DNA from: a bacterium
GTDB lineage: Bacteria; Oederibacteriota; JAAXVQ01; JAUVAV01
Length of the DNA: 64,000 bases
Direction of reading: 5' to 3'
Assembly: GCA_021108215.1 (NCBI GenBank)
Contig: JAIORK010000036.1
Coordinates: 125,171 to 189,170, forward strand
Within the stretch, counting starts at the first letter, position 1. Every line of letters starts with the position of its first letter. A model generated the notes under the pieces. The model saw only the letters and a program-made list of their open reading frames with translations, made no database searches and was not told where the DNA came from. The position numbers and the translations under genes were made by a program. This document shows positions 1-64,000 of the stretch, piece by piece.

Positions 1-457
1 CGCCTGAAGCAGGCTGGACCCAGTGGTGCCCAAAACGTGTGAGTTTTTGAATGTTTTCCTGTGTCGCTGGATTTTCCCACATACGGGTATTCATGGCAGG
101 CGCCCAGAGAATCGGCGCAATGGTATCCAACACCAGCGCAGATAATAAATCATCGGCACGCCCCCGGGCAACCCTGGCGATGGTATCCGCAGTCGCAGGT
201 GCGATGAGCACCAGCTCCGCCCATTGGGCCAAAGAAATATGCGGCACCGGAGATGCCGGGTCGGCAAACAGAGATGTTACCACCGGCCTGCGGGTAATGG
301 TCCGAAATGTCAACGGGGTGATAAATTGTTGCGCATTCCCGGTCATAACCACTGTGACATCCGCTTCCGCCTTGATTAATTTCCTGGCCAGCTCGGCGGC
401 TTTGTATGCGGCAATACTTCCGGTCACCCCCAGAAGTATACGCCGACCTTTTAACAT
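1..457 (-). CDS. coaBC: CoaBC (phosphopantothenoylcysteine decarboxylase / phosphopantothenate-cysteine ligase), N-terminal part
   Basis: Bifunctional enzyme of coenzyme A synthesis. The N-terminal flavoprotein half decarboxylates phosphopantothenoylcysteine and the C-terminal half joins phosphopantothenate to cysteine using CTP. About 152 codons are visible; the gene runs off the left edge. The translation starts MLKGRRILLGVTGSIAAYKA, the usual flavin-binding opening. It also holds APATADTIARVARGRADDLL and PAMNTRMW, the latter being the PxMNxxMW active-site signature with the substrate-binding Asn. The ATG is at 455-457, only 4 nt downstream of the rpoZ stop, so the two are co-transcribed and probably translationally coupled. 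The rpoZ-coaBC order is widely conserved. Only the CoaC half can be checked here. Confidence 0.95.
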   Translation of the reverse strand, partial: MLKGRRILLGVTGSIAAYKAAELARKLIKAEADVTVVMTGNAQQFITPLTFRTITRRPVVTSLFADPASPVPHISLAQWAELVLIAPATADTIARVARGRADDLLSALVLDTIAPILWAPAMNTRMWENPATQENIQKLTRFGHHWVQPASG

Positions 458-461
458 CGGA

Positions 462-671
462 TTATTCCTTTGGTCTGATTGCGACGTGGCTGGTAAGATC
501 GTTCTGCTCAATATACTCGTTCAACGCCACCCGGGTAATTTTATCCCCACCGGTATTTTCCTCATTGACGCCGTCATTGGCCAGCCGACGGGCAATAACC
601 GACATCCGCAACACTGCCTCATATTTGCTTCCCACTTTATCCACAATTTTTTCCAGATCCAAAGTATTCAT
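462..671 (-). CDS. rpoZ: RNA polymerase omega subunit
   Basis: Small accessory subunit (69 aa) that helps assemble and stabilise core RNA polymerase by wrapping the beta-prime subunit. It opens MNTLDLEKIVDKVGSKYEAV, then VIARRLAN, then a KITRVALNEYIE segment, which fit the omega helices (the family pattern has a basic residue, Y-xLV and ARRA-like stretch). The length is normal for short omega proteins. It sits between gmk (22 nt upstream) and coaBC (4 nt downstream), the standard place for rpoZ. The conserved neighbourhood adds as much support as the sequence itself. Confidence 0.93.
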   Translation of the reverse strand: MNTLDLEKIVDKVGSKYEAVLRMSVIARRLANDGVNEENTGGDKITRVALNEYIEQNDLTSHVAIRPKE

Positions 672-693
672 ACGACGTACTCCTTTTGTTCTT

Positions 694-1287
694 TTATTTT
701 TTCCGGGTTCTGCGTTTTACGCTTACCCGCAATCGTTCAGCGATTAAAATCGCCTTTATCTGCGCAACCGCTTCTTCCAAACGATTGTTCACAACCGAAT
801 AATCATAATCCTTCACAAATTTCATTTCCCAACGGGCATTTTTCAGCCGCTGCGCAATAGTCCCGCGATCGTCTGTGCCTCTGAACCTCAAGCGTTTTTC
901 CAGCACCTGAAAAGACGGTGGTTGAATAAAAATCAAAACCGCCTCCGGGTCAAGCCGTCTGACCGTCAAGCCGCCCTGAACATCAATCACCAACGCAACA
1001 TCTTTGCCCAACTTTCGCTGCCGGGCGACTTCCTGCTTTAGCGTCCCATAATAGTGTCCATGAACTTCGGCCCACTCTAAAAACTTTCCCGCCTGTATAT
1101 CGCGTTTAAAAACCGCTTTGTCCCGATAATAATAATCACGGCCATGACGCTCACGCCCCCGGCGCTCACGGGTGGTGGCGGAAATACTGCGGACGATTTT
1201 TTTGTCCCGCTTTAAAAGCCGGTCGCAGATGGTTGTCTTACCGCTGCCGGAAGGTGCTGAAATGACAATGAGTCTTCCGCGCTTCAT
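694..1287 (-). CDS. gmk: guanylate kinase
   Basis: Phosphorylates GMP to GDP with ATP in the cytoplasm. The 197-aa protein opens with the P-loop [10 protein letters not shown] near residues 10-19. This is followed by the GMP-binding [19 protein letters not shown] stretch (family SxTTRxxRxxExxGxxYxF) near residues 35-53 and the [12 protein letters not shown] segment near 71-82, then DVQGG near 100. The length is typical. The ATG at 1285-1287 overlaps the stop of the upstream remA-like gene in an ATGA arrangement, so translation is probably coupled. All substrate-binding features that I can read are intact. Confidence 0.96.
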
Positions 1288-1574
1288 TGTTTTTTATTCC
1301 GTCCCCGGTTTTCCGTCCCGGTCTCCGTTGTGCCATTGCCGTAAAATCGCTGGGATAGGGTCTCGGGTTGGAGTGCCGAAAGCACAACATGATCTGAATC
1401 CATCACCAGAACCGCCCGGGTACGCCGCCCATGGGTGGCGTCAATCAATTTTCCATTGGCATGCGCTTCCTCACGCAGCCGTTTCACCGGTGATGAGTCG
1501 GGCGCAATAATAGCGATGATGCGCCAGGCTGCAAGACTGCTGCCGTAACCAATTGGTATCAGTGTTGTTTCCAT
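1284..1574 (-). CDS. remA: RemA/DUF370 family regulatory protein
   Basis: Small DNA-binding protein (96 aa) of the DUF370 family. The Bacillus member RemA activates extracellular matrix genes; the role in this lineage is not known. Diagnostic stretches are [51 protein letters not shown] and [14 protein letters not shown], which match the family closely. The last 15 residues ([14 protein letters not shown] region) are an unconserved basic tail. An SD-like AGGTGG lies just before the ATG at 1572-1574. The gene sits 10 nt after yicC and overlaps gmk by 4 nt, the same order as in Firmicutes and many other phyla. Confidence 0.9.
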
Positions 1575-1584
1575 CCCCCACCTG

Positions 1585-2463
1585 TTATTCTAAATTCTGT
1601 ACCTGCTCACGAATTTTCTCTATTTCTTCTTTCACACTCACCACATGCTGCGCCAATATCGCATCATTGACCTTGGCGCCAATCGTGTTGATCTCGCGGT
1701 TCATTTCCTGGATAAGAAAATCCAACCGCCTCCCGACCGGTTCCTTGCTCTGAATAAAAGAACCAAACTGCGCCAGATGTGATCCCAGCCGCACGATTTC
1801 CTCAGTCACGTCGGAACGCACGTGTTTTATGATGACTTCCTGCGTAATTTTCCGCGCCTCATTGCCATCCGTATTAATCCATGAAGAAATTTTCTTATAC
1901 AATCGTTGCTCCTGCAGCTTGAGGGCAACGCGAAACCGTTGCTGAATTTGCTGAAGAGTTTTCCGGATTAATCCCAACCGCAACCGGATATCCTGGGTCA
2001 GGCGTTTACCTTCCACGCGTCGCATAATCGCAAGGCGCTTCAAAGCCTGCTGCAGGGCCTTCTCTACCAACGGGCTCACCACATTGGTTTGAACCGGCCG
2101 CTCCTCAACCCGCACCACATCGGGGAGCCTTGCCAAAAGCGGTAAATCCGGGCGGCCTTTCAAATTCAAGCGTACGCCTGCGCGGCTCAATGCACGCATG
2201 TATTTCGCCGCCAAATCAACATCCACCACCGGCTCCCGGGTCCCGGCGACCGGCGACAATAAATGCACATAGACCTCCGCGCGGCCGCGACGGATCACGT
2301 CGCGCAAACGCTTTTTCATTTCCGATTCCAATTCCCACAAACCGCCCGGCAATTTGATAATTGCTTCAAAATGCCGGTGATTCACGGTCTTCACTTCAAT
2401 GGCAACCGCCATTTTTCCATGACGCGCCTCACCCCGGCCATACCCGGTCATACTGGTAATCAT
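1585..2463 (-). CDS. yicC: YicC/YloC family endoribonuclease
   Basis: 292-aa member of the YicC family, whose E. coli protein has been described as an endoribonuclease acting on small RNA. The N-terminus [15 protein letters not shown] is the family signature, followed by [18 protein letters not shown]. The C-terminus carries the DUF1732 motif [20 protein letters not shown], then an alpha-helical tail. The length is the family norm. The start ATG overlaps the TGA of the upstream small membrane protein gene by 4 nt. It is the second cistron of the housekeeping operon and is followed after 10 nt by the remA-like gene. Confidence 0.93.
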
Positions 2464-2708
2464 GCAGACTCCTCAGATGACTTTTTTTCCATAAAACGGT
2501 TGATCACCGCCGCAACCAATAATCCGGCACTTAAAAAAATGAATACATAAATAAGTATGACCCGCATTACTGCCGGATTAAGCGGCTGTAATGACAAAAT
2601 CGTGATGATGGTTATTGCCGCCAATACAAAAATCCCCAGCAACGCTACGCGAATGGAAAATTCCGGGGTTCCTGCTTTGATTTTTCCCTTACTATTTGGA
2701 GAAGGCAT
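2460..2708 (-). CDS. small two-helix membrane protein, unrecognised
   Basis: 82-aa protein with two hydrophobic segments (about residues 20-40, VALLGIFVLAAITIITIL, and 48-68, VILIYVFIFLSAGLLVAAV) and a charged C-terminus. A short hairpin in the inner membrane is the likely topology. I do not recognise the family. I chose the ATG at 2706-2708. It follows an AGGGAG sequence 12 nt upstream, while the upstream in-frame ATG at 2756 lies inside a perfect hairpin with a U-run and would be a poor start. Its stop overlaps the yicC start (ATGA), so it leads the yicC-remA-gmk-rpoZ-coaBC operon. Confidence 0.65.
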   Translation of the reverse strand: MPSPNSKGKIKAGTPEFSIRVALLGIFVLAAITIITILSLQPLNPAVMRVILIYVFIFLSAGLLVAAVINRFMEKKSSEESA

Positions 2709-2735
2709 TCGATTTGACCACTCCCTTTTTCCTAT

Positions 2736-2770
2736 AAAAACGAACCCTGTAACCAAGGCTACAGGGTTCG
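2736..2770 (-). terminator. intrinsic terminator or leader attenuator
   Basis: A perfect 10-bp inverted repeat (2741-2750 with 2761-2770) with a 10-nt loop is followed on the minus strand by TTTTTATAGG. It could end transcription of the S8-protease/PorV-like pair, whose last stop is at 2879. It also lies about 16 nt downstream of the predicted start of transcription from the promoter at 2793-2821, so it may act as an attenuator in the leader of the housekeeping operon. Confidence 0.75.
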
Positions 2771-2792
2771 TAGTTCTTGCCGAAAAGAGTAA

Positions 2793-2821
2793 AGTTTACT
2801 TGGGATTATCCTTTTTGTCAA
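2793..2821 (-). promoter_or_regulatory. sigma-70-type promoter for the yicC-gmk-rpoZ-coaBC operon
   Basis: Minus strand: a perfect -35 TTGACA (2816-2821), a 17-nt spacer and a -10 TAAACT (2793-2798, 4 of 6 to consensus). It lies between the PorV-like gene and the small membrane protein gene. Transcription would start near 2786, before the hairpin at 2741-2770. Confidence 0.5.
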
Positions 2822-2878
2822 CCAGAGAAACCCGCAGGGCATGATCTCCATCTTGTTTGATTCCATTGAATTTGACCC

Positions 2879-3862
2879 TTAAAAATTCACCTTCATGGAC
2901 ATCCAGTGGTCCCAACCCGTTATCCGGTTCTCTTGGGCTGCATAATCCAGCTGCAAACCGGCCCGTCCCCAACCGATTGACGGAATACGAATACCGCCGC
3001 CCATAGCCCATGCACCATCATTGTAGCCTCCTCTGACAAATACAAGCTGATGAAATCTATATTCCGTACCAATACGCACACGGGTCGGCATCTCGGATAA
3101 ATTGTTTTCACCCTCAAGACTCAACATAATTCCGTGGGCTTGCACTGCATAGTCATATACAGCACCCAGTTTAAAAACCATTGGAAATATTTCTTGAATA
3201 CCGGTTGACCAATGCAATTGACTATAAACATCGCGTACCGCCACTGCCACCCGCAATCCTTCGATACCGCGCCATGTCAAACCGGCATCGAATCCCCAAC
3301 CATTGGCATTGGCCTGATCCAGCTCATGATACAATCCCTTTGCGCCAAGTCCGAGATAAAAACGCTGATAAAACGGTATTCCATACGCCAGCTGATAGCA
3401 CCCCTCAATATCAGAAAACAGATAATCGGGATTAAGCGAATCAATGCGCCGTGCTTCAATATTGTACGTTGCCGCATAACGAATCAGGGATATCCCAAGG
3501 GTGCCCGACTCCGCTTGACCATGGCTGCCTGAAAGTTCATCTTCCGGAAAAGAAAAAACATTAAGCGGCATGGCATAGACAAATTGCGAATAATCGCCGC
3601 CTTCAGGAAACAGGGTATACGTGGCAGCGAGCTGCTGTCTTTTCATAACCGCCAGTCCGGCCGGATTCCAATAAACCGCAGCAGCATCATCGGCCACGGC
3701 TGTATAAGCACCACCCATCCCCAACGCACGGGCATCGATGCCCATTTTTAAATAAGCACCGGCAGCACCTGCCGTTCCTTCCGCGCCGCCGGTTTTCGCA
3801 ACCATGATGATTACAATCAAATACGTCACGGCCATAATTTTTTTTCTAAAATCTTTCTTCAT
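2879..3862 (-). CDS. PorV/UPF0164-type outer-membrane beta-barrel protein
   Basis: 327-aa protein with an N-terminal signal sequence (KKIMAVTYLIVIIMVAKTGG region, residues 8-27). It then has AYLKMGIDARALGMGGAY and DDAAAVYWNPAGLA (about residues 37-70), the opening seen in PorV/PorQ and UPF0164 barrels. The remainder alternates polar and hydrophobic residues like beta strands (FFYRFHQLVFVRGGY-type stretches). The protein ends MSMKVNF, with the terminal Phe common in outer-membrane barrels. In type IX secretion, PorV carries secreted cargo to the attachment machinery; elsewhere the function of this family is unclear. The start codon overlaps the stop of the S8 protease gene by 4 nt, so the two form a unit. 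The terminator at 2736-2770 follows. Confidence 0.8.
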   Translation of the reverse strand: MKKDFRKKIMAVTYLIVIIMVAKTGGAEGTAGAAGAYLKMGIDARALGMGGAYTAVADDAAAVYWNPAGLAVMKRQQLAATYTLFPEGGDYSQFVYAMPLNVFSFPEDELSGSHGQAESGTLGISLIRYAATYNIEARRIDSLNPDYLFSDIEGCYQLAYGIPFYQRFYLGLGAKGLYHELDQANANGWGFDAGLTWRGIEGLRVAVAVRDVYSQLHWSTGIQEIFPMVFKLGAVYDYAVQAHGIMLSLEGENNLSEMPTRVRIGTEYRFHQLVFVRGGYNDGAWAMGGGIRIPSIGWGRAGLQLDYAAQENRITGWDHWMSMKVNF

Positions 3863-5454
3863 CGCAGCACCGCAATGATTTTTATTTTACTCTGCCTGCC
3901 GTCCGGGGTTGTCAGCCGGTAAAAATAGGCGCCATTGGCGACGCGTATTCCTTTATTATTTTTACCTGTCCACACCCATGTGTTTTTTCCGGAAATCGTT
4001 TCCGACGCCGCCACGCGATCTTCCCAAACCAAATCGCGCGCACTATCATAAATTTTAATCGCCACTGCCGTGGGTTGATCCAATAAAAAAACAATCCTGG
4101 TTTCCCGATCTTTGTCCGGATCAAAAGGATTGGGATAATTATAGGTTGTCAGAACAGGACGCTCCACCGGCGGATTCCCCATGGCAGCCAGCAAATCCAG
4201 CAAGCCGCTGCCCGTCGCCTGATCATTCCCCGAATCGCCGATATCCCGTGCGCTCGATTTCAACATAGTTTCAATCTGATCCACCAAAAGAGTTGGCTGT
4301 TGGCTCCATAAAACCGCCGCAGCCCCCGAAACCACTGCCGCTGCCATGGAAGTCCCGGCGGTCACGGCATACTCGCCTGCCTCGGAACCGCTCATACCAT
4401 CCGTGATATCACTATTCTCATTCCAGTAGGTGCTTAAAATACCGGTATCCCGGTTGAACCGGTCATCGCCGGCGCCGCCCGGTGCTGCGATGTCCACAAA
4501 AGCACCCAAGGTAGAATATGAAGCACGCGTATCCCAGGGATTGGTCGCTGCCACAGCCAGGACATGGTCCATCGCAGCCGGAAAATGAACCGTATCATCC
4601 CCTGAATTCCCGGCTGCGGCAATCACCAGACAGCCCCGGGCATAGGCCTCATCCACTGCCTCTTGCACCACCTGGGGCGGTTGGTTGTCCTCGGTTGCTC
4701 CGCCCAGGGAAAGATTGATGATATGGGCGCCATGCGTGGCGGCCCAGCGAATCCCCTCCGCAATATCCGAATCCAATCCCTCGCCATTACTATTGAGCAC
4801 CTTGACCGGCATCATTTTCCCGTACCAGGAGCACCCGCTGATGCCCAGATTATTATCTGTGCCGGCGCCGATAATACCCGCCACATGCGTCCCATGACCG
4901 TGATCATCCATCCCATCCAAGGTGGCTGAATAATTTTCCTGGTTGACAATGGTGATACCCGGTACCAGACGGTTTTTTATATCCGGATGATTAAGATCAA
5001 TCCCGGTATCCACCACCGCAACAATCAATGTGTCGCTGCCGCAGGCAATGGACCATGCAAAATTAGCATTTATTTTAGGGAGATACCACTGCTGATACTG
5101 TCGCTGATTTCTGTCCGGCAGGTAATAGGGATCATTGGGGACCACACTTACGGCCAAAGCATAGCGCCAGTGGTTGGGTTGGACCCATGCGACGGCAGGA
5201 TCCTTCCGGATTTCCTCTGCCCAAGACTGTATTTTCAGCCCATGCGGGACTTTTTGTTTATATATGGAAAGCATGGAAGAATAGTGCCCGGCCTGTTTCT
5301 GAAAATGTTCCTGAGATTTATAACGAATGATCAATTCCGTAGGTGAACGCTGCGCCGTTTTTTCATAGCGGGTAATCAATTTTGGTTCTTTGGCCCAAGC
5401 GGTTGTCAGGGACCCCAAAAGGACACATAGGATCAGGAGTATTTTTAGCTTCAT
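3859..5454 (-). CDS. secreted subtilisin-like serine protease (S8) with FlgD-like C-terminal domain
   Basis: 531-aa exported protease. I place the start at the ATG 5452-5454 because MKLKILLILCVLLGSLTTAWA is a clear signal peptide and a GAGG lies 8 nt upstream; an in-frame start 66 nt further up would bury it. Residues about 35-110 look like an I9-type inhibitory propeptide (ELIIRYKSQ to WVQPNHWRYA). The catalytic triad is present: Asp in VVDTGIDLNHPD (about residue 150), His in DDHGHGTHVAGIIG (about 190) and Ser in AGTSMAAAVVSGAAA (about 370; the usual GTSMAAP Pro is Ala). The last 90 residues, from NYPNPFDPD to GAYFYRLTTPDG, form a FlgD-type immunoglobulin-like domain of the kind found as a C-terminal sorting or docking module. 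It is coupled to the PorV-like barrel gene. Confidence 0.93.
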   Translation of the reverse strand: MKLKILLILCVLLGSLTTAWAKEPKLITRYEKTAQRSPTELIIRYKSQEHFQKQAGHYSSMLSIYKQKVPHGLKIQSWAEEIRKDPAVAWVQPNHWRYALAVSVVPNDPYYLPDRNQRQYQQWYLPKINANFAWSIACGSDTLIVAVVDTGIDLNHPDIKNRLVPGITIVNQENYSATLDGMDDHGHGTHVAGIIGAGTDNNLGISGCSWYGKMMPVKVLNSNGEGLDSDIAEGIRWAATHGAHIINLSLGGATEDNQPPQVVQEAVDEAYARGCLVIAAAGNSGDDTVHFPAAMDHVLAVAATNPWDTRASYSTLGAFVDIAAPGGAGDDRFNRDTGILSTYWNENSDITDGMSGSEAGEYAVTAGTSMAAAVVSGAAAVLWSQQPTLLVDQIETMLKSSARDIGDSGNDQATGSGLLDLLAAMGNPPVERPVLTTYNYPNPFDPDKDRETRIVFLLDQPTAVAIKIYDSARDLVWEDRVAASETISGKNTWVWTGKNNKGIRVANGAYFYRLTTPDGRQSKIKIIAVLR

Positions 5455-5526
5455 CGTATTTGCCTCGTTTGCCAAGTCAACTTGCATTACATCGTCTATC
5501 CCGGATGCCCTGCAACCCAAGATATC

Positions 5527-5555
5527 ATTCTAAACCATCCCTATAAATTCAACAA
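5527..5555 (-). promoter_or_regulatory. weak candidate promoter for the S8 protease / PorV-like pair
   Basis: Minus strand: -35 TTGTTG, a 17-nt spacer, -10 TAGAAT (5 of 6). The position, about 70 nt before the protease start, is right, but the -35 match is poor. Confidence 0.35.
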
Positions 5556-6018
5556 TGTCTATTCCTTCAGCATTTCAGGCCTTCATTATTTACTACTGTT
5601 GCTATGGAACAGGGATATGCATTGATCTCGTTGACTGCGATAGGGCCATCCTTCCATCCGGGGATGCACAATGAGCGTCATCATGATGCTGAACAAAACT
5701 TCGTGTTCAACCGACCAAACCCTAACAGCTTTCTCAATCAATGTATCTTCCTGTTCCAACACGCACTTATTAACGGTCTGTGCATATTGCCGGTTCCAGT
5801 TGCGGTATGGATTTTGTGCACCGCACAAAGCATCAGGCTATCTGGTTCCAATGATCCGGGTATGTTGCCGGTTTTGCAGGCTGCACGGGTTTGGCATATT
5901 CAGTGTCATTCACCGTTTTCCAATAACAAAATACTCTTCCCGCATCCCCGGATCGACCGTATGCCCATCTGCAACAAAAAAAACGGTAACACGCCCGGAT
6001 CATCAAGCAATTGTTTTT
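5556..6018. other. gene-poor stretch, possibly a decayed coding region
   Basis: No convincing gene. On the minus strand, short open pieces lie in successive frames: one reading VTVFFVADGHTVDPGM up to a stop near 5920, one reading EYAKPVQPAKPATYPDHW up to about 5835, and one of about 80 codons (5586-5828) starting only at a TTG. Their order and frame changes would fit a frameshifted remnant. I recognise no family and see no ribosome binding site, so plain intergenic DNA is equally possible. Confidence 0.3.
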
Positions 6019-6054
6019 AAAAAAAAGGGGCTGCACCGTCTGGTGCAGCCCCTT
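6019..6054 (-). terminator. rho-independent terminator of the 2,269-aa giant gene
   Basis: A 13-bp GC-rich stem (6025-6037 with 6042-6054) with a 4-nt loop, followed on the minus strand by eight T residues. It lies 26 nt after the stop of the giant gene. Confidence 0.92.
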
Positions 6055-6079
6055 GATAACAATTGACTGATGCCGGCGA

Positions 6080-9000
6080 TTAAGCCGAGGCACCGGCCCG
6101 CAGGACTTTCCGACGCAAAGGCTGCATCGGTTGTCCTTTAGAATCATAAACATCCAGAAAGAAAAGCAGCTGATCCCGCAACACGGTATCATTTAAGCTG
6201 GCCGGAATACTGGCCTGTACTTTTTTTCCGGATTCGAGCACAATCTGGACCGGAACCTGCTGAAACGGTTCCAGCATGGACAAAATTTTAAGAATATCTT
6301 CCTGATACCCTTCAGCATTTTCAACATCACGCCGCGCCAATTCTTTTAATAAAACCCGGATCAACCGTCTTATGTTACGGTTTGTGTTGTTCCTGCCCAG
6401 ATTGTCCAGCGCGCGGTTTAACAGCAAGGTAAACCGGCGATCCTTAATCTGACTATTAATCCGATTCATGGCCTGATAATCCTGCTTGGCACCGGCCTGC
6501 TGTTCCTGCAACTGCGTACGCAGCCGTCCCATTTCCTCCCGGGCCGTCTCAACCGAACGGGTCAAATTCTCCTGAAGTACCTGATTGGCATTATCCAGTT
6601 CAGCCATATTTTTCCGGGTCGTAACTGCGGGTGCAAAATACCACATCACAGACTGCATATTCTGCGATTCACTAAGAATCACAAACAACTCCGGATAGAG
6701 CGGCACGATATTACGAATACCTGTAATCCTCATTAAAAATTTAAAAATCGGATGATTGACCAGCATCTTCTTAAACGATTTAAACTGCCCCAACGAATAT
6801 TTAAGCGATGTAGGAATCTGCTCGAACGACAAGGTATCAATCATGGCCTCACGCTCCTGTAAATTCACAACATCCGTGTCATCTTCAACCGCGCTAAGTT
6901 TCTGCAAATCATTGATTTGTTGCTTCACCGCCGGTGAAAGATAATCCATGGCCTTGCCATTGCCCATGATCACCATTGACATTAATTGCAATGCTTTGAC
7001 AAAATTGGGGTGACGAAAAATGGCAAAAACCGAGATACGCTTGCCCTGAGCATCCCGGGTGCGGCCGATCTCGACAAAGGTATCAAATACCAGCACCCCG
7101 GCGGCAAATCCCAGCAATAACGCAGAAAATATCTTGGAAAGCCCGCGCTGGCGGCTGTGCTTGGTAGGTTCTACTTTGGGATTCCAGGCCTCAACATCTA
7201 CAATCGGTTTGGACTGCATACGCCCGTGTTTAAAGGCATAGTAAATATCCGAAGAAAAGAGCGAAGGTTCCTGCTCCCAAGTCCGGCCGCGCAACCGGGT
7301 CAAATGTTCACCCAAACGCTTATTGCGGGAAATAAGGGTCACTGTATCCAACCCCATCAACTCATCAGCCTGCGCCTCGGCTTCCGCTTTGCTCATGCGC
7401 CCGGCAGCCTGTTTTCCCAGCAACTGCTGAAATTTTGCTTGCAAACTCTCGAACCATTGATTAAATACACTCTGGCGGTTGACACCATACTCGCTTTCCA
7501 GGGCATTTTGCTCAACCACCATTTCCAGTGGTGCGGCTTCCAGTGTATCTGCCTGTAATAATGCCTGAATAAATGCACTATTAATATTATATCCCAGAGA
7601 AGATGAAATAATCTCGCTCGTGCCGAACATCGCAATACTCAATGCATTCGCCTCGCCTGCACGCAGCAACGATTCCAGCCCGGCCAAATTTATATCCATG
7701 ACCACCCGTTTTGCTCCTTGTTTAAAAGCCGGCTGGGCGGCAACCCGCAATGCCAAGGTCGGCAATTGCACCGTTAAATTGCTCACATCCTGAAAGCCGG
7801 TTACCGGGGATAAAAGATTGCTCAAAAGTCGTCCCTGCCGGCCCTGCTGTAATTCACGAATCGTTGCTGCTGTGACCAAATAATAGTCACTGAGCTCTCC
7901 TTGATTGCGCATCTGACCCAAGGTTTTATTGCTGGCAGCCAGTATTTTTTCCCACCCGGGAATGCTCTGTAATGATTCGAGATTCACCTTATCTTTTTTA
8001 ATTCCCAAAAGCGGAACTGCTACGGCGGCATTACCGTCAGCATTTAAAACCACTGTCACAGGCCGGAGATTATTCATCTGATCACTAATCACGGCAATAC
8101 CATTAAATACCTGCCAGTTAGAAGGCGCAAAGCGCTGCCCGGAAGTTTTGTCCAGGGGAAACACATCTGTCCGTATCCTGCCGGCCAAGTCCGCCCCCTG
8201 TTTCGTTCCCAGCATAGCAGTTAATATGGCATTCATTTGATCTGCCAAACTTTGGCTGTCGAATCCAAACGTAATGGGTTGATTTCCCGGAAGCATCGGC
8301 AATAGCTGGGATGCCTTGCCTAGCAAGTAGCCGATCCGCGGTTCAGCCAAAATCTGGTTCTGCGTATCTTTGGGCAGTCCTAAGGCGCGGAACAATTCCG
8401 GATTGGCTTGGTTAAAATTAGCCAAAAACGCCTGATCCCTACCGGCTCCTTTTTGTCCCGGAATATCGCGGGAAGGTATGGCCTGCCAATCAGTAGCACT
8501 TCTTCCAAAGCGCGAAGTTTCAAAAATACCCGTGCCAAGGGAGCCGGGAACTGCCTGCAAGCTGCCTTGATTGAGTCCCGCATTGGCCGTAAATTGGGCA
8601 TTCTGATTCATTGCATCAATACTACCTTGATTAATCCCCCTCCCGGGAGCGGCCAATGGTTGACTCGCCTGATTTTGAAATGCGGTGGATAAATCACCGG
8701 CAATATTGTTGCCTGCAAAAGCGTCTGCCCCGCTGAAATAGGGCATTTGACTGGGGCTGGTAAAACTGGATGGCACAGCTGCACGTCCGGCAGCCGCATA
8801 CATGCCCAGATCCGGGTTAGCCTCCGGTGCGACAACATTGGAAGCGAAATTATCCTGTGCGAGCGCAACACCGGCCGCAACCTCGATATTCACATCACCT
8901 GTAACACCCACATTGGCTTCAGCTCTATTTTTATCAATCAGCTTCTTTGCTACATTTTCTTTGGTGTCTTCAACCGAAGAGCGGGCAACCGTCACAGTAC

Positions 9001-12000
9001 CCAGCAGAGATGCCGCATCAAACGGTACTTGATCATCCACTTGTTCCAACAACTCCAGCGCCGTCTCGTCATCCCCAGCTGTCTTATCTTTCTTTTCACT
9101 CGCTTGACTACCGATAACCACCTCGACATCTTCGGTTATGCCAATTGCTGCGGGTTTGGCAACATCTCTTGCATTCACGATCTGAATTTCACCGGTTTCG
9201 CGCTCTGCAAAAAGTACAATTTTCGGAATTTCCAGTGACGGTCCATCAAGATCATCTTTAACTTGTGCGACATCCTGTGCTTCTTTCGTTTCGGTATCAA
9301 CAATGGTTTTAATACCACTCTGCCGAGGCGTCAAAGCTTTGAATGTATTGACCGCCAGCTCGCCTAAATCATCAGAAGCTTCAACAACTTCTTGGACCCC
9401 TAATGCTTTTGGGCTTGTTAAGCCAGTGACACTCGCCCGCATAAAACGGCTGTTATTAGCATGATCCATAGTAAAGCGCATAATCATTTTTTCCGTATCA
9501 AAATGCTTTAATAATTTCAGAAATTTTTCAAAAAACTCTGTTTCATTGGCCGTCAGCGCCGAATCTCCAAACTTTGATACAAAATAATGAGATTTCTCGG
9601 CTGCATCCAATTCAGTTTCCAATCGAACAAACTCTTCAGCACTCAAAACATCCTTCAGCCCTCGCATTTCATGTAATTGACCTGCCTTACGCTGGGTTTC
9701 CATGCGCAGCATGGCGTCAATATCCACTGAAAAAGGAACCTCTGCATCTTTGAAGATCGTAGAATAAATTTGGATTTTTATATAATTCTGGTATAAAAAC
9801 ATACTAAATCGATCACAGAACATTTCCAGTGCCACTGTTGCATTGATTGTCCCCTGGGTTTTTGTGCTTGGGTCCTTGTCCTTCACTTCACGTAAAGCTT
9901 TAAAAAGATTCTTATTAAATGCCACACTGGTGATGAGATCGTTATCGTTCATAACTAATTCAAGATACTTATCAAATGTAATGGGCTCCAAATCACGTTT
10001 GGTTTCCTCGGAGGATCCCTCGGGAATTAAATCCGGCAAGTGCAGGGCCAGCGCATGGGTAAATTCATGCAGCATACCCATACTTACCACTTCCTGCAGA
10101 GTTTCCTGATCATCCGGAGTTTGTTTGTCTTTCCACTGCTGAGCAGCATATTTAATAATCTTCCCAAAAGCCTCTCCCTGATCTCCAGCGCGCGACAGCA
10201 AATCGTCGAGTTCGTTCCCGTAAGCCCTATACAGCATCATAGGATTAAAATTATTTAGGACAGCCTTAATATAACGCTTAGGAAGTTCCTTATATAGTGG
10301 TTTCCCTCTTTCATCTACAAACCGCGGATCCACTAAAAGTGTACGAAAATCAATCTCTGCATGCCCGCCCTTACGTTTGGGATACTTCAACAACAACTCA
10401 CTCGAAGTTGGGATTTTTGTAACATACTCTTTATCTCCAGATTTAACCACAACATCTTTAATGGTAAAATCAATTGCTACTCTATCATCTTCAAACCTGG
10501 GAAGTCCATTTTGCACAAGTACGTCCAACATAACGGCGGCATTTTGATCTGGAACAATTGCAAATGCACCATGCGCCGGACGCGCATCTCCCTTTTCATA
10601 CCTCACACCATAATCCGCTTCGTTCTGTTGACGAATCTGACCTTCAATTTCATCTGCAACAAGCTTGGAAAATTCTTCTCTCAAAACACTTTTACTGCTT
10701 TTCTGATCACGTATCGCACGCCTACCCATAATAGTTGGATATTTTAAGCCTGTAAAAATCGGAGCCATGGCCATAAACTGCACAGTCCCGGCAAAAGCGG
10801 CCAGCGCTTGAGCCGGATCATGCGCCACTGGCGACATGGCGGCAATTTCAGGGAAAATTCTAAAAATATTTTTTACGCCGCCCAGCAACAATTGCAAATT
10901 GCTCATCTCACCGACAGCACCCGTGGCCACAGCTGACGTGACATCCGCCATAATCACCTGGGAGATGACCGGCAACGCAAAAACACCGATAGCCATAACC
11001 GCCAGAATAATATTGCGCTTGGTGAAAACCCTGGTCAGAAAATCTCCGTCACTGTTGGTGGCAGTCCACCAGCCGGCAATGATAATCAAACTCATGGCCA
11101 TCAGGGTCAAGGCGGGCGAAACCGCAGCGCCGATACCAAGTAATGGCAGAATGGTTATGGACAAAATTGCTGCGCTTAACATTGCCAAAGAAACCACCCG
11201 CACCTGATTGGAACCCAGCAGGGTGGGCTCACCCGCATAGCGTTTCACCGCTTCTTTATCGAGTATTTCCATACCCCGGCGTTTAAAAAGCATTCCCATA
11301 AAATTCGTGCCGTCCGGTGTCCCAAACTTAACCAGTTTATTGCGAATACGTTCCATGCTTAGTCCCGGCAGGCGCACCAGAGCACTCTCGCGCATACGGA
11401 CCGTTGTCAAATTCACAAAATCAACTGCCCGCGTAAACTGATTCCGGAAATTTCCCATTGTCAAAAAATTCCTGACCGCCATCGCCAGCGGTATTACCGG
11501 CTGACCGGCAATAATTCTTTCAAACTCAGTCAATTGCTCCGGATAGCGAAGCAGTTCAAAATAGTGTGTTCCTGCTTCCGCCTTGGACATATCCGGCTGA
11601 ATGGTCACATACGTATATCCGGCACGACTAATCTGCTCTTGAATCGCCACAGTATGATACCCCCCTGTGATTAGAATAACTTTTTGCTCGCCGCGATCGT
11701 GAATCCTTTGCAGTGCATTTTTATATAAAGCATGATCGCGTTGATCGGCAAATTGGTAAAAACGCAGCGCCTGATGCAGCGAGGCCTCAAGCCGCACCGC
11801 TTCTTCGGAGAGATTAAAATACACACCACCCAAATCACGCTTGAGCGCCGCCGTAATTTTTTTAAGCGAAACAGTCTCCGCGAGCAAACGATATGCTTCC
11901 AAGTCCTCGCGCGACGCAGAGACATTAATCATCCGCTCCACCAGCTCCATATACACTTGATACTGATACAGCCGGCGTTCCACTGCCGTCCGAAAAACCA

Positions 12001-12889
12001 TTCCCCGCAGTGCATTCTCTAAATACTGTTGTTGCTCAATTTTTTCATGATAATTGAGCTCACGGCGCTTACCAATCCGCCGAAGCGTTTGGGGTAAGCG
12101 GGCAATGTCCGTCTTGTTTGCCTCGCGGACCAACGCCCGCAAATAAGCATCGGAATCCGCATCGCTTCTCAAGTAGTGCTTCCTGCGTTTTTCAAAAAAA
12201 AGCAACGCCGGATTGTAAACTTTTTCCTGAATGAATTCCAGCTGATCTAAAATTTCAATCACCCGACCGCGATTTTCTTCCGTGGTAAAACGCTGAATTA
12301 AAGCCAGACTGCTCTGATACAGCCGCGCATCCTCTGCCCCGTACAACTCAAGATCCGGCCTGTCATTGATCACCAAATAGTCCGCACCGGTCAATTTTCC
12401 CTGCTTCATAAAATAATCCGAGACCGCACGCTTGGCAGCAGAGTCAGGGATAACCGCCAATTCAAGCGAAGGGATAATCCCACTGCCGCCTTCTACAGCA
12501 ATAAGATTGATATCATCATGGCGGGTGGTCAGTGTATCCAAAATACCGGTTATATTCTTCTGGATTTCGTAATGACAATGGAGGTCCTGGATAAGAATAA
12601 AGGTCTGCTTACCGGGTTGATAATCTGCTGCCACAACTTTTCCCAAATTCGAAGGAACCGAATACTTCAAAGCCAGACTGCGGCTGCCGGGTCCGCCCAG
12701 TTCAATACCCTGGACAGAAGCGTAAAGATAATTTTCTACATCAAAAGCCCAGCTCAACGTGGGAAAGAGAAAGCTAATGGATATCAACAAGGCTATGGTC
12801 CGCTTCACCATCATTTGTGATGGCTTGTGCCATAGTGATAATAACCAGGAATCTAGTTTTCCTTCAGTAAATGAACCTTTTATCTTCAT
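6080..12889 (-). CDS. 2,269-aa giant exported/membrane protein with TraB/ChaN-like N-terminal region and HExxH motif
   Basis: Unnamed giant. Residues 27-48 (MVKRTIALLISISFLFPTLS) form a signal or anchor. Residues about 90-470 parallel the same region of the 5,713-aa neighbour: IQDLHCHYEIQKNI near 100, AVEGGSG near 133, YFMKQGKLTGADY near 160 and LITGGYHTVAIQEQ near 405. The D-x-H, V-E-G and G-G-x-H pattern recalls TraB/ChaN/EreA-type hydrolases, but this is uncertain. Several membrane segments lie around 560-690. HEFTHALALH at about 941-950 is a gluzincin-like zinc motif, after a 250-residue mixed domain. Residues about 1200-1480 are acidic then Ala/Asn/Gln-rich linker. Another membrane stretch (KIFSALLLGFAAGVLVF) lies near 1920 and a coiled coil near 2130-2160. 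The protein ends RAGASA. I kept the first ATG because the paralogue has a matching pre-signal extension. An extended -10 promoter lies upstream and a terminator downstream, so it forms its own transcription unit. Confidence 0.9.
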   Translation of the reverse strand: MKIKGSFTEGKLDSWLLSLWHKPSQMMVKRTIALLISISFLFPTLSWAFDVENYLYASVQGIELGGPGSRSLALKYSVPSNLGKVVAADYQPGKQTFILIQDLHCHYEIQKNITGILDTLTTRHDDINLIAVEGGSGIIPSLELAVIPDSAAKRAVSDYFMKQGKLTGADYLVINDRPDLELYGAEDARLYQSSLALIQRFTTEENRGRVIEILDQLEFIQEKVYNPALLFFEKRRKHYLRSDADSDAYLRALVREANKTDIARLPQTLRRIGKRRELNYHEKIEQQQYLENALRGMVFRTAVERRLYQYQVYMELVERMINVSASREDLEAYRLLAETVSLKKITAALKRDLGGVYFNLSEEAVRLEASLHQALRFYQFADQRDHALYKNALQRIHDRGEQKVILITGGYHTVAIQEQISRAGYTYVTIQPDMSKAEAGTHYFELLRYPEQLTEFERIIAGQPVIPLAMAVRNFLTMGNFRNQFTRAVDFVNLTTVRMRESALVRLPGLSMERIRNKLVKFGTPDGTNFMGMLFKRRGMEILDKEAVKRYAGEPTLLGSNQVRVVSLAMLSAAILSITILPLLGIGAAVSPALTLMAMSLIIIAGWWTATNSDGDFLTRVFTKRNIILAVMAIGVFALPVISQVIMADVTSAVATGAVGEMSNLQLLLGGVKNIFRIFPEIAAMSPVAHDPAQALAAFAGTVQFMAMAPIFTGLKYPTIMGRRAIRDQKSSKSVLREEFSKLVADEIEGQIRQQNEADYGVRYEKGDARPAHGAFAIVPDQNAAVMLDVLVQNGLPRFEDDRVAIDFTIKDVVVKSGDKEYVTKIPTSSELLLKYPKRKGGHAEIDFRTLLVDPRFVDERGKPLYKELPKRYIKAVLNNFNPMMLYRAYGNELDDLLSRAGDQGEAFGKIIKYAAQQWKDKQTPDDQETLQEVVSMGMLHEFTHALALHLPDLIPEGSSEETKRDLEPITFDKYLELVMNDNDLITSVAFNKNLFKALREVKDKDPSTKTQGTINATVALEMFCDRFSMFLYQNYIKIQIYSTIFKDAEVPFSVDIDAMLRMETQRKAGQLHEMRGLKDVLSAEEFVRLETELDAAEKSHYFVSKFGDSALTANETEFFEKFLKLLKHFDTEKMIMRFTMDHANNSRFMRASVTGLTSPKALGVQEVVEASDDLGELAVNTFKALTPRQSGIKTIVDTETKEAQDVAQVKDDLDGPSLEIPKIVLFAERETGEIQIVNARDVAKPAAIGITEDVEVVIGSQASEKKDKTAGDDETALELLEQVDDQVPFDAASLLGTVTVARSSVEDTKENVAKKLIDKNRAEANVGVTGDVNIEVAAGVALAQDNFASNVVAPEANPDLGMYAAAGRAAVPSSFTSPSQMPYFSGADAFAGNNIAGDLSTAFQNQASQPLAAPGRGINQGSIDAMNQNAQFTANAGLNQGSLQAVPGSLGTGIFETSRFGRSATDWQAIPSRDIPGQKGAGRDQAFLANFNQANPELFRALGLPKDTQNQILAEPRIGYLLGKASQLLPMLPGNQPITFGFDSQSLADQMNAILTAMLGTKQGADLAGRIRTDVFPLDKTSGQRFAPSNWQVFNGIAVISDQMNNLRPVTVVLNADGNAAVAVPLLGIKKDKVNLESLQSIPGWEKILAASNKTLGQMRNQGELSDYYLVTAATIRELQQGRQGRLLSNLLSPVTGFQDVSNLTVQLPTLALRVAAQPAFKQGAKRVVMDINLAGLESLLRAGEANALSIAMFGTSEIISSSLGYNINSAFIQALLQADTLEAAPLEMVVEQNALESEYGVNRQSVFNQWFESLQAKFQQLLGKQAAGRMSKAEAEAQADELMGLDTVTLISRNKRLGEHLTRLRGRTWEQEPSLFSSDIYYAFKHGRMQSKPIVDVEAWNPKVEPTKHSRQRGLSKIFSALLLGFAAGVLVFDTFVEIGRTRDAQGKRISVFAIFRHPNFVKALQLMSMVIMGNGKAMDYLSPAVKQQINDLQKLSAVEDDTDVVNLQEREAMIDTLSFEQIPTSLKYSLGQFKSFKKMLVNHPIFKFLMRITGIRNIVPLYPELFVILSESQNMQSVMWYFAPAVTTRKNMAELDNANQVLQENLTRSVETAREEMGRLRTQLQEQQAGAKQDYQAMNRINSQIKDRRFTLLLNRALDNLGRNNTNRNIRRLIRVLLKELARRDVENAEGYQEDILKILSMLEPFQQVPVQIVLESGKKVQASIPASLNDTVLRDQLLFFLDVYDSKGQPMQPLRRKVLRAGASA

Positions 12890-12966
12890 GTGTCAATACC
12901 CCCATGTTTTTCAGTATAAAGGGCCAAAAGTGTTTTATTATAAATCACAATCAATTATATATATAT

Positions 12967-12995
12967 AATATAGCACATTTTAAGCCGTATTTCAA
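12967..12995 (-). promoter_or_regulatory. extended -10 promoter for the 2,269-aa giant
   Basis: Minus strand: -35 TTGAAA (12990-12995), a 17-nt spacer, -10 TATATT (12967-12972) preceded by TGC, an extended -10. The leader to the ATG at 12889 is about 70 nt and very AT-rich. Confidence 0.7.
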
Positions 12996-13056
12996 TGTGA
13001 AGCGTTTATATCTATTCAGTTTCACTACAGCATAAAACATAAATTCGCCTAATATT

Positions 13057-16000
13057 TTAGGCAGCACTATCCAATCCACGACGATAAAGCGGTTTGGGAA
13101 GTTGTAAGGGTTCACCCTTCCACAAGGTCGCCGGGAACATTTTCAATAATTTCCTTAATAAATAGGGTTTTTCAATAACAATCCGCGGAACAACCTGATC
13201 AATTTTAGTACCATCCCGGGTTGTGACGGTTATTGTTTCTTTTGCGATTCCAGGAGGAATTTCTCCCAAAACAGAAAGAACACCCTTACTTGCTTCGGTA
13301 CTATCCTGAACCCCTTCCAGGACACTCATAAGCCCCTGAACAAGAAACATGACTTTAGCCTGGTCCCACTTTTGGCCTAAGTTTTGGAGCGATTGCTGCA
13401 TCCATCTGCTTTGGACCAACTGTGTACTTACCTGGCTCGTGATTGATGTCTTGAGTCGATAGTGATAATACTGGGCCGGGGCAAAGGTCGCAACACCAAG
13501 CATTGTTCCTGCTACCGCCAGTTCAACACTAAAACCGCCCATCAAAGCCACACCAAGACCTGCCCAAACACTCAGAAGCAATCCAAGCATTGCTGTTTTA
13601 GCAAATCCCTGCAAACGCGGATTGGAGAGTAACAACATTAACCGCAAACTGGTCGGAACACCGCGCATTCGATTGAACCACTGCCCAAGCCGGCCTTCCC
13701 GCATATTGAGAAGTATTCCACCGGCAGGTCGCACTGCGGTTTGGGGTGTTGCCGCACCAATCTGCTGAACACGCAAAATTTGATCAATCACATTTTGAAT
13801 CGTACCGGTATCGTCCACCTGGGCGAACGCCATAGCAGACCTTTGTGCCCTCGCCTGGCTTTCCGATATCCAGCGGATCACACTATCCAGATCCTCAATC
13901 GAGATATTGTTTACTGCCTGGATCAGCACCTGCGCCTGGGCGTCACTTAAAGCCGCCTTGACAGATACATTTTTATTCATTGCATCCCACAACGCTACGA
14001 CGCTTTCACGGTTTCCCACCCGGGATAACAACAACGCATCCGGAACGGCTTGCTCTGCATTCTCCCGGAATTGCATCAGTTTTTGCGCCATCCCGGCCTG
14101 TAGCTGCGGCAACAACGCCGAAGAAACCTTGGCGGTTATTTCCTTGACCTGATCGGAATATTGATTAAAAGCAACATCATCAAGTAATGTCTGCTGCGGA
14201 ATCCCCTGCATTCGCGCATCAATCATAAAACTATATGCCCGTAACATGGCAGCTGCTTCCGCCTCTGAAATAATCCCTTCCCGGACATACTGATTGATGA
14301 CTTCATCCACCGAAGCAAAATGACGGCCATAGAGGCTGTTGGCCATCAGCATAAGATTATAAAAAAGCTTCTGTGTCTTTTTGGGCGTGATCGCTGAAAT
14401 GGACTTCTTAATCTGCTGCTTGGCAAGATAGGTCAAATCAAGTTGATACTTTATATCCGCCATAATTCCCGCCTGTATCCGAATAATATCCGCTTGCACC
14501 GCTTGCGATCCTGTCATAGCGCGGGCACCAAGTAATTTACTGCGCACCAAATAGTCTGTGTCCTGCGACCAATTTTCCAATGTTTCAATGGCATAAATTT
14601 CGTTCGTCGGATCAGACAAGTATCCCAGTTCCTTACTAAGAATACCGTCAACAACATTTTTCAGGTTTTCAACCGCTTTGTGGTCAGCATCATTTTTACT
14701 GATCCAAAACATATCCATATCTGATTCAGTGACCGGTTCTCCCAGGCGCGACATACTGCCTGCGTAAAACACGGGCGCGGTGATCACACCGCGGGTCATA
14801 AAACGCGACCGCCTGTTTTCAGGCAAACGCCCAATTGCGGCCTGCAAGGCATAAAAAAGCGCATAGTGGTTTAGAATCCTGATCATTTCCGACAACTGCC
14901 GCGTATTTTTTTCACCGCCTACTGTTTTTGCCAGCGCCTCTAAAATTTCCCGCCGTGGACTTTGGCTAAACTGTGCAATCTGCTTTTTGGCTTGCGCAAA
15001 CGCTTCATCCGAAATATCCAAAGATGCATTAAAAAGCGCTTCTTCAATATTATCGTATGGGGCCGTGGCTTGCGCTGCCCGGGCGTAGTCAGTTTTTTGT
15101 AAAAGTTCATTTAATAATCCGCTTATATTTCTGCCGGGAGTTCCGAAGGAACGCCGGCTGTCACGAGGCGTCTGCACCCCGGACATAAGCCCAATACCGA
15201 TCCCGCTTACCGCCATCGCGGCCGGTAACAGTACCGCCAAAGCGGCCGGTATTGTCAGAAATAAACCGGCTGCCAGCATCACACCGGACAGGGTAAACAC
15301 TCCGCTCAATACCAGCGCACCGGTGCGAACACCACTGCGCTCGACACGTGCGATGGCAACCGGAGCAGTAAAAAAATCAAGTGTATGCGCCATAAATTCA
15401 GCCAGACCACTCATCACCCGGTATGCCGGAGTTCCGGGTTGCTGTCGGGTAATATCCAGCCCAAGCTGCCGCATCATTTTATCCACCAGAACATGCGAAT
15501 AGGATTCATGCGCCACAATCGGCCAGGGCGCTTCGGCCACAACCTGACCGGTTACCGGATCAACCATTTTTTGCGTAACCGGATCATACGCACCCACTGG
15601 TTTTCCCCAGTTTTTCAGCATGCCGGACCAGCCGTGTTTGGCATACAGTGCCCGGCCCACAGCCGCCAGTTTGGCAGAAGGATAAAGCAAGCCGATTGCC
15701 AATCCAGGACCCATACCGACCACCGGGAGTAATAGCATCGTCCACAGCAAACTCACAACCAGGGTGTTTTTCAAACTAAGCCATTGATACCGTAAAGGTT
15801 TCGCCTGGGGCTTTCCCTGCGCATCAAAATTAATTAATAATTTATTGGAATCGTTGGAATCCACACTATATCCAAATTCCCTTTCCATGGCCGAATTAAG
15901 TTTGCCCGGCAGGAGCCGCAATATCTGCGGCGAGAGCATGCCGAAACTCTGCCGGAGATCCTGCAGGACCTTACTCCGTGCCTGCCCCAGATGCGTCCGT

Positions 16001-19000
16001 ATTTTCCTAAGCAGATCGGATTGATCGAGGCTATCCGGAAATTCATGTGCATTGTCACTGAAACGCATCATCATCTGATAGGGCACCAACCGGCCGTTTC
16101 TTTTTATGTGCACCAGAATAGAACTGTTATCGCCAATGGTGCTTACACGCCCTTCGATGAGAATACCGCCCTCACGCAAAGCCTTGCCCATGCTTTGTAC
16201 AGCTGCTTGTTTGGCCTGCTCGCTTTTGTACCAACGCAACACGTTTGTACAGCGGATGATGTCAACATTTTCCTGCTGAATCTCAAATCCGCCCAATTGG
16301 AAAGCGACATTATTATGCGCTTCCTCCAGTGCAACGATTTGGCGGTAATTCTCCAGACTGTTTTCAATGCCAATCACCTGTGCCTCACGATTGATCTCAC
16401 CGATCCGTTTGGCGGTTTCCAAAGTGGTGTCCGCATCGCGGCCAGGTCCGACCTCTATAAAAACAGGTGCCTTACCGGTCACCGGATTGTTTTGGCTCAA
16501 GTCAATCCCAATTTCCGGCAGCAAGGTATCAAACATATAATCATCCGTATCTTTCAAGCGCCCCGGCTGTGATTCGTCAGAGGTCAGGATGCCGGAAACC
16601 ACACCCATGCCTTCCACACGGGCAATAAGCGCATCCGTACTGTAACCGGTCACTGCTGTGACAATCTCATCCGCCCGGTCATGGGAAAACCCGACGCTTT
16701 CCAATGCTTCATGCAGCACAATGGCGGCAACCACCTCATTATCTTTGCGGTTATTTTCAAACTGTTGGAATGCCTTCCCGGTGATATAGACTTTCCCATT
16801 GAGATGGAATGCACCGGTTTCATAGAGATCCTGATCCGTTTCGATCCTTTTTCCGTCAACACGCCTCGCGATATGGATGGAAATTTGCGTGGCATTAATT
16901 TTTTTGATTTGTGCGGCCTCTGTCTCATCTCGGGCCGCATTGACCGCCATTTCCAGATAATCCGCCAGTTGGTTCCGGATGGGAGATGCCCGGCCGCGAT
17001 ACCGCGAGAGGGTCACTGCCGCCAGGCCTTGGGCGGAAAATACGGCATTCACAATTTCTTCAATACGGTCACGTGAAAATGCCGCAATCGTCGCAAGCGC
17101 CTTGGCCGGTTGGAGCGTGATGTTATACATGCTCTCGGTCGCGTTTTTCAATAAAGTCCCCAGTAATAATTCACCCTTTGCTCCCTGGAGTGTACCGCTT
17201 AAATTCGCTTTTTCAAGATCATTTAAAAACGCAACCAGGGTATCAACCTGCGCTTCTTCCCGTGGATACAGTTCACGATCCTTGGCAGTCGCAATCAGAT
17301 TGTCCAATGCCGACTGCAAATAGGCGGCCCCGCGTACAGGACCGAAAATTTTCATAACCCCTCGATAAATCACGGAATAAGGAACCCATTCTTTGCGCAC
17401 ACTCCAGCCCTTTTTAAAATTTTCATAAAGGCGGTAGAGATGACGCTCCGGAGGAAAATCTTCCGGAAAATCCAGTGTGGTCATATCAACCATGGCAGCG
17501 GTCCATCTGAATTTCTTTCCGACCTGAACCCGTTTAACCAAGATATTTTTAAAAGTCGGATCGAAAATGGTACCACCGATCCGGGCCAATTTCATATATT
17601 CACCCACAACAGCGATCACCGCATCTTCAAAATTTTGAAGAAATTCTTCATCCGGATTTTCAAATTCCGGCTCCCATCCTGAAATGCGCTCCCCGGGGAA
17701 ATACTCCTCAAACATCCAATCCTTGCCTACCGGTCCCATCAGCAATGCCTTGTACCTGCGTTTTTTTCGTAAAATCTCAAAAGCCTTAACTGCCTGACGG
17801 ACAACTTCAGTGTTTCCCGGCTTGTTCGTGGTTTTCAAAACCAGGGAACGAAATCCACGGCCGCTCTTGATGTTAATCAGGTAAGCGGCTTTTTCTGCGC
17901 CTTTGTCAATATAGCTAACCGAAATATAATCTTCCGGTCTGAGTTTTTCAGGAAATCCCATACCGAACAATTCTTCCAGCGCCGCGTCCAAGATATGGTC
18001 CTGCTGGATAACTTCACTGATCCGCAGTTGTTCGCTTTTTTGAATATCCGTAAAAATCACCCGGACCAGTTTGCCATCAACTGTGATCTGTTTTTCCGCC
18101 GTCTTTTTGGCCAGATACCGGCGCATCCCGAAAGAATCGCCAAAGCTTTCTTCCCAGGCATCTGAAACGATATCTTGCAGGCTGCTGCGCATTTCCTCCT
18201 GGCCGTCAAAAACCTGTGCGACAACCACATTTAAATACCGCTTCACACCGTTGATGGGGCCGTTGCGAAAAATCTGAATATGATTTTTTTCAGGCTGCGG
18301 GATCTGCGGAAATGAAGCCTGCAGAATTGACAAAATATATCCAGCATAAATGTCTTGGCATCCCATCTTGAGCGGCGCTTCTGTATTGCCGTTTTTGATG
18401 ACCTCTATTTTTTCATTACGCTTAAAATCACGACTCAGCGGTATTTTAAACCGAAAAGTATCGCCGTCCGAATCTGTGAATTCCGCAGTCCGGAAATTAA
18501 TTTTTCCCGGATAACCCTCGTCCGACCCCAGCGATCCTACCATCCCCATGGCCAGCATACCGCCGCCGGCTTCCTGATTAAAATAACTGTAAAGTCCGCC
18601 TGCGATCATCAGGATGATCATCGGGTTGCCGCGTACAAAATCAACGGCGCGCCGAGCCAGTTTGCGCAGTGTCCCAAACCGACTCACTTCCTGAGGCTGA
18701 ACCTGCAACTGCCTGCTCTGGATAATTTTAATGCCAATAAAAGGTAATACTGTTATTAAAAAACCGCTCGCAATGACGCCCACCGCAATTGGCGCAAAAA
18801 CGCCGGTTACAATGATGCCGTAAATTCCAAATGTCATGATGCCCAATCCCAGCAGGGAAATTGCGGCCCCGAGCCGAAAGAAACCCGCTTCATTGCGGGG
18901 CAGCACTGCCAGCCGGCCAGTGGTTTCACGGACCATGCGGACCTGGGCGCTTAATTCCCGATAAAAACTGGCTGCTTTTTCTTTGGCCAGATCCCGCATA

Positions 19001-22000
19001 CTCTGCCGGGCTGTTACCAGTAATTTTCGGCTGTAAGGCGTAATTTTCCCCTGCTTGGCCATACTCGCGACCTGAAGATCCTGGAACATGCGCCCGATTT
19101 TACCAGGCTGACGGACCTCCGCTGTCGGCATGCTGGTATACACAGCCGTCAGGGAAACCTGGGCATTATTGCCATAGCCGGAATTATTCATCTCCGCCTC
19201 AATGGCAGTTACAAAAGCATCAATCGCTTCATCTTCCGGTTTTCCGGATCGCAAAACATCCGTCCCGATCGTATCAATTGCCAGATGAGGCAAAGCGATC
19301 AGCTGGTCGCCGGCACTGTAGCTGATGAAATCATTCAAAAATTTAAATTTATAATATTTTGGTGTCAATTGGGCACGTTCCGCCGTATCCAGTAAGGCGG
19401 CTTCCTTCGCACTCACCAATTTACCGCCGACATCAATAAACATGGAGACAAATTTTTCCCGCATCGCCTCATCCACGGCAGCGTCGAATCCTGCCGTATC
19501 CGATTTGATCTCTTTTATAATAGCGTCCAAAGAACGTGTATCACCGGCCGCCTTCATATTCTGTGCCGTCTCTTCAGCGTAAGACTCTGAAAAACCAATA
19601 CGCGCAGTATCTATGAAATTACCGTAATACTGCCCCTCCAGCTCAATCAGGTGGGTTTCTTTGGGCGTAATCACAACCACTTGTATCTTATCCGGTCCGG
19701 TCGAGGGCGGCGCCCGGCCGATATAAACTTCAGATGAAAAATTCTTTTTCCCCCGGAGAAATTTCAAGCGCTGATCCACCGTTTCCCGCAATCCTTCAAT
19801 CGTAAAATGCCGGGGATAGAGCGTCTCGTATTTTTGCTTATGCCCGTTGCCATCCGGGCGAAATTCAGTTTTAAGTAAAAGGTTGTCCTCAAACAAGAGT
19901 TTTTGCATCTGCATCTGCTCAGTATGCGTCTCACCCAGCAGCGTGGCCCCTTCTTCTTTTATCCTCGGCTCAATCGGCTTATCCATCTGATCCACCACGA
20001 CTTGATTCTTCTTCATCCCCTTTTCAACATCCACTATCCGGCCGGGACCATACACGGCATGTTTATCCCCGCGCTTGCCGTCATGTAAAAAATCTCCGGC
20101 CAGTTCATACACCTCATCATCCCATTGATTGATATCCGTGCGATTGAGCGTCCCCTTACGCTGTTTCCGTACCATGTCATTGGGAACACGACTCGGTTTG
20201 GTGGCACCGGTGGTTGCTGTAGTCGTCAACACTGCTCCATTTTCCAGATAATCAACCCCTTGCGCACGGGCAGTTTCCCGGAGTTCCCGACTGACCAAGT
20301 CAGCCATTTTCATGTTTTTCAACTGAACATCTATTTTCAAATCTTCCATGGCCTTTTGCAGCAGCCCTTGCATCAAACGGCCGCCGGCCTGCTCCATTGA
20401 TTCACCCTCCAAATAGGCCGTACGCTGGTCCTGATCAAGATACCCTTTGAGTTCGGTTTGCAATTGGGTTATTAATTTTCGTTTTCGGGCCGCAGATAAT
20501 TCATTGAACCCGACTTTAAGCATAACGCGAATACCCATAACTTCATCACGCACCACCCGCACCGTATTCTTGGCACCAAATTTTTCATAGCGGAGATTTA
20601 TTTCATCGGCAATAGCTTTCAGGGATTGCATTTGGGTTTCATCCATACCCGGCAATTCAAACGCCATCAGCTGATTATGCATCCGCGATTGAATGGCTTT
20701 GCGGAACACTTCCAAAACCGCCTCGGTATCTGCCACGGACAAATTATCCGGCAGCACATAAATCCCTTCATCACCACCGTGGCGAATCGTAAAAATTTTG
20801 CCGGTTGCCAACTTAGGCAGTAAACGGAACGCTTCTAAAAAACGCACCTGAAAAAGTGCTTGCCGAATTTTCCTCAGAATTTCAAAGCGTCCTTTCCGAA
20901 GATATTGCTTCACACCGGGTGCCCGTGCGGTCTCAGTCATCACTGCCAGCACATCATCCAGCACACAATTTGTCAAAGCCTTACCATAGATGAGGTTGTA
21001 GGAGGAGAGGCCGTCAATATCTGAAAACGCCTCCCAAAAATCGCCGCCTTTTTCCAGAATTCTTTTACGCAGCGCCTCACCCTGTGCACGGGTCAACATT
21101 TTATTTGAGGAGAAAAACCAGCCCGTAAACCGGTTGCGCAGACGCTGCAACACACTGGATTTAAGGATGACTTCCTGATGTGCCATAGAGACCGTCTCAG
21201 CCAGAGTAAAATCAGTGGTATTAAGAATCACAGCATCTGTGACTGCCTGCAAAGGATCACGTCTCCGCGTCCGGGCAAGTTTATCTAATTGCCGCAAACG
21301 CTTCATTGCATCAACAACTTCATCTTTGGAAATCCGGCGCCGGGCTTTGCGCTCAATCCGGCTGCGTAAATCATTGTTGACCACATAAAATTTCGCCCGG
21401 GCCTGGCGGTCAAAAATCTTTGCGCCCATGGTCTGGCCGACGGCAATAATATTTTGTTCTCTGGCCAGGCGGCGCAATTGTATTTCCAGCATATCCTGAA
21501 TTGCAGGCACTTTACCCAAGGCCGTCACAATCGGTTTGAGTTTGATGCCTGCCTCGACTTCACGCACCTTGCCTGCGGCATCCAGTTGCGGAATAACCTG
21601 ATCCGTAATTTCCTGTCTGCGTTTCCTCTCCGGATTAATGAAAACCCGCATCCGACGCTCGGTCGCTGCGCGATCAAATTGCATACTCACCGCAGCTTGT
21701 TCTAAATCTCTCACAACTTGGTTTTCAACATAATTAACCAACTGCTCTTTTTTCGCTTTCAGGGTATCCAGCAGATCAATCAGATAAACAATATCCTTAC
21801 GAAACGCTTCCTTTTGACGAATTTCCTTGCGCACCTGATCAATCTCCTCATCAATTTCAGCAAGATTCTCAAAAACCGAAGCATCCAAACGTCCGCTTTC
21901 AATTGCCGCTTTCACCACCCAGGCGTAGGCACGGTAATAGACACCCGCCTCGACCAACGTGTATCCATAATATCTGGAAAGCACCTGGGCAATCTCCTGT

Positions 22001-25000
22001 TTTCCGGAAGCATCGGGTCCGTCCACGGTGATCACAAATTTAATTTTAAAATAATTGTAAACACCCCAAACCAGCACCAGCACTGAGATGGCGATCCACG
22101 CGCCGGAAATGCCCGCTATCGTACCGACAAAAAACATGGTTAGCAGTGCGCTGATTATGCCAACCACACCCACTGTAATGAATAGCGCCGAGAATAAGCG
22201 GGTGGGCCAGGCAATCTCCTGGAAAAAACTCCGAATTGATGTCATCTGTCCCAACGAATACTTCGAAAAGGTGCTGAGTTCGCTGACGGTTTGATGCGGT
22301 TCTCCCAGTACGCTTTCCAGCACTTCATGAAGAACCGCTTCACTGACAGTATGACCTTCCAATACATTAATGTATCCAATATTGCCGTGGGCGGTTTTTT
22401 CGATGGTTAAAAAAGCGCCAATCTCCTTGGCCCGTGATGGCACCCCCTTCTGCGGAAACACTTTCCTGACCTTTAAATCAACAATTTTCTGATCCCGGCC
22501 TAAAACCGCCACACTGATGGAATTTCCCTTTTCCATTTGCGTGAGTACATTGCGTAACCGGGCCAGGGTGGCTTCATACATTGTTCCGCGCAAAGGTTTT
22601 TCCATACGCTCAATTTCATAGCGCAGCAGCTCGCGCGTATACTCCGAATCTCTGGTTTCAACGTTATGTCCGAAAAAATCAAAAAAAGCATTAAGTTGTT
22701 TCTGGCTCATCAGTGAGAAACCCTGTTTAACAACAGCATCAGCCAAGTCCCCGGTCTGTGAGGCAATAATATTATTCTGTCGAGCCGTCAGGCGCATTTT
22801 TTTAAAAATCGTCGTACGTCCCTCCAGAAATTTTGTCATCATCTGTGTAAGGGTCTGCTGCGTTTCTTCCCCATAGAAACCGCGTTCCTGCAAGTTCAGT
22901 GCTATTGCCTGCTGCCGAAGATTCAATATCTTTCTGGCGGCCTTTAAAACCAGGAGTGTGTTTTTCTTTTGTTGCTCCTTGATGGCTGCCACCCCGCCTG
23001 GTTGCGCATCTATCTGAGTAATCACATTCGCCGTATTTTCAATAATGGCCGCCAAATGAGCATCATCATAATGCCGTGGGTTGCTCAATTTGGCATCAAT
23101 ACTTTCCGGATAAAGCGCTTGTTCGATAATAAACGCCAAAGCGTGTGATTGCTCAATCCCATTGGCTTGCAGTACAGCTTCGACAATTTCATGTAAAACC
23201 GTCGAAGCTCTCAGCTCGCCATAAAGTTGCCTTTCAAAAACAACACTAATCTTACCGCTAAAATTTTCATTCACCGCCAAGGCGCCAACGATTTTGTCGG
23301 TTGTTTGAATGGAAAGATTTTCCGCTGAAATGGCATGTAAATCTTTTTCAATGCTTGCCAACACCGTTTTGTCCTCGATAAAAGAATCAAGAACACTTAC
23401 CACCTCGCGGGAACGCATTTTTATATGACGGGCATAAACCTCCGTCTTTTCTTCCTGCAACGCCTCGGACCGGCTCTGCACCTGGGTAAACTCTTCCACC
23501 AACACCGGTTGCGCGCTGAGTCCGGCCACTTCAAAAGCCATGGCCCCAACCATCTGACTCTCAGACTGCAGCCGAAATTCTTTTCCCGCCTCCAGCGAAA
23601 GCATTGTATTCCCACCGTGCCTCTTGCTGCTCACCCCGGCATTGACAACCAGAACCGGAGCGGTCTCGCCCATCCCTTTACGCATATTTGCGACATACAA
23701 CTCCACATCCTCGGGCCGCGTGCTGGCAACATTTACCGAGAGGTCAACATTGACAGGTAAATTTTTATAATGGGAAGCCTGCCGCGCATCTGCACAAATA
23801 TTCAAATGCAGGACATACTCTTTCCCATCAACCTGCAGGGAAACAATATTGTCGCGGAGCGCCAACCCATCAGCAAAAGCCTGCGCAACCACCGGGTGAT
23901 CCGCCAAAAGCTTTTGAATCTGCGGCCTACCGGCCACATCGGCTGAACGGGTCCCTTGCCGGACGGCACGCAGTGTATCCAGATCACGCGCAATCGTCGC
24001 CGGAACATTGGGACGAATCACCAACACACCGTCAACCGGCATCCCTTCCGCCGACAAGCGCACACCCATAATAATATTTACATTTTTATCGTTCGCCTGC
24101 TTCTGTAAAGCATCGATGGCTTGTTCCATCTTGGCCGGATCAGCGGTCGCCATATACCGTTCAGGAAAAACCACCAACTCAGCACCATTGTGCTGCAAAG
24201 AATCAATATTGTCGCGTGTACGATTCTGCCAGTTAAAAAAATCGGTATCCACCGGATGCGGCAATTGATCCTGGACCGCCACCACACGCAAGCCGCGTCC
24301 GATTTGTTCTCCCACGGTCTGAACCGCGAGGGCTTCTTCTGAAGCCACTGCACTGCGCAGAACCGCATTTCCCATCGTCATAACTAGTTTGGCTCTTGCC
24401 TGGCGGCTGGCTTGAATGCCAATATCCTTACTGGCGCGCAGTGTCGGTGTGGTCAAATCAATAACACCGACCATTTTGCTCTGATCAAAAACAGTCATGC
24501 CTTCCACTGAATGTCCGGAGAAAAATGCCACCTTGTCAATGCCCAAAGCCGGCAAGGCCTGTTTGATCCCTCGCAGGGTGCTGATAAACTGTTTTTCCGC
24601 ACCCCTAAACCCGGGACGGTTGAAATGCGAGGAGCCGTTGTCAACACAAAGCACAGTTTGCCCGTTGATCACTGCCACACGCATGTACCCGGCGTAACCG
24701 GCGGTCCTAATATTCTCCGCATTCGGGTTGGAATAGGTGGCATGCGGCACACCGCCGCGCGAGACTACCTGGCTGCCATCCACGGCATAGGTGATAAAAT
24801 CACTGATCGTGATTGCGGACTCGCTTTCTTCCACCTGATCCATAATACGTTCAAGCGCCTGCCGAAAACCGGGATTGCGCGAGGTAAATGTATTCAGTTG
24901 CATACCCTGAACCAGCAACATTTTTTGTTCTACCAGGTTGGCCTGCAGGACCCGGACATCTTCATCTTTGCTGTAGCGTTTTGCCAAAATTTCTATGACC

Positions 25001-28000
25001 CGCTCAGCCTCAGTCAACAGTTCCATCAACCGGGCCTGATTATAGCGACCGCTGCGGTATTGGGTCAATGCGGTGTTAAAATTTTCTTTAACCGCTGCAA
25101 CCAAATCCTGTTTGGCAGCGGCACCTGAATAAGCTGTGTCAGATTCGGGTGCTGTCAATTTGCGGTCTTCCGCCTTGCTAAACTCGGCACTGACCGCTTC
25201 TATCCCCATGTCGTATCCCGCCAGCAAACGGGCCACAATTCCGGCAAATGCCTCACCGGTTGTATCACCCTTCAAACCGGCAATATGGCCGGTCTCATGT
25301 GCCAACAGCCGCATGAGTTTGGTCACATTATTTTTTGCAGCGTATTTTTGAATTTGATTGGCATTGAGGCAAATCTGATCGCCGCGCACCAATGCAACAC
25401 CGTGATCCGTATCAGACATTTTATCCGAAACCAGCACACGATAGGTCAATGCCGGCCCTTCAGCAATACTCGCGTACAACTGTACCAATGCACTATTGGC
25501 CTGCATAAAATCAAAATTAAGCTGATTTCTCAGTTTGGCATGTTCCTGACTTTCATTATAAGAAAGACTCTTTTTACGCTTGAGAAAAACATCGCGTTTC
25601 TCTTTTTTATCTCGTTCCGCAACGAGTTTATTGCGTGTTTGATCAAGCTTGTCCAACAGATCATCTTTGCTCAACGTCACGGTATTATCTTCACCCAGGG
25701 TAAAACCAATACGCGTCAGTTGAGTATTAATTGCATCTTGGACCTGCTGATTGCCATAGGCATCCAAAGGTACCGCCGCTGTCCAGGGATCATACGCTGC
25801 CAGTTCCAAACCCTTTCCCATTTTGGCTGTTTGGGAAGATTTGGATACCAGCGCTGCCATGGCAATTGTTTCACCGCCATGTTTGGCCTGCAATTGGCTG
25901 ATCACTTCAAGGACAATGTTCAATTCCGCGGTCAGGTCCGTCATCTGCTCCAAAGCATTTCCGGATTGCTGCGCGGTTGTCCGGAGATGCTGATCCATAT
26001 ACCGGCCGGCAATCATCTGCATCATTTCGGGCCATGTCATCTCATCAAACACACTATTCATTTCACTCAATTGGCTTTGGACAAATGTTTCAATATCAGC
26101 TTGTTTTCCCCGGGCGGTTTGCTGTGCATTTGTCAGTGCGGCAAGTGCTTGGGAAAAATTGTTTTGGCTGGATGAATATAAATATGAAAAATTGCGAATC
26201 AATTGGGAGGTCATGCGGGGAAATAGACTGGTCAGTTTTGCATCTGAGAGTTTTTCTAAAAGGTCGGCAGGATAGCCTTCAGGAAGTAGTTGTTGAAGGT
26301 CTTCCCTGGTTGGGGGCGCTTTGTTACTAAATAAACCTAAGGCATGTTGGGCCGCTGCCTGACGCAGCAGATCCTGCCCCATGGTGCGCAGTCCGTCCCG
26401 GATTGCGTCTTCCTTACCCTGAAAAACCGCATCATTCATGCTGTCCTGCATAAATTGATCAAAATTTCGCAACGCAGCAATGGCGGCCTGTTGCGAAGTA
26501 ATCATACCGCTCAATTTTTTCGCAACCAGCACACTCATGGCTCCCTGGTTCCCGGCCAGTGCCTGGGTGACTTCGGCATACAAGCTCTCCATGGCCGGTC
26601 CCTGAATAGCTGCCGGCAACCCGGCCAGACGCTGCCCTATCTTTTGATTAAAATTCAAAAACAGATCAACTGTATAATTAACATCCCCTGCCATGGCAGC
26701 CTGCTCTTGCGCCGCCACCCTGTCTGCAAAGTATTGATACGCCGGTATAATCGCCAGTTGTTCACCCGCATCGCCGGAACGCAGCATTTTCTGAAGATCA
26801 GTCACACTCTGAATAGCACCGTTTTTTTCTTCATAAAGTGCCACCGCTTCCACAATCGGGGCATCCGCAGCTCGACTCAAATATTCTTGCCGCTCATTCA
26901 TAAAACGACGTGTTGCTACCTCAACCGAATACCCCCGCTCCCATACAACTCTGAATACCTCCAGGATATCACCGGCGGAATACAGGCCCTCGGTGGCCTG
27001 CATGAGGGATTCGGATATTTTTTGCAGCAGCGTAACACCGAGTTCATGCACTTCGGCATTGTCGCCGGTCTTGGAAATCAATTCGGAAATTTCCGCCCGG
27101 GTCAATACCTGATCATAAGCCGTGAACACATCCATATTCACATGCTGGGTGTTCCAGCCGTCAACTGTAAACCAGCGGTCAAGAATCCTTTTCTGTCTAT
27201 CCGATAATTCCAACCCTGACGCCTCGGTATCCTGCAACACTTGCCCCGTATCTTCTCCCGGGGTTTTTCCGGTCAGGTTAATATCTCCAAGGTCAATGTC
27301 TTCCTCCAAATCAAGCACCACGTCCTCGGAAACGGAAGCATCTTCCTGTACACCAGAAGCAGCTTTGGCATAAATTCCTTTAAATTCATCCGCGCTTACT
27401 TGTTTTGCAGCAAGTACCTCTGACAATTCAATAACATTATTTTTAATTTCTTTTGCTTGTGCCAAGGTAGGTCGTATATTTGAAATAGGATTAAAGGTAA
27501 TATCCAAAACTGCTAGTTCAACATCATGCGCTTTTGATAGTGCCAACATGGCATCCCGCTGTGCCTGTGTAATATATTCCGGCAGGATGCGTTCCGGATT
27601 TATAAAATCCTGAGCACCCAATTCAAATGAATTGCGGTTTAAATGAATTGCGTTAATCAATTGCGCCAGCGGCGAGTCTCCCTTGACTTGAAGACTTTCC
27701 AGCGCAACACCTTGATTTATCTGCTCTGCCAGAGATTCCGCTTCCATGAAATCCGCTGCCAAGGCCTCCACCTGCGAAACCGGTGTGCCTTCCGTCCAGG
27801 GCATCACCCCGCTCCGGTAAGCCATCCCGGCCATGGCCAGACGGTCGGCCCGGTTGTTGATAAAATCACTCAGCGTCGGGCTGCCTTCCGCCAATGTCAT
27901 AACATTTTCCAAAGCAATCTGAAAATCAGTCTGCTTAAGTGTATTGGCGCCATAGCCGTAATTATCACTGGCCCAGGTCCTGGCACGTGCAATCAAATCC

Positions 28001-30198
28001 CCTTGCGGAAGCAAGACACTGTTGGCCAACGACTTAAATTGATTATTCTGCATCAGGGTGCCTGCGCTCCATACAAATGCAGCGCTAAAGGCAATCGGCA
28101 TCAGAGGAAATATACCCATGATTATACTGCCGGCCAGCAGCACACCGGATATCGTAGTCAACCAAACAGCAGCCAAACGATTGCCGGCAAGCATGTTTTG
28201 AAAACCTCGCCAACCTTCCCGAATGGCTGTAGGTGACAGCGTGGACAAACTATTGCTAAAAGCCAACAAACCCCTTTGCAATCCTCCGGGCCGACTCACA
28301 ATCATGGCCAGCGTGCCGAAAGCACGTGTAACCGGATTATTGATCCCGCCAATTTTTGAAATCAATCCTGTTACCGCAAAAACACCACCGCGACCTTTTT
28401 TCTCTGTTCCCAAAATATCCGCCCGTTTCTGAGCAAACTCTTCCTGAGACACAAATTGAAACATAAAATTATTCCCTTGGAGTGCTTCGCCGGGAACTGC
28501 CAATGTATAATTTTGGGTTGTATTGGGACGAATGACCACAAAATGCTCCGGCGCTTTTTCAAAGGTAAATACATAAACACCTTTTGCCGGATTGGAATTT
28601 TCCGCTTGATAGACCATCGCAACATTGGGATCATCTGCCGCATAGTTCCCCCGCATTTCGCGATAGGCTGCCTGGAGTTCTTCTCCTGCGAGCCCGTTTT
28701 CCAAAACCAATTTACGCCCCAGCTCAACCTCCCATACCGTTTCCATATAGCGTTTGAATAACGTATTGTTGAATAAACTACGGGGTGCGAAAATATTCTC
28801 ATTGCGCGCCAATAATTTTTCCAGGGGAGTTTTTTCATTGCGCAGCAGAGAAAAATAAGGATTGGCTGCGTCCGTATTGGTAATGCGGGGTTTCACCGTA
28901 ATAAACGAAACACCCTGACGGCGCAAAGCTTTTTCCACATGCGAGGCATGAAAACCGCCGGTAATCAATACCGATATCACCTGGTTACGCCGATCCATTG
29001 TTTGCATAATATTTTCCACAAACGCATGCGAGCGTTTGTCGGCAACAACATAAAATTTTGCCGCCAAATCCAAATACTGATTTATTTTCAAAACACCGGG
29101 ATCCAGATCCGGCTGGATGGCAAACCGGTAACTGATATCCTCCAGGAAGTGAAGCATCGTGGTGATTTTAAATTCTTCCCGATGGGTACGAAAATAACGC
29201 AGATCATCCGTAGTAGCGCTGATATTAACCAAATTTTCCATTACTTTCAGAATGTAGAGATAGTGGTCTAATTGGCGCTGCTCATACGAGGTATACATTT
29301 TTTTCCGAATGGCCCGTTCAAGCGTCTCCGCCTCCTGAAGCAACTTCTCATAGTCAACCGCAGCGTTTACCGGAAGCTTGTGCTCCAAAGAATAAAGCCG
29401 CATGACTTTATAGGGTTCCAAATCAACCCCGGTCGTATGCGCTTCAAGTAAAAGAAAATCGCAATAATTTTCCAGGCTGATGTTTTCATTATTAAATTCT
29501 TCCCACTTGTGATCCATCTTTGCCAAATTCATATTATACAGCGGACGTTTGAGCCGCTCCAACGCATAGCGCAAATCTTCGCAATACCCCTGACTTTCCT
29601 CATTGAGAAATTTCATCAGTGTATCGCGATTATCAACATAGAGCCTTTCCGATTCAATCCCCTGAAGAATAAGTCCGCCATCTGTGACTGCGGATTGATA
29701 TTCCGGTCCGGTAATCCGGCCGCGCTGCATAAAATATTCACTGATGTTTTTTCTGAGATCCTCCGCCGGAACCGTCGAAAGCTTGCTGACACTGACCGGC
29801 GTACTCTCACCTTCCACACCCACCAGACGCAGTTTGTTTTTCTTCATCATCCGTTCCAGCATCAAGCGGATATTGGTTTGCACCTCATAATTACAGTGTA
29901 AATCCTGAATATATACAATGGTACGTCCCGAATTGCCTTGAAAACTGCCGGTCACCCGACCCCAATCCGGTTTGATATGAATCGTATTCCCATTGGCCTT
30001 CAATGGCGTATAACCAAATTCGCCGATCAATCCGCCGGGATAAGAGCCGGCTTGAAAAGCAAACGACATAAACGGCAATAAGAAAGAAATTGAAACCAAG
30101 ATTGCCAACACCTTGGTCCACATCCGCCGCCCGGGCGTACGCCACCTATCAAGGCTGAACACGGTTTCAGGCTGGAAAGTACTTGAAATAACTTTCAT
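13057..30198 (-). CDS. 5,713-aa giant multienzyme-like polyprotein with N-terminal export signal
   Basis: Start: ATG 30196-30198 with GGGAG 10 nt upstream; the frame is open further up only from a TTG. Signal/anchor about residues 27-48. By eye, in order: TraB/ChaN-like region (DLHCNYEVQ near 99, ITGGFHASH near 412); HETGH zinc motif (1634); nitrilase-like domain about 1965-2235 (Glu in VVFPERY near 2013, Cys in LNICADAR near 2135); HExxE modules near 2336, 2623 and 4495; cytidylate-kinase-like domain about 2712-3010 with GPDASGKQ; GGDEF-like domain about 3045-3185 with HGGDEG; kinase/APH-like fold about 4085-4260 (FDPTFKN, MVDMTTLDF); class I methyltransferase about 4565-4720 (IEVGPGRDADT); HESYSH near 4897; GlnD-like nucleotidyltransferase about 5140-5165 (GSMSRLGEPVTESDMDM). 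Hydrophobic clusters separate the blocks (about 690-760, 2660-2710, 3640-3800, 4770-4810, 4960-5020, 5590-5660). It ends DSAA. The single frame has no internal stop. Function unknown; the domain names are resemblance only. Confidence 0.9.
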   Translation of the reverse strand: MKVISSTFQPETVFSLDRWRTPGRRMWTKVLAILVSISFLLPFMSFAFQAGSYPGGLIGEFGYTPLKANGNTIHIKPDWGRVTGSFQGNSGRTIVYIQDLHCNYEVQTNIRLMLERMMKKNKLRLVGVEGESTPVSVSKLSTVPAEDLRKNISEYFMQRGRITGPEYQSAVTDGGLILQGIESERLYVDNRDTLMKFLNEESQGYCEDLRYALERLKRPLYNMNLAKMDHKWEEFNNENISLENYCDFLLLEAHTTGVDLEPYKVMRLYSLEHKLPVNAAVDYEKLLQEAETLERAIRKKMYTSYEQRQLDHYLYILKVMENLVNISATTDDLRYFRTHREEFKITTMLHFLEDISYRFAIQPDLDPGVLKINQYLDLAAKFYVVADKRSHAFVENIMQTMDRRNQVISVLITGGFHASHVEKALRRQGVSFITVKPRITNTDAANPYFSLLRNEKTPLEKLLARNENIFAPRSLFNNTLFKRYMETVWEVELGRKLVLENGLAGEELQAAYREMRGNYAADDPNVAMVYQAENSNPAKGVYVFTFEKAPEHFVVIRPNTTQNYTLAVPGEALQGNNFMFQFVSQEEFAQKRADILGTEKKGRGGVFAVTGLISKIGGINNPVTRAFGTLAMIVSRPGGLQRGLLAFSNSLSTLSPTAIREGWRGFQNMLAGNRLAAVWLTTISGVLLAGSIIMGIFPLMPIAFSAAFVWSAGTLMQNNQFKSLANSVLLPQGDLIARARTWASDNYGYGANTLKQTDFQIALENVMTLAEGSPTLSDFINNRADRLAMAGMAYRSGVMPWTEGTPVSQVEALAADFMEAESLAEQINQGVALESLQVKGDSPLAQLINAIHLNRNSFELGAQDFINPERILPEYITQAQRDAMLALSKAHDVELAVLDITFNPISNIRPTLAQAKEIKNNVIELSEVLAAKQVSADEFKGIYAKAASGVQEDASVSEDVVLDLEEDIDLGDINLTGKTPGEDTGQVLQDTEASGLELSDRQKRILDRWFTVDGWNTQHVNMDVFTAYDQVLTRAEISELISKTGDNAEVHELGVTLLQKISESLMQATEGLYSAGDILEVFRVVWERGYSVEVATRRFMNERQEYLSRAADAPIVEAVALYEEKNGAIQSVTDLQKMLRSGDAGEQLAIIPAYQYFADRVAAQEQAAMAGDVNYTVDLFLNFNQKIGQRLAGLPAAIQGPAMESLYAEVTQALAGNQGAMSVLVAKKLSGMITSQQAAIAALRNFDQFMQDSMNDAVFQGKEDAIRDGLRTMGQDLLRQAAAQHALGLFSNKAPPTREDLQQLLPEGYPADLLEKLSDAKLTSLFPRMTSQLIRNFSYLYSSSQNNFSQALAALTNAQQTARGKQADIETFVQSQLSEMNSVFDEMTWPEMMQMIAGRYMDQHLRTTAQQSGNALEQMTDLTAELNIVLEVISQLQAKHGGETIAMAALVSKSSQTAKMGKGLELAAYDPWTAAVPLDAYGNQQVQDAINTQLTRIGFTLGEDNTVTLSKDDLLDKLDQTRNKLVAERDKKEKRDVFLKRKKSLSYNESQEHAKLRNQLNFDFMQANSALVQLYASIAEGPALTYRVLVSDKMSDTDHGVALVRGDQICLNANQIQKYAAKNNVTKLMRLLAHETGHIAGLKGDTTGEAFAGIVARLLAGYDMGIEAVSAEFSKAEDRKLTAPESDTAYSGAAAKQDLVAAVKENFNTALTQYRSGRYNQARLMELLTEAERVIEILAKRYSKDEDVRVLQANLVEQKMLLVQGMQLNTFTSRNPGFRQALERIMDQVEESESAITISDFITYAVDGSQVVSRGGVPHATYSNPNAENIRTAGYAGYMRVAVINGQTVLCVDNGSSHFNRPGFRGAEKQFISTLRGIKQALPALGIDKVAFFSGHSVEGMTVFDQSKMVGVIDLTTPTLRASKDIGIQASRQARAKLVMTMGNAVLRSAVASEEALAVQTVGEQIGRGLRVVAVQDQLPHPVDTDFFNWQNRTRDNIDSLQHNGAELVVFPERYMATADPAKMEQAIDALQKQANDKNVNIIMGVRLSAEGMPVDGVLVIRPNVPATIARDLDTLRAVRQGTRSADVAGRPQIQKLLADHPVVAQAFADGLALRDNIVSLQVDGKEYVLHLNICADARQASHYKNLPVNVDLSVNVASTRPEDVELYVANMRKGMGETAPVLVVNAGVSSKRHGGNTMLSLEAGKEFRLQSESQMVGAMAFEVAGLSAQPVLVEEFTQVQSRSEALQEEKTEVYARHIKMRSREVVSVLDSFIEDKTVLASIEKDLHAISAENLSIQTTDKIVGALAVNENFSGKISVVFERQLYGELRASTVLHEIVEAVLQANGIEQSHALAFIIEQALYPESIDAKLSNPRHYDDAHLAAIIENTANVITQIDAQPGGVAAIKEQQKKNTLLVLKAARKILNLRQQAIALNLQERGFYGEETQQTLTQMMTKFLEGRTTIFKKMRLTARQNNIIASQTGDLADAVVKQGFSLMSQKQLNAFFDFFGHNVETRDSEYTRELLRYEIERMEKPLRGTMYEATLARLRNVLTQMEKGNSISVAVLGRDQKIVDLKVRKVFPQKGVPSRAKEIGAFLTIEKTAHGNIGYINVLEGHTVSEAVLHEVLESVLGEPHQTVSELSTFSKYSLGQMTSIRSFFQEIAWPTRLFSALFITVGVVGIISALLTMFFVGTIAGISGAWIAISVLVLVWGVYNYFKIKFVITVDGPDASGKQEIAQVLSRYYGYTLVEAGVYYRAYAWVVKAAIESGRLDASVFENLAEIDEEIDQVRKEIRQKEAFRKDIVYLIDLLDTLKAKKEQLVNYVENQVVRDLEQAAVSMQFDRAATERRMRVFINPERKRRQEITDQVIPQLDAAGKVREVEAGIKLKPIVTALGKVPAIQDMLEIQLRRLAREQNIIAVGQTMGAKIFDRQARAKFYVVNNDLRSRIERKARRRISKDEVVDAMKRLRQLDKLARTRRRDPLQAVTDAVILNTTDFTLAETVSMAHQEVILKSSVLQRLRNRFTGWFFSSNKMLTRAQGEALRKRILEKGGDFWEAFSDIDGLSSYNLIYGKALTNCVLDDVLAVMTETARAPGVKQYLRKGRFEILRKIRQALFQVRFLEAFRLLPKLATGKIFTIRHGGDEGIYVLPDNLSVADTEAVLEVFRKAIQSRMHNQLMAFELPGMDETQMQSLKAIADEINLRYEKFGAKNTVRVVRDEVMGIRVMLKVGFNELSAARKRKLITQLQTELKGYLDQDQRTAYLEGESMEQAGGRLMQGLLQKAMEDLKIDVQLKNMKMADLVSRELRETARAQGVDYLENGAVLTTTATTGATKPSRVPNDMVRKQRKGTLNRTDINQWDDEVYELAGDFLHDGKRGDKHAVYGPGRIVDVEKGMKKNQVVVDQMDKPIEPRIKEEGATLLGETHTEQMQMQKLLFEDNLLLKTEFRPDGNGHKQKYETLYPRHFTIEGLRETVDQRLKFLRGKKNFSSEVYIGRAPPSTGPDKIQVVVITPKETHLIELEGQYYGNFIDTARIGFSESYAEETAQNMKAAGDTRSLDAIIKEIKSDTAGFDAAVDEAMREKFVSMFIDVGGKLVSAKEAALLDTAERAQLTPKYYKFKFLNDFISYSAGDQLIALPHLAIDTIGTDVLRSGKPEDEAIDAFVTAIEAEMNNSGYGNNAQVSLTAVYTSMPTAEVRQPGKIGRMFQDLQVASMAKQGKITPYSRKLLVTARQSMRDLAKEKAASFYRELSAQVRMVRETTGRLAVLPRNEAGFFRLGAAISLLGLGIMTFGIYGIIVTGVFAPIAVGVIASGFLITVLPFIGIKIIQSRQLQVQPQEVSRFGTLRKLARRAVDFVRGNPMIILMIAGGLYSYFNQEAGGGMLAMGMVGSLGSDEGYPGKINFRTAEFTDSDGDTFRFKIPLSRDFKRNEKIEVIKNGNTEAPLKMGCQDIYAGYILSILQASFPQIPQPEKNHIQIFRNGPINGVKRYLNVVVAQVFDGQEEMRSSLQDIVSDAWEESFGDSFGMRRYLAKKTAEKQITVDGKLVRVIFTDIQKSEQLRISEVIQQDHILDAALEELFGMGFPEKLRPEDYISVSYIDKGAEKAAYLINIKSGRGFRSLVLKTTNKPGNTEVVRQAVKAFEILRKKRRYKALLMGPVGKDWMFEEYFPGERISGWEPEFENPDEEFLQNFEDAVIAVVGEYMKLARIGGTIFDPTFKNILVKRVQVGKKFRWTAAMVDMTTLDFPEDFPPERHLYRLYENFKKGWSVRKEWVPYSVIYRGVMKIFGPVRGAAYLQSALDNLIATAKDRELYPREEAQVDTLVAFLNDLEKANLSGTLQGAKGELLLGTLLKNATESMYNITLQPAKALATIAAFSRDRIEEIVNAVFSAQGLAAVTLSRYRGRASPIRNQLADYLEMAVNAARDETEAAQIKKINATQISIHIARRVDGKRIETDQDLYETGAFHLNGKVYITGKAFQQFENNRKDNEVVAAIVLHEALESVGFSHDRADEIVTAVTGYSTDALIARVEGMGVVSGILTSDESQPGRLKDTDDYMFDTLLPEIGIDLSQNNPVTGKAPVFIEVGPGRDADTTLETAKRIGEINREAQVIGIENSLENYRQIVALEEAHNNVAFQLGGFEIQQENVDIIRCTNVLRWYKSEQAKQAAVQSMGKALREGGILIEGRVSTIGDNSSILVHIKRNGRLVPYQMMMRFSDNAHEFPDSLDQSDLLRKIRTHLGQARSKVLQDLRQSFGMLSPQILRLLPGKLNSAMEREFGYSVDSNDSNKLLINFDAQGKPQAKPLRYQWLSLKNTLVVSLLWTMLLLPVVGMGPGLAIGLLYPSAKLAAVGRALYAKHGWSGMLKNWGKPVGAYDPVTQKMVDPVTGQVVAEAPWPIVAHESYSHVLVDKMMRQLGLDITRQQPGTPAYRVMSGLAEFMAHTLDFFTAPVAIARVERSGVRTGALVLSGVFTLSGVMLAAGLFLTIPAALAVLLPAAMAVSGIGIGLMSGVQTPRDSRRSFGTPGRNISGLLNELLQKTDYARAAQATAPYDNIEEALFNASLDISDEAFAQAKKQIAQFSQSPRREILEALAKTVGGEKNTRQLSEMIRILNHYALFYALQAAIGRLPENRRSRFMTRGVITAPVFYAGSMSRLGEPVTESDMDMFWISKNDADHKAVENLKNVVDGILSKELGYLSDPTNEIYAIETLENWSQDTDYLVRSKLLGARAMTGSQAVQADIIRIQAGIMADIKYQLDLTYLAKQQIKKSISAITPKKTQKLFYNLMLMANSLYGRHFASVDEVINQYVREGIISEAEAAAMLRAYSFMIDARMQGIPQQTLLDDVAFNQYSDQVKEITAKVSSALLPQLQAGMAQKLMQFRENAEQAVPDALLLSRVGNRESVVALWDAMNKNVSVKAALSDAQAQVLIQAVNNISIEDLDSVIRWISESQARAQRSAMAFAQVDDTGTIQNVIDQILRVQQIGAATPQTAVRPAGGILLNMREGRLGQWFNRMRGVPTSLRLMLLLSNPRLQGFAKTAMLGLLLSVWAGLGVALMGGFSVELAVAGTMLGVATFAPAQYYHYRLKTSITSQVSTQLVQSRWMQQSLQNLGQKWDQAKVMFLVQGLMSVLEGVQDSTEASKGVLSVLGEIPPGIAKETITVTTRDGTKIDQVVPRIVIEKPYLLRKLLKMFPATLWKGEPLQLPKPLYRRGLDSAA

Positions 30199-30329
30199 GA
30201 AAAGGTCACTCCCTTCACAGACTTCATCTACAGGTCCTGCAAGGCACATAGGTGCACTGCTTTTTCCCTGCAGATCAAGCAAAGGATACAGATATCCTAT
30301 GGTAATAAAAATATATTTCTACAGAGTTA

Positions 30330-30358
30330 AGTATAGCATAGGAAATAAACGTTCGCAA
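30330..30358 (-). promoter_or_regulatory. extended -10 promoter for the 5,713-aa giant
   Basis: Minus strand: -35 TTGCGA (30353-30358), a 17-nt spacer, -10 TATACT (30330-30335) preceded by TGC. Transcription would begin near 30323, giving a leader of about 125 nt with a GGGAG ribosome binding site at 30209-30213. Confidence 0.7.
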
Positions 30359-30476
30359 ATCGAGGATAAAAATTGTTTTATTTTAGAACAGATAGCACTC
30401 AGGATATTATATATGAATAAAAGTGGTAATATTCTAAAAAATGTAGTTATTTTGGTATGTTTTTTGGTGCGCATAC

Positions 30477-30632
30477 TTACATCGTCAATCCTGAAAAAGT
30501 CAAATTGAAACTCATTTCCCGATGAAACCTGGTCAAACGATTGAGCAAGTACGCTGCCGGGATTCGGATGATACGATGATACCTCGCCTTCGTGGCCGCT
30601 ACTTTAGTGTCTATCCACATCCCCGGTTCCAT
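30477..30632 (-). CDS. possible 51-aa basic small protein, unrecognised
   Basis: The ORF opens MEPGMWIDTKVAATKARYHR and ends at a TAA at 30477-30479. An AAAGGA lies about 6 nt before the ATG. The product is basic and has no hydrophobic segment. No family is recognised. It lies in the 700-nt gap between the 897-aa gene and the 5,713-aa gene, on the same strand. Chance cannot be excluded at this length. Confidence 0.25.
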   Translation of the reverse strand: MEPGMWIDTKVAATKARYHRIIRIPAAYLLNRLTRFHREMSFNLTFSGLTM

Positions 30633-30903
30633 ACTTTGTCCTTTGGCGGCTCACGCGATCAATCTAGCGTGATTTTTGTGCCTTCATACGATCAATACCT
30701 GTGCGCATTGTTTCACTCCTGTGCTGCAAAGGGGCCTTATGATATTATAACTGCCTGCACTAAGTCACCGGCTGCTGAATAAGTCTGCCAGGCCATACCC
30801 CTGCAGCATATTCATTCAACAACACGCACAGGTCTTTTTTGCTGTCTCTTCAATATCCCCAATATTTTTCGTGTTTTTCAGGCTCGATTATACAGGACAT
30901 ATC
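30633..30903. other. non-coding or unassigned stretch after the 897-aa gene
   Basis: No supported gene and no clear hairpin terminator. On the minus strand a GTTATAATATC sequence near 30745 is followed by AGGAG and a 14-codon ORF beginning ATG at about 30715, which would be a leader peptide at most. Confidence 0.3.
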
Positions 30904-33597
30904 CTAAAACGACGGTAGTTTAAACTCCATGGTCAGAGGCAGCAACTTATCCGGTCGAATAAAGTTGAGTTGCTTGGTCGCAAAATAAATAAGTTTTCCA
31001 TTACCTGAATGCTTGGTAATTTTCCCCTGCTGAGTCAGGATCAAGGATGCCTGCTGCCCCTGCCGGTTCTCCACTGTAATACCTAAAATATTTTTCGTCC
31101 GATTATAAAAATACTGGATTTTTTCACCATCCGGCAAATAAAGCGCCACCTGATCACCCTGCTCATTATAGACCTTCTCATAAATCAAGTTTTCCGCCCG
31201 GTCAAAAAGACTCACTTTATTAAATTGACCCGACGATGTAAATGTAAGTCTTTTTTTATCTGTCAGATCAATGGCTTCCAATCGATTCCCTACAAAATGA
31301 AATATCTGCTTCTCTCGTCCCCTCCGCCTTGCCACACTACGCTTTCCGTGTCCGACGGTCTCAATACGATAGTCATCACCATTCGCGGTCTCCATGGTCA
31401 AAAGATTTTTTTTGGCATCATACTGCGAGCGGGAAAAAAAACCACTCTGGTTTTTTACCAAACGCCGATACCCGGTAATCTTACCATGCCAATTCCGCAT
31501 CTCTAAAATACTGATCTCCCGACCCGATGCAGTTATATTTTGGACAACAACATTTTCTCCGGTCTGACCTTCCATCATCCACTGAATAACGGCAATCAAC
31601 GCATGCGCAAATAAGCCGGTACCATGCCAACGCTTTGGCAACGCTGCCTGTAGATAGTGATCCTTCCCGACTTGCTCAACCTCGCGCCCAGCTTGAATCC
31701 TGCCGCGTGTGCCCCGGGTTTCTTGCACCAGCGCAACATTGCTTTGGTTGCCATTGACACGCACGGCTTGCGAATTCTCTCCCTGCGCCTTGGCCATAAA
31801 AATCTCACCCGATACAATTTTTCCCCGCCACACCGACGTCAATTCCCACTTAAATTTCCCCTCATCCACCCGAATAAGCATCCGCCCGTTATCCTGCAAT
31901 AGCATATCGCGTGAAGGCCGCAGCGCATACGGCGTCCAGTACCCATTGTCCGGATGGTCCACATCCTCTTTCCAAACCTGTATCAAGCCATCTTTTTCAC
32001 GGACCCGGGTGAGTTCTTTATAGAGCTTCTTTTTTTTTATCGCCGGCATAAAAATTTCAAGACCACTGTAAATAATCCTATCAAAAGGCGGCATAACCTC
32101 TCTGCGCAACCGGTGCTTTTGCCTCATAAATTCCTCCTGGGATAATATCTTTTCCGGCGTCAGGGTCTGAAGGATTAATTCCGCCTGCGTACGCTGAAAA
32201 CTATCCCGCTGATTGAGGTGGGGCGCGGCCTGCATGATATTTTTCACCCGAAAGGTTAATTCAATACGAAAGGTTTCCAATACGTCACGTGTAAAATGCG
32301 TCACCGCCTCTCCGATCTGAACAGCGGGGGTCGGGGTCGATTTTTTAGCCGCTTGCTGCATCACGGTAAATAAATCATCAAAATCCGGATCATCATGCAG
32401 ATGTTGCGAAAGTCGCTCGCGTTGCTTCCGGTGAATAGCTTCTGAAATCATTAACCTTACAGATAGATACATCTCCGTGCGCTTTCCCGGAACAAGCCGC
32501 CACTGGTTATTCTGATAGCGCGACTCAATACGCACATCCCCCCGCATGTTGACCGGAATCAACTCTTCTTCACGCGGATCAAATGGATAGACCTCCCATT
32601 GCAATCGTTCTTTAACCCAAACCAAAACAGTGTTGCCCTGCACCTTGGCCCGCTGGACCAAAACCTGCTCATTCTCAAAAAGCTCCACTGCCGGAACAGT
32701 CACCCTCACATCCGAACAATCAATAAAGTCCCAAATGTCATCAAAGGTTATCATTTTTTCCTGCACATATCGGGCAAATGTCCGACGGGGTAATAACTCC
32801 TCAGACACAAGATTTTCCAGCAAAATATCCCCTCGGGTCCGTCCCAAGCTGTCTTTTTTAAACTTTGTCCGGTCGGCATAATCCCGCCGAAACCGCTCCT
32901 CAATCAACTGCATAAAAACACCATATTTTTCATCCCAGATCTGTTCTACACGCCCCGTAATACGCCAGTGATCTTCAATCAGTCCGGTAACGGCAGATAC
33001 AAAAAAAAGGTCCGTCATACCGGTCATCGTATCAGTCTCAAAATAACTGTAAATTCGCTGATTTTCACGATTAAAATGATATCTTAAGACTTTCCCCCCA
33101 GGCCCCTCATGCATTTCCAGACGGGTTGCTCCCTGGTCGTCAAAGTAGCTGACGGTGATATAGTCGCCCTGCTGCCGAATTGTCCGTTTAACCTCACCGG
33201 CGTCCGTCCAGGTGTACGCAATTGTCCAAATCATTTCACCCAAAGGGGATACTTTTTTTATCGGATAGCCTTTCTTATACTGGATCTCATAGCCATTCGG
33301 TTCAAGGCGCTTGACCAAATGTCCGCGGGCGTTATAGGTCAATACCATCCCATCTTTCAGATTAAAGGTTGCCAAATACTGCCCCTCGGAATTATCAAAA
33401 GAGTAACTTTTCACCGGATAGCGGTCGCGAATTTGATTATAAATTTGTTCAGCAAGCTGCCGTGACTGGACCTCAGAGCTGTCATGCCGGGCCGCATAAA
33501 CAGCCAACGGCACCAACAGACAGATACCCAGCATCCAGCCGACCCTATTCCGGCATCCTGTTTTTTTATCTCTTTTGCTTAATCTCAAGGTCCTCAA
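30904..33597 (-). CDS. 897-aa exported YD/Rhs-like repeat protein
   Basis: A hydrophobic segment at residues about 20-35 (GWMLGICLLVPLAVYAA) follows a very basic N-terminus, so the protein is exported or anchored. Beta-hairpin repeats of the YD type open the mature part (MVLTYNARGHLVKRLEPNG, VSYFDDQGATRLEMHEGPG). They return near the C-terminus (QYDAKKNLLTMETANGDD, VYNEQGDQVALYLPDG). The middle 400 residues are charged and alpha-helical with no family I recognise. The start is a TTG at 33595-33597 with AGGTGG 7 nt upstream. It overlaps the end of the preceding small gene by 32 nt, which suggests coupled translation; a later GTG or ATG (33532-33534) would still precede the hydrophobic segment. 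No Rhs toxin-type C-terminus is apparent. Confidence 0.85.
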   Translation of the reverse strand: MRTLRLSKRDKKTGCRNRVGWMLGICLLVPLAVYAARHDSSEVQSRQLAEQIYNQIRDRYPVKSYSFDNSEGQYLATFNLKDGMVLTYNARGHLVKRLEPNGYEIQYKKGYPIKKVSPLGEMIWTIAYTWTDAGEVKRTIRQQGDYITVSYFDDQGATRLEMHEGPGGKVLRYHFNRENQRIYSYFETDTMTGMTDLFFVSAVTGLIEDHWRITGRVEQIWDEKYGVFMQLIEERFRRDYADRTKFKKDSLGRTRGDILLENLVSEELLPRRTFARYVQEKMITFDDIWDFIDCSDVRVTVPAVELFENEQVLVQRAKVQGNTVLVWVKERLQWEVYPFDPREEELIPVNMRGDVRIESRYQNNQWRLVPGKRTEMYLSVRLMISEAIHRKQRERLSQHLHDDPDFDDLFTVMQQAAKKSTPTPAVQIGEAVTHFTRDVLETFRIELTFRVKNIMQAAPHLNQRDSFQRTQAELILQTLTPEKILSQEEFMRQKHRLRREVMPPFDRIIYSGLEIFMPAIKKKKLYKELTRVREKDGLIQVWKEDVDHPDNGYWTPYALRPSRDMLLQDNGRMLIRVDEGKFKWELTSVWRGKIVSGEIFMAKAQGENSQAVRVNGNQSNVALVQETRGTRGRIQAGREVEQVGKDHYLQAALPKRWHGTGLFAHALIAVIQWMMEGQTGENVVVQNITASGREISILEMRNWHGKITGYRRLVKNQSGFFSRSQYDAKKNLLTMETANGDDYRIETVGHGKRSVARRRGREKQIFHFVGNRLEAIDLTDKKRLTFTSSGQFNKVSLFDRAENLIYEKVYNEQGDQVALYLPDGEKIQYFYNRTKNILGITVENRQGQQASLILTQQGKITKHSGNGKLIYFATKQLNFIRPDKLLPLTMEFKLPSF

Positions 33598-34231
33598 TAT
33601 TTACCACCTGACTTAAGTCTTCCGTAAATGCCTGGGTCTGGATCATCAGTTCCTTGCCATCCGGCAAATACACAGAAATCAATTTCCCTAACTGGTTATA
33701 CTTCAGTATTTTTGTTTTCTTGCCAGATGAGAGAACGACACAAAGTGCGCATTCGCGGTTATCTTTCGCCGCAGGATCGTGCAACCTTATCGGGGCCAAA
33801 TGCTGGAGTGTTTTCAAGGAACCGTCCACATACAAAACAGCACGCAATAGATTATCCACATAAAGACGTTCTTCTTTAAATTTACCATCACCATCCGTCA
33901 CCCAAACAAAAATCATTCCCCGGCGTTTTCCGTAATGAACACTTTCCCGGCTTCCATCCTTGCGTAATCGCGCCAGCAACCGTCCGTCGGGGGAAAATTC
34001 TTCCTGCAGGGAAAAATTGCCACTCAGGCGCCGGGCTTGTGAAACCGTCCGTCCCTTGGCCTCTAATGCTTCCCAGGAATAGGCGTCATGCTGCAGCACT
34101 CCTGCACCACCGTACAGGGGTGCTTTTAATTTTTCCGCAGCGATGGCTGTTCCCGGAACCAACAGCAGTATCCCCACAAAAATTGCGGCCGTCAGCTTTG
34201 GATATTGAATTCCCACCAGATGCTTTGTCAT
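33566..34231 (-). CDS. 221-aa exported protein with YD-like repeats
   Basis: The signal peptide is KLTAAIFVGILLLVPGTAIAA (residues about 13-33). The mature protein has beta-rich stretches such as EEFSPDGRLLARLRKDG and LKYNQLGKLISVYLPDGKEL. The second closely resembles VYNEQGDQVALYLPDGEKI near the end of the 897-aa neighbour, so the two are related or share a module. The start is the ATG at 34229-34231, next to the signal peptide; a TTG 36 nt upstream is possible. There is no ribosome binding site, and the candidate -10 ends 8 nt before the ATG, so the message may be leaderless. The 3' end overlaps the 897-aa gene by 32 nt. Two Cys residues (CALC) lie near residue 160. Confidence 0.8.
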   Translation of the reverse strand: MTKHLVGIQYPKLTAAIFVGILLLVPGTAIAAEKLKAPLYGGAGVLQHDAYSWEALEAKGRTVSQARRLSGNFSLQEEFSPDGRLLARLRKDGSRESVHYGKRRGMIFVWVTDGDGKFKEERLYVDNLLRAVLYVDGSLKTLQHLAPIRLHDPAAKDNRECALCVVLSSGKKTKILKYNQLGKLISVYLPDGKELMIQTQAFTEDLSQVVNIEDLEIKQKR

Positions 34232-34238
34232 GTTGTCT

Positions 34239-34267
34239 ATTTTACGTTGCTTTGAAATGGGTTTCAA
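34239..34267 (-). promoter_or_regulatory. candidate promoter giving a leaderless mRNA for the 221-aa gene
   Basis: Minus strand: -35 TTGAAA (34262-34267), a 17-nt spacer, -10 TAAAAT (34239-34244). The expected start of transcription falls at or within 1-2 nt of the ATG at 34231, consistent with the missing ribosome binding site. Confidence 0.45.
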
Positions 34268-34294
34268 GAAAAGTATTGCTTCTTTGCTGATATC

Positions 34295-34334
34295 AAGAAG
34301 CCCGGTTGCACTGGTACTTGCAACCGGGCTTCTT
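34295..34334 (-). terminator. hairpin terminator after the 7,800-aa giant
   Basis: A perfect 14-bp inverted repeat (34295-34308 with 34321-34334), loop 12 nt, GC-rich core with A/T-rich base. It lies about 80 nt after the giant's stop. The U-run is short and partly within the stem, so termination may be incomplete. Confidence 0.75.
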
Positions 34335-34412
34335 TTCGAAAAGTTTTTTTATATTTACAGTAATCCAAAAATACTTTCTCTGCGTCCTCAGCGCCTCAGC
34401 GGCGAGCCGTCA

Positions 34413-37400
34413 TTACGCCGCACTGCCCGTGATCTTCAATTTGGGTTGCTTACCGGGAGCAACATTAATATTAATGCCTACACCCAGACTCTTTAACCTC
34501 CGAATCAGACGCCCAATCTTATAATCATGCTTCAGTGCCTGCGGTTCAACCGTCGGTGTCATGGTCATGGCCAATTGGCTTTCATATTGTTTGACATGCA
34601 TATCAATATCAAATTTCAAGAAACCCAAAACTTGCGTCGTCTCACGCGCCAACTGAATCTTCATCTCACGGTCGAGTTTGGATTCCATCACCCGAACCAG
34701 ATGAGAAAGCACCATCCGGATCGCGCGGGTCCGGTTATTTTCCGATAACATCTGCTCGGTACCCTTTATTTTCAACCCTTCTACTGCAGATGTAAATTGT
34801 ACATTCTCCAACAACTGGCGTGTGTCCAGCCCCAGGGAATGAACCTGTTCCTGCTGAGCTTGATTGGCAAAACCAAATTCAGCATTGCGCATCCCTTCCA
34901 AAACCGCATTGGACGGATTAACATTAAACGCAATTTGATCAGCCATCACCCAACTCAGAAGTCCCTGCATGCCGATCGCCAGACCAACGACCGCAATCAC
35001 AGCACCAACAATCGCAGGAATCACAGCCGACATCATCACCCCGACCACAATACCGCCGGCCAAGGCCAGTGCTGCACCAAATCCGAACAGCGTTCTTCCA
35101 TACTGCTTGATTGCCGAGCGCGGCTCAGTACCCACCAGAATATCCTGTCCGATTTGTCTGGTCAGCACACGCTGCATGAGTGACGGATTCATCATCTTAG
35201 TATAACTGGCATAGGAAATACCGAACTGCGCTTCAAACGAGGATTCCAGATAGACACGGTCATCCCGGGCCAGCGTCCGGTCCTCAATTTGCGCGGACAG
35301 TTTCTGCATCAGCGGCAATGCCGTATTTTCCAGTTCACCCATGGCCTGATTGAGCTCAACCAGATCATCATTGGTAAACTCACGACCTTCAAATTTGCTC
35401 TTTAAATACTCATAAAGATTGATTTGCAGCGCTTGGCCGTCTTGGACACGGGAAATACCGGCCCAACGCAAACCCGTCATTTCGGCCTGCCCGACCACTT
35501 CTTTGAGAGCTTCTCCGTCAAGAATATACTGTTTGATAAATTCGACGACCGCAAACTGCCCAAATTCCCTGAAATGCGGGCTCTGCTGCAGCTTGGATTC
35601 CAGGGCATTATACTCAGCATCACTGAACATGGAACTGATCGCCATAATGGTCTGCGTCAACAATATATTGGAAAATTTCTGATCCAGGAACCGGATGGAA
35701 TCACGACCAACCCGAATTCTGGAACCTGCCTGATTCACAATATTTTCAGATTCCGCCACTGTATCCGAACCAAGATCAACGGCATGAACACTATCCAGTG
35801 CATTGGGAACCAAACTAAAAACAGCTGCCAACAAATGCATATACCCATAATGCCGCGCCTGCTGATGAACATTAAGATCTATGTTTCCAAAACGGGATTC
35901 CTTAAGCAGACTAACGAGTGTGTTGACCGCCGTCTGACCGTCCGCTTCTTTTCCACCCATCTGTTGCTTCCAGGTGTCTACCAATGATCGGCCTGCCTGT
36001 ATCTGATTTTCCGCACTGCGTGTGCTTTCAACCGCACCTGCCACTTCCGGTTTTTGATGATTAATGGTCACACGACTTTCCTTCTCTACTCTGACGATCA
36101 AACCTTGCTCTACAATAGTACCTGTTGTCGCGGAAATTGCGCAGACCATACCCACTGGTCCTCCCAATAGGACACCAATCAATGCTGCCGTAATCACAGT
36201 TGAAAACAAGCGACTGCCCAATGATGTCCAACGACCGCTCATTGCCTGCACAATTTCCTGTGCCTTACCTGGTATAAATCGTGTTGCCTGGTTGAACAAG
36301 GGCTGTGCCAAAGGCATTAATAACAACCCACTGGCCAAGCCCAGTGTCGGTAATCCTGTGAATCCGAGCAAAGCAAATGCTGCCGCACCAATCAACAGGG
36401 TCGATGTCCGGCTCGGCACAAGATACCTGTCTTTGACATTGAACAGCGGTAAAATAAATCTTGCCTGCTGCATGTGCCGGAGCATGTTGCTCCAACCTTG
36501 CGTCATTCCTTTCACAGTTCTCTTGGCCCAACTCTGCATCGCCAAAGTCTCACGCGCAGCAACTTCTAATTCGCCTGGTGTAACAGGAATATTGTTTCTG
36601 CTTTCGATAAGCTTCTGGAGCGATGCACTGACTTTAATCGTTGTAAATTGATTGAAATAACGAACTCTATTTAACTGCTGATTTATATAATTATTGGCCC
36701 CAAAAAGATCCATGGTCAGTCCCTGATAGCTCATGGTGCTATGATGGGGATTGGCTTGCAATTCAGGTATTTCCATACTGACTCGTGCAATATTCTCAAC
36801 GGCATTCATATAACTACGCTTCATAAGGGAATTGCCGCGATTCAAAACACGTATTTGGCTGACAATATTATTAGATTCACCCATGGTTTGGTAGAGTTTC
36901 CAGGTTTCGCCGAACTTTTCCGTCATTTTAGCGTCAACCCATTGCTCCCCATATTGTCCCTGATATTTGGCAACTGTTTCCGAATTTTTCTGCTGCCAGG
37001 CATCACTCTGCCAAGTCTTGGCATATTCGGTCACCAGCTGGATCTGTGCACCGGATGCCTGAATGGCACTGGTACGCGCCTCAAAATATCCGGCAAGCTG
37101 TTTGATAACAGGAATCCGCTGCCAACCGGTGTTTGTCTGCAACCGAGAGGCATTGTAATTGGGTAAGGTCAACACGCGTGAAAGCGCGGTCGCAGGTGTC
37201 CCTGAGCGACGTGCAGCTATATCCGTGATGCCCTGGTATTTCCGGAGCAGTTTGGGAAGGTTGCTCTCAACCGTCTTGGCCAGCTCAGCCATATATTCCG
37301 GAGATCCCTTCGCCACCTTGACCGAAACGGTTTCCTCGGTCTGAATGCCGGCCTGAGTTTTCCGCGATGCCTGGGTTTTCTGCACATCCACCTCGTTCAA

Positions 37401-40400
37401 GATACGCTTGGCAATACCTGTGGTTTCACCCTTTACCCTGCCCTCACCGACCAACAGGTCGCTAAATTGCTTGAACAGATCAAAATGGGCATCCGTTGAA
37501 CTGAGTGGAACACGCTTTCCATTAACTTCCTTTGCTTGAAGATCAACAGAAAGCACTTTATTTTGATTTCCTTTACTCTCCATTGCTGCCTGGATCTTGT
37601 CAAACAGGATTCTGAATTCACCGATCTCACCCCGCGTAATATTATTGATCTCATTTAGATCAAGACTCAGTCCGGAAATACCCCGAGCACGTTTATGCGC
37701 ACCCGTATTGTTATCAAGAACATTAACACGTTTCATCGCCTGCCGATAAACATCAATTGGGCGCATATCCATCTGATGAATCGCTGCACGCATTTTCTGC
37801 ATATGTCCTTTGGTGGACAAGGTATTCAACCCCTCGCCCACCTTTGGTGCCATAATCATACGTTTTTGCTTCCAACCGCCTTCAGCCTTAATCATACTTT
37901 CCAATTCACCCATGGCCACGGTCCAAAGTTCGGGTGCCATACCGTCAATCTGAATCAGCTGAACCACGTCCCCGCCAGGATGTTTCATCATTCGGCGAAT
38001 CACCTTTTCCGCTGAAGCAGAGGTCAAAACATTGCCTTCACCACGCTCAACCTTAATATTGTGATCGCTGATATAGCGCTCAATTGATTTCGCGTTGATC
38101 TCGACAGTCTGTGTTTTATATTTCTGCTTGCTGAACGTTCCTTCGTGTAATGCTTTTTTAATTTCAGCGAGTGTTCCCATCAGTGCCGGATTATCATTAT
38201 GCGTAAAAACTTGTTGATGAATAGTTTCACCCTCAATTTTTGTTTCCATAAGTTTAATAGCTTCACGCACGACGGCAGTGCGATCATTATATCCTTCGCG
38301 GCTCAATTCCATCTTCACCTTACCGTCACTTCCCATACGGAGCGTAATAACATCCTGACCGACCTTAACCTGAAAATAACCCTCCTGTTTTACAACATCA
38401 TACAGATCAACAACAGGCTCATTATTCACCCGAACGAGACGCTTACCCCATGTTGATAAGGTTCCGGTAATCCCCTCGAAAGTTCCTGAAAAACCCACAA
38501 TATTTTGAGCACCCAAAAGATTCATAGCCTCGGTCATGGTTACTCTCTCTGTCGTCGTATGTACCAGTGCCTCGACAACCGATTCTATAAACTGACTGTT
38601 GCGTGCACGGAAACTGGACGACTTGATCTCACGCATGGCAGCCCGATGTCCGGTCATCCCCTCACCCTTGCTCTGAAAAAATATCTCGATGTTGGTGAAA
38701 GCGGCCTGGAGCTGATCTCCGAAAATGGTATTGGGCTTGCCCACGCCGCCTTCAGCAGTCCCATAATGCGCCCGACCCTTTTTCAGCTCACCGGTCCACT
38801 CGCGCCCATTCTTGGTTGAAAGAACTTTTGCCATTTTATCCAAAATAATACGGTCACCTGATTTGGCATAATCCAGGCCCGTCGCTGAACGGATTTCCTT
38901 GAGTGCTTCTGCTGTAAACTGTATCTGGTTACGCGCCTGCTTACCAAATCCATTTTCCACATTCTCAAAAACTTCAAAAACTTTATTCTTCTGTACCACA
39001 CCATCCTTCGTGACTTTATTGATAAACCATTCCCGCACATTACCATACATTTCCACATGCTTGATGGCCACATCACCCAACTGAGCCTTTACCGCGCCGC
39101 TTAAATAAGGCGCAATACCTGACGCTCCGATAATGGTGTCCGTCACATGGAAAGCGGCATGAAGTTCATCCCAGGCCGCGGTCCCTAATTTTTTCTGAAG
39201 CAATTTTGCAATCTGAGCATCCGTCTTGCCAGCACTGCGCATTTCCAACACAACATGTTTTAAGGTCTCACAATCCGACACATACATCTTACCTTCCTGA
39301 AAACCGTTCTTGATCACATCAGCTGAAGTTTCCTTGGTCAGTTCAATCAGCATGCCCTCTTTGGCCATCTGTTTAAATGCATATTCTCCCAGTATCTGTT
39401 TCACCAATGAGGGATTAACCGTCATATACAGCATGGCCGGTACTTTCATCCCCGGATGATTGGCTTTGAAAAGCTCCATCGCAACTTTCAAGGTAATCGG
39501 CGAACTGGATTTACCACCGCCCATGGCCAACTGCAATGCCTCGCCGATCACAGTTTTCATAGCCGGGTTTTTCACATGCAGCTCCATATTGAGATAATGC
39601 AATTCCGCCTGCCTGAACAGAAACGAAAGCATGGGCTGGTCCAGGGTAAAGAACCGGTAACTGGCATCTGCCTGAAACTGCTTGACCAATTCCTTGAAAA
39701 TCATCCTGGCCTGGCTGTTCATTTCCTTGGGTAGAATTCGTTCAATCATCGCTTCCATTTCCGGCATTAACTTGGCAACTTCAGCCTTGTACTCCTTCAT
39801 GAGCGCATCAAATTTGGCGGTTTCCTTGGCATCAAACGCCTTGGTTAATTCGGATTGCAACTCACCAATCCGGCCTTTGCTGCGCAACTTTGTAAGCGCT
39901 TCACCCATTTTGAAGCCGATCTGCTCCAGCACTGCGGGTTTGCTGGTCGTGATATTTTTCAACCCGAGCGACTCCAGCATGACCTGGGTAAAACCGTCAT
40001 TGTGCAGGCCTTCCAAAATTCCCTGACGCTCACTAATCATTTTTTCGCGTTTGGCTGCCTGACGTTTGGACGTCTTCTTCGTAGTTTCAGCAGATTTTTC
40101 AATTTCCGCCTGCAGTTCATTAAGCCTATTCAAGCGCGCTTTCAAATCAGCCGCTTTTTGAGGTTCAAGGATGCGTGCCACCGCAGCAGCAACATCAAAT
40201 TTCAAAATCGCTGAATCTTTTTTAGCAAACCTGCGTTTAAGCGCGAGCTTGGTCTTCATATACGCTTCGCTTAGTGCGTTGCCTGCAGCCGGTTTTTCCA
40301 AAGCCAGCTCCCGCAGGTTATCGATTCGGGATTCAGCCTTGACAATATCGGCTTTGAGCGTTTCCCGGACAGTCTGGTCGGATGCCCGATTAAGTTTTGC

Positions 40401-43400
40401 CTTGAGCAGGTCCCGCGCCTTGACAGCCTCGGAGATCTGATGGCTGCGTTTAATCAAGCCTTTTTGGTTGCCGGGTTGGTCGGCAAGTGTGCTCGATTTC
40501 TTAACCTGGGTCTGCGCTTCTTTGACAAGTTGCTCACCTTGTTTCACCGCCTGTTCTTTCATCTTGGCGGCTGTTTCCTGACCGGTTTTCCTGGCCGACT
40601 CAATCATGCCGGTTTTTTGTTCACTCACGGTTTTGAGATGGTTCTCAGCAGCGCGCAGAGTTTCCTGGGCCTTCTTCAATTCAACTTTCGAAAGTATCTC
40701 TGCTTTCTTACCTTGGGCGTTCTTCAGGGCGGTTTCCGCCTCAGTCACACGCGCCTTGGCATTCTCAATCCCACTCTCCGCCTTTTTAATCATGGTATCC
40801 GCATCTTTGCCTGCCGCTTCAACACGTTGTTCTGTCAACTCAGCACTTCTCGCCTCGGCATTTTTTACCATTTCCGCAGATTTAGCCTGGGCTGCTTCAA
40901 TTGCAGTGGGTTTTTGCTTGGCAATTTCAGCCTCAACTTTTGCTTCGGCACGGTTTTGTGCAAGATTCGCTTCATTATACTTGGCAGCAATTTCCATATA
41001 GTCTGCTTTGGCTTTGGCCAGACTGGTCTGAGCCTCACTCATTTTTGCCCGGGCCTGTTTGAGGCTTGCTTCCGCAGCCTGCACGCCCTTGCCCGAAGTT
41101 TTGGCCGCTTCCACGCCGTGTTCAGCTGCGCGCAGACCACTTTTGGCTGTTGTCGCCTCAGCTTCAGCTTTTTGGAGATTTTCCGCTGGTTTTTTTATCT
41201 GCCTGCGTAATTCTCCTGCTTGATTGCGGGTCTTGGTCATCGCACTTCTTGCGCTGGTAACTTCAGCAGAGTTCGCAATCTTTGCATTCTGTTTTGCAGT
41301 TTGCAATTCTGCATTGGCCTGTTCCAATGCCATCTCCGCTTTTTGCAGAATATCACCGCCCTGTTTTCCGGCCTGCGCCACTTTGGCTTCCGCAGTCTTG
41401 GCCCGGCTTTCCGCCTGCCGCAATTCAACCTTGGCCTGGCGTCCCATAATTTCACCGGCAGCCTGACTGGTCTGGGATATCTTGAAATTCCGGATCACCT
41501 GCATGGGATCACTGGACGAGAGCAATTTACGCAATTGATCAACCGTCATGCGGCGTGACATCTCGCGTACCGTGGCCCGGCCTTCCGCAGTCTTCATAAG
41601 GTTCTTGACAGCTTCCCCGGCCGGAGCCTTGCTTCTGGCTAAGCCTTCTACACGGGCATCTACCACATCCATATTCTGTTTTCCAGCTTCAGCAACATTA
41701 TTATGAAAGGTCTCCACTGCATCAAGATTTTTAATATGCTGGTCTCCAATTGATTCCGCAGTCATGCTTGACTGACGCGCGGCTGATTCCTGCATGTTGA
41801 AAACGCTCTCTTTCGCTAAGGCCACGTCATACGCACCCTCGGCCTTGGCTGCCAGTTCGGCATCGTATTTGAGTCCCAGGTCTTTGGCCAAGGAATGCTG
41901 CTGTTCTATTGAAAGATTCCCCCTGCTTTTTTGCTCAGTACAGAGTTGTTCAAATACTTTTTGTGCCTGGGATTTCATACCGTTTCCGGCCATAGCCTTA
42001 AGGCGCATGGCAGCTCCCGGTCCCTGGAACATGGCCATCACTTTGGCGTCAATGCTGCCGCCCTTTTGTATGGCATCCAGCATTTTCATGAGCTGACGGC
42101 GTCCTTCCACGGGCTTGCCGCCCTCTTCTGTAAAGGATTTGGTCAATTCCTTCATCTGGACTTCACTCAAACGTGCAGGCTGTCCTTGCGTTGCATCTCC
42201 GGTGCGCTGCGTCAGATCCTGAATTTTGGCCTCCAATTGCTCCATATCCGCTTTGTCTATACGGTTTTCAATCTCCTTGGCCTCGTTTTGCAGGCCGGCC
42301 TGCTCAAACATGGCTTCCGCTTTTTGATCCAATAGTTGATTGGAGCGCTTTGCATCCGTTGTATTCTCAAACTGCGCATCCAGGTCAAGTATTTTTTTCT
42401 GGGTATCAACCTGCTTTTGCTGGTTTGAATTGCGCTCTTGAGCGATCTCCAGACGCTTGGCCTGAGATTCAAGCTGAGCACGTTCCCCAGGTGTTTTTGC
42501 CTGCTCCATTTCGGTCTTCAATGTCTCACTTTGCCCGGCCATCTTCTTGGCCTCGGATTTCAGCTTTGTGCTTTGCTCAGCCAGTGCTTGGCGGTTCTGC
42601 TGCCGCGATTCAATTCCGCTGACAACTTCCTGCTGAGCTTCCAGTTTTGCCTCCATGGTATCTAGTTTCATTTTGGCGACTTCGTTTACATCAGTTTTGG
42701 ACTTGATTTCCGCACCCAAATCCAATACCCGCTGCTTGGCTTTTTGCAATGTCATTTCTGCTTGAATCTGCTTCAATTCCGCCGCTGCGGCTGAACGCTG
42801 TTCTGCTGTTCCAGCTGTTTTCATCCGGGTCTCGGCTTTATTTTTCATCCCCGTCAGCTCTGCCATTGCTGCCGCATGTGTCCCCCCTTGGGCCCGAGTC
42901 TGCATCCTGGCTTCCAACCCTTCAATGGCTTTCTGATAACTTTCCATGCGGCTTTCCAACTTGGCAATCTTTGCATCACTGGCCGTGGTTTCCGCCCGGA
43001 GTGCTTTAACATCGCTTTTCAGTTTTGCAATTTCCACTTTACCAGACTCAACATTAATCTGTTCAGTTAACAGTGCACTTTCCTGTGCAGCAGCTTGACG
43101 TTCCGCTGTTTTTAAAGACGCATCTGTCGTACGCGCCTCGGCAGCCGTACGCTGAGCTTTTAATTCAGGAATCACCAGTTCCCGGGCCGCTGTTATATCC
43201 GCCTTAAGGGAGGTCACTTTGGCCTCCAATCCCGCCGTATATCTGGCAGATGCCCCGCTTCCTTCGGCTTTGGCATTGGAAAGCAGCTTCTCAGCCACTC
43301 TCAGCGATGCTTCCGCCTTGATAACAGTTTTCTGCGCCGGTGTGCCTTCCAATTGAACCGTTCTGGATGCTGCACCGGTCTCACCTGTAACCTGTGATTT

Positions 43401-46400
43401 ACTGGTCTGGCGCCCGGTAATGCGACTCATGACCGAATTGCGCACACTCACCATACGCACCCGTATAGCTCCCATAAAACGACCGACTGGGCTAAAGAAA
43501 GCTGCAAACCGCGGTGCAACTGAAGAAATCTCCACCGTTTTAACACCGCCGGATTTTCCTTTGATGATCGTCTTACCCTCTGCCAGTAATTTGATCATCT
43601 TAGGCGCATTGGTTATCATCTGCGCCTGATGTTTGGCAAACGAACTGATAAACGTCCCCGCAGCTTTGGCATAATTCCCTGCGCTGTGCCTACCCCTGAA
43701 ATTATTCAATTGTTTGCCTAATTTAGCACTTGTTAACGCATGACCGGCAAAAGTCCCCGCACCCTTGGGCATCTGGAGATGCGACATTCTAAATCCAGGA
43801 GCTTCCACCATTTTCATAAACTGAGCCATTCCGCCACCGCCGCCTTGGCGGGCAGCCATCTGGCCGATCGTTGCGCCCTGTCCTTTACCAGAAGTGATAT
43901 TAAGATCACGAACCTTAATTTCTCCTCCTGACATTCCCTTCTTGGGTTTCAAACCAGCGTCCTTTGCCAACTGCTCAACTGTCTTACTAAGTAATTGCTT
44001 CCCGCGACCCTGTGCAATTTCAGTTTTCATGTGTTGCTTCATCTTACTCAACCCAGCTTCACTGAAGGCTCCCTTTGCCTGAACAAATGGTGCTCTGACC
44101 ATCATCACTGCAAAAATAACTCCGATGGCACCGCCCACGACTTGGGACATACCGTTAACGATATGACGAATTCGCGATCCGGGCCGGGAACTATCCCCCA
44201 TCATGTGAATGCCTTCTGCGATTCGTACAAAAGGTTCGACGAAAAATGTCTCGAACATAGTGCCCAAACCATTGATCAGTGCATCTTTTCCAATCATAAC
44301 CGCTGCGGCAATACCGCTGAGCATCGTTCCCACAACCGGAATCAGGTTAAGGGACAAAATTATAATAATCGGAAGATTATCGCCTGTGGCTTTGGCCAAT
44401 ACTGCCAAGGTTCCAAAAATCGCACTGGCCGCATCACCGTAAGGCATATCGGCATAGGATTCAGAAACTTTCACAAAATAATCACCCAGTGCATTCAGTT
44501 GTTCACCGGCCCATTGAAAAAATGAATCCATAGGGGCAAAAACTGTTTCCACACCTGCCATAAATTTATCAATTACCAAAGCACCCAAAGACTCACCGGT
44601 CATTTTTTTGTACAGCATGCCGGTTCCGGAATAATCAAGCGACACCTCAACCGCCGCTCGCAGGGCTGTTCCGGCGCCATCCAAAATACCTACCACAGTA
44701 GCCAAGGTCATCCGGCCCAGCATCTTACCGAATTCACCCATGGACTTGCCAAAATATTTCAGTGTAAATCCGCCTTCTTCATTATAGGCCTTCATCACAC
44801 CGTCAACATATTTATTAACCGCACCGGAAATCGCAGAGGCAAATTTATTCCAAACATTGCCGAATTTCCGGCCAAGTGATGTCACTTCGCGTCCATCTCC
44901 GGTGTAGGTGCGTTTGACACCCCGGGCATCGGTGAGTATAATTTTGTCACCCTCGACCTTGACCTTGATATCTGCCCCCATTTTAATGGGCTTTTCACCC
45001 AGACCGCGAACCATGGTCGCATCGTCCTCAACTGAAAGGGTCAACTTAATATCCTTGCCATCAACAGTAATAACCTCTGTACGGCTAATTTGCACCAGAC
45101 TGCCATGTTCATTTTTAGCATATTGGTTGCCGTACATGTCTGTACCGGTCACATTTCCTTCCAGCAAATTTTCCATCTTGGTGACCGTCATGCCATTAAC
45201 GACTTCCTTACCAAGATACTTGCTAATCATCCTAAATGTACCCTTGTCCCCCAGGACACCTTTTTCGTCAATACCGTACTGGTTGCCGAACACATCCGAA
45301 CCGGTCATGGTCGCATCTTCATCCAACAAGTTGATCATCTTGGTGACCATGACGCCGCCTATTTCTTCATTGCCCATGAATTTAGATGTCATAGTAAAAG
45401 CGCCTTTGGTACCAAATTCGCCCTCTTTGTCCACACCATATTGATTGCCAAATACGTCAGAACCGGTGATTGTTTTTTCACCCCGCTCGACCGTACCGTC
45501 CTGATCAAGATCCAACAAGGCCTCCATCTTGGTGACGGTTTTACCGTCAATAATTACGGTTCCCAGATATTTACTGGTCATACCAAATTCAGCCTTGCTG
45601 TTTCGGCTCTCGATCATGCCATATTGGTTGCCGAACATGTCGCTGCCGCTGACCACACCCTCACCCGTTCCCAGCGTACCCTCCATCATGGTCACGGTCT
45701 TGCCGTCCACCACACGGTACTCCAAAAATTTCTGAGACATGAGCATATTCGCCTTGGCTGCGCCGGATGCCCGTTTGCCGCAGACATACATGTTACCGAA
45801 GATATCACTACCGGTCTCCACACCCTTATCCTTGCCCAGCAGGCCCCGCATCACAGTCACGGTCTTGCCGCCCACAATCTCACGACCCACAAACGCTTGC
45901 GACATCACCAGCTCGCCTTTGGCATTATGCTCACCGGCTTTGTCACGCGTATACGTATTCCCAAATGCATCACTGCCGGTCTCCACACCTTTGTCCTTAC
46001 CCAGAAGGTTTCTCATAACAGTCACGGTCTTGCCATCCACAATTTCACGGCCCACAAATGCCTGTGACATCACCAGCTCGCCTTTGGCATTATGCTCACC
46101 GGTTTTGTCGCGCGTATACGTATTCCCAAATGCATCACTGCCGGTCTCCACACCTTTGTCCTTGCCCAGGAGGTTTCTCATGACAGTCACGGTCTTGCCG
46201 TCCACAATCTCACGGCCCACAAATGCCTGCGACATCACCATCTCACCTTTGGCATTATGCTCTCCGGCTTTGTCGCGCGTATACGTATTCCCAAATGCAT
46301 CACTGCCGGTCTCCACGCCCTTGTTGCTGCCCAACAGGCCGCGCATCACGGTCACCGTCTTGCCGTCCACAATCTCACGGCCCACAAATGCCTGCGACAT

Positions 46401-49400
46401 CACCATCTCGCCTTTGGCATTATGCTCTCCGGCTTTATCGCGTGTATAAGTATTCCCAAAGGCATCACTGCCGCTCTCCACACCCTTGCTGCTCCCCAGC
46501 AGGCCGCGCATCACGGTCACAGTCTTGCCATCCACAACTTCACGACCCACAAATGCCTGCGACATCACCATCTTACCCTTGGCGTTGTATTCACCTGCAG
46601 CATCGCGAACATAACTATTTCCAAAAATATCACTGCCGCTCTCCACGCCTTTGTTGCTGCCCAGCAGACCGCGCATCACGGTTACGGTTTTGCCATCCAC
46701 AATCTCACGACCCACAAATGCCTGTGACATCACCATTTCACCCTTGGCGTTGTATTCGCCGGTGGCATCACGTACATAACTATTGCCAAAAATATCACTG
46801 CCGGTCTCTACACCTTTGTTACTGCCCAGCAGACCGCGCATCACGGTTACGGTCTTGCCATCCACAATCTCACGACCTACAAACGCCTGTGACATCACCA
46901 TTTCACCCTTGGCGTTGTATTCGCCGGTGGCATCACGTACATAACTATTGCCAAAAATATCACTGCCGGTCTCTACACCTTTGTTACTGCCCAGCAGACC
47001 GCGCATCACGGTTACGGTCTTGCCATCCACAATCTCACGACCTACAAACGCCTGTGACATCACCATTTCACCCTTGGCGTTGTATTCGCCGGTGGCATCA
47101 CGTACATAACTATTGCCAAAAATATCACTGCCGGTCTCCACGCCCTTGTTGCTGCCCAGCAGACTGCGCATCACGGTTACGGTCTTGCCATCCACAATTT
47201 CACGACCTACAAACGCTTGCGACATCACCATCTTGTTATTGCTGCCGCGTATGTATGCATTCCCAAATGCATCGCTGCCGGTCTCCACACCCTTGCTGCT
47301 CCCCAACATACCGCGCATCACGGTCACGGTCTTACCATTTACAATAGTACGACCTACAAATTTTTGGGACATCACCATCTTGCCACCGGACCCACTCACA
47401 TAGCTGTTCCCAAAGGCATCACTGCCTGTCACAATCCCTTTGCTGTTGCCCAACATACCGCGCATCATGGTGACAGTCCTGCCATTCACAATGGCACGAC
47501 CTACAAATTTCTGAGACATCACCATCTTGCCGCCGGACCCACTCACATAGCTGTTGCCGAAAGCATCGCTGCCGGTCACAATACCTTTGCTGCTCCCCAA
47601 CAGGCCACGCATCACAGTCACCGTCTTACCATCCACAACCTCACGACCTACAAATGCCTGTGACATCACCATCTTGCCCTCGGCGCCATATTCGCCTGTA
47701 GCATCAAGCACATAACTGTTGCCAAACATATCACTGCCGGTCACAACACCTTTGCTACTCCCCAACATACTGCGCATCATGGTGACAGTTTTGCCATTCA
47801 CAATGGTTCGGCCTTCAAATTTCTGTGACATGACCATACTGCTCTGAGCACCATATTCGCCCGCAGCATCACGCACATAGCTATTACCAAACGCGTCACT
47901 GCCGGTCTCAATACCCTTACCACTCCCCAGCAGGCCGCGCATCACGGTCACGGTCTTGCCATCCACAACCTCACGGCCCACAAATGCCTGTGACATCACC
48001 ATCTTGCCTTGCGCATTGTATTCACCAGCGGCATCACGAACGTAACTGTTACCGAACGCATCACTGCCGGTCTCAATACCCTTACCACTCCCCAACAGGC
48101 TGCGCATCACGGTCACGGTCTTGCCGTCCACAACCTCACGACCTACAAATGCCTTTGACATCACCATCTTGCCTGACCCATTTATATAGCCATTGCCAAA
48201 AGCATCACTGCCGGTTAAAACGCCTTTATTATCACCCAGCATATTGCGTACCACAGTCACGGTCTTACCCTTGACAACCTCAGTCCTGACATACGCCTGA
48301 GACATCATCAGACTGCCTTTGGCTCCGTATTCACCTGTAGCATCGCGCACATAACTATTACCGTACATATCCGAACCGCTCACCATACCCTTGCTGCTGC
48401 CTAGCAGGCCTTTCATAACCGAGACGGCAATCCCATTGACAATCTCCACACCCATGGCCTGCTGCGACTGCACCAGGCTTCCCTGGACGCCGTATTCACC
48501 TGTAGCATCCCGAACATAGGTGCTTCCGTACATGTCCACACCGCTCTCAATACCCTTGGTGTTTCCCAACAAGCTTCTGGTGACTGTCACGCTAAGACCG
48601 TTGGCAGCTTTCTCCACCTTCACAAACTCCATGGACTGTACAATCTTGTTTTTGGCGCCATACTCGCCGGTGACATCCAGTACATGTTGGTTGCCATACA
48701 TGTCACTGCCCGTGACTTTGTTGGTCAAGAGATTACGCGTCTTGGTCACAATAGCACCACCAATGATTTCCGTGCCAACCGCTTGCGTGATCATGACAAA
48801 AGCGCCTTTTTCACCCAACTTCCCGGCAGTATCATATCCATAGGTATTGCCGTACATATCCGACCCGGTTATCTGGGCATTTTTACCGTCAAGCAGATTA
48901 ATGGTTTGTGTGACAACCGCACCATTCACAACAACTGTATCCACAACCTTGGTCAGCATCGTGAACTCACCGGCTTTGCCTAACTTGCCGCCTTCGTCAA
49001 TGCCATAACCATTTCCGTAGATATCCGTTCCGCTCACTCTGCTGGTACGTAAATTGGTCATACGTTGGACGTAAAGTCCGTTGATATTTTCAAACCGTCC
49101 GGCCCGCTCGATCATAACCAACTCACCAACCTGATTATTGGGATACTGGTCCGCCACTTTAGCTTCCAGCTCGGAATAGACATTGCCATTGGAATCCGTG
49201 ACACGCCAAAGTGCATGTTCAGTCAGCAAGCTCCGCGAAGCCATATTGATTTCATTACCGGTTGTTACATATTTGTGCTCCGCAGTCGCAATATAACCTT
49301 CAGCGGTCTTGGTATAGGTCGTGCCGTTCTTGGTAAAAGACTGGGATGAATGCGTCTGCAAGGTGGAAACCGTCGTCCTGACACGATAATTGAATCCGTC

Positions 49401-52400
49401 AACAGTGGCATTGTCATACACCACCCTGCCGGTTTGTTTAAATGTCCCATCCGGTTGCTGAGTATATATCCCGCCATCGACCTCAGCTGTGCCGGGCGTG
49501 GGATTGATCATCCCGCGCGAGGATACCGTGGTTGTTACTTTCCGGCCTGAATCCAGTGTGATGGTCATTTTCTGTTGTGTGCCGGTTTGTTTGAAGGTAC
49601 CGTTCGCTTGTTCGGAATAGACCTTGCCGTTTTCTACACCGGTCCAATTGGCGCCCGGATCCGCACTTTTGGTAACAACCAGGGAAATGGTCTCGCCTTT
49701 ATCCGTCGTGACAGTCTGATAGTCTCGGTAACCTGTCGGCTTCCATTCGCCGCTTGTTCCTTTGGAGGCAAATTCAAAATCCGCCACCGGCTGGGTAACC
49801 TCTCCCATCATGCTACTCACCGTCTCACTCTTGGTCATGGTGCCTTGGGGGCTGGTCTGGATCAAAATATGTTTGCGATAAATATTTTCAACCCTGACCT
49901 CCTGGCTGCCCAGCTTGCCGTTTTCGATCTTGGCAATATTTAAAATCATGGTTTCCTTAAAATCAAATTCCACCACTTGCTGGGTACCGCTTCCACCGGC
50001 CTCACCGGGATTGGATTTTTGTAAGGCCCGGCCTTCATGGCTAAAAAACAATTCTACCTCGGTGGCATTATTCATGATGGTAAAACCACTGTCAGTCATC
50101 CTAAGCGAATAGCCGTCGCCATTAGTGGCGCGCAGCATAGCGAATGATTCCGGAGTTATCTTCCCGTTTTTATCATATGCCAGCGTAATACCCATTTGTT
50201 TGTAACTGATTTTATAGCCGGTTAAACTGTTATTCTCATAAGTTGCACGCGCTGTCCGATTCCCGCCATCGGTTGTTTTATCCACCACAAAATCACTCAG
50301 ATCCTTGCTGGTATACTGAACAACAGTTTGATCTTTGTCCGACAAATGCACTTCCTGGAGCCGTCCATCATACTTGGCGATATATCCAATTGACTCGGTC
50401 TTTCCGCCATCAGTAAATTGCGTGGTCCCGGAAACATAATATTGCTTGGCAGCAATCTCTGCAGGTGATCCCACAACCGTCAATGTAGTGTTATCCGGCA
50501 TCTGAAAGATAAATGCGGTTTTCCCCAACAGATGCTGGCTTGTTTCGGGTTTGAAACCGGCTGCTAAAAGATCCTGATTGGTTTGTAAAACCGCCCCCTT
50601 GACAACCTGCCGGTTACCGTCAATCGTCATTGTCCCTTCATTTTTAGCGGCATTAAAGGAAACATCACCGGATTCCACAGGATCAAAGTATTTGGTCGTC
50701 CCGGCTGTCGCATCGGGTTTAATGAGCGTTGCCGTGGCCGTATTGTCAGGATGAATAATCAGTGTATGTTTTGCGCCATTAATGACCGCTTCTCCAAAAA
50801 TATCCGCTGTCCGGTTTGGTGCGAGTAATTTTTGAACAAAAGCTGTCTGGCCCTGATCACCTTGCCCAAGATTTACCTCCAACTGTGTGTTCTGTTCAGT
50901 CATTTTCATGCCTTGCGGTGTTGAAGTAAATATTTCTTGGGGTACATTGTTTGAATCGGCGACCGTAACTTTTTGCGGTGACAAAGTGCCGTTTTCATTA
51001 GAACCAAACTCCATGCTGACTAATGAACCGTCATCATTCTTCTGCGTAAATGTGATATTGCCCTTTTCATCCTTAGAAACGCTTCCATTCATGGAAGGAA
51101 CGTCCTTACTCTGGCCGTTGCTCACTCCTGAAGCAGCAGACTGGACTTCATTAGATAAATTCTGTGTCATTTTAGAAATCTCAGGTGACATTTCAGGCAA
51201 ATCAAGATTTCCAAATTTGCCCATATCTCCGCCTATTTTATCGTCCAGGGCTTGATACTGTAAACTCATGGCCGCAGCCTTGGCATCCATGTTTCCGGGC
51301 TGTATCTTGGAAAGAAATTCCTGCGCCCCCTTCATGGCTTGTTCAATTTCAAACGCCTGACCGGCATTGTCCATAGAACCCAGCATTTCAGCAGCTTTCA
51401 TATTAATAGCCGCCTTTTGATCAGCCGGCATATTGGTATTGTCAGCCAAACTCATGGCTGCTTTTACCGAGTTGACAGCCTGCTCCGTGGTCCCGTCATC
51501 CGCCTGCAAGGCAGCCAATTGTAGGTTCATCTCCGGACTGTTGCTCTGACTGACATGATTGGCAATACTTCCCAATGCTCCCGGATCGGGATTATTGGCA
51601 TACATTCCCATCTCCGCTTTTGCCAAAGATCCCATGGCATCCTGGCGTTGTTGGGTTCCCAATAGTTGGGAGTCAGCGTGATTTTGAAGTGTTTTAACTG
51701 CTTCAGTACCCATGCTCCGGGTCTCCGCCAAGGTTAATTCCCCACCGGCCGCATCCACAGCAACACCTTTGGCCGCATTTTCCGCCAGGATCATGGCCTT
51801 CCGGACATCCGCAGGTAAAGATTTGGCATCCACCGGTAACGTCGCTGTCAAGGCATGCTGTTCACCCTTGGAATCCGTGTAGGCTGCCACAAATTCATCT
51901 GAGACTTTTGTTCCTGAACCACCGGATGCACTCTCATATTCATAAACACCGCCTTTGTCCCCTTGGCCCTGGGTTGAACCATTGGGCACAAAAACCCGTT
52001 CTTTCCCTTTCATAAAACTACCTTCCATGCGGTACTCACCTTGCTTGACAAACTCATTATTGCTGTTGAGCGCAACCTGATATTGCTTGCCTCCCGCATC
52101 TTCAACAATCTGGGTTCTTTCGCCATCAAACTTAAAGGAGACCTCGATAGGATTGGCATCGGTTCCGATGTTGGTACTAATTCCTTCGCCCACTTTCGGT
52201 GCTGACGCTTTGGCTGTTTCACCAGATGCTACCGGGTCTGAACCATCAGCAGTCACTTTCGCGCCGTCAGCTCCATCACCGCTGGCTGTTGTTTTGGCCG
52301 AGCCATCTCCTGGCGTTCCGGATGTATTGCCGCCTGAAGCATCAGTAGAAACAGCAATATCATCATTGCGCCGCTCAGCCTTGGCTGCCTCACCCTTGGT

Positions 52401-55400
52401 CTGCCCTGCTTTATCGGTCTCGGCCGTCAATCCACGTGTAACCGGTTTATCCGCAATCGGTGTCATCTTACCGTCTTCAACCTTGAAGGTTTGTTCCTGC
52501 GTAACCGCGCCGTTTTCATAGGTTGTGGTTTTCACTTCTGTGGGCTGCGTTGCGGCTGTTTTGCCTGCATCGGCACTGCCGGGTGCAGTCGATGTCTGCA
52601 AGCTGGCCGGCGTTTGATAATCAAACGTTTTGGTGACCTGGGTTCCATCGGAACGCGTTGTTTGCGCACCGATAAGTTGACCCGTATTATTAAAGACTTT
52701 GGTTACATTCTGGCCGTCCGCATTTTGTCCCTGGGAATAAGAATAATTACTTCCGCTTTGCAAAGACCCGCCAGCCTCCAACTGCTTTGCCAGTTGCTGC
52801 ACACCGGACGGCTGCGTGGTTGCACCGCTGTTGGCAACCGCCGAAACTTTTTCCGTACCATTCGCATTCGCAGCGCCTGCTGAAACAAAATCCGACCCTC
52901 CGGATTCAAGCAAACGGTTGTTGTTTTCAGAATTTTTCTGTACATTTTTATTTTGCATTTCCGTAGTGTTGGCCGTGTTGGCCCCGCCGCCATCGCCGCC
53001 ACTGGCATTGCTTCCCGTTGATATCGCGTCCCCTTCAGGCTTGGGAACATCACCATCCATACGCTGCACACCATCCAGATCTGCAATCTTGACATCATTG
53101 TTTTGCAGCTTCACCTCATTGCGAGGCGCGTCAGAACTTTCCATCCGTGTTCCGGCATCATTGTTCACAGAAGTACGGTTATCCAGTCCTTCCTGTGGTT
53201 TGGTGCTCGCATCTTGCTGTGGCTGCTGTTGCGGCGCTGTGACCGAGGAATTATTATCGGCCGCATCCATCGTATTGTTCATGTGTGATGTCTGGGTATT
53301 TGTCTGTTTTGATGTTTCCGTTTTTGCGGTCTCACTCCGGGGCTGTGAGGTTTCCTTGGGTTTGGTATCCTGAGGCGCCGGCATACTGCTGCTGTCAGGA
53401 GATGATTTCGGGCTCACCGTCACCTCGCTATCCACCTTGGTGGTGGTGCTGGTCATGCTTTCCATGGATTCATGGCCGGTGGAAGGTATCCCCGCAGTAT
53501 TCGGTGCACTCTCCGGCATATTCACACCGGTCGGTGCTGTCGTGGGTGAAAGATCGGACTGCTGAGAAAGCGAGCGGTTGGCAAAATTGTCCGCCGTGGT
53601 GGGAATCAATGGTCCCTGGGTATAATTCGTTCCGGTCCCGCCGACCATGATAACCGACGATCCCATCTGCATCGTTGAACCGGCTAAATAGGATGGTGTG
53701 GTACCGGTCATGCCCAAACCGGTCATGCCAAGGGTGCCGGCGCCGACACCCAGCGTCCCAATACCAACGCCTCCCTTGCCGCCGGCACCAAATCCACCGC
53801 TGACAGAAGCAGCAGAAACCATGGTTTCAGACGGCATAAACATGGAACTCATTGACATGGGTTGGGGCATATAACCTGAAGTCGGCATATTGAGAAGCAA
53901 ACGCTGTCCAACACTACCTTGATATTGCGGAACAAACAGCAGCGATGGTTGGTCGGTTACCGGCGGTGTTTGCCCGGTTGTTGCGGGTGGAGAACCACTC
54001 TCCGGGGAGGCAGCCATATTGTCCACCGGGGTTGGTGTGGTGATATTGGTCCACATTTGTTTCAAATTTTTGAAAAAACTATTAATGGGTAACGCATCGG
54101 ATTTGAAAACGGATTTTGCGGTTGATGCACCCGTCGCGGTTGTATTGGTTGGAATGGCTACAAATTGCCGGACAATGGCACCTAAATTTTCTCCAAAGTG
54201 CCGGGTCTGAACTTTTGAAAACCCCTGATCCTCAAGCATTGGTGCGGCATAAAGCGCGTAGAATGTCGACAGCCCGTTCGCTGTGGCAGGAAGCACGACC
54301 AGACTCATAAACTTGGCTGTACTGGCCACACCGGGATCTGTCATATAATTCACCGCACCGGCAACAGCACCGCCGATCAATCCCCCGATCATCGCGGAGT
54401 ATTGCTCTGTATATCCGGCACTTTCCATAATCTTGGTCGCCACAATTTCGAGCCCAACTGCCATCAGAGATTTAAACGTATTGGAATTTACCATGGCCGT
54501 CAAATCGAATCCAGATGCGGTCATGCCTATTGCCGCTTTTAATTCGGCCATAAAGCCTTTGGCAAACTGCTTGAATACATCGCCAAAACTATCTGCATCA
54601 AACATCGCAGCAACGCCGGAGCCAATCATACCCGCACCAAGCGAGACCGCTGCAAACAACAACGGACTGGCATCCGGGAAATAGTGAGCCATCGCCAACA
54701 TAATCGCTTTAGCAACCACCATCTTCGCGATGGCTTTCAGTACTATGGTGCTTCCCAAAGTTTTAAATATAGCGCTCATCGCGGCCACGGAAACTTGCGC
54801 GGCAGTTTGGGCAGCTGATACCATTGCCTGACCCGCTACTGAAACCGCAGTTCCGGCCAACTGTCCAATCCCCTGTGCCCAGCCGCCTAAGACCGCAGTA
54901 AAAATCATTAATACAATCGCCAATCCTTCCGGCAGGGGCACAAACGCCACAATGGCTTCAATCATAATAATAATGGCCAGCAAAATCGGTGCTGCTGTCC
55001 CCACTGTAATTACAGTAAGAACGATGGTCACGACAAACATAAAAACTTTTCCGATCGGCGAAGCCATAAATGAGGCGCAACTTCCGCCGCCGCTGCCATG
55101 CTCAGGCGGATCGCGGTGGGTATGATGCGTGGAAAGCGCTTCGGCTTCTGCGGCAAAGGCATCGTCTGAACCGAAATAATTAGGCAAAGCCGGTGTGGTC
55201 CCTACGACAATTGCAACATTGGGGCGGGGAGGAATCTGAAAATCCTGACCGCGAACAGCAGCAGAAGCTACTTTAACAAAAGAGACAATATTCATAGGCG
55301 GACCGGTATCGGTCTGCGGTGCGCTGCCATTGACAGCTGGATTAAAACTCATGGTGCTTTGCATATTAATATCAATGCTTTGCAGCGGTGCTGTCTGGGT

Positions 55401-57815
55401 CAATCCTATTTGCGGCGGCATGTCCGTACTCACTTTGGCAACCTGCGGTGCTGCTACAAATGACTGAGAAACGGTATTGGGATTCTGAGATCCGAAAAGC
55501 AGCAGGCTGCCCTGGGCGACGTTTTGACCAAGCGTACTCACCATTCTTACGACCGGATTACTAACCGCAAACTGGCTGCCGTCACCCACCAAGGGTACTG
55601 TCGATGCCATTAATGGATTCGTCGAGACCAACGGATTCTCCGTGGAAAAGGTATTCGTATTATTGATGACCGTACTGGCCTGGATCTGAGTGTCCTGGTT
55701 GGTTTCCGGATCCAGTGTGCTGGTGGTTGTCTTATCCGCCGTAAGATTAGTACTGGGGCCCACCATCCCGGTTTCTACATTGGCATCCATTTCCAAATTG
55801 GAATTATGCACCGGCGCGGTCTCCGCCGCCTGGTTGACTTCTGAAACACTTCTTATCTCCGGTTGGGGTACGGTTGCCGCATCCACGTCCAGCGTGGGAG
55901 AAACTTCAGGTGTTTCCACATTCGGCGTCTCTGTCTCCGGCGTCTCGGGTTGATAAAGTGCATCCACCTGAGGGGTTTCAGGACCCTCTGCCAGCGCGAT
56001 CTCCATTTCCAGTCCTTCGGCTGTCACCGCCACATCCACTTCCGGCACCGCAATGTCCGTGTCCACGGCATCCGGTTCATTGGCAGTATTCACGTTGGTC
56101 GTGGCATCCGCCGTCTCAGCGGACTCGCCGCTTCCCGGCTCAGTCTCTTCCTCTTTACCCTCCGGCTTCATATCACCTTCTACGCCTTCTTCACCCTCTT
56201 CTAAAGCAACAATTTCACTCTCCGATTGCCCGGTACCGGTCTCCACTGCCGGTTGCGAAACATCCAGAGGGACATCCACATTTTGCTCAGACAGGGCCAC
56301 CGCAGACTGGGAATCATCAATCGCAGTTACATCATTCACGGTGGGTGCATCCGGCTCACTACCCTCGTTCTCCGCAGTCAGGAGCATCTCAGTGTCCGTT
56401 GACGGTTCACTCTCGTTGCCGGTTTCCAGTTCAGTGACTTCTGTTTCCTCCGTGTCTTCGCCGTTTTCAGGCGCACTGCCCGACTCGTCGCCCTCGTCTT
56501 TAACCACCATGGTAAACATGCTCAGAAAACCGCTCTCATTACCTTCGGCCGCCTGGTTGGTGCTGGGTTGAACATTGCCTTCGCCGTTGTCCAGGTTCTG
56601 GCTGAAAAGCGGGGTGGTGGTTTCGGTCTGGTCGGTGGTATTGACCTGGGTGGTGTCCACCTGGATCGTCTGATTAATGTCAGGCAGATTGCTGTCCTGG
56701 ACCTGGACAGTCTCAGGCTGGTTGGTAACCGTGTTTTCATTACCCTGCGGTTTATCGGTCACGACAACTGCGGCATCCACCGTGGTGGCGGTGTCAGGCT
56801 GGCCGGTCTGTTCAACATCCACGGTCTCATTTTTCAAATTATTGCCGGTCACCATGGCGACAAATCTTTCCATCACCGTGGGTTCATTGGCAGGCTGCTC
56901 ATTGGTCTGATTATTCTGATCCTGCGGTGCAACTGTCTGATTGTTACTTTCCACATCCGGCACAGTGGTCTGGTCCTGATTATTCTGTCCGGAATCATCT
57001 ACCACCATCGTCTGATTCTGATTATTATCCACAACCGCAACCGCATTATTTTCCATCATGGGCTGGTCGGTTGTCACAGGTTGTACTGTCTCCACAGTTT
57101 CCGTTTCATTAACAGGAACAGCAGCTGTATTGACATTACTGCTTACTTCTGTTTCAGAACTTTCAGTTGCCGCTGCCGGGATCGGCAGGGTGTCAATACC
57201 CGTATCCTCAGTGGTTAAAGAAGCAACATTGGGTTTCATTTCCAGGCTCAGGCTGACCGGTCCCTGGCTGGCATCCACAACATCCACCATGGCTGCCGGG
57301 TCCATGGCAGGTGCTACATCCGTTTCTTCCGCAGATGTAGGCTGGCTGGTCCCTTCAGGACTTTCAGTTTCCGACAGCATATTGTTGACCATGGCGTCCA
57401 GGCTAAAAGAAGAGGTCGAGCGTTCGGCCAACGTTGTGAGCGAAACCGTATCAAGCAGATTCCCATATTCTGATTTCAAAACATTCAATGATGTGGTGCT
57501 AATTTCAGCACCGGGATCTGACACCGTCTGCGGACCGGCCTGGATATCGAGAAAAGCGTCGGGCGCGCTGCTCTCAACACTGCCGCCGGTCATCATGGAA
57601 TCCCGGTTAACTTCCAAGTTGTTCTGCCGGGTTTCCGGTGCCTGGTATGAATAGTCAAACGCATGAGCCAGGATGGCATCCAGACCGGTCATGGTAAAAA
57701 CAAATACCATCGCCAACATGAATGAAATTGTCCTGCGGTAATGCCGATGGATAAATCGTCCGACAAGCCGCATTGCTTTTTGACTGTTCTTTGGGAAGCC
57801 CGAATAAGTAGACAT
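34413..57815 (-). CDS. 7,800-aa giant exported protein: disordered N-terminus, tandem repeats, long coiled coil, SF2/SecA-like ATPase region
   Basis: Start: ATG 57813-57815, preceded by GAGGTGATC, nine bases complementary to the usual 16S rRNA tail. Residues about 28-53 form a signal sequence with a basic n-region. Residues 54-900 are acidic, Thr/Asn/Gln-rich and probably disordered. Hydrophobic helices lie at about 910-1155, then Gly-rich and Ser/Thr/Asn/Gln-rich segments to about 1900, including a YD-like FNNTGQLIGAQTTRSDG. Beta-rich sequence runs about 2380-2920. A 25-unit array (mostly 55 aa, core TGSDxFGNxYVRD) covers about 2925-4260. Membrane-like helices follow (4340-4580), then an Ala/Glu/Lys-rich coiled coil (about 4810-5900). 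An ATPase-like region (about 6080-6680) has LAMGGGKSSSP (P-loop), DELHA, VGFSGTFEG and KVGEGLNTLS, in the order of SF2/SecA motifs I, II, III and V. More membrane helices lie near 7130-7250 and 7565-7630. It ends TGSAA. The frame is open throughout 23.4 kb. No overall family is recognised; cell-surface delivery or contact is inference. Confidence 0.9.
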   Translation of the reverse strand: MSTYSGFPKNSQKAMRLVGRFIHRHYRRTISFMLAMVFVFTMTGLDAILAHAFDYSYQAPETRQNNLEVNRDSMMTGGSVESSAPDAFLDIQAGPQTVSDPGAEISTTSLNVLKSEYGNLLDTVSLTTLAERSTSSFSLDAMVNNMLSETESPEGTSQPTSAEETDVAPAMDPAAMVDVVDASQGPVSLSLEMKPNVASLTTEDTGIDTLPIPAAATESSETEVSSNVNTAAVPVNETETVETVQPVTTDQPMMENNAVAVVDNNQNQTMVVDDSGQNNQDQTTVPDVESNNQTVAPQDQNNQTNEQPANEPTVMERFVAMVTGNNLKNETVDVEQTGQPDTATTVDAAVVVTDKPQGNENTVTNQPETVQVQDSNLPDINQTIQVDTTQVNTTDQTETTTPLFSQNLDNGEGNVQPSTNQAAEGNESGFLSMFTMVVKDEGDESGSAPENGEDTEETEVTELETGNESEPSTDTEMLLTAENEGSEPDAPTVNDVTAIDDSQSAVALSEQNVDVPLDVSQPAVETGTGQSESEIVALEEGEEGVEGDMKPEGKEEETEPGSGESAETADATTNVNTANEPDAVDTDIAVPEVDVAVTAEGLEMEIALAEGPETPQVDALYQPETPETETPNVETPEVSPTLDVDAATVPQPEIRSVSEVNQAAETAPVHNSNLEMDANVETGMVGPSTNLTADKTTTSTLDPETNQDTQIQASTVINNTNTFSTENPLVSTNPLMASTVPLVGDGSQFAVSNPVVRMVSTLGQNVAQGSLLLFGSQNPNTVSQSFVAAPQVAKVSTDMPPQIGLTQTAPLQSIDINMQSTMSFNPAVNGSAPQTDTGPPMNIVSFVKVASAAVRGQDFQIPPRPNVAIVVGTTPALPNYFGSDDAFAAEAEALSTHHTHRDPPEHGSGGGSCASFMASPIGKVFMFVVTIVLTVITVGTAAPILLAIIIMIEAIVAFVPLPEGLAIVLMIFTAVLGGWAQGIGQLAGTAVSVAGQAMVSAAQTAAQVSVAAMSAIFKTLGSTIVLKAIAKMVVAKAIMLAMAHYFPDASPLLFAAVSLGAGMIGSGVAAMFDADSFGDVFKQFAKGFMAELKAAIGMTASGFDLTAMVNSNTFKSLMAVGLEIVATKIMESAGYTEQYSAMIGGLIGGAVAGAVNYMTDPGVASTAKFMSLVVLPATANGLSTFYALYAAPMLEDQGFSKVQTRHFGENLGAIVRQFVAIPTNTTATGASTAKSVFKSDALPINSFFKNLKQMWTNITTPTPVDNMAASPESGSPPATTGQTPPVTDQPSLLFVPQYQGSVGQRLLLNMPTSGYMPQPMSMSSMFMPSETMVSAASVSGGFGAGGKGGVGIGTLGVGAGTLGMTGLGMTGTTPSYLAGSTMQMGSSVIMVGGTGTNYTQGPLIPTTADNFANRSLSQQSDLSPTTAPTGVNMPESAPNTAGIPSTGHESMESMTSTTTKVDSEVTVSPKSSPDSSSMPAPQDTKPKETSQPRSETAKTETSKQTNTQTSHMNNTMDAADNNSSVTAPQQQPQQDASTKPQEGLDNRTSVNNDAGTRMESSDAPRNEVKLQNNDVKIADLDGVQRMDGDVPKPEGDAISTGSNASGGDGGGANTANTTEMQNKNVQKNSENNNRLLESGGSDFVSAGAANANGTEKVSAVANSGATTQPSGVQQLAKQLEAGGSLQSGSNYSYSQGQNADGQNVTKVFNNTGQLIGAQTTRSDGTQVTKTFDYQTPASLQTSTAPGSADAGKTAATQPTEVKTTTYENGAVTQEQTFKVEDGKMTPIADKPVTRGLTAETDKAGQTKGEAAKAERRNDDIAVSTDASGGNTSGTPGDGSAKTTASGDGADGAKVTADGSDPVASGETAKASAPKVGEGISTNIGTDANPIEVSFKFDGERTQIVEDAGGKQYQVALNSNNEFVKQGEYRMEGSFMKGKERVFVPNGSTQGQGDKGGVYEYESASGGSGTKVSDEFVAAYTDSKGEQHALTATLPVDAKSLPADVRKAMILAENAAKGVAVDAAGGELTLAETRSMGTEAVKTLQNHADSQLLGTQQRQDAMGSLAKAEMGMYANNPDPGALGSIANHVSQSNSPEMNLQLAALQADDGTTEQAVNSVKAAMSLADNTNMPADQKAAINMKAAEMLGSMDNAGQAFEIEQAMKGAQEFLSKIQPGNMDAKAAAMSLQYQALDDKIGGDMGKFGNLDLPEMSPEISKMTQNLSNEVQSAASGVSNGQSKDVPSMNGSVSKDEKGNITFTQKNDDGSLVSMEFGSNENGTLSPQKVTVADSNNVPQEIFTSTPQGMKMTEQNTQLEVNLGQGDQGQTAFVQKLLAPNRTADIFGEAVINGAKHTLIIHPDNTATATLIKPDATAGTTKYFDPVESGDVSFNAAKNEGTMTIDGNRQVVKGAVLQTNQDLLAAGFKPETSQHLLGKTAFIFQMPDNTTLTVVGSPAEIAAKQYYVSGTTQFTDGGKTESIGYIAKYDGRLQEVHLSDKDQTVVQYTSKDLSDFVVDKTTDGGNRTARATYENNSLTGYKISYKQMGITLAYDKNGKITPESFAMLRATNGDGYSLRMTDSGFTIMNNATEVELFFSHEGRALQKSNPGEAGGSGTQQVVEFDFKETMILNIAKIENGKLGSQEVRVENIYRKHILIQTSPQGTMTKSETVSSMMGEVTQPVADFEFASKGTSGEWKPTGYRDYQTVTTDKGETISLVVTKSADPGANWTGVENGKVYSEQANGTFKQTGTQQKMTITLDSGRKVTTTVSSRGMINPTPGTAEVDGGIYTQQPDGTFKQTGRVVYDNATVDGFNYRVRTTVSTLQTHSSQSFTKNGTTYTKTAEGYIATAEHKYVTTGNEINMASRSLLTEHALWRVTDSNGNVYSELEAKVADQYPNNQVGELVMIERAGRFENINGLYVQRMTNLRTSRVSGTDIYGNGYGIDEGGKLGKAGEFTMLTKVVDTVVVNGAVVTQTINLLDGKNAQITGSDMYGNTYGYDTAGKLGEKGAFVMITQAVGTEIIGGAIVTKTRNLLTNKVTGSDMYGNQHVLDVTGEYGAKNKIVQSMEFVKVEKAANGLSVTVTRSLLGNTKGIESGVDMYGSTYVRDATGEYGVQGSLVQSQQAMGVEIVNGIAVSVMKGLLGSSKGMVSGSDMYGNSYVRDATGEYGAKGSLMMSQAYVRTEVVKGKTVTVVRNMLGDNKGVLTGSDAFGNGYINGSGKMVMSKAFVGREVVDGKTVTVMRSLLGSGKGIETGSDAFGNSYVRDAAGEYNAQGKMVMSQAFVGREVVDGKTVTVMRGLLGSGKGIETGSDAFGNSYVRDAAGEYGAQSSMVMSQKFEGRTIVNGKTVTMMRSMLGSSKGVVTGSDMFGNSYVLDATGEYGAEGKMVMSQAFVGREVVDGKTVTVMRGLLGSSKGIVTGSDAFGNSYVSGSGGKMVMSQKFVGRAIVNGRTVTMMRGMLGNSKGIVTGSDAFGNSYVSGSGGKMVMSQKFVGRTIVNGKTVTVMRGMLGSSKGVETGSDAFGNAYIRGSNNKMVMSQAFVGREIVDGKTVTVMRSLLGSNKGVETGSDIFGNSYVRDATGEYNAKGEMVMSQAFVGREIVDGKTVTVMRGLLGSNKGVETGSDIFGNSYVRDATGEYNAKGEMVMSQAFVGREIVDGKTVTVMRGLLGSNKGVETGSDIFGNSYVRDATGEYNAKGEMVMSQAFVGREIVDGKTVTVMRGLLGSNKGVESGSDIFGNSYVRDAAGEYNAKGKMVMSQAFVGREVVDGKTVTVMRGLLGSSKGVESGSDAFGNTYTRDKAGEHNAKGEMVMSQAFVGREIVDGKTVTVMRGLLGSNKGVETGSDAFGNTYTRDKAGEHNAKGEMVMSQAFVGREIVDGKTVTVMRNLLGKDKGVETGSDAFGNTYTRDKTGEHNAKGELVMSQAFVGREIVDGKTVTVMRNLLGKDKGVETGSDAFGNTYTRDKAGEHNAKGELVMSQAFVGREIVGGKTVTVMRGLLGKDKGVETGSDIFGNMYVCGKRASGAAKANMLMSQKFLEYRVVDGKTVTMMEGTLGTGEGVVSGSDMFGNQYGMIESRNSKAEFGMTSKYLGTVIIDGKTVTKMEALLDLDQDGTVERGEKTITGSDVFGNQYGVDKEGEFGTKGAFTMTSKFMGNEEIGGVMVTKMINLLDEDATMTGSDVFGNQYGIDEKGVLGDKGTFRMISKYLGKEVVNGMTVTKMENLLEGNVTGTDMYGNQYAKNEHGSLVQISRTEVITVDGKDIKLTLSVEDDATMVRGLGEKPIKMGADIKVKVEGDKIILTDARGVKRTYTGDGREVTSLGRKFGNVWNKFASAISGAVNKYVDGVMKAYNEEGGFTLKYFGKSMGEFGKMLGRMTLATVVGILDGAGTALRAAVEVSLDYSGTGMLYKKMTGESLGALVIDKFMAGVETVFAPMDSFFQWAGEQLNALGDYFVKVSESYADMPYGDAASAIFGTLAVLAKATGDNLPIIIILSLNLIPVVGTMLSGIAAAVMIGKDALINGLGTMFETFFVEPFVRIAEGIHMMGDSSRPGSRIRHIVNGMSQVVGGAIGVIFAVMMVRAPFVQAKGAFSEAGLSKMKQHMKTEIAQGRGKQLLSKTVEQLAKDAGLKPKKGMSGGEIKVRDLNITSGKGQGATIGQMAARQGGGGGMAQFMKMVEAPGFRMSHLQMPKGAGTFAGHALTSAKLGKQLNNFRGRHSAGNYAKAAGTFISSFAKHQAQMITNAPKMIKLLAEGKTIIKGKSGGVKTVEISSVAPRFAAFFSPVGRFMGAIRVRMVSVRNSVMSRITGRQTSKSQVTGETGAASRTVQLEGTPAQKTVIKAEASLRVAEKLLSNAKAEGSGASARYTAGLEAKVTSLKADITAARELVIPELKAQRTAAEARTTDASLKTAERQAAAQESALLTEQINVESGKVEIAKLKSDVKALRAETTASDAKIAKLESRMESYQKAIEGLEARMQTRAQGGTHAAAMAELTGMKNKAETRMKTAGTAEQRSAAAAELKQIQAEMTLQKAKQRVLDLGAEIKSKTDVNEVAKMKLDTMEAKLEAQQEVVSGIESRQQNRQALAEQSTKLKSEAKKMAGQSETLKTEMEQAKTPGERAQLESQAKRLEIAQERNSNQQKQVDTQKKILDLDAQFENTTDAKRSNQLLDQKAEAMFEQAGLQNEAKEIENRIDKADMEQLEAKIQDLTQRTGDATQGQPARLSEVQMKELTKSFTEEGGKPVEGRRQLMKMLDAIQKGGSIDAKVMAMFQGPGAAMRLKAMAGNGMKSQAQKVFEQLCTEQKSRGNLSIEQQHSLAKDLGLKYDAELAAKAEGAYDVALAKESVFNMQESAARQSSMTAESIGDQHIKNLDAVETFHNNVAEAGKQNMDVVDARVEGLARSKAPAGEAVKNLMKTAEGRATVREMSRRMTVDQLRKLLSSSDPMQVIRNFKISQTSQAAGEIMGRQAKVELRQAESRAKTAEAKVAQAGKQGGDILQKAEMALEQANAELQTAKQNAKIANSAEVTSARSAMTKTRNQAGELRRQIKKPAENLQKAEAEATTAKSGLRAAEHGVEAAKTSGKGVQAAEASLKQARAKMSEAQTSLAKAKADYMEIAAKYNEANLAQNRAEAKVEAEIAKQKPTAIEAAQAKSAEMVKNAEARSAELTEQRVEAAGKDADTMIKKAESGIENAKARVTEAETALKNAQGKKAEILSKVELKKAQETLRAAENHLKTVSEQKTGMIESARKTGQETAAKMKEQAVKQGEQLVKEAQTQVKKSSTLADQPGNQKGLIKRSHQISEAVKARDLLKAKLNRASDQTVRETLKADIVKAESRIDNLRELALEKPAAGNALSEAYMKTKLALKRRFAKKDSAILKFDVAAAVARILEPQKAADLKARLNRLNELQAEIEKSAETTKKTSKRQAAKREKMISERQGILEGLHNDGFTQVMLESLGLKNITTSKPAVLEQIGFKMGEALTKLRSKGRIGELQSELTKAFDAKETAKFDALMKEYKAEVAKLMPEMEAMIERILPKEMNSQARMIFKELVKQFQADASYRFFTLDQPMLSFLFRQAELHYLNMELHVKNPAMKTVIGEALQLAMGGGKSSSPITLKVAMELFKANHPGMKVPAMLYMTVNPSLVKQILGEYAFKQMAKEGMLIELTKETSADVIKNGFQEGKMYVSDCETLKHVVLEMRSAGKTDAQIAKLLQKKLGTAAWDELHAAFHVTDTIIGASGIAPYLSGAVKAQLGDVAIKHVEMYGNVREWFINKVTKDGVVQKNKVFEVFENVENGFGKQARNQIQFTAEALKEIRSATGLDYAKSGDRIILDKMAKVLSTKNGREWTGELKKGRAHYGTAEGGVGKPNTIFGDQLQAAFTNIEIFFQSKGEGMTGHRAAMREIKSSSFRARNSQFIESVVEALVHTTTERVTMTEAMNLLGAQNIVGFSGTFEGITGTLSTWGKRLVRVNNEPVVDLYDVVKQEGYFQVKVGQDVITLRMGSDGKVKMELSREGYNDRTAVVREAIKLMETKIEGETIHQQVFTHNDNPALMGTLAEIKKALHEGTFSKQKYKTQTVEINAKSIERYISDHNIKVERGEGNVLTSASAEKVIRRMMKHPGGDVVQLIQIDGMAPELWTVAMGELESMIKAEGGWKQKRMIMAPKVGEGLNTLSTKGHMQKMRAAIHQMDMRPIDVYRQAMKRVNVLDNNTGAHKRARGISGLSLDLNEINNITRGEIGEFRILFDKIQAAMESKGNQNKVLSVDLQAKEVNGKRVPLSSTDAHFDLFKQFSDLLVGEGRVKGETTGIAKRILNEVDVQKTQASRKTQAGIQTEETVSVKVAKGSPEYMAELAKTVESNLPKLLRKYQGITDIAARRSGTPATALSRVLTLPNYNASRLQTNTGWQRIPVIKQLAGYFEARTSAIQASGAQIQLVTEYAKTWQSDAWQQKNSETVAKYQGQYGEQWVDAKMTEKFGETWKLYQTMGESNNIVSQIRVLNRGNSLMKRSYMNAVENIARVSMEIPELQANPHHSTMSYQGLTMDLFGANNYINQQLNRVRYFNQFTTIKVSASLQKLIESRNNIPVTPGELEVAARETLAMQSWAKRTVKGMTQGWSNMLRHMQQARFILPLFNVKDRYLVPSRTSTLLIGAAAFALLGFTGLPTLGLASGLLLMPLAQPLFNQATRFIPGKAQEIVQAMSGRWTSLGSRLFSTVITAALIGVLLGGPVGMVCAISATTGTIVEQGLIVRVEKESRVTINHQKPEVAGAVESTRSAENQIQAGRSLVDTWKQQMGGKEADGQTAVNTLVSLLKESRFGNIDLNVHQQARHYGYMHLLAAVFSLVPNALDSVHAVDLGSDTVAESENIVNQAGSRIRVGRDSIRFLDQKFSNILLTQTIMAISSMFSDAEYNALESKLQQSPHFREFGQFAVVEFIKQYILDGEALKEVVGQAEMTGLRWAGISRVQDGQALQINLYEYLKSKFEGREFTNDDLVELNQAMGELENTALPLMQKLSAQIEDRTLARDDRVYLESSFEAQFGISYASYTKMMNPSLMQRVLTRQIGQDILVGTEPRSAIKQYGRTLFGFGAALALAGGIVVGVMMSAVIPAIVGAVIAVVGLAIGMQGLLSWVMADQIAFNVNPSNAVLEGMRNAEFGFANQAQQEQVHSLGLDTRQLLENVQFTSAVEGLKIKGTEQMLSENNRTRAIRMVLSHLVRVMESKLDREMKIQLARETTQVLGFLKFDIDMHVKQYESQLAMTMTPTVEPQALKHDYKIGRLIRRLKSLGVGININVAPGKQPKLKITGSAA
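45030..49040 (-). repeat. 25-unit tandem repeat array, mostly 165 bp per unit, inside the 7,800-aa gene
   Basis: Each unit encodes a variant of TGSDxFGNxYVRDATGEY, then MVMSQAFVGREIVDGKT and VTVMRGLLGSNKGVE (55 aa). Units in the centre are nearly identical in DNA; 46800-46964 and 46965-47129 look the same base for base. The first and last four or five units are diverged. Four units are 6-7 residues shorter at the YVRDATGEY turn. All length changes keep the frame. The DxFGN turn resembles Rhs/YD repeats. Confidence 0.95.
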
Positions 57816-58001
57816 ACTGATCACCTCATGGATAGAATCAAAAACCGTAACAACAGTAATAAATATTTTTACAACACAGCTGCGATGTAACATTGCTGTT
57901 TCAATCGTCTAATAATATCTTGTTTTACTAAAACTCCACCATTCAATCGTAATAATTTAAATAAATTATTTTAAATATATACTTTTTTATGCTTTATAAT
58001 A
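57816..58001 (-). other. AT-rich leader of the 7,800-aa giant gene
   Basis: About 180 nt between the predicted start of transcription and the ATG. It is AT-rich, with TTATTATAAAG and ATTTAAAATAATTTAT stretches at the far end and the strong ribosome binding site at 57819-57827. I see no riboswitch-like conserved fold. Confidence 0.4.
57819..57827 (-). promoter_or_regulatory. strong Shine-Dalgarno site fixing the start of the 7,800-aa giant
   Basis: GAGGTGATC on the minus strand, with 3 nt before the ATG and 8 nt from the GAGG core. It pairs over nine bases with the conserved 16S rRNA 3' tail and decides between this start and one 78 nt upstream. Confidence 0.85.
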
Positions 58002-58030
58002 AGTATATCATCGAAAAAACCCTGAGTCAA
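58002..58030 (-). promoter_or_regulatory. strong extended -10 promoter for the 7,800-aa giant
   Basis: Minus strand: -35 TTGACT (58025-58030), a 17-nt spacer, -10 TATACT (58002-58007) preceded by TGA. Both hexamers match consensus at 5 of 6. Confidence 0.8.
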
Positions 58031-58165
58031 AGCAAGCGATCCAATAATACCCATAATTTAAAGGGCTATTATTTCGTTGTAAAAATTTACCCAACTTTTT
58101 CCCTTATTCGTGTCAGTGTAGGGTAATTTTTCTAAAAAAATAGTAAAAAAAGACAAAATATATTC

Positions 58166-58225
58166 AAAAAAAAAGCCGCCCGGCATACGCCCCTGCATAC
58201 GCGGGGCCAGCCAGACGGCTTTTTT
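58166..58225 (-). terminator. rho-independent terminator of the Rhs-like gene
   Basis: The minus-strand arms AAAAAAGCCGTCTGGC and GCCGGGCGGCTTTTTT pair over 16 bp with two G-U pairs, and an inner GCCCC/GGGGC pairing extends the stem. A run of nine T follows. It begins 9 nt after the gene's stop. Confidence 0.93.
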
Positions 58226-58233
58226 AGTCAAAC

Positions 58234-61200
58234 TTACTCGTTGATTCCCTGGAGCTTCATGCTGTCGATACGCATACCATCCATGCGCGGATCGCTGAAC
58301 AATTCAAGTGTCGCATCAAAATCAAGCGACGCATCCAGCATCCCGCCTTCTTCAGTCATCTTCTTAAAGCGATCAGCATCTTTACCCAGCACGGAAACCA
58401 GTTTGCCGGACCTGTCAAACTTCAGATACGTTTTCTCACCATCCGCATCTTCGACAATCTGGGTCACAGCCAAAACCTTGCCATCACCGTCAGTCATGTA
58501 ATCATAACTCACCTTGGTGCCGTCGCGCATTTTCTTCTTAGCCAGACGTCCGTTGCTGAAGGTCTGCTCTTCAATCACATCACCGTTTTTATTGAAAAGC
58601 TTAGCCGTGTAATTGTTCCCTGACTTACCTTTATAGGTAATCTCGGTTTTCAGTCCATCTTTTTCAACCGCAGTCAACAGTCCGTCTTTGTTGTACTCAA
58701 GTGTCTTGGTCCCTTCCTCAGAACGCTCAACCACGGTGGTTTTCTCTACTTTACCGTTTTTCTTAAGATCATATTTAAAAATACGACTCATCGAACCCGA
58801 CGATTCTGAAAGCATACGGCCGGACTGGTCATAATGTTTCACACTGGTCTTACCGTCCACCGCAACGACCATCTCAGTCATGCCGGATTTTTCATACTCA
58901 AATTTATGTGTGCTTCCCTTCTTGTCGATTGCCTGGACCACGCGGCCCTTTTCATCACGATCAACTGCCTTTGCATCCGCAAGCTTCACGGCAATCTTCG
59001 CTGCCAGCTTAAGGTCCGCACTGATTGCTTTGCCGCCATTGATCGCCACAGTGACCTGATCAAGCACCTGACGATTGTCCAGCAGCATACTGGTAAGCTT
59101 GCCTAACAATGTGGCCTGTTGTGCTTCCCCAAATATCTTCTGGAAGACCTTGGCCAGACGATTCATGAGCTTGGCAGCCGCAGAGTCGGACAGCGCTTTG
59201 ACAATTGCCTTGCGCCCCAGCTTACTGCGGGCCATCTTGATGAAGGCCAATGCATCTTCCAGGGAATTAATTTCCTGGAAAGCGATTAACAATTCATCCT
59301 TCGGTCCGACTTTGCCCTTTGCTTTGCCCTTGCCTTTTTTGGATTTTCCCTTATCTTTGACATCAGCTTTGGTTTCCTCAGCAGATCCAGCTACCACCGG
59401 TTTGGCTTCTTCAACCGGAACCTGATCCGATGCAACTGTTGCAGCTGAAACACCCTCTTCTTCCGCACCTGCTACAGGAACCAGTTCACCGGTCATTTTG
59501 TCGACCATCATGACCTGTTCAGCATCCACACCGCCGGCCAAAAGAACACCGCCAGCCTTATTTCCGCCTGATTTCCGGTAAGTCCTGGAAACAGCGGATG
59601 CGGCTACGCTTCCGCTCCGCTCGCCGACCGGCGCCGCAGTGATCACGCCGGTATCCTGTGTCAAGGTGTCACTAAAGGCGTTCTGTGTTTGTCCGCCGGT
59701 AGCCTCCCACATCCAGCCGTCGGCAGCTTTGGTATAGGTAACTTTCGTATAACTGTAGCGGGTTTCATAGATCGGATCGCCCCCTGTGGTGCGCTCTGAG
59801 TATTTCCCTACGTCCGGCGTATCAGGATCACCATCATGATCCCAATAAGCCTGTGAGCTGTGCTCGATTTCCTGATATTCGTTTTCTGGTGTGTCCGGAT
59901 CATCGGGAATCGTCTCTATATACACCGTGTTTGTAGGTGTTGTTCCAACCTGCACCTGATAATCATCAACGTTTGTGATTTGATATCCACAATTGCCGTT
60001 ATAGAAAGGATCATCCGCATTGGAAGCATTGTAGGTGCTTGACGGAACCGACGTTTTGTTGGTGTAGTTCTGGGAAGATGAAACAGGTTTATAGCGGTTC
60101 TTTTTGCTAAAATTGGCTTCCATAAACTGAATGGTATCAAAATCAGTGGTGGTCGAGCCATCCGGATTGATGGTCACTTTGACATTGGCTGTTTGTAAGA
60201 GCGATTCCGTGGCCATCAGTTCAGCTTGCAATTGACCCAGTGTCTGCGTGCTGCGGGTATCGCTGCCGGATGTATAGGTCCAGGTTTCGTTCTCAGCATG
60301 ATAGCTTTCCAGCAGGCCCTGGATGAAGGTCACCGCTTCACCGTCTTCCATATCAACGGTATTGACCGCTCCGGTACCATCGATAACGGCATTCTGCGCT
60401 TCCAACTCACCACCTTCAAAATAGAAACCCCATGGATCATAATTCATGGTGCCGCTCCAAACCGCGCCGCCGGTATCCGTGAAGGTCTCGGTAGCCTGGG
60501 TCCAGTAACTTTTATTGCTCGAAGTCCCGGTATAGGAATGCACCACACCCTTGCTGTCAGTCCACTGTTCCATATTCCAGTACTCATCATAGACCATCGT
60601 GCCGTCAACCGCCGAGACGCCGTCAACCTGGACCAAGCGGTCACCGGAATAGGTATAGGTAAAACTCCCCACACTACCGGAGGTGCTGTCCATTTTTTGG
60701 GTGGATTGGTCCCAGGTTGTAATACCCTTATCATCCTCACTGGTAATGATCTCATTCATACCGCCATAAATATAATTGACGGTTGTGCCGTCTTCGCGTG
60801 TCCCGGTCGCATTGGTCAAATACTGACCGTCATTGCCAAATGTCATTGTCATGTTCATCGTATCACTGTTGGTCATGGTTCGATCGGTAATAATTCCCGA
60901 TGTCGTATACTGTTCTGTTCCGCTTCCCGAATTCACACCATATATGTCCGTATACGAAATATTAGCACTCGTATGGAAAGGACCCTCAGGAGTATCTGTA
61001 TAGTTCCAGGTTGTTGTGCTCCCGCCGTTGTTGGTGCGCGCCCGAGAGGTAATCGCAGAATTTTCATAACCCTCATCCATGGTCCAGACTTCCGTACCCT
61101 GATTGTCGGTCATCACCGCAGATACCGGACCATTTTTGGTCACTGTATAGTTGATCGACGCATTGGTGATATAGGTGCCCTGATGAAAGGTGATATTTTC

Positions 61201-64000
61201 ATACGTCGGCATATATATCCAGCGATCCGAACCCTGGCTCATAACAAATCCGCCGGCTTCAACCGTCATGGTGGTCATACCTCCGCCCGACCATGTGGTG
61301 GTGGAAGAACTCGGGTTGGCACCGCCACCGGTACCGTGATACTCGGTAAGATGTTCAACTTGACCGGATGGGTACTCATAATCAGCAGTCCATGCCTCAT
61401 ATTCCACACCGTCGATATCATAATGAATGGTTTTAGTCTCCGAATTCTGAACATTGGTGCGATGCTCCGTCATCTTCAGTCCGGTCCAGGTATTGTTCTC
61501 AAAGGTGGCATTGTAAATTTCGGTCTTTTTCTTCTTGCCATCCTGTTTGTCCTTGGATGTCGTCGAAGCGGTCTTGCGCCCCTGTGAGTCATAGGATGTA
61601 TTGTACTCATGATAACTATTCTGACCGGTTGTATCGCTACTGGTGGTCATACCGGTCGCACCATTGCTCGTAAAAGTTGTGTTGGTCTTATCGCCGTCTT
61701 CATTGGTATCCACACTCGAAGTGGCCGTTCCCAGCGTGGAATGATACTGGGTGGTCACGCTGCCCTTGCCATTACAGCGGGTCATGGTTGAAGAGTCATT
61801 CATCCCCGTGCCGCCATTGACATTGTAGTCGGTCCAGGTTTCCTGACTGCCGTTCGCACCATACATATTATTGGTATGTGCATTGGTCGTGAAACCATTT
61901 TCGTCAATTGTATTCAATGTGGAAGAAAAACCCGAAGCACGTACCCTCGTGCTGCTGGGCTGACCGCTCCAATGCAGACTGCCGACAACATGTGTACTGG
62001 TCATTTTCGCACCATCCGCCGAGCCGTAATAAGCCTGGGTATCTTTCCAGTGACCGGCAGGCAGACCGTTGGCATCCGAGAAAATATTGCTGTTGGTGAG
62101 TCCGCTGCTTGAATTTTTCAAAGTCCGTATGCCTGAAGTTGCATTCCAAGATATTGTAACTGTTGTGTTGGTATGTCCCAAACTGGGTCCGTAATCACTG
62201 CTGTTGACGCTCTGCATCTCCACGCCCTTTTCATTGTAATCAGCCACACTGCTCCCCATGCCGGTCGTTGAAGTAGCTGTCTTTTTACTCCCTGTGAATT
62301 CATAAAAATCAGTAATCGTCGAGGTGGAATCCTGCGCAAGACTGGCACCACTGGTGGAGTGACTGTTCATGCTGATGGCCCGTCCGCCTGCATTATACGT
62401 GGTGCTGGTCGTAGAAAGCACCTTTGATGATGAAATGCGTGAGTAAGATGTCGCATTGGTTTCCGCATTGAACCCCGTGGCATAGTTGGGTGTCATCACT
62501 GTAAATGTATAACTGGAAAGTCCATAGGTTGCCCAATGTTGACTGGATGTTCCCAGGCCATCTGTATAATAGGTCGTAGACGTTCCATTATGATTTATGG
62601 ATGTCGACTCCTGCATCTTCCCGGTATAATTACTGCAAACATAGGTGCTTGCGGTATATACAGCACCACCCAAGGTCCATGCCGAATTCATATAGGATAC
62701 CGCATCGGTCTGTGTTCCGTATTGGGCCTCATAATTGGTCCAGGTCTGGGAGAGCCAGCTCCCACCATCACTGCTAATGGTAAACGTTTGCTTGTTAATC
62801 CCGGTGCGGGTATCCGCGTCAATAACTGTTTCCGCCTGACTGTTACCTGTTCCGGCAAAATACTTATTTCTCGATATAGAATGCCGCGCGGTCCCATACT
62901 GCGGATCAAAAACATCGGTGGTAATAACCGAGAGTCCGTTTTCAGCCACAGTTGAAAGCGAGAGTCCGTTAAATGTATTTGCCACAATATCGGTGGTGGT
63001 CGTCTGTGCCAAAGTCGGATAATCATCATTTGTCTGAATGCTGGAAACCGGTACGCCGTATTGAGCATCATAAGTCGTCGTCACAGTATTGAGCGCATTA
63101 ACTGCCACGGTCAGTGTATTGAGACCATTGAAAGGATTTGTTGTGATAGCCGTATTGGTCAACGCCGCACCGAGCACACCGTATTTATTCTCTGTAATCG
63201 AATGCACTGGTGTTCCGTACTGAGCGTCAAATTGATCTGTTGTCACTGTGCTGATCTCATTAGCCGCAACCGTCAAAATGTTCAGCCCATTCAATGGATT
63301 GGATGTGATCACCGTATTCGTCACTGTCGCGCCGGTCAAGCCATACACATTGGTGGTAATCGAGTGCATCGGTGTTCCGTACTGTGCATCAAATTGATCT
63401 GTCACAACTGAATTAACGGCATTACTTGCTTCAGTGCGTGTGTTGAGACCATTAAAAGAATTGGTTGTTGTGTTTGTATTGGTGAGCAATGTACCTGTCA
63501 AACCATACACATTTTCCGTGATGGAATGCAACGGCGTTCCATACTGCGCATGAAATTGATCTGTTGTCACAGTACTGATTGCATTGCTCGCCACAGTCAG
63601 CGTATTCAATCCATTAAACGGATTGGATGTAATCGCGGTATTCGTCACCGTCGCGCCTGTCAAGCCATACACATTTTCCGTGATGGAATGCAACGGCGTT
63701 CCATACTGCGCATGAAATTGATCTGTCGTCACGGTACTGATTGCATTGGTCGCCACAGTCAGCGTATTCAACCCATTAAACGGATTGGATGTGATGTTCG
63801 TATTCGTTACTGTCGCACCGGTCAAACCGTAGACATTGGTCGTAATCGAGTGCAGCGGTGTCCCATACTGCGTGTCGAATGAATCGGTCTCCACCGTACT
63901 GATCGCATTGGTTGCCAGCGTATATATATTCAATCCATTAAACGGATTGGATGTGATGTTCGTATTCGTTACTGTCGCACCGGTCAAACCGTAGACATTG
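58234..64000 (-). CDS. Rhs/YD-like repeat protein, C-terminal 1,920 residues (5' end outside the window)
   Basis: Open to the window edge, so start and signal are not visible. The visible N-terminal part is an array of 54-aa units. The next 1,000 residues are Thr/Ser/Asn-rich beta sequence with weak YD-like periodicity (TYNAGGRAISMNSHSTSG, SYDSQGRKTASTTSKD, MVYDEYWNMEQWTDSKG). After an Ala/Val/Glu-rich stretch and a Lys/Gly linker (KGKSKKGKGKAKGK, near 59330) comes an alpha-helical block (about 58980-59290). Then come clearer YD repeats: KHYDQSGRMLSESSG, LEYNKDGLLTAVEKDG and KFDRSGKLVSVLGKD. YD repeats build the shell of Rhs/Tc toxins and of some surface adhesins. The protein ends LQGINE with no toxin-like domain that I recognise. 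It is transcribed toward the 7,800-aa gene but separated from it by a strong terminator. Confidence 0.85.
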   Translation of the reverse strand, partial: NVYGLTGATVTNTNITSNPFNGLNIYTLATNAISTVETDSFDTQYGTPLHSITTNVYGLTGATVTNTNITSNPFNGLNTLTVATNAISTVTTDQFHAQYGTPLHSITENVYGLTGATVTNTAITSNPFNGLNTLTVASNAISTVTTDQFHAQYGTPLHSITENVYGLTGTLLTNTNTTTNSFNGLNTRTEASNAVNSVVTDQFDAQYGTPMHSITTNVYGLTGATVTNTVITSNPLNGLNILTVAANEISTVTTDQFDAQYGTPVHSITENKYGVLGAALTNTAITTNPFNGLNTLTVAVNALNTVTTTYDAQYGVPVSSIQTNDDYPTLAQTTTTDIVANTFNGLSLSTVAENGLSVITTDVFDPQYGTARHSISRNKYFAGTGNSQAETVIDADTRTGINKQTFTISSDGGSWLSQTWTNYEAQYGTQTDAVSYMNSAWTLGGAVYTASTYVCSNYTGKMQESTSINHNGTSTTYYTDGLGTSSQHWATYGLSSYTFTVMTPNYATGFNAETNATSYSRISSSKVLSTTSTTYNAGGRAISMNSHSTSGASLAQDSTSTITDFYEFTGSKKTATSTTGMGSSVADYNEKGVEMQSVNSSDYGPSLGHTNTTVTISWNATSGIRTLKNSSSGLTNSNIFSDANGLPAGHWKDTQAYYGSADGAKMTSTHVVGSLHWSGQPSSTRVRASGFSSTLNTIDENGFTTNAHTNNMYGANGSQETWTDYNVNGGTGMNDSSTMTRCNGKGSVTTQYHSTLGTATSSVDTNEDGDKTNTTFTSNGATGMTTSSDTTGQNSYHEYNTSYDSQGRKTASTTSKDKQDGKKKKTEIYNATFENNTWTGLKMTEHRTNVQNSETKTIHYDIDGVEYEAWTADYEYPSGQVEHLTEYHGTGGGANPSSSTTTWSGGGMTTMTVEAGGFVMSQGSDRWIYMPTYENITFHQGTYITNASINYTVTKNGPVSAVMTDNQGTEVWTMDEGYENSAITSRARTNNGGSTTTWNYTDTPEGPFHTSANISYTDIYGVNSGSGTEQYTTSGIITDRTMTNSDTMNMTMTFGNDGQYLTNATGTREDGTTVNYIYGGMNEIITSEDDKGITTWDQSTQKMDSTSGSVGSFTYTYSGDRLVQVDGVSAVDGTMVYDEYWNMEQWTDSKGVVHSYTGTSSNKSYWTQATETFTDTGGAVWSGTMNYDPWGFYFEGGELEAQNAVIDGTGAVNTVDMEDGEAVTFIQGLLESYHAENETWTYTSGSDTRSTQTLGQLQAELMATESLLQTANVKVTINPDGSTTTDFDTIQFMEANFSKKNRYKPVSSSQNYTNKTSVPSSTYNASNADDPFYNGNCGYQITNVDDYQVQVGTTPTNTVYIETIPDDPDTPENEYQEIEHSSQAYWDHDGDPDTPDVGKYSERTTGGDPIYETRYSYTKVTYTKAADGWMWEATGGQTQNAFSDTLTQDTGVITAAPVGERSGSVAASAVSRTYRKSGGNKAGGVLLAGGVDAEQVMMVDKMTGELVPVAGAEEEGVSAATVASDQVPVEEAKPVVAGSAEETKADVKDKGKSKKGKGKAKGKVGPKDELLIAFQEINSLEDALAFIKMARSKLGRKAIVKALSDSAAAKLMNRLAKVFQKIFGEAQQATLLGKLTSMLLDNRQVLDQVTVAINGGKAISADLKLAAKIAVKLADAKAVDRDEKGRVVQAIDKKGSTHKFEYEKSGMTEMVVAVDGKTSVKHYDQSGRMLSESSGSMSRIFKYDLKKNGKVEKTTVVERSEEGTKTLEYNKDGLLTAVEKDGLKTEITYKGKSGNNYTAKLFNKNGDVIEEQTFSNGRLAKKKMRDGTKVSYDYMTDGDGKVLAVTQIVEDADGEKTYLKFDRSGKLVSVLGKDADRFKKMTEEGGMLDASLDFDATLELFSDPRMDGMRIDSMKLQGINE
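62850..64000 (-). repeat. 162-bp tandem repeat array in the Rhs-like gene, continuing past the window
   Basis: Units of 54 aa (core QYGTPLHSITENVYGLTG and ITSNPFNGLNTLTVA). At least seven are visible, the ones nearest the window edge being closest to each other and those nearer 62850 being degenerate. The same sequence recurs at 63821 and 63983, which gives the 162-bp period. Confidence 0.93.

What the first reader, a model, noticed from the sequence alone, without database searches (positions are those of the whole stretch)
13057..30198. A secreted or membrane-anchored 5,713-aa protein carrying at least six different enzyme-like folds
Seen in one uninterrupted frame: an export signal, then motifs of a nitrilase, a cytidylate kinase, a GGDEF domain, a kinase/APH fold, a class I methyltransferase and a nucleotidyltransferase, with HExxH/HExxE motifs and membrane segments between them. 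Known families: four of these folds use NTPs and one uses SAM, which are cytoplasmic. Inference: the protein is delivered into another cell, or is woven through the membrane with cytoplasmic loops, or is a polyprotein cut by its own metallopeptidase-like modules. I know of no described system with this combination.
Basis: partly seen in the sequence, partly recalled or inferred. Interest (0 to 1): 0.95.

Follow-up and report, generated by a model that had tools for sequence, protein, structure and literature searches.

The report
Giant exported chains with swappable enzymes
An uncultured bacterium encodes a 5,713-residue protein that belongs to a large family of giant chains with a shared front module and a recurring short tail around a swappable middle of enzyme-like pieces, some with key residues lost; it is likely exported and predicted to be held in the cell envelope by hydrophobic hairpins, and would there be cut into parts.

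Summary
The frame is real: minus strand 30282-13057, 5,741 codons (5,713 aa from ATG), coding in all windows tested, with collinear relatives in other assemblies. Of the named folds, cytidylate kinase is certain but lacks key residues; GGDEF and nitrilase are weakly supported, methyltransferase borderline, kinase/APH and nucleotidyltransferase motif-only. The bigger finding is a family grammar. A ~455-aa N-terminal module (Sec-type signal plus a TIKI/EreA/ChaN-like fold with its His-Glu-His site) heads 10 ORFs of this genome and 54 giant proteins of 3.2-7.7 kaa. Middles are shuffled mosaics of cytosolic-type enzymes, zincin-like HExxE modules and hydrophobic hairpins. Ends carry a small-residue tail: 33 of 54 end in AA and 46 in A, against 5 and 74 of 849 shorter ORFs. 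A second giant family without the leader shares the tail (6 of 6 end in A). At one conserved locus the protein ranges from 1,124 to 5,741 aa. Likely mechanism (inferred): Sec export, hairpin anchoring and proteolytic maturation of exchangeable cargo. The membrane side of the middle is unresolved. Giant ORFs are known in sister phyla; the papers I could search and sample gave no description of this leader-plus-tail grammar.

The parts
13057..30282 (-). whole ORF q: 5,741 aa from TTG; 5,713 aa from ATG at 30198 (P0002 numbering used below)
   Evidence: coding in 19 of 19 windows
30058..30129 (-). signal sequence, aa 24-47, predicted signal peptidase site SFA|FQ
   Evidence: alignment; flank charges; site count; letters
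28765..30021 (-). leader catalytic-like domain, aa 60-478, TIKI/EreA/ChaN-type fold
   Evidence: model (pLDDT 81.7); fold matches; 54 giant homologues
29893..29904 (-). leader motif D99-L-H101-C102
   Evidence: invariant in 27 of 27 rows; letters
29812..29814 (-). leader Glu129, 28 residues after His101 as in VvRRSP and Bcr135
   Evidence: spacing from PMC6254334 passages
28948..28950 (-). leader His417 in GGFH
   Evidence: invariant in 27 of 27 rows; GG[FY]H in 54 of 54
28051..28179 (-). hydrophobic hairpin-like patch 1, aa 674-716
25801..27222 (-). module aa 993-1466, order swapped with the next module in P0003, P0004, P0005
24925..25776 (-). module aa 1475-1758 with HExxH (HETGH at aa 1634)
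   Evidence: weak reprolysin-like Pfam 0.015
23515..24417 (-). nitrilase-like block aa 1928-2228; exactly absent in P0004 and P0005
22909..23496 (-). HExxE module 1, aa 2235-2430, predicted zincin-like fold
   Evidence: A5; model pLDDT 91.7
22249..22911 (-). region aa 2430-2650 with a second HExxE (aa 2624)
   Evidence: homologous segments in P0006, P0009
22042..22215 (-). hydrophobic hairpin-like patch 2, aa 2662-2719
21178..22032 (-). cytidylate-kinase domain aa 2723-3007; P-loop GKQ, GRD changed to GQT
20686..21093 (-). GGDEF-like domain aa 3036-3171, motif GGDEG
18712..18891 (-). hydrophobic hairpin-like patch 3, aa 3770-3829
17209..18501 (-). kinase/APH-like region aa 3900-4330 (motif only)
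   Evidence: aligned to P0006; no relevant PDB profile match
16615..17196 (-). third HExxE-containing module aa 4335-4528
   Evidence: three matching stretches in P0036
15919..16476 (-). class I methyltransferase-like region aa 4575-4760
   Evidence: Pfam Methyltransf_12 1.8e-4, under cut-off
15673..15783 (-). hydrophobic patch 4, aa 4806-4842
15172..15336 (-). hydrophobic hairpin-like patch 5, aa 4955-5009
13822..15042 (-). nucleotidyltransferase-like region aa 5053-5459, GS...SDMD
   Evidence: no relevant profile match
13474..13614 (-). C-terminal hydrophobic patch, aa 5529-5575
13060..13089 (-). C-terminal tail LYRRGLDSAA
6080..12889 (-). gene p: downstream leader protein, 2,269 aa, tail GASA
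   Evidence: q-p pair seen in the 4 relatives printed
34413..57893 (-). gene r: upstream giant, 7,826 aa, no leader module, tail ITGSAA

Best explanation
The frame encodes one member of a family of giant proteins built from a shared N-terminal module (signal sequence plus a predicted TIKI/EreA/ChaN-type hydrolase), a recurring small-residue C-terminal tail and an exchangeable middle of enzyme-like modules, and the chain is likely exported by Sec, predicted to be held in the envelope by hydrophobic hairpins, and would be matured there by proteolysis into parts that act outside the cytoplasm. Shown: the frame, the leader family, the tail statistic, and module gain, loss and reordering between relatives. 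Predicted: the TIKI-type fold of the leader, the zincin-like fold of the HExxE module, the hairpins. Inferred: (1) Sec and signal peptidase I release the leader outside; (2) the TIKI-type leader, with its His-Glu-His site kept, acts as peptidase or hydrolase on the chain or on partners; (3) the free xAA end is read by a C-terminus-specific factor, for which the one S41 (Prc/CtpA-type) protease found in the genome is a candidate; (4) the middle is cargo, partly live and partly worn-out enzymes, displayed or handed to another cell, in the manner of MARTX-type toxins that keep both ends and swap the middle.
Confidence: 0.42

Rival explanations
1. Membrane-tethered cytoplasmic mega-scaffold: the leader sits outside, the first hydrophobic patch brings the chain back in, and the enzyme-like middle works in the cytoplasm, dipping into the membrane by hairpins whose loops face out.
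For: Positive flanks on both sides of long internal hydrophobic runs; loops poor in K/R; cargo folds are cytosolic types using NTPs or SAM.
Against: The first patches after the leader (39 runs starting at aa 540-820) have nearly equal charge on both sides (+1.15 and +0.97) and a median run of 33, unlike a single out-to-in crossing. Cytidylate-kinase copies have lost catalytic residues, and the genome has its own stand-alone copy.
Confidence: 0.27
2. Bulk structural protein: captured enzyme domains are used as inert bricks of a surface coat or adhesin, and catalysis does not matter.
For: P-loop Ser/Thr kept in only 2 of 8 cytidylate-kinase copies and the GRD Arg in 0 of 7 covered; nitrilase Glu and Cys lost in the G003 relative; no GEGK Walker A motif found in the two SecA-bearing giants P0016 and P0046. 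A coat role was proposed for the Velamenicoccus giant ORF (passage of PMC10066038).
Against: Other cargo keeps active-site motifs: TASH in 3 of 4 phosphoglucomutase-bearing giants, radical-SAM CxxxCxxC in P0043, NxGCP in P0041, HRD and DFG in P0051, rhomboid GASG in the C12 giant. The leader site is kept in nearly all members.
Confidence: 0.2
3. The xAA tail is an SsrA-like degron that makes ClpXP destroy unexported chains; it has no role in sorting or envelope processing.
For: ClpXP reads -LAA ends (recalled), and the genome's own tmRNA tag is DEQQFALAA.
Against: Position -3 of the giants' tails is S, G, N, V or Q in 37 of 54 and Leu in 0 of 54.
Confidence: 0.1
4. Assembly or gene-calling artefact: separate genes joined into one frame.
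For: Two sister giants in this genome (C4b, C12) look frameshifted near their ends, so assembly errors may occur.
Against: Uniform coding signal in 19 of 19 windows, collinear relatives in other assemblies, and 54 giant homologues.
Confidence: 0.01

Closest known systems
Giant ORFs of Omnitrophota and Elusimicrobia (PMC10066038, PMC12057145 and PMC12419801 passages)
   Same: Very long single frames with TM segments and mixed enzyme, peptidase and methylase domains, in sister lineages; proposed roles in predation or symbiosis.
   Different: The passages read describe few annotated domains and poor conservation, or lipocone/LysM content. Here a conserved leader fold, a recurring C-terminal tail and explicit module exchange unite the giants.
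TIKI / EreA / ChaN superfamily
   Same: Predicted fold and DxH-28-E-GGxH site of the leader.
   Different: Here it heads giant mosaics and carries a DxH in place of the ExH of VvRRSP. No Pfam family was hit consistently in 27 leader rows (the most shared weak hit was in 4 of 27, best E of any hit 0.0023).
MARTX and polymorphic toxins
   Same: Constant ends with a variable part or module exchange; giant exported chains; processing modules.
   Different: No RTX-repeat or cysteine-protease-domain family was reported in the Pfam scans of this ORF or of four sister giants; cargo is mostly metabolic and signalling enzymes; the tail is a few residues.
Polyvalent proteins of phages and conjugative elements (PMC5512222 passages)
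   Same: Many enzymatic domains plus zincin-like peptidases thought to process the chain.
   Different: Those are transferred with phage or plasmid DNA; here there is a Sec-type signal, and the Pfam hits to neighbouring window ORFs are not of phage or conjugation type apart from one sub-cut-off TraF_2 hit.
Prc/Tsp tail-specific protease substrates (PMC7481392 passages)
   Same: Nonpolar small-residue C-terminus.
   Different: No binding or cleavage shown here.

Membership tests
TIKI/EreA/ChaN superfamily (leader) | parallel beta-sheet fold flanked by helices, matched by structure | tested here: met
TIKI/EreA/ChaN superfamily (leader) | 2His/2Glu site with His-Glu 28 apart | tested here: met
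   D99, H101, E129, H417 invariant in 27 of 27; first acid is Asp rather than Glu; spacing compared with passages; equivalence rests on motif and order, not on a residue-level superposition
TIKI/EreA/ChaN superfamily (leader) | peptidase or esterase activity | not testable with these tools
   needs purified protein
Active cytidylate kinase | P-loop GKS/T and GRD substrate Arg (roles recalled) | tested here: not met
   GKQ and GQT in the window copy
Active diguanylate cyclase | GG(D/E)EF signature | tested here: not met
   GGDEG here; GGDE[G/I/A] in 5 of 5 homologues
Nitrilase superfamily | Glu-Lys-Cys triad in a CN_hydrolase fold | tested here: inconclusive
   Glu and Cys present, Lys unclear; profile hits weak
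Zincin metallopeptidase (HExxE module) | HExxH plus zincin fold | tested here: inconclusive
MARTX toxins | RTX repeats and cysteine protease domain | tested here: not met
   none in the Pfam scan of the window ORF in ten slices at E<=1
Type IX secretion cargo | C-terminal CTD domain | tested here: not met
   no Pfam or NCBIfam hit in the last 611 aa
SsrA-like degron | C-terminal -LAA | tested here: not met
   Leu at -3 in 0 of 54
Omnitrophota-type giant ORFs | single frame >20 kb | tested here: not met
   17.2 kb here; five sister leader ORFs plus the contig-end-truncated C8b frame exceed 20 kb

The most novel reading that the evidence does not exclude
A general cargo system for giant exported polyproteins in several little-known phyla: any of dozens of cytosolic enzymes can be captured between a TIKI-type self-processing leader and a universal xAA tail, and a dedicated extracytoplasmic machine reads that tail, shared by at least two unrelated giant families, to anchor, cut or hand over the cargo to neighbouring cells.
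Probability: 0.27. Interest if true: 0.92.

Novelty: new variant of a known kind. Interest (0 to 1): 0.76.

Why it matters
Giant bacterial ORFs have been hard to study because their bodies look unannotated and unconserved. A shared leader and a shared tail give a handle. The family can be recognised and counted (54 giants from one search), its likely active-site residues named, and its export and processing tested piece by piece on small constructs. If the tail is a sorting or processing signal, it would be a new C-terminal signal on some of the largest bacterial proteins. The mosaics also show enzyme domains being moved, swapped and worn out inside one exported chain.

Tried and rejected
Plus-strand reading of the coordinates: full of stops. 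Direct Pfam and PDB sequence searches of the leader: no PDB match up to E 10, only scattered weak Pfam hits; the structural comparison placed it. PDB profile searches of the APH-like, nucleotidyltransferase and HExxE modules: no relevant match. Topology by hydrophobicity and charge: conflicting, left open. SsrA-degron reading of the tail: disfavoured by position -3. A dN/dS test was not attempted, because the relatives with DNA in hand are too diverged; codon usage and open frames were used instead. Rfam on the window: no family at gathering score; tRNAs: none. Type IX secretion as the route: a SprA_N match exists (9.4e-6), but the window protein's C-terminus gave no CTD hit. Colicin-type hairpin literature search: 0 papers.

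Biases to note. The ORF census covers 1.34 of 3.56 Mb (10 of 67 contigs, some partly), chosen because they held leader ORFs or GGDEF hits, with simple longest-ORF calling. The 54 giants are limited by the search to 0.55-1.75 times the query length and to E<=1e-10 among 2,371 candidates, and include the window protein and one sister (P0002, P0021); 52 remain after a C-terminal redundancy check. The leaderless family of 6 includes gene r itself (P0056). The 59 relatives' genomes had at most 4 or 5 candidates scored each. Of 227 relatives reported, 78 loci were kept by the tool. The two nearly identical Omnitrophota loci L167 and L168 count as two of the four leader-only ORFs. In one search nine loci were loaded and four printed. 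The tail rule was noticed on own-genome giants and then tested on the other sets.

Full report
OBSERVATION. The ORF lies on the minus strand, 30282 to 13057, 5,741 aa from TTG; the database form P0002 starts at the ATG at 30198 and has 5,713 aa. Codon usage taken from 250-1,499-aa ORFs of the same genome prefers this frame in 19 of 19 windows. The window is part of contig C36 of a 3.56-Mb, 97% complete bin. The nearest named relatives found by the leader are MAGs labelled candidate division FCPU426, Goldiibacteriota, Firestonebacteria or just 'bacterium'.

Of the six, only cytidylate kinase passes a Pfam cut-off (40.0 and 34.9 bits against 26). The genome has a separate, normal copy. In the giants' copies the P-loop Ser/Thr is kept in 2 of 8, and the Arg of GRD is replaced by Gln in 7 of 7 copies covered (six in the alignments; the window copy read). 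GGDEF: no Pfam hit, but profile-profile E 5.9e-5 (probability 65%) against the genome's own GGDEF domains, with GGDE kept and the final F lost in 5 of 5 homologues. Nitrilase: three weak agreeing hits; Glu and Cys are present here, but both are lost in the G003 relative. Methyltransferase: 1.8e-4, under its cut-off, in a scan that also gave sub-cut-off hits such as Vps53_N 8.3e-4 and Imm44 0.004. Kinase/APH and nucleotidyltransferase: conserved motifs only.

THE TAIL. Last residue A in 46 of 54 and last two AA in 33 of 54, against 74 and 5 of 849 own-genome ORFs of 100-2,999 aa. After removing redundancy the figures are 44 and 31 of 52; for the 19 most distant members 17 and 7 of 19. Own ORFs of 3,000 aa or more: 8 of 12 end AA, Fisher p 8.6e-14. 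Of the other four, one ends TSA, one ends QMH, and two (C4b, C12) appear frameshifted near the end. Complete leader ORFs in GTDB loci: 14 of 29 AA, 19 of 29 A; the four short Omnitrophota leader-only ORFs (529-539 aa) lack it. A second giant family, that of gene r, shares no BLAST match at 1e-5 with the 54 leader giants, yet 5 of 6 members end AA and 6 of 6 end A, gene r included. In relative G001 all three neighbours r, q and p end AA. In the GTDB loci 23 of 42 ORFs of 1,000 aa or more end AA, against 13 of 539 shorter ones, several of which look like cut-off ends of giants.

MODULARITY. The locus r-q-p is kept in G001, and q-p in G001, G004, G003 and G007; q there is 1,124 aa (G001), 1,718 aa (G007) or 3,312 aa (G004), against 5,741 here. 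P0004 and P0005 lack exactly the nitrilase block, and P0003, P0004 and P0005 have two modules in the opposite order. P0012 and P0013 share a leader region at 84% identity and no other BLAST match; P0028 and P0029 are 97% identical apart from a block of about 640 aa. Pfam scans of four sister giants show, over the cut-off, sugar-phosphate isomerase, glycosyltransferase, HD, metallophosphatase, rhomboid, PPDK, phosphorylase, histidine-kinase-type ATPase, cellulase, GH130 and GNAT domains. The precomputed Pfam accessions of the 54 homologues add SecA, phosphoglucomutase, radical SAM, DUS and others (accession names recalled). Some keep active-site motifs and some do not.

MECHANISM. I commit to Sec export, hairpin anchoring and proteolytic maturation of exchangeable cargo (0.42), with a cytoplasm-facing scaffold as the main rival (0.27). 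The S41 protease as tail reader is a guess from one match in the genome and the reported preference of Prc for nonpolar tails (PMC7481392 passages).

LITERATURE. Passages only were read of PMC10066038, PMC12057145, PMC12419801, PMC6254334, PMC5512222, PMC3482391, PMC7481392 and PMC8542988. The preprint on giant genes of predatory bacteria (which I recall as West-Roberts and co-workers) was not read; preprints are not held in this library. Searches listed no paper whose title or shown abstract start describes this leader or tail; unlisted papers and unread full texts may.

Noticed in passing
window 34413-57893: Gene r, a 7,826-aa giant without the leader, has two own-genome relatives (7,247 and 6,537 aa on C49); the three end GSAA, GAAA and STSA.
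   Followed up: partly
window 58234-63999: A frame of 1,921 aa or more begins with near-identical repeats (NVYGLTGATVTNTNITSNPFNGLN...) and runs off the window at its 5' end.
   Followed up: no
window 2879-5520: A subtilase with FlgD-Ig and CHU_C-like end next to an OMPP1/PorV-like protein; elsewhere in the genome a SprA_N match in an ORF of about 2,130 aa (C12:146350). A type IX-like secretion system may exist in this lineage.
   Followed up: partly
G000:C12:9064-39851 and G000:C4:1-30909: Two sister giants of over 9,000 aa end where another open frame continues, so each looks frameshifted (sequencing error or real); translations at the C4 and C8 contig ends share the peptide MRSQARNDAIAWSNGII, suggesting assembly breaks in repeats.
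   Followed up: partly
P0028 and P0029: Two giants 97% identical except for a ~640-aa block present in one only, itself about 45% identical to another part of the chain: a snapshot of module gain or loss.
   Followed up: partly
L165, L167, L168, L169: Omnitrophota MAGs carry stand-alone 529-539-aa copies of the leader without body or tail (L169 is open at its 5' end); possibly an ancestral form.
   Followed up: no
G000:C12 giant, near its end: A rhomboid protease domain with GASG and His motifs sits inside a leader giant (Pfam 2.3e-27; motifs).
   Followed up: no
G000:C21:4926-5281: tmRNA with tag DEQQFALAA.
   Followed up: yes
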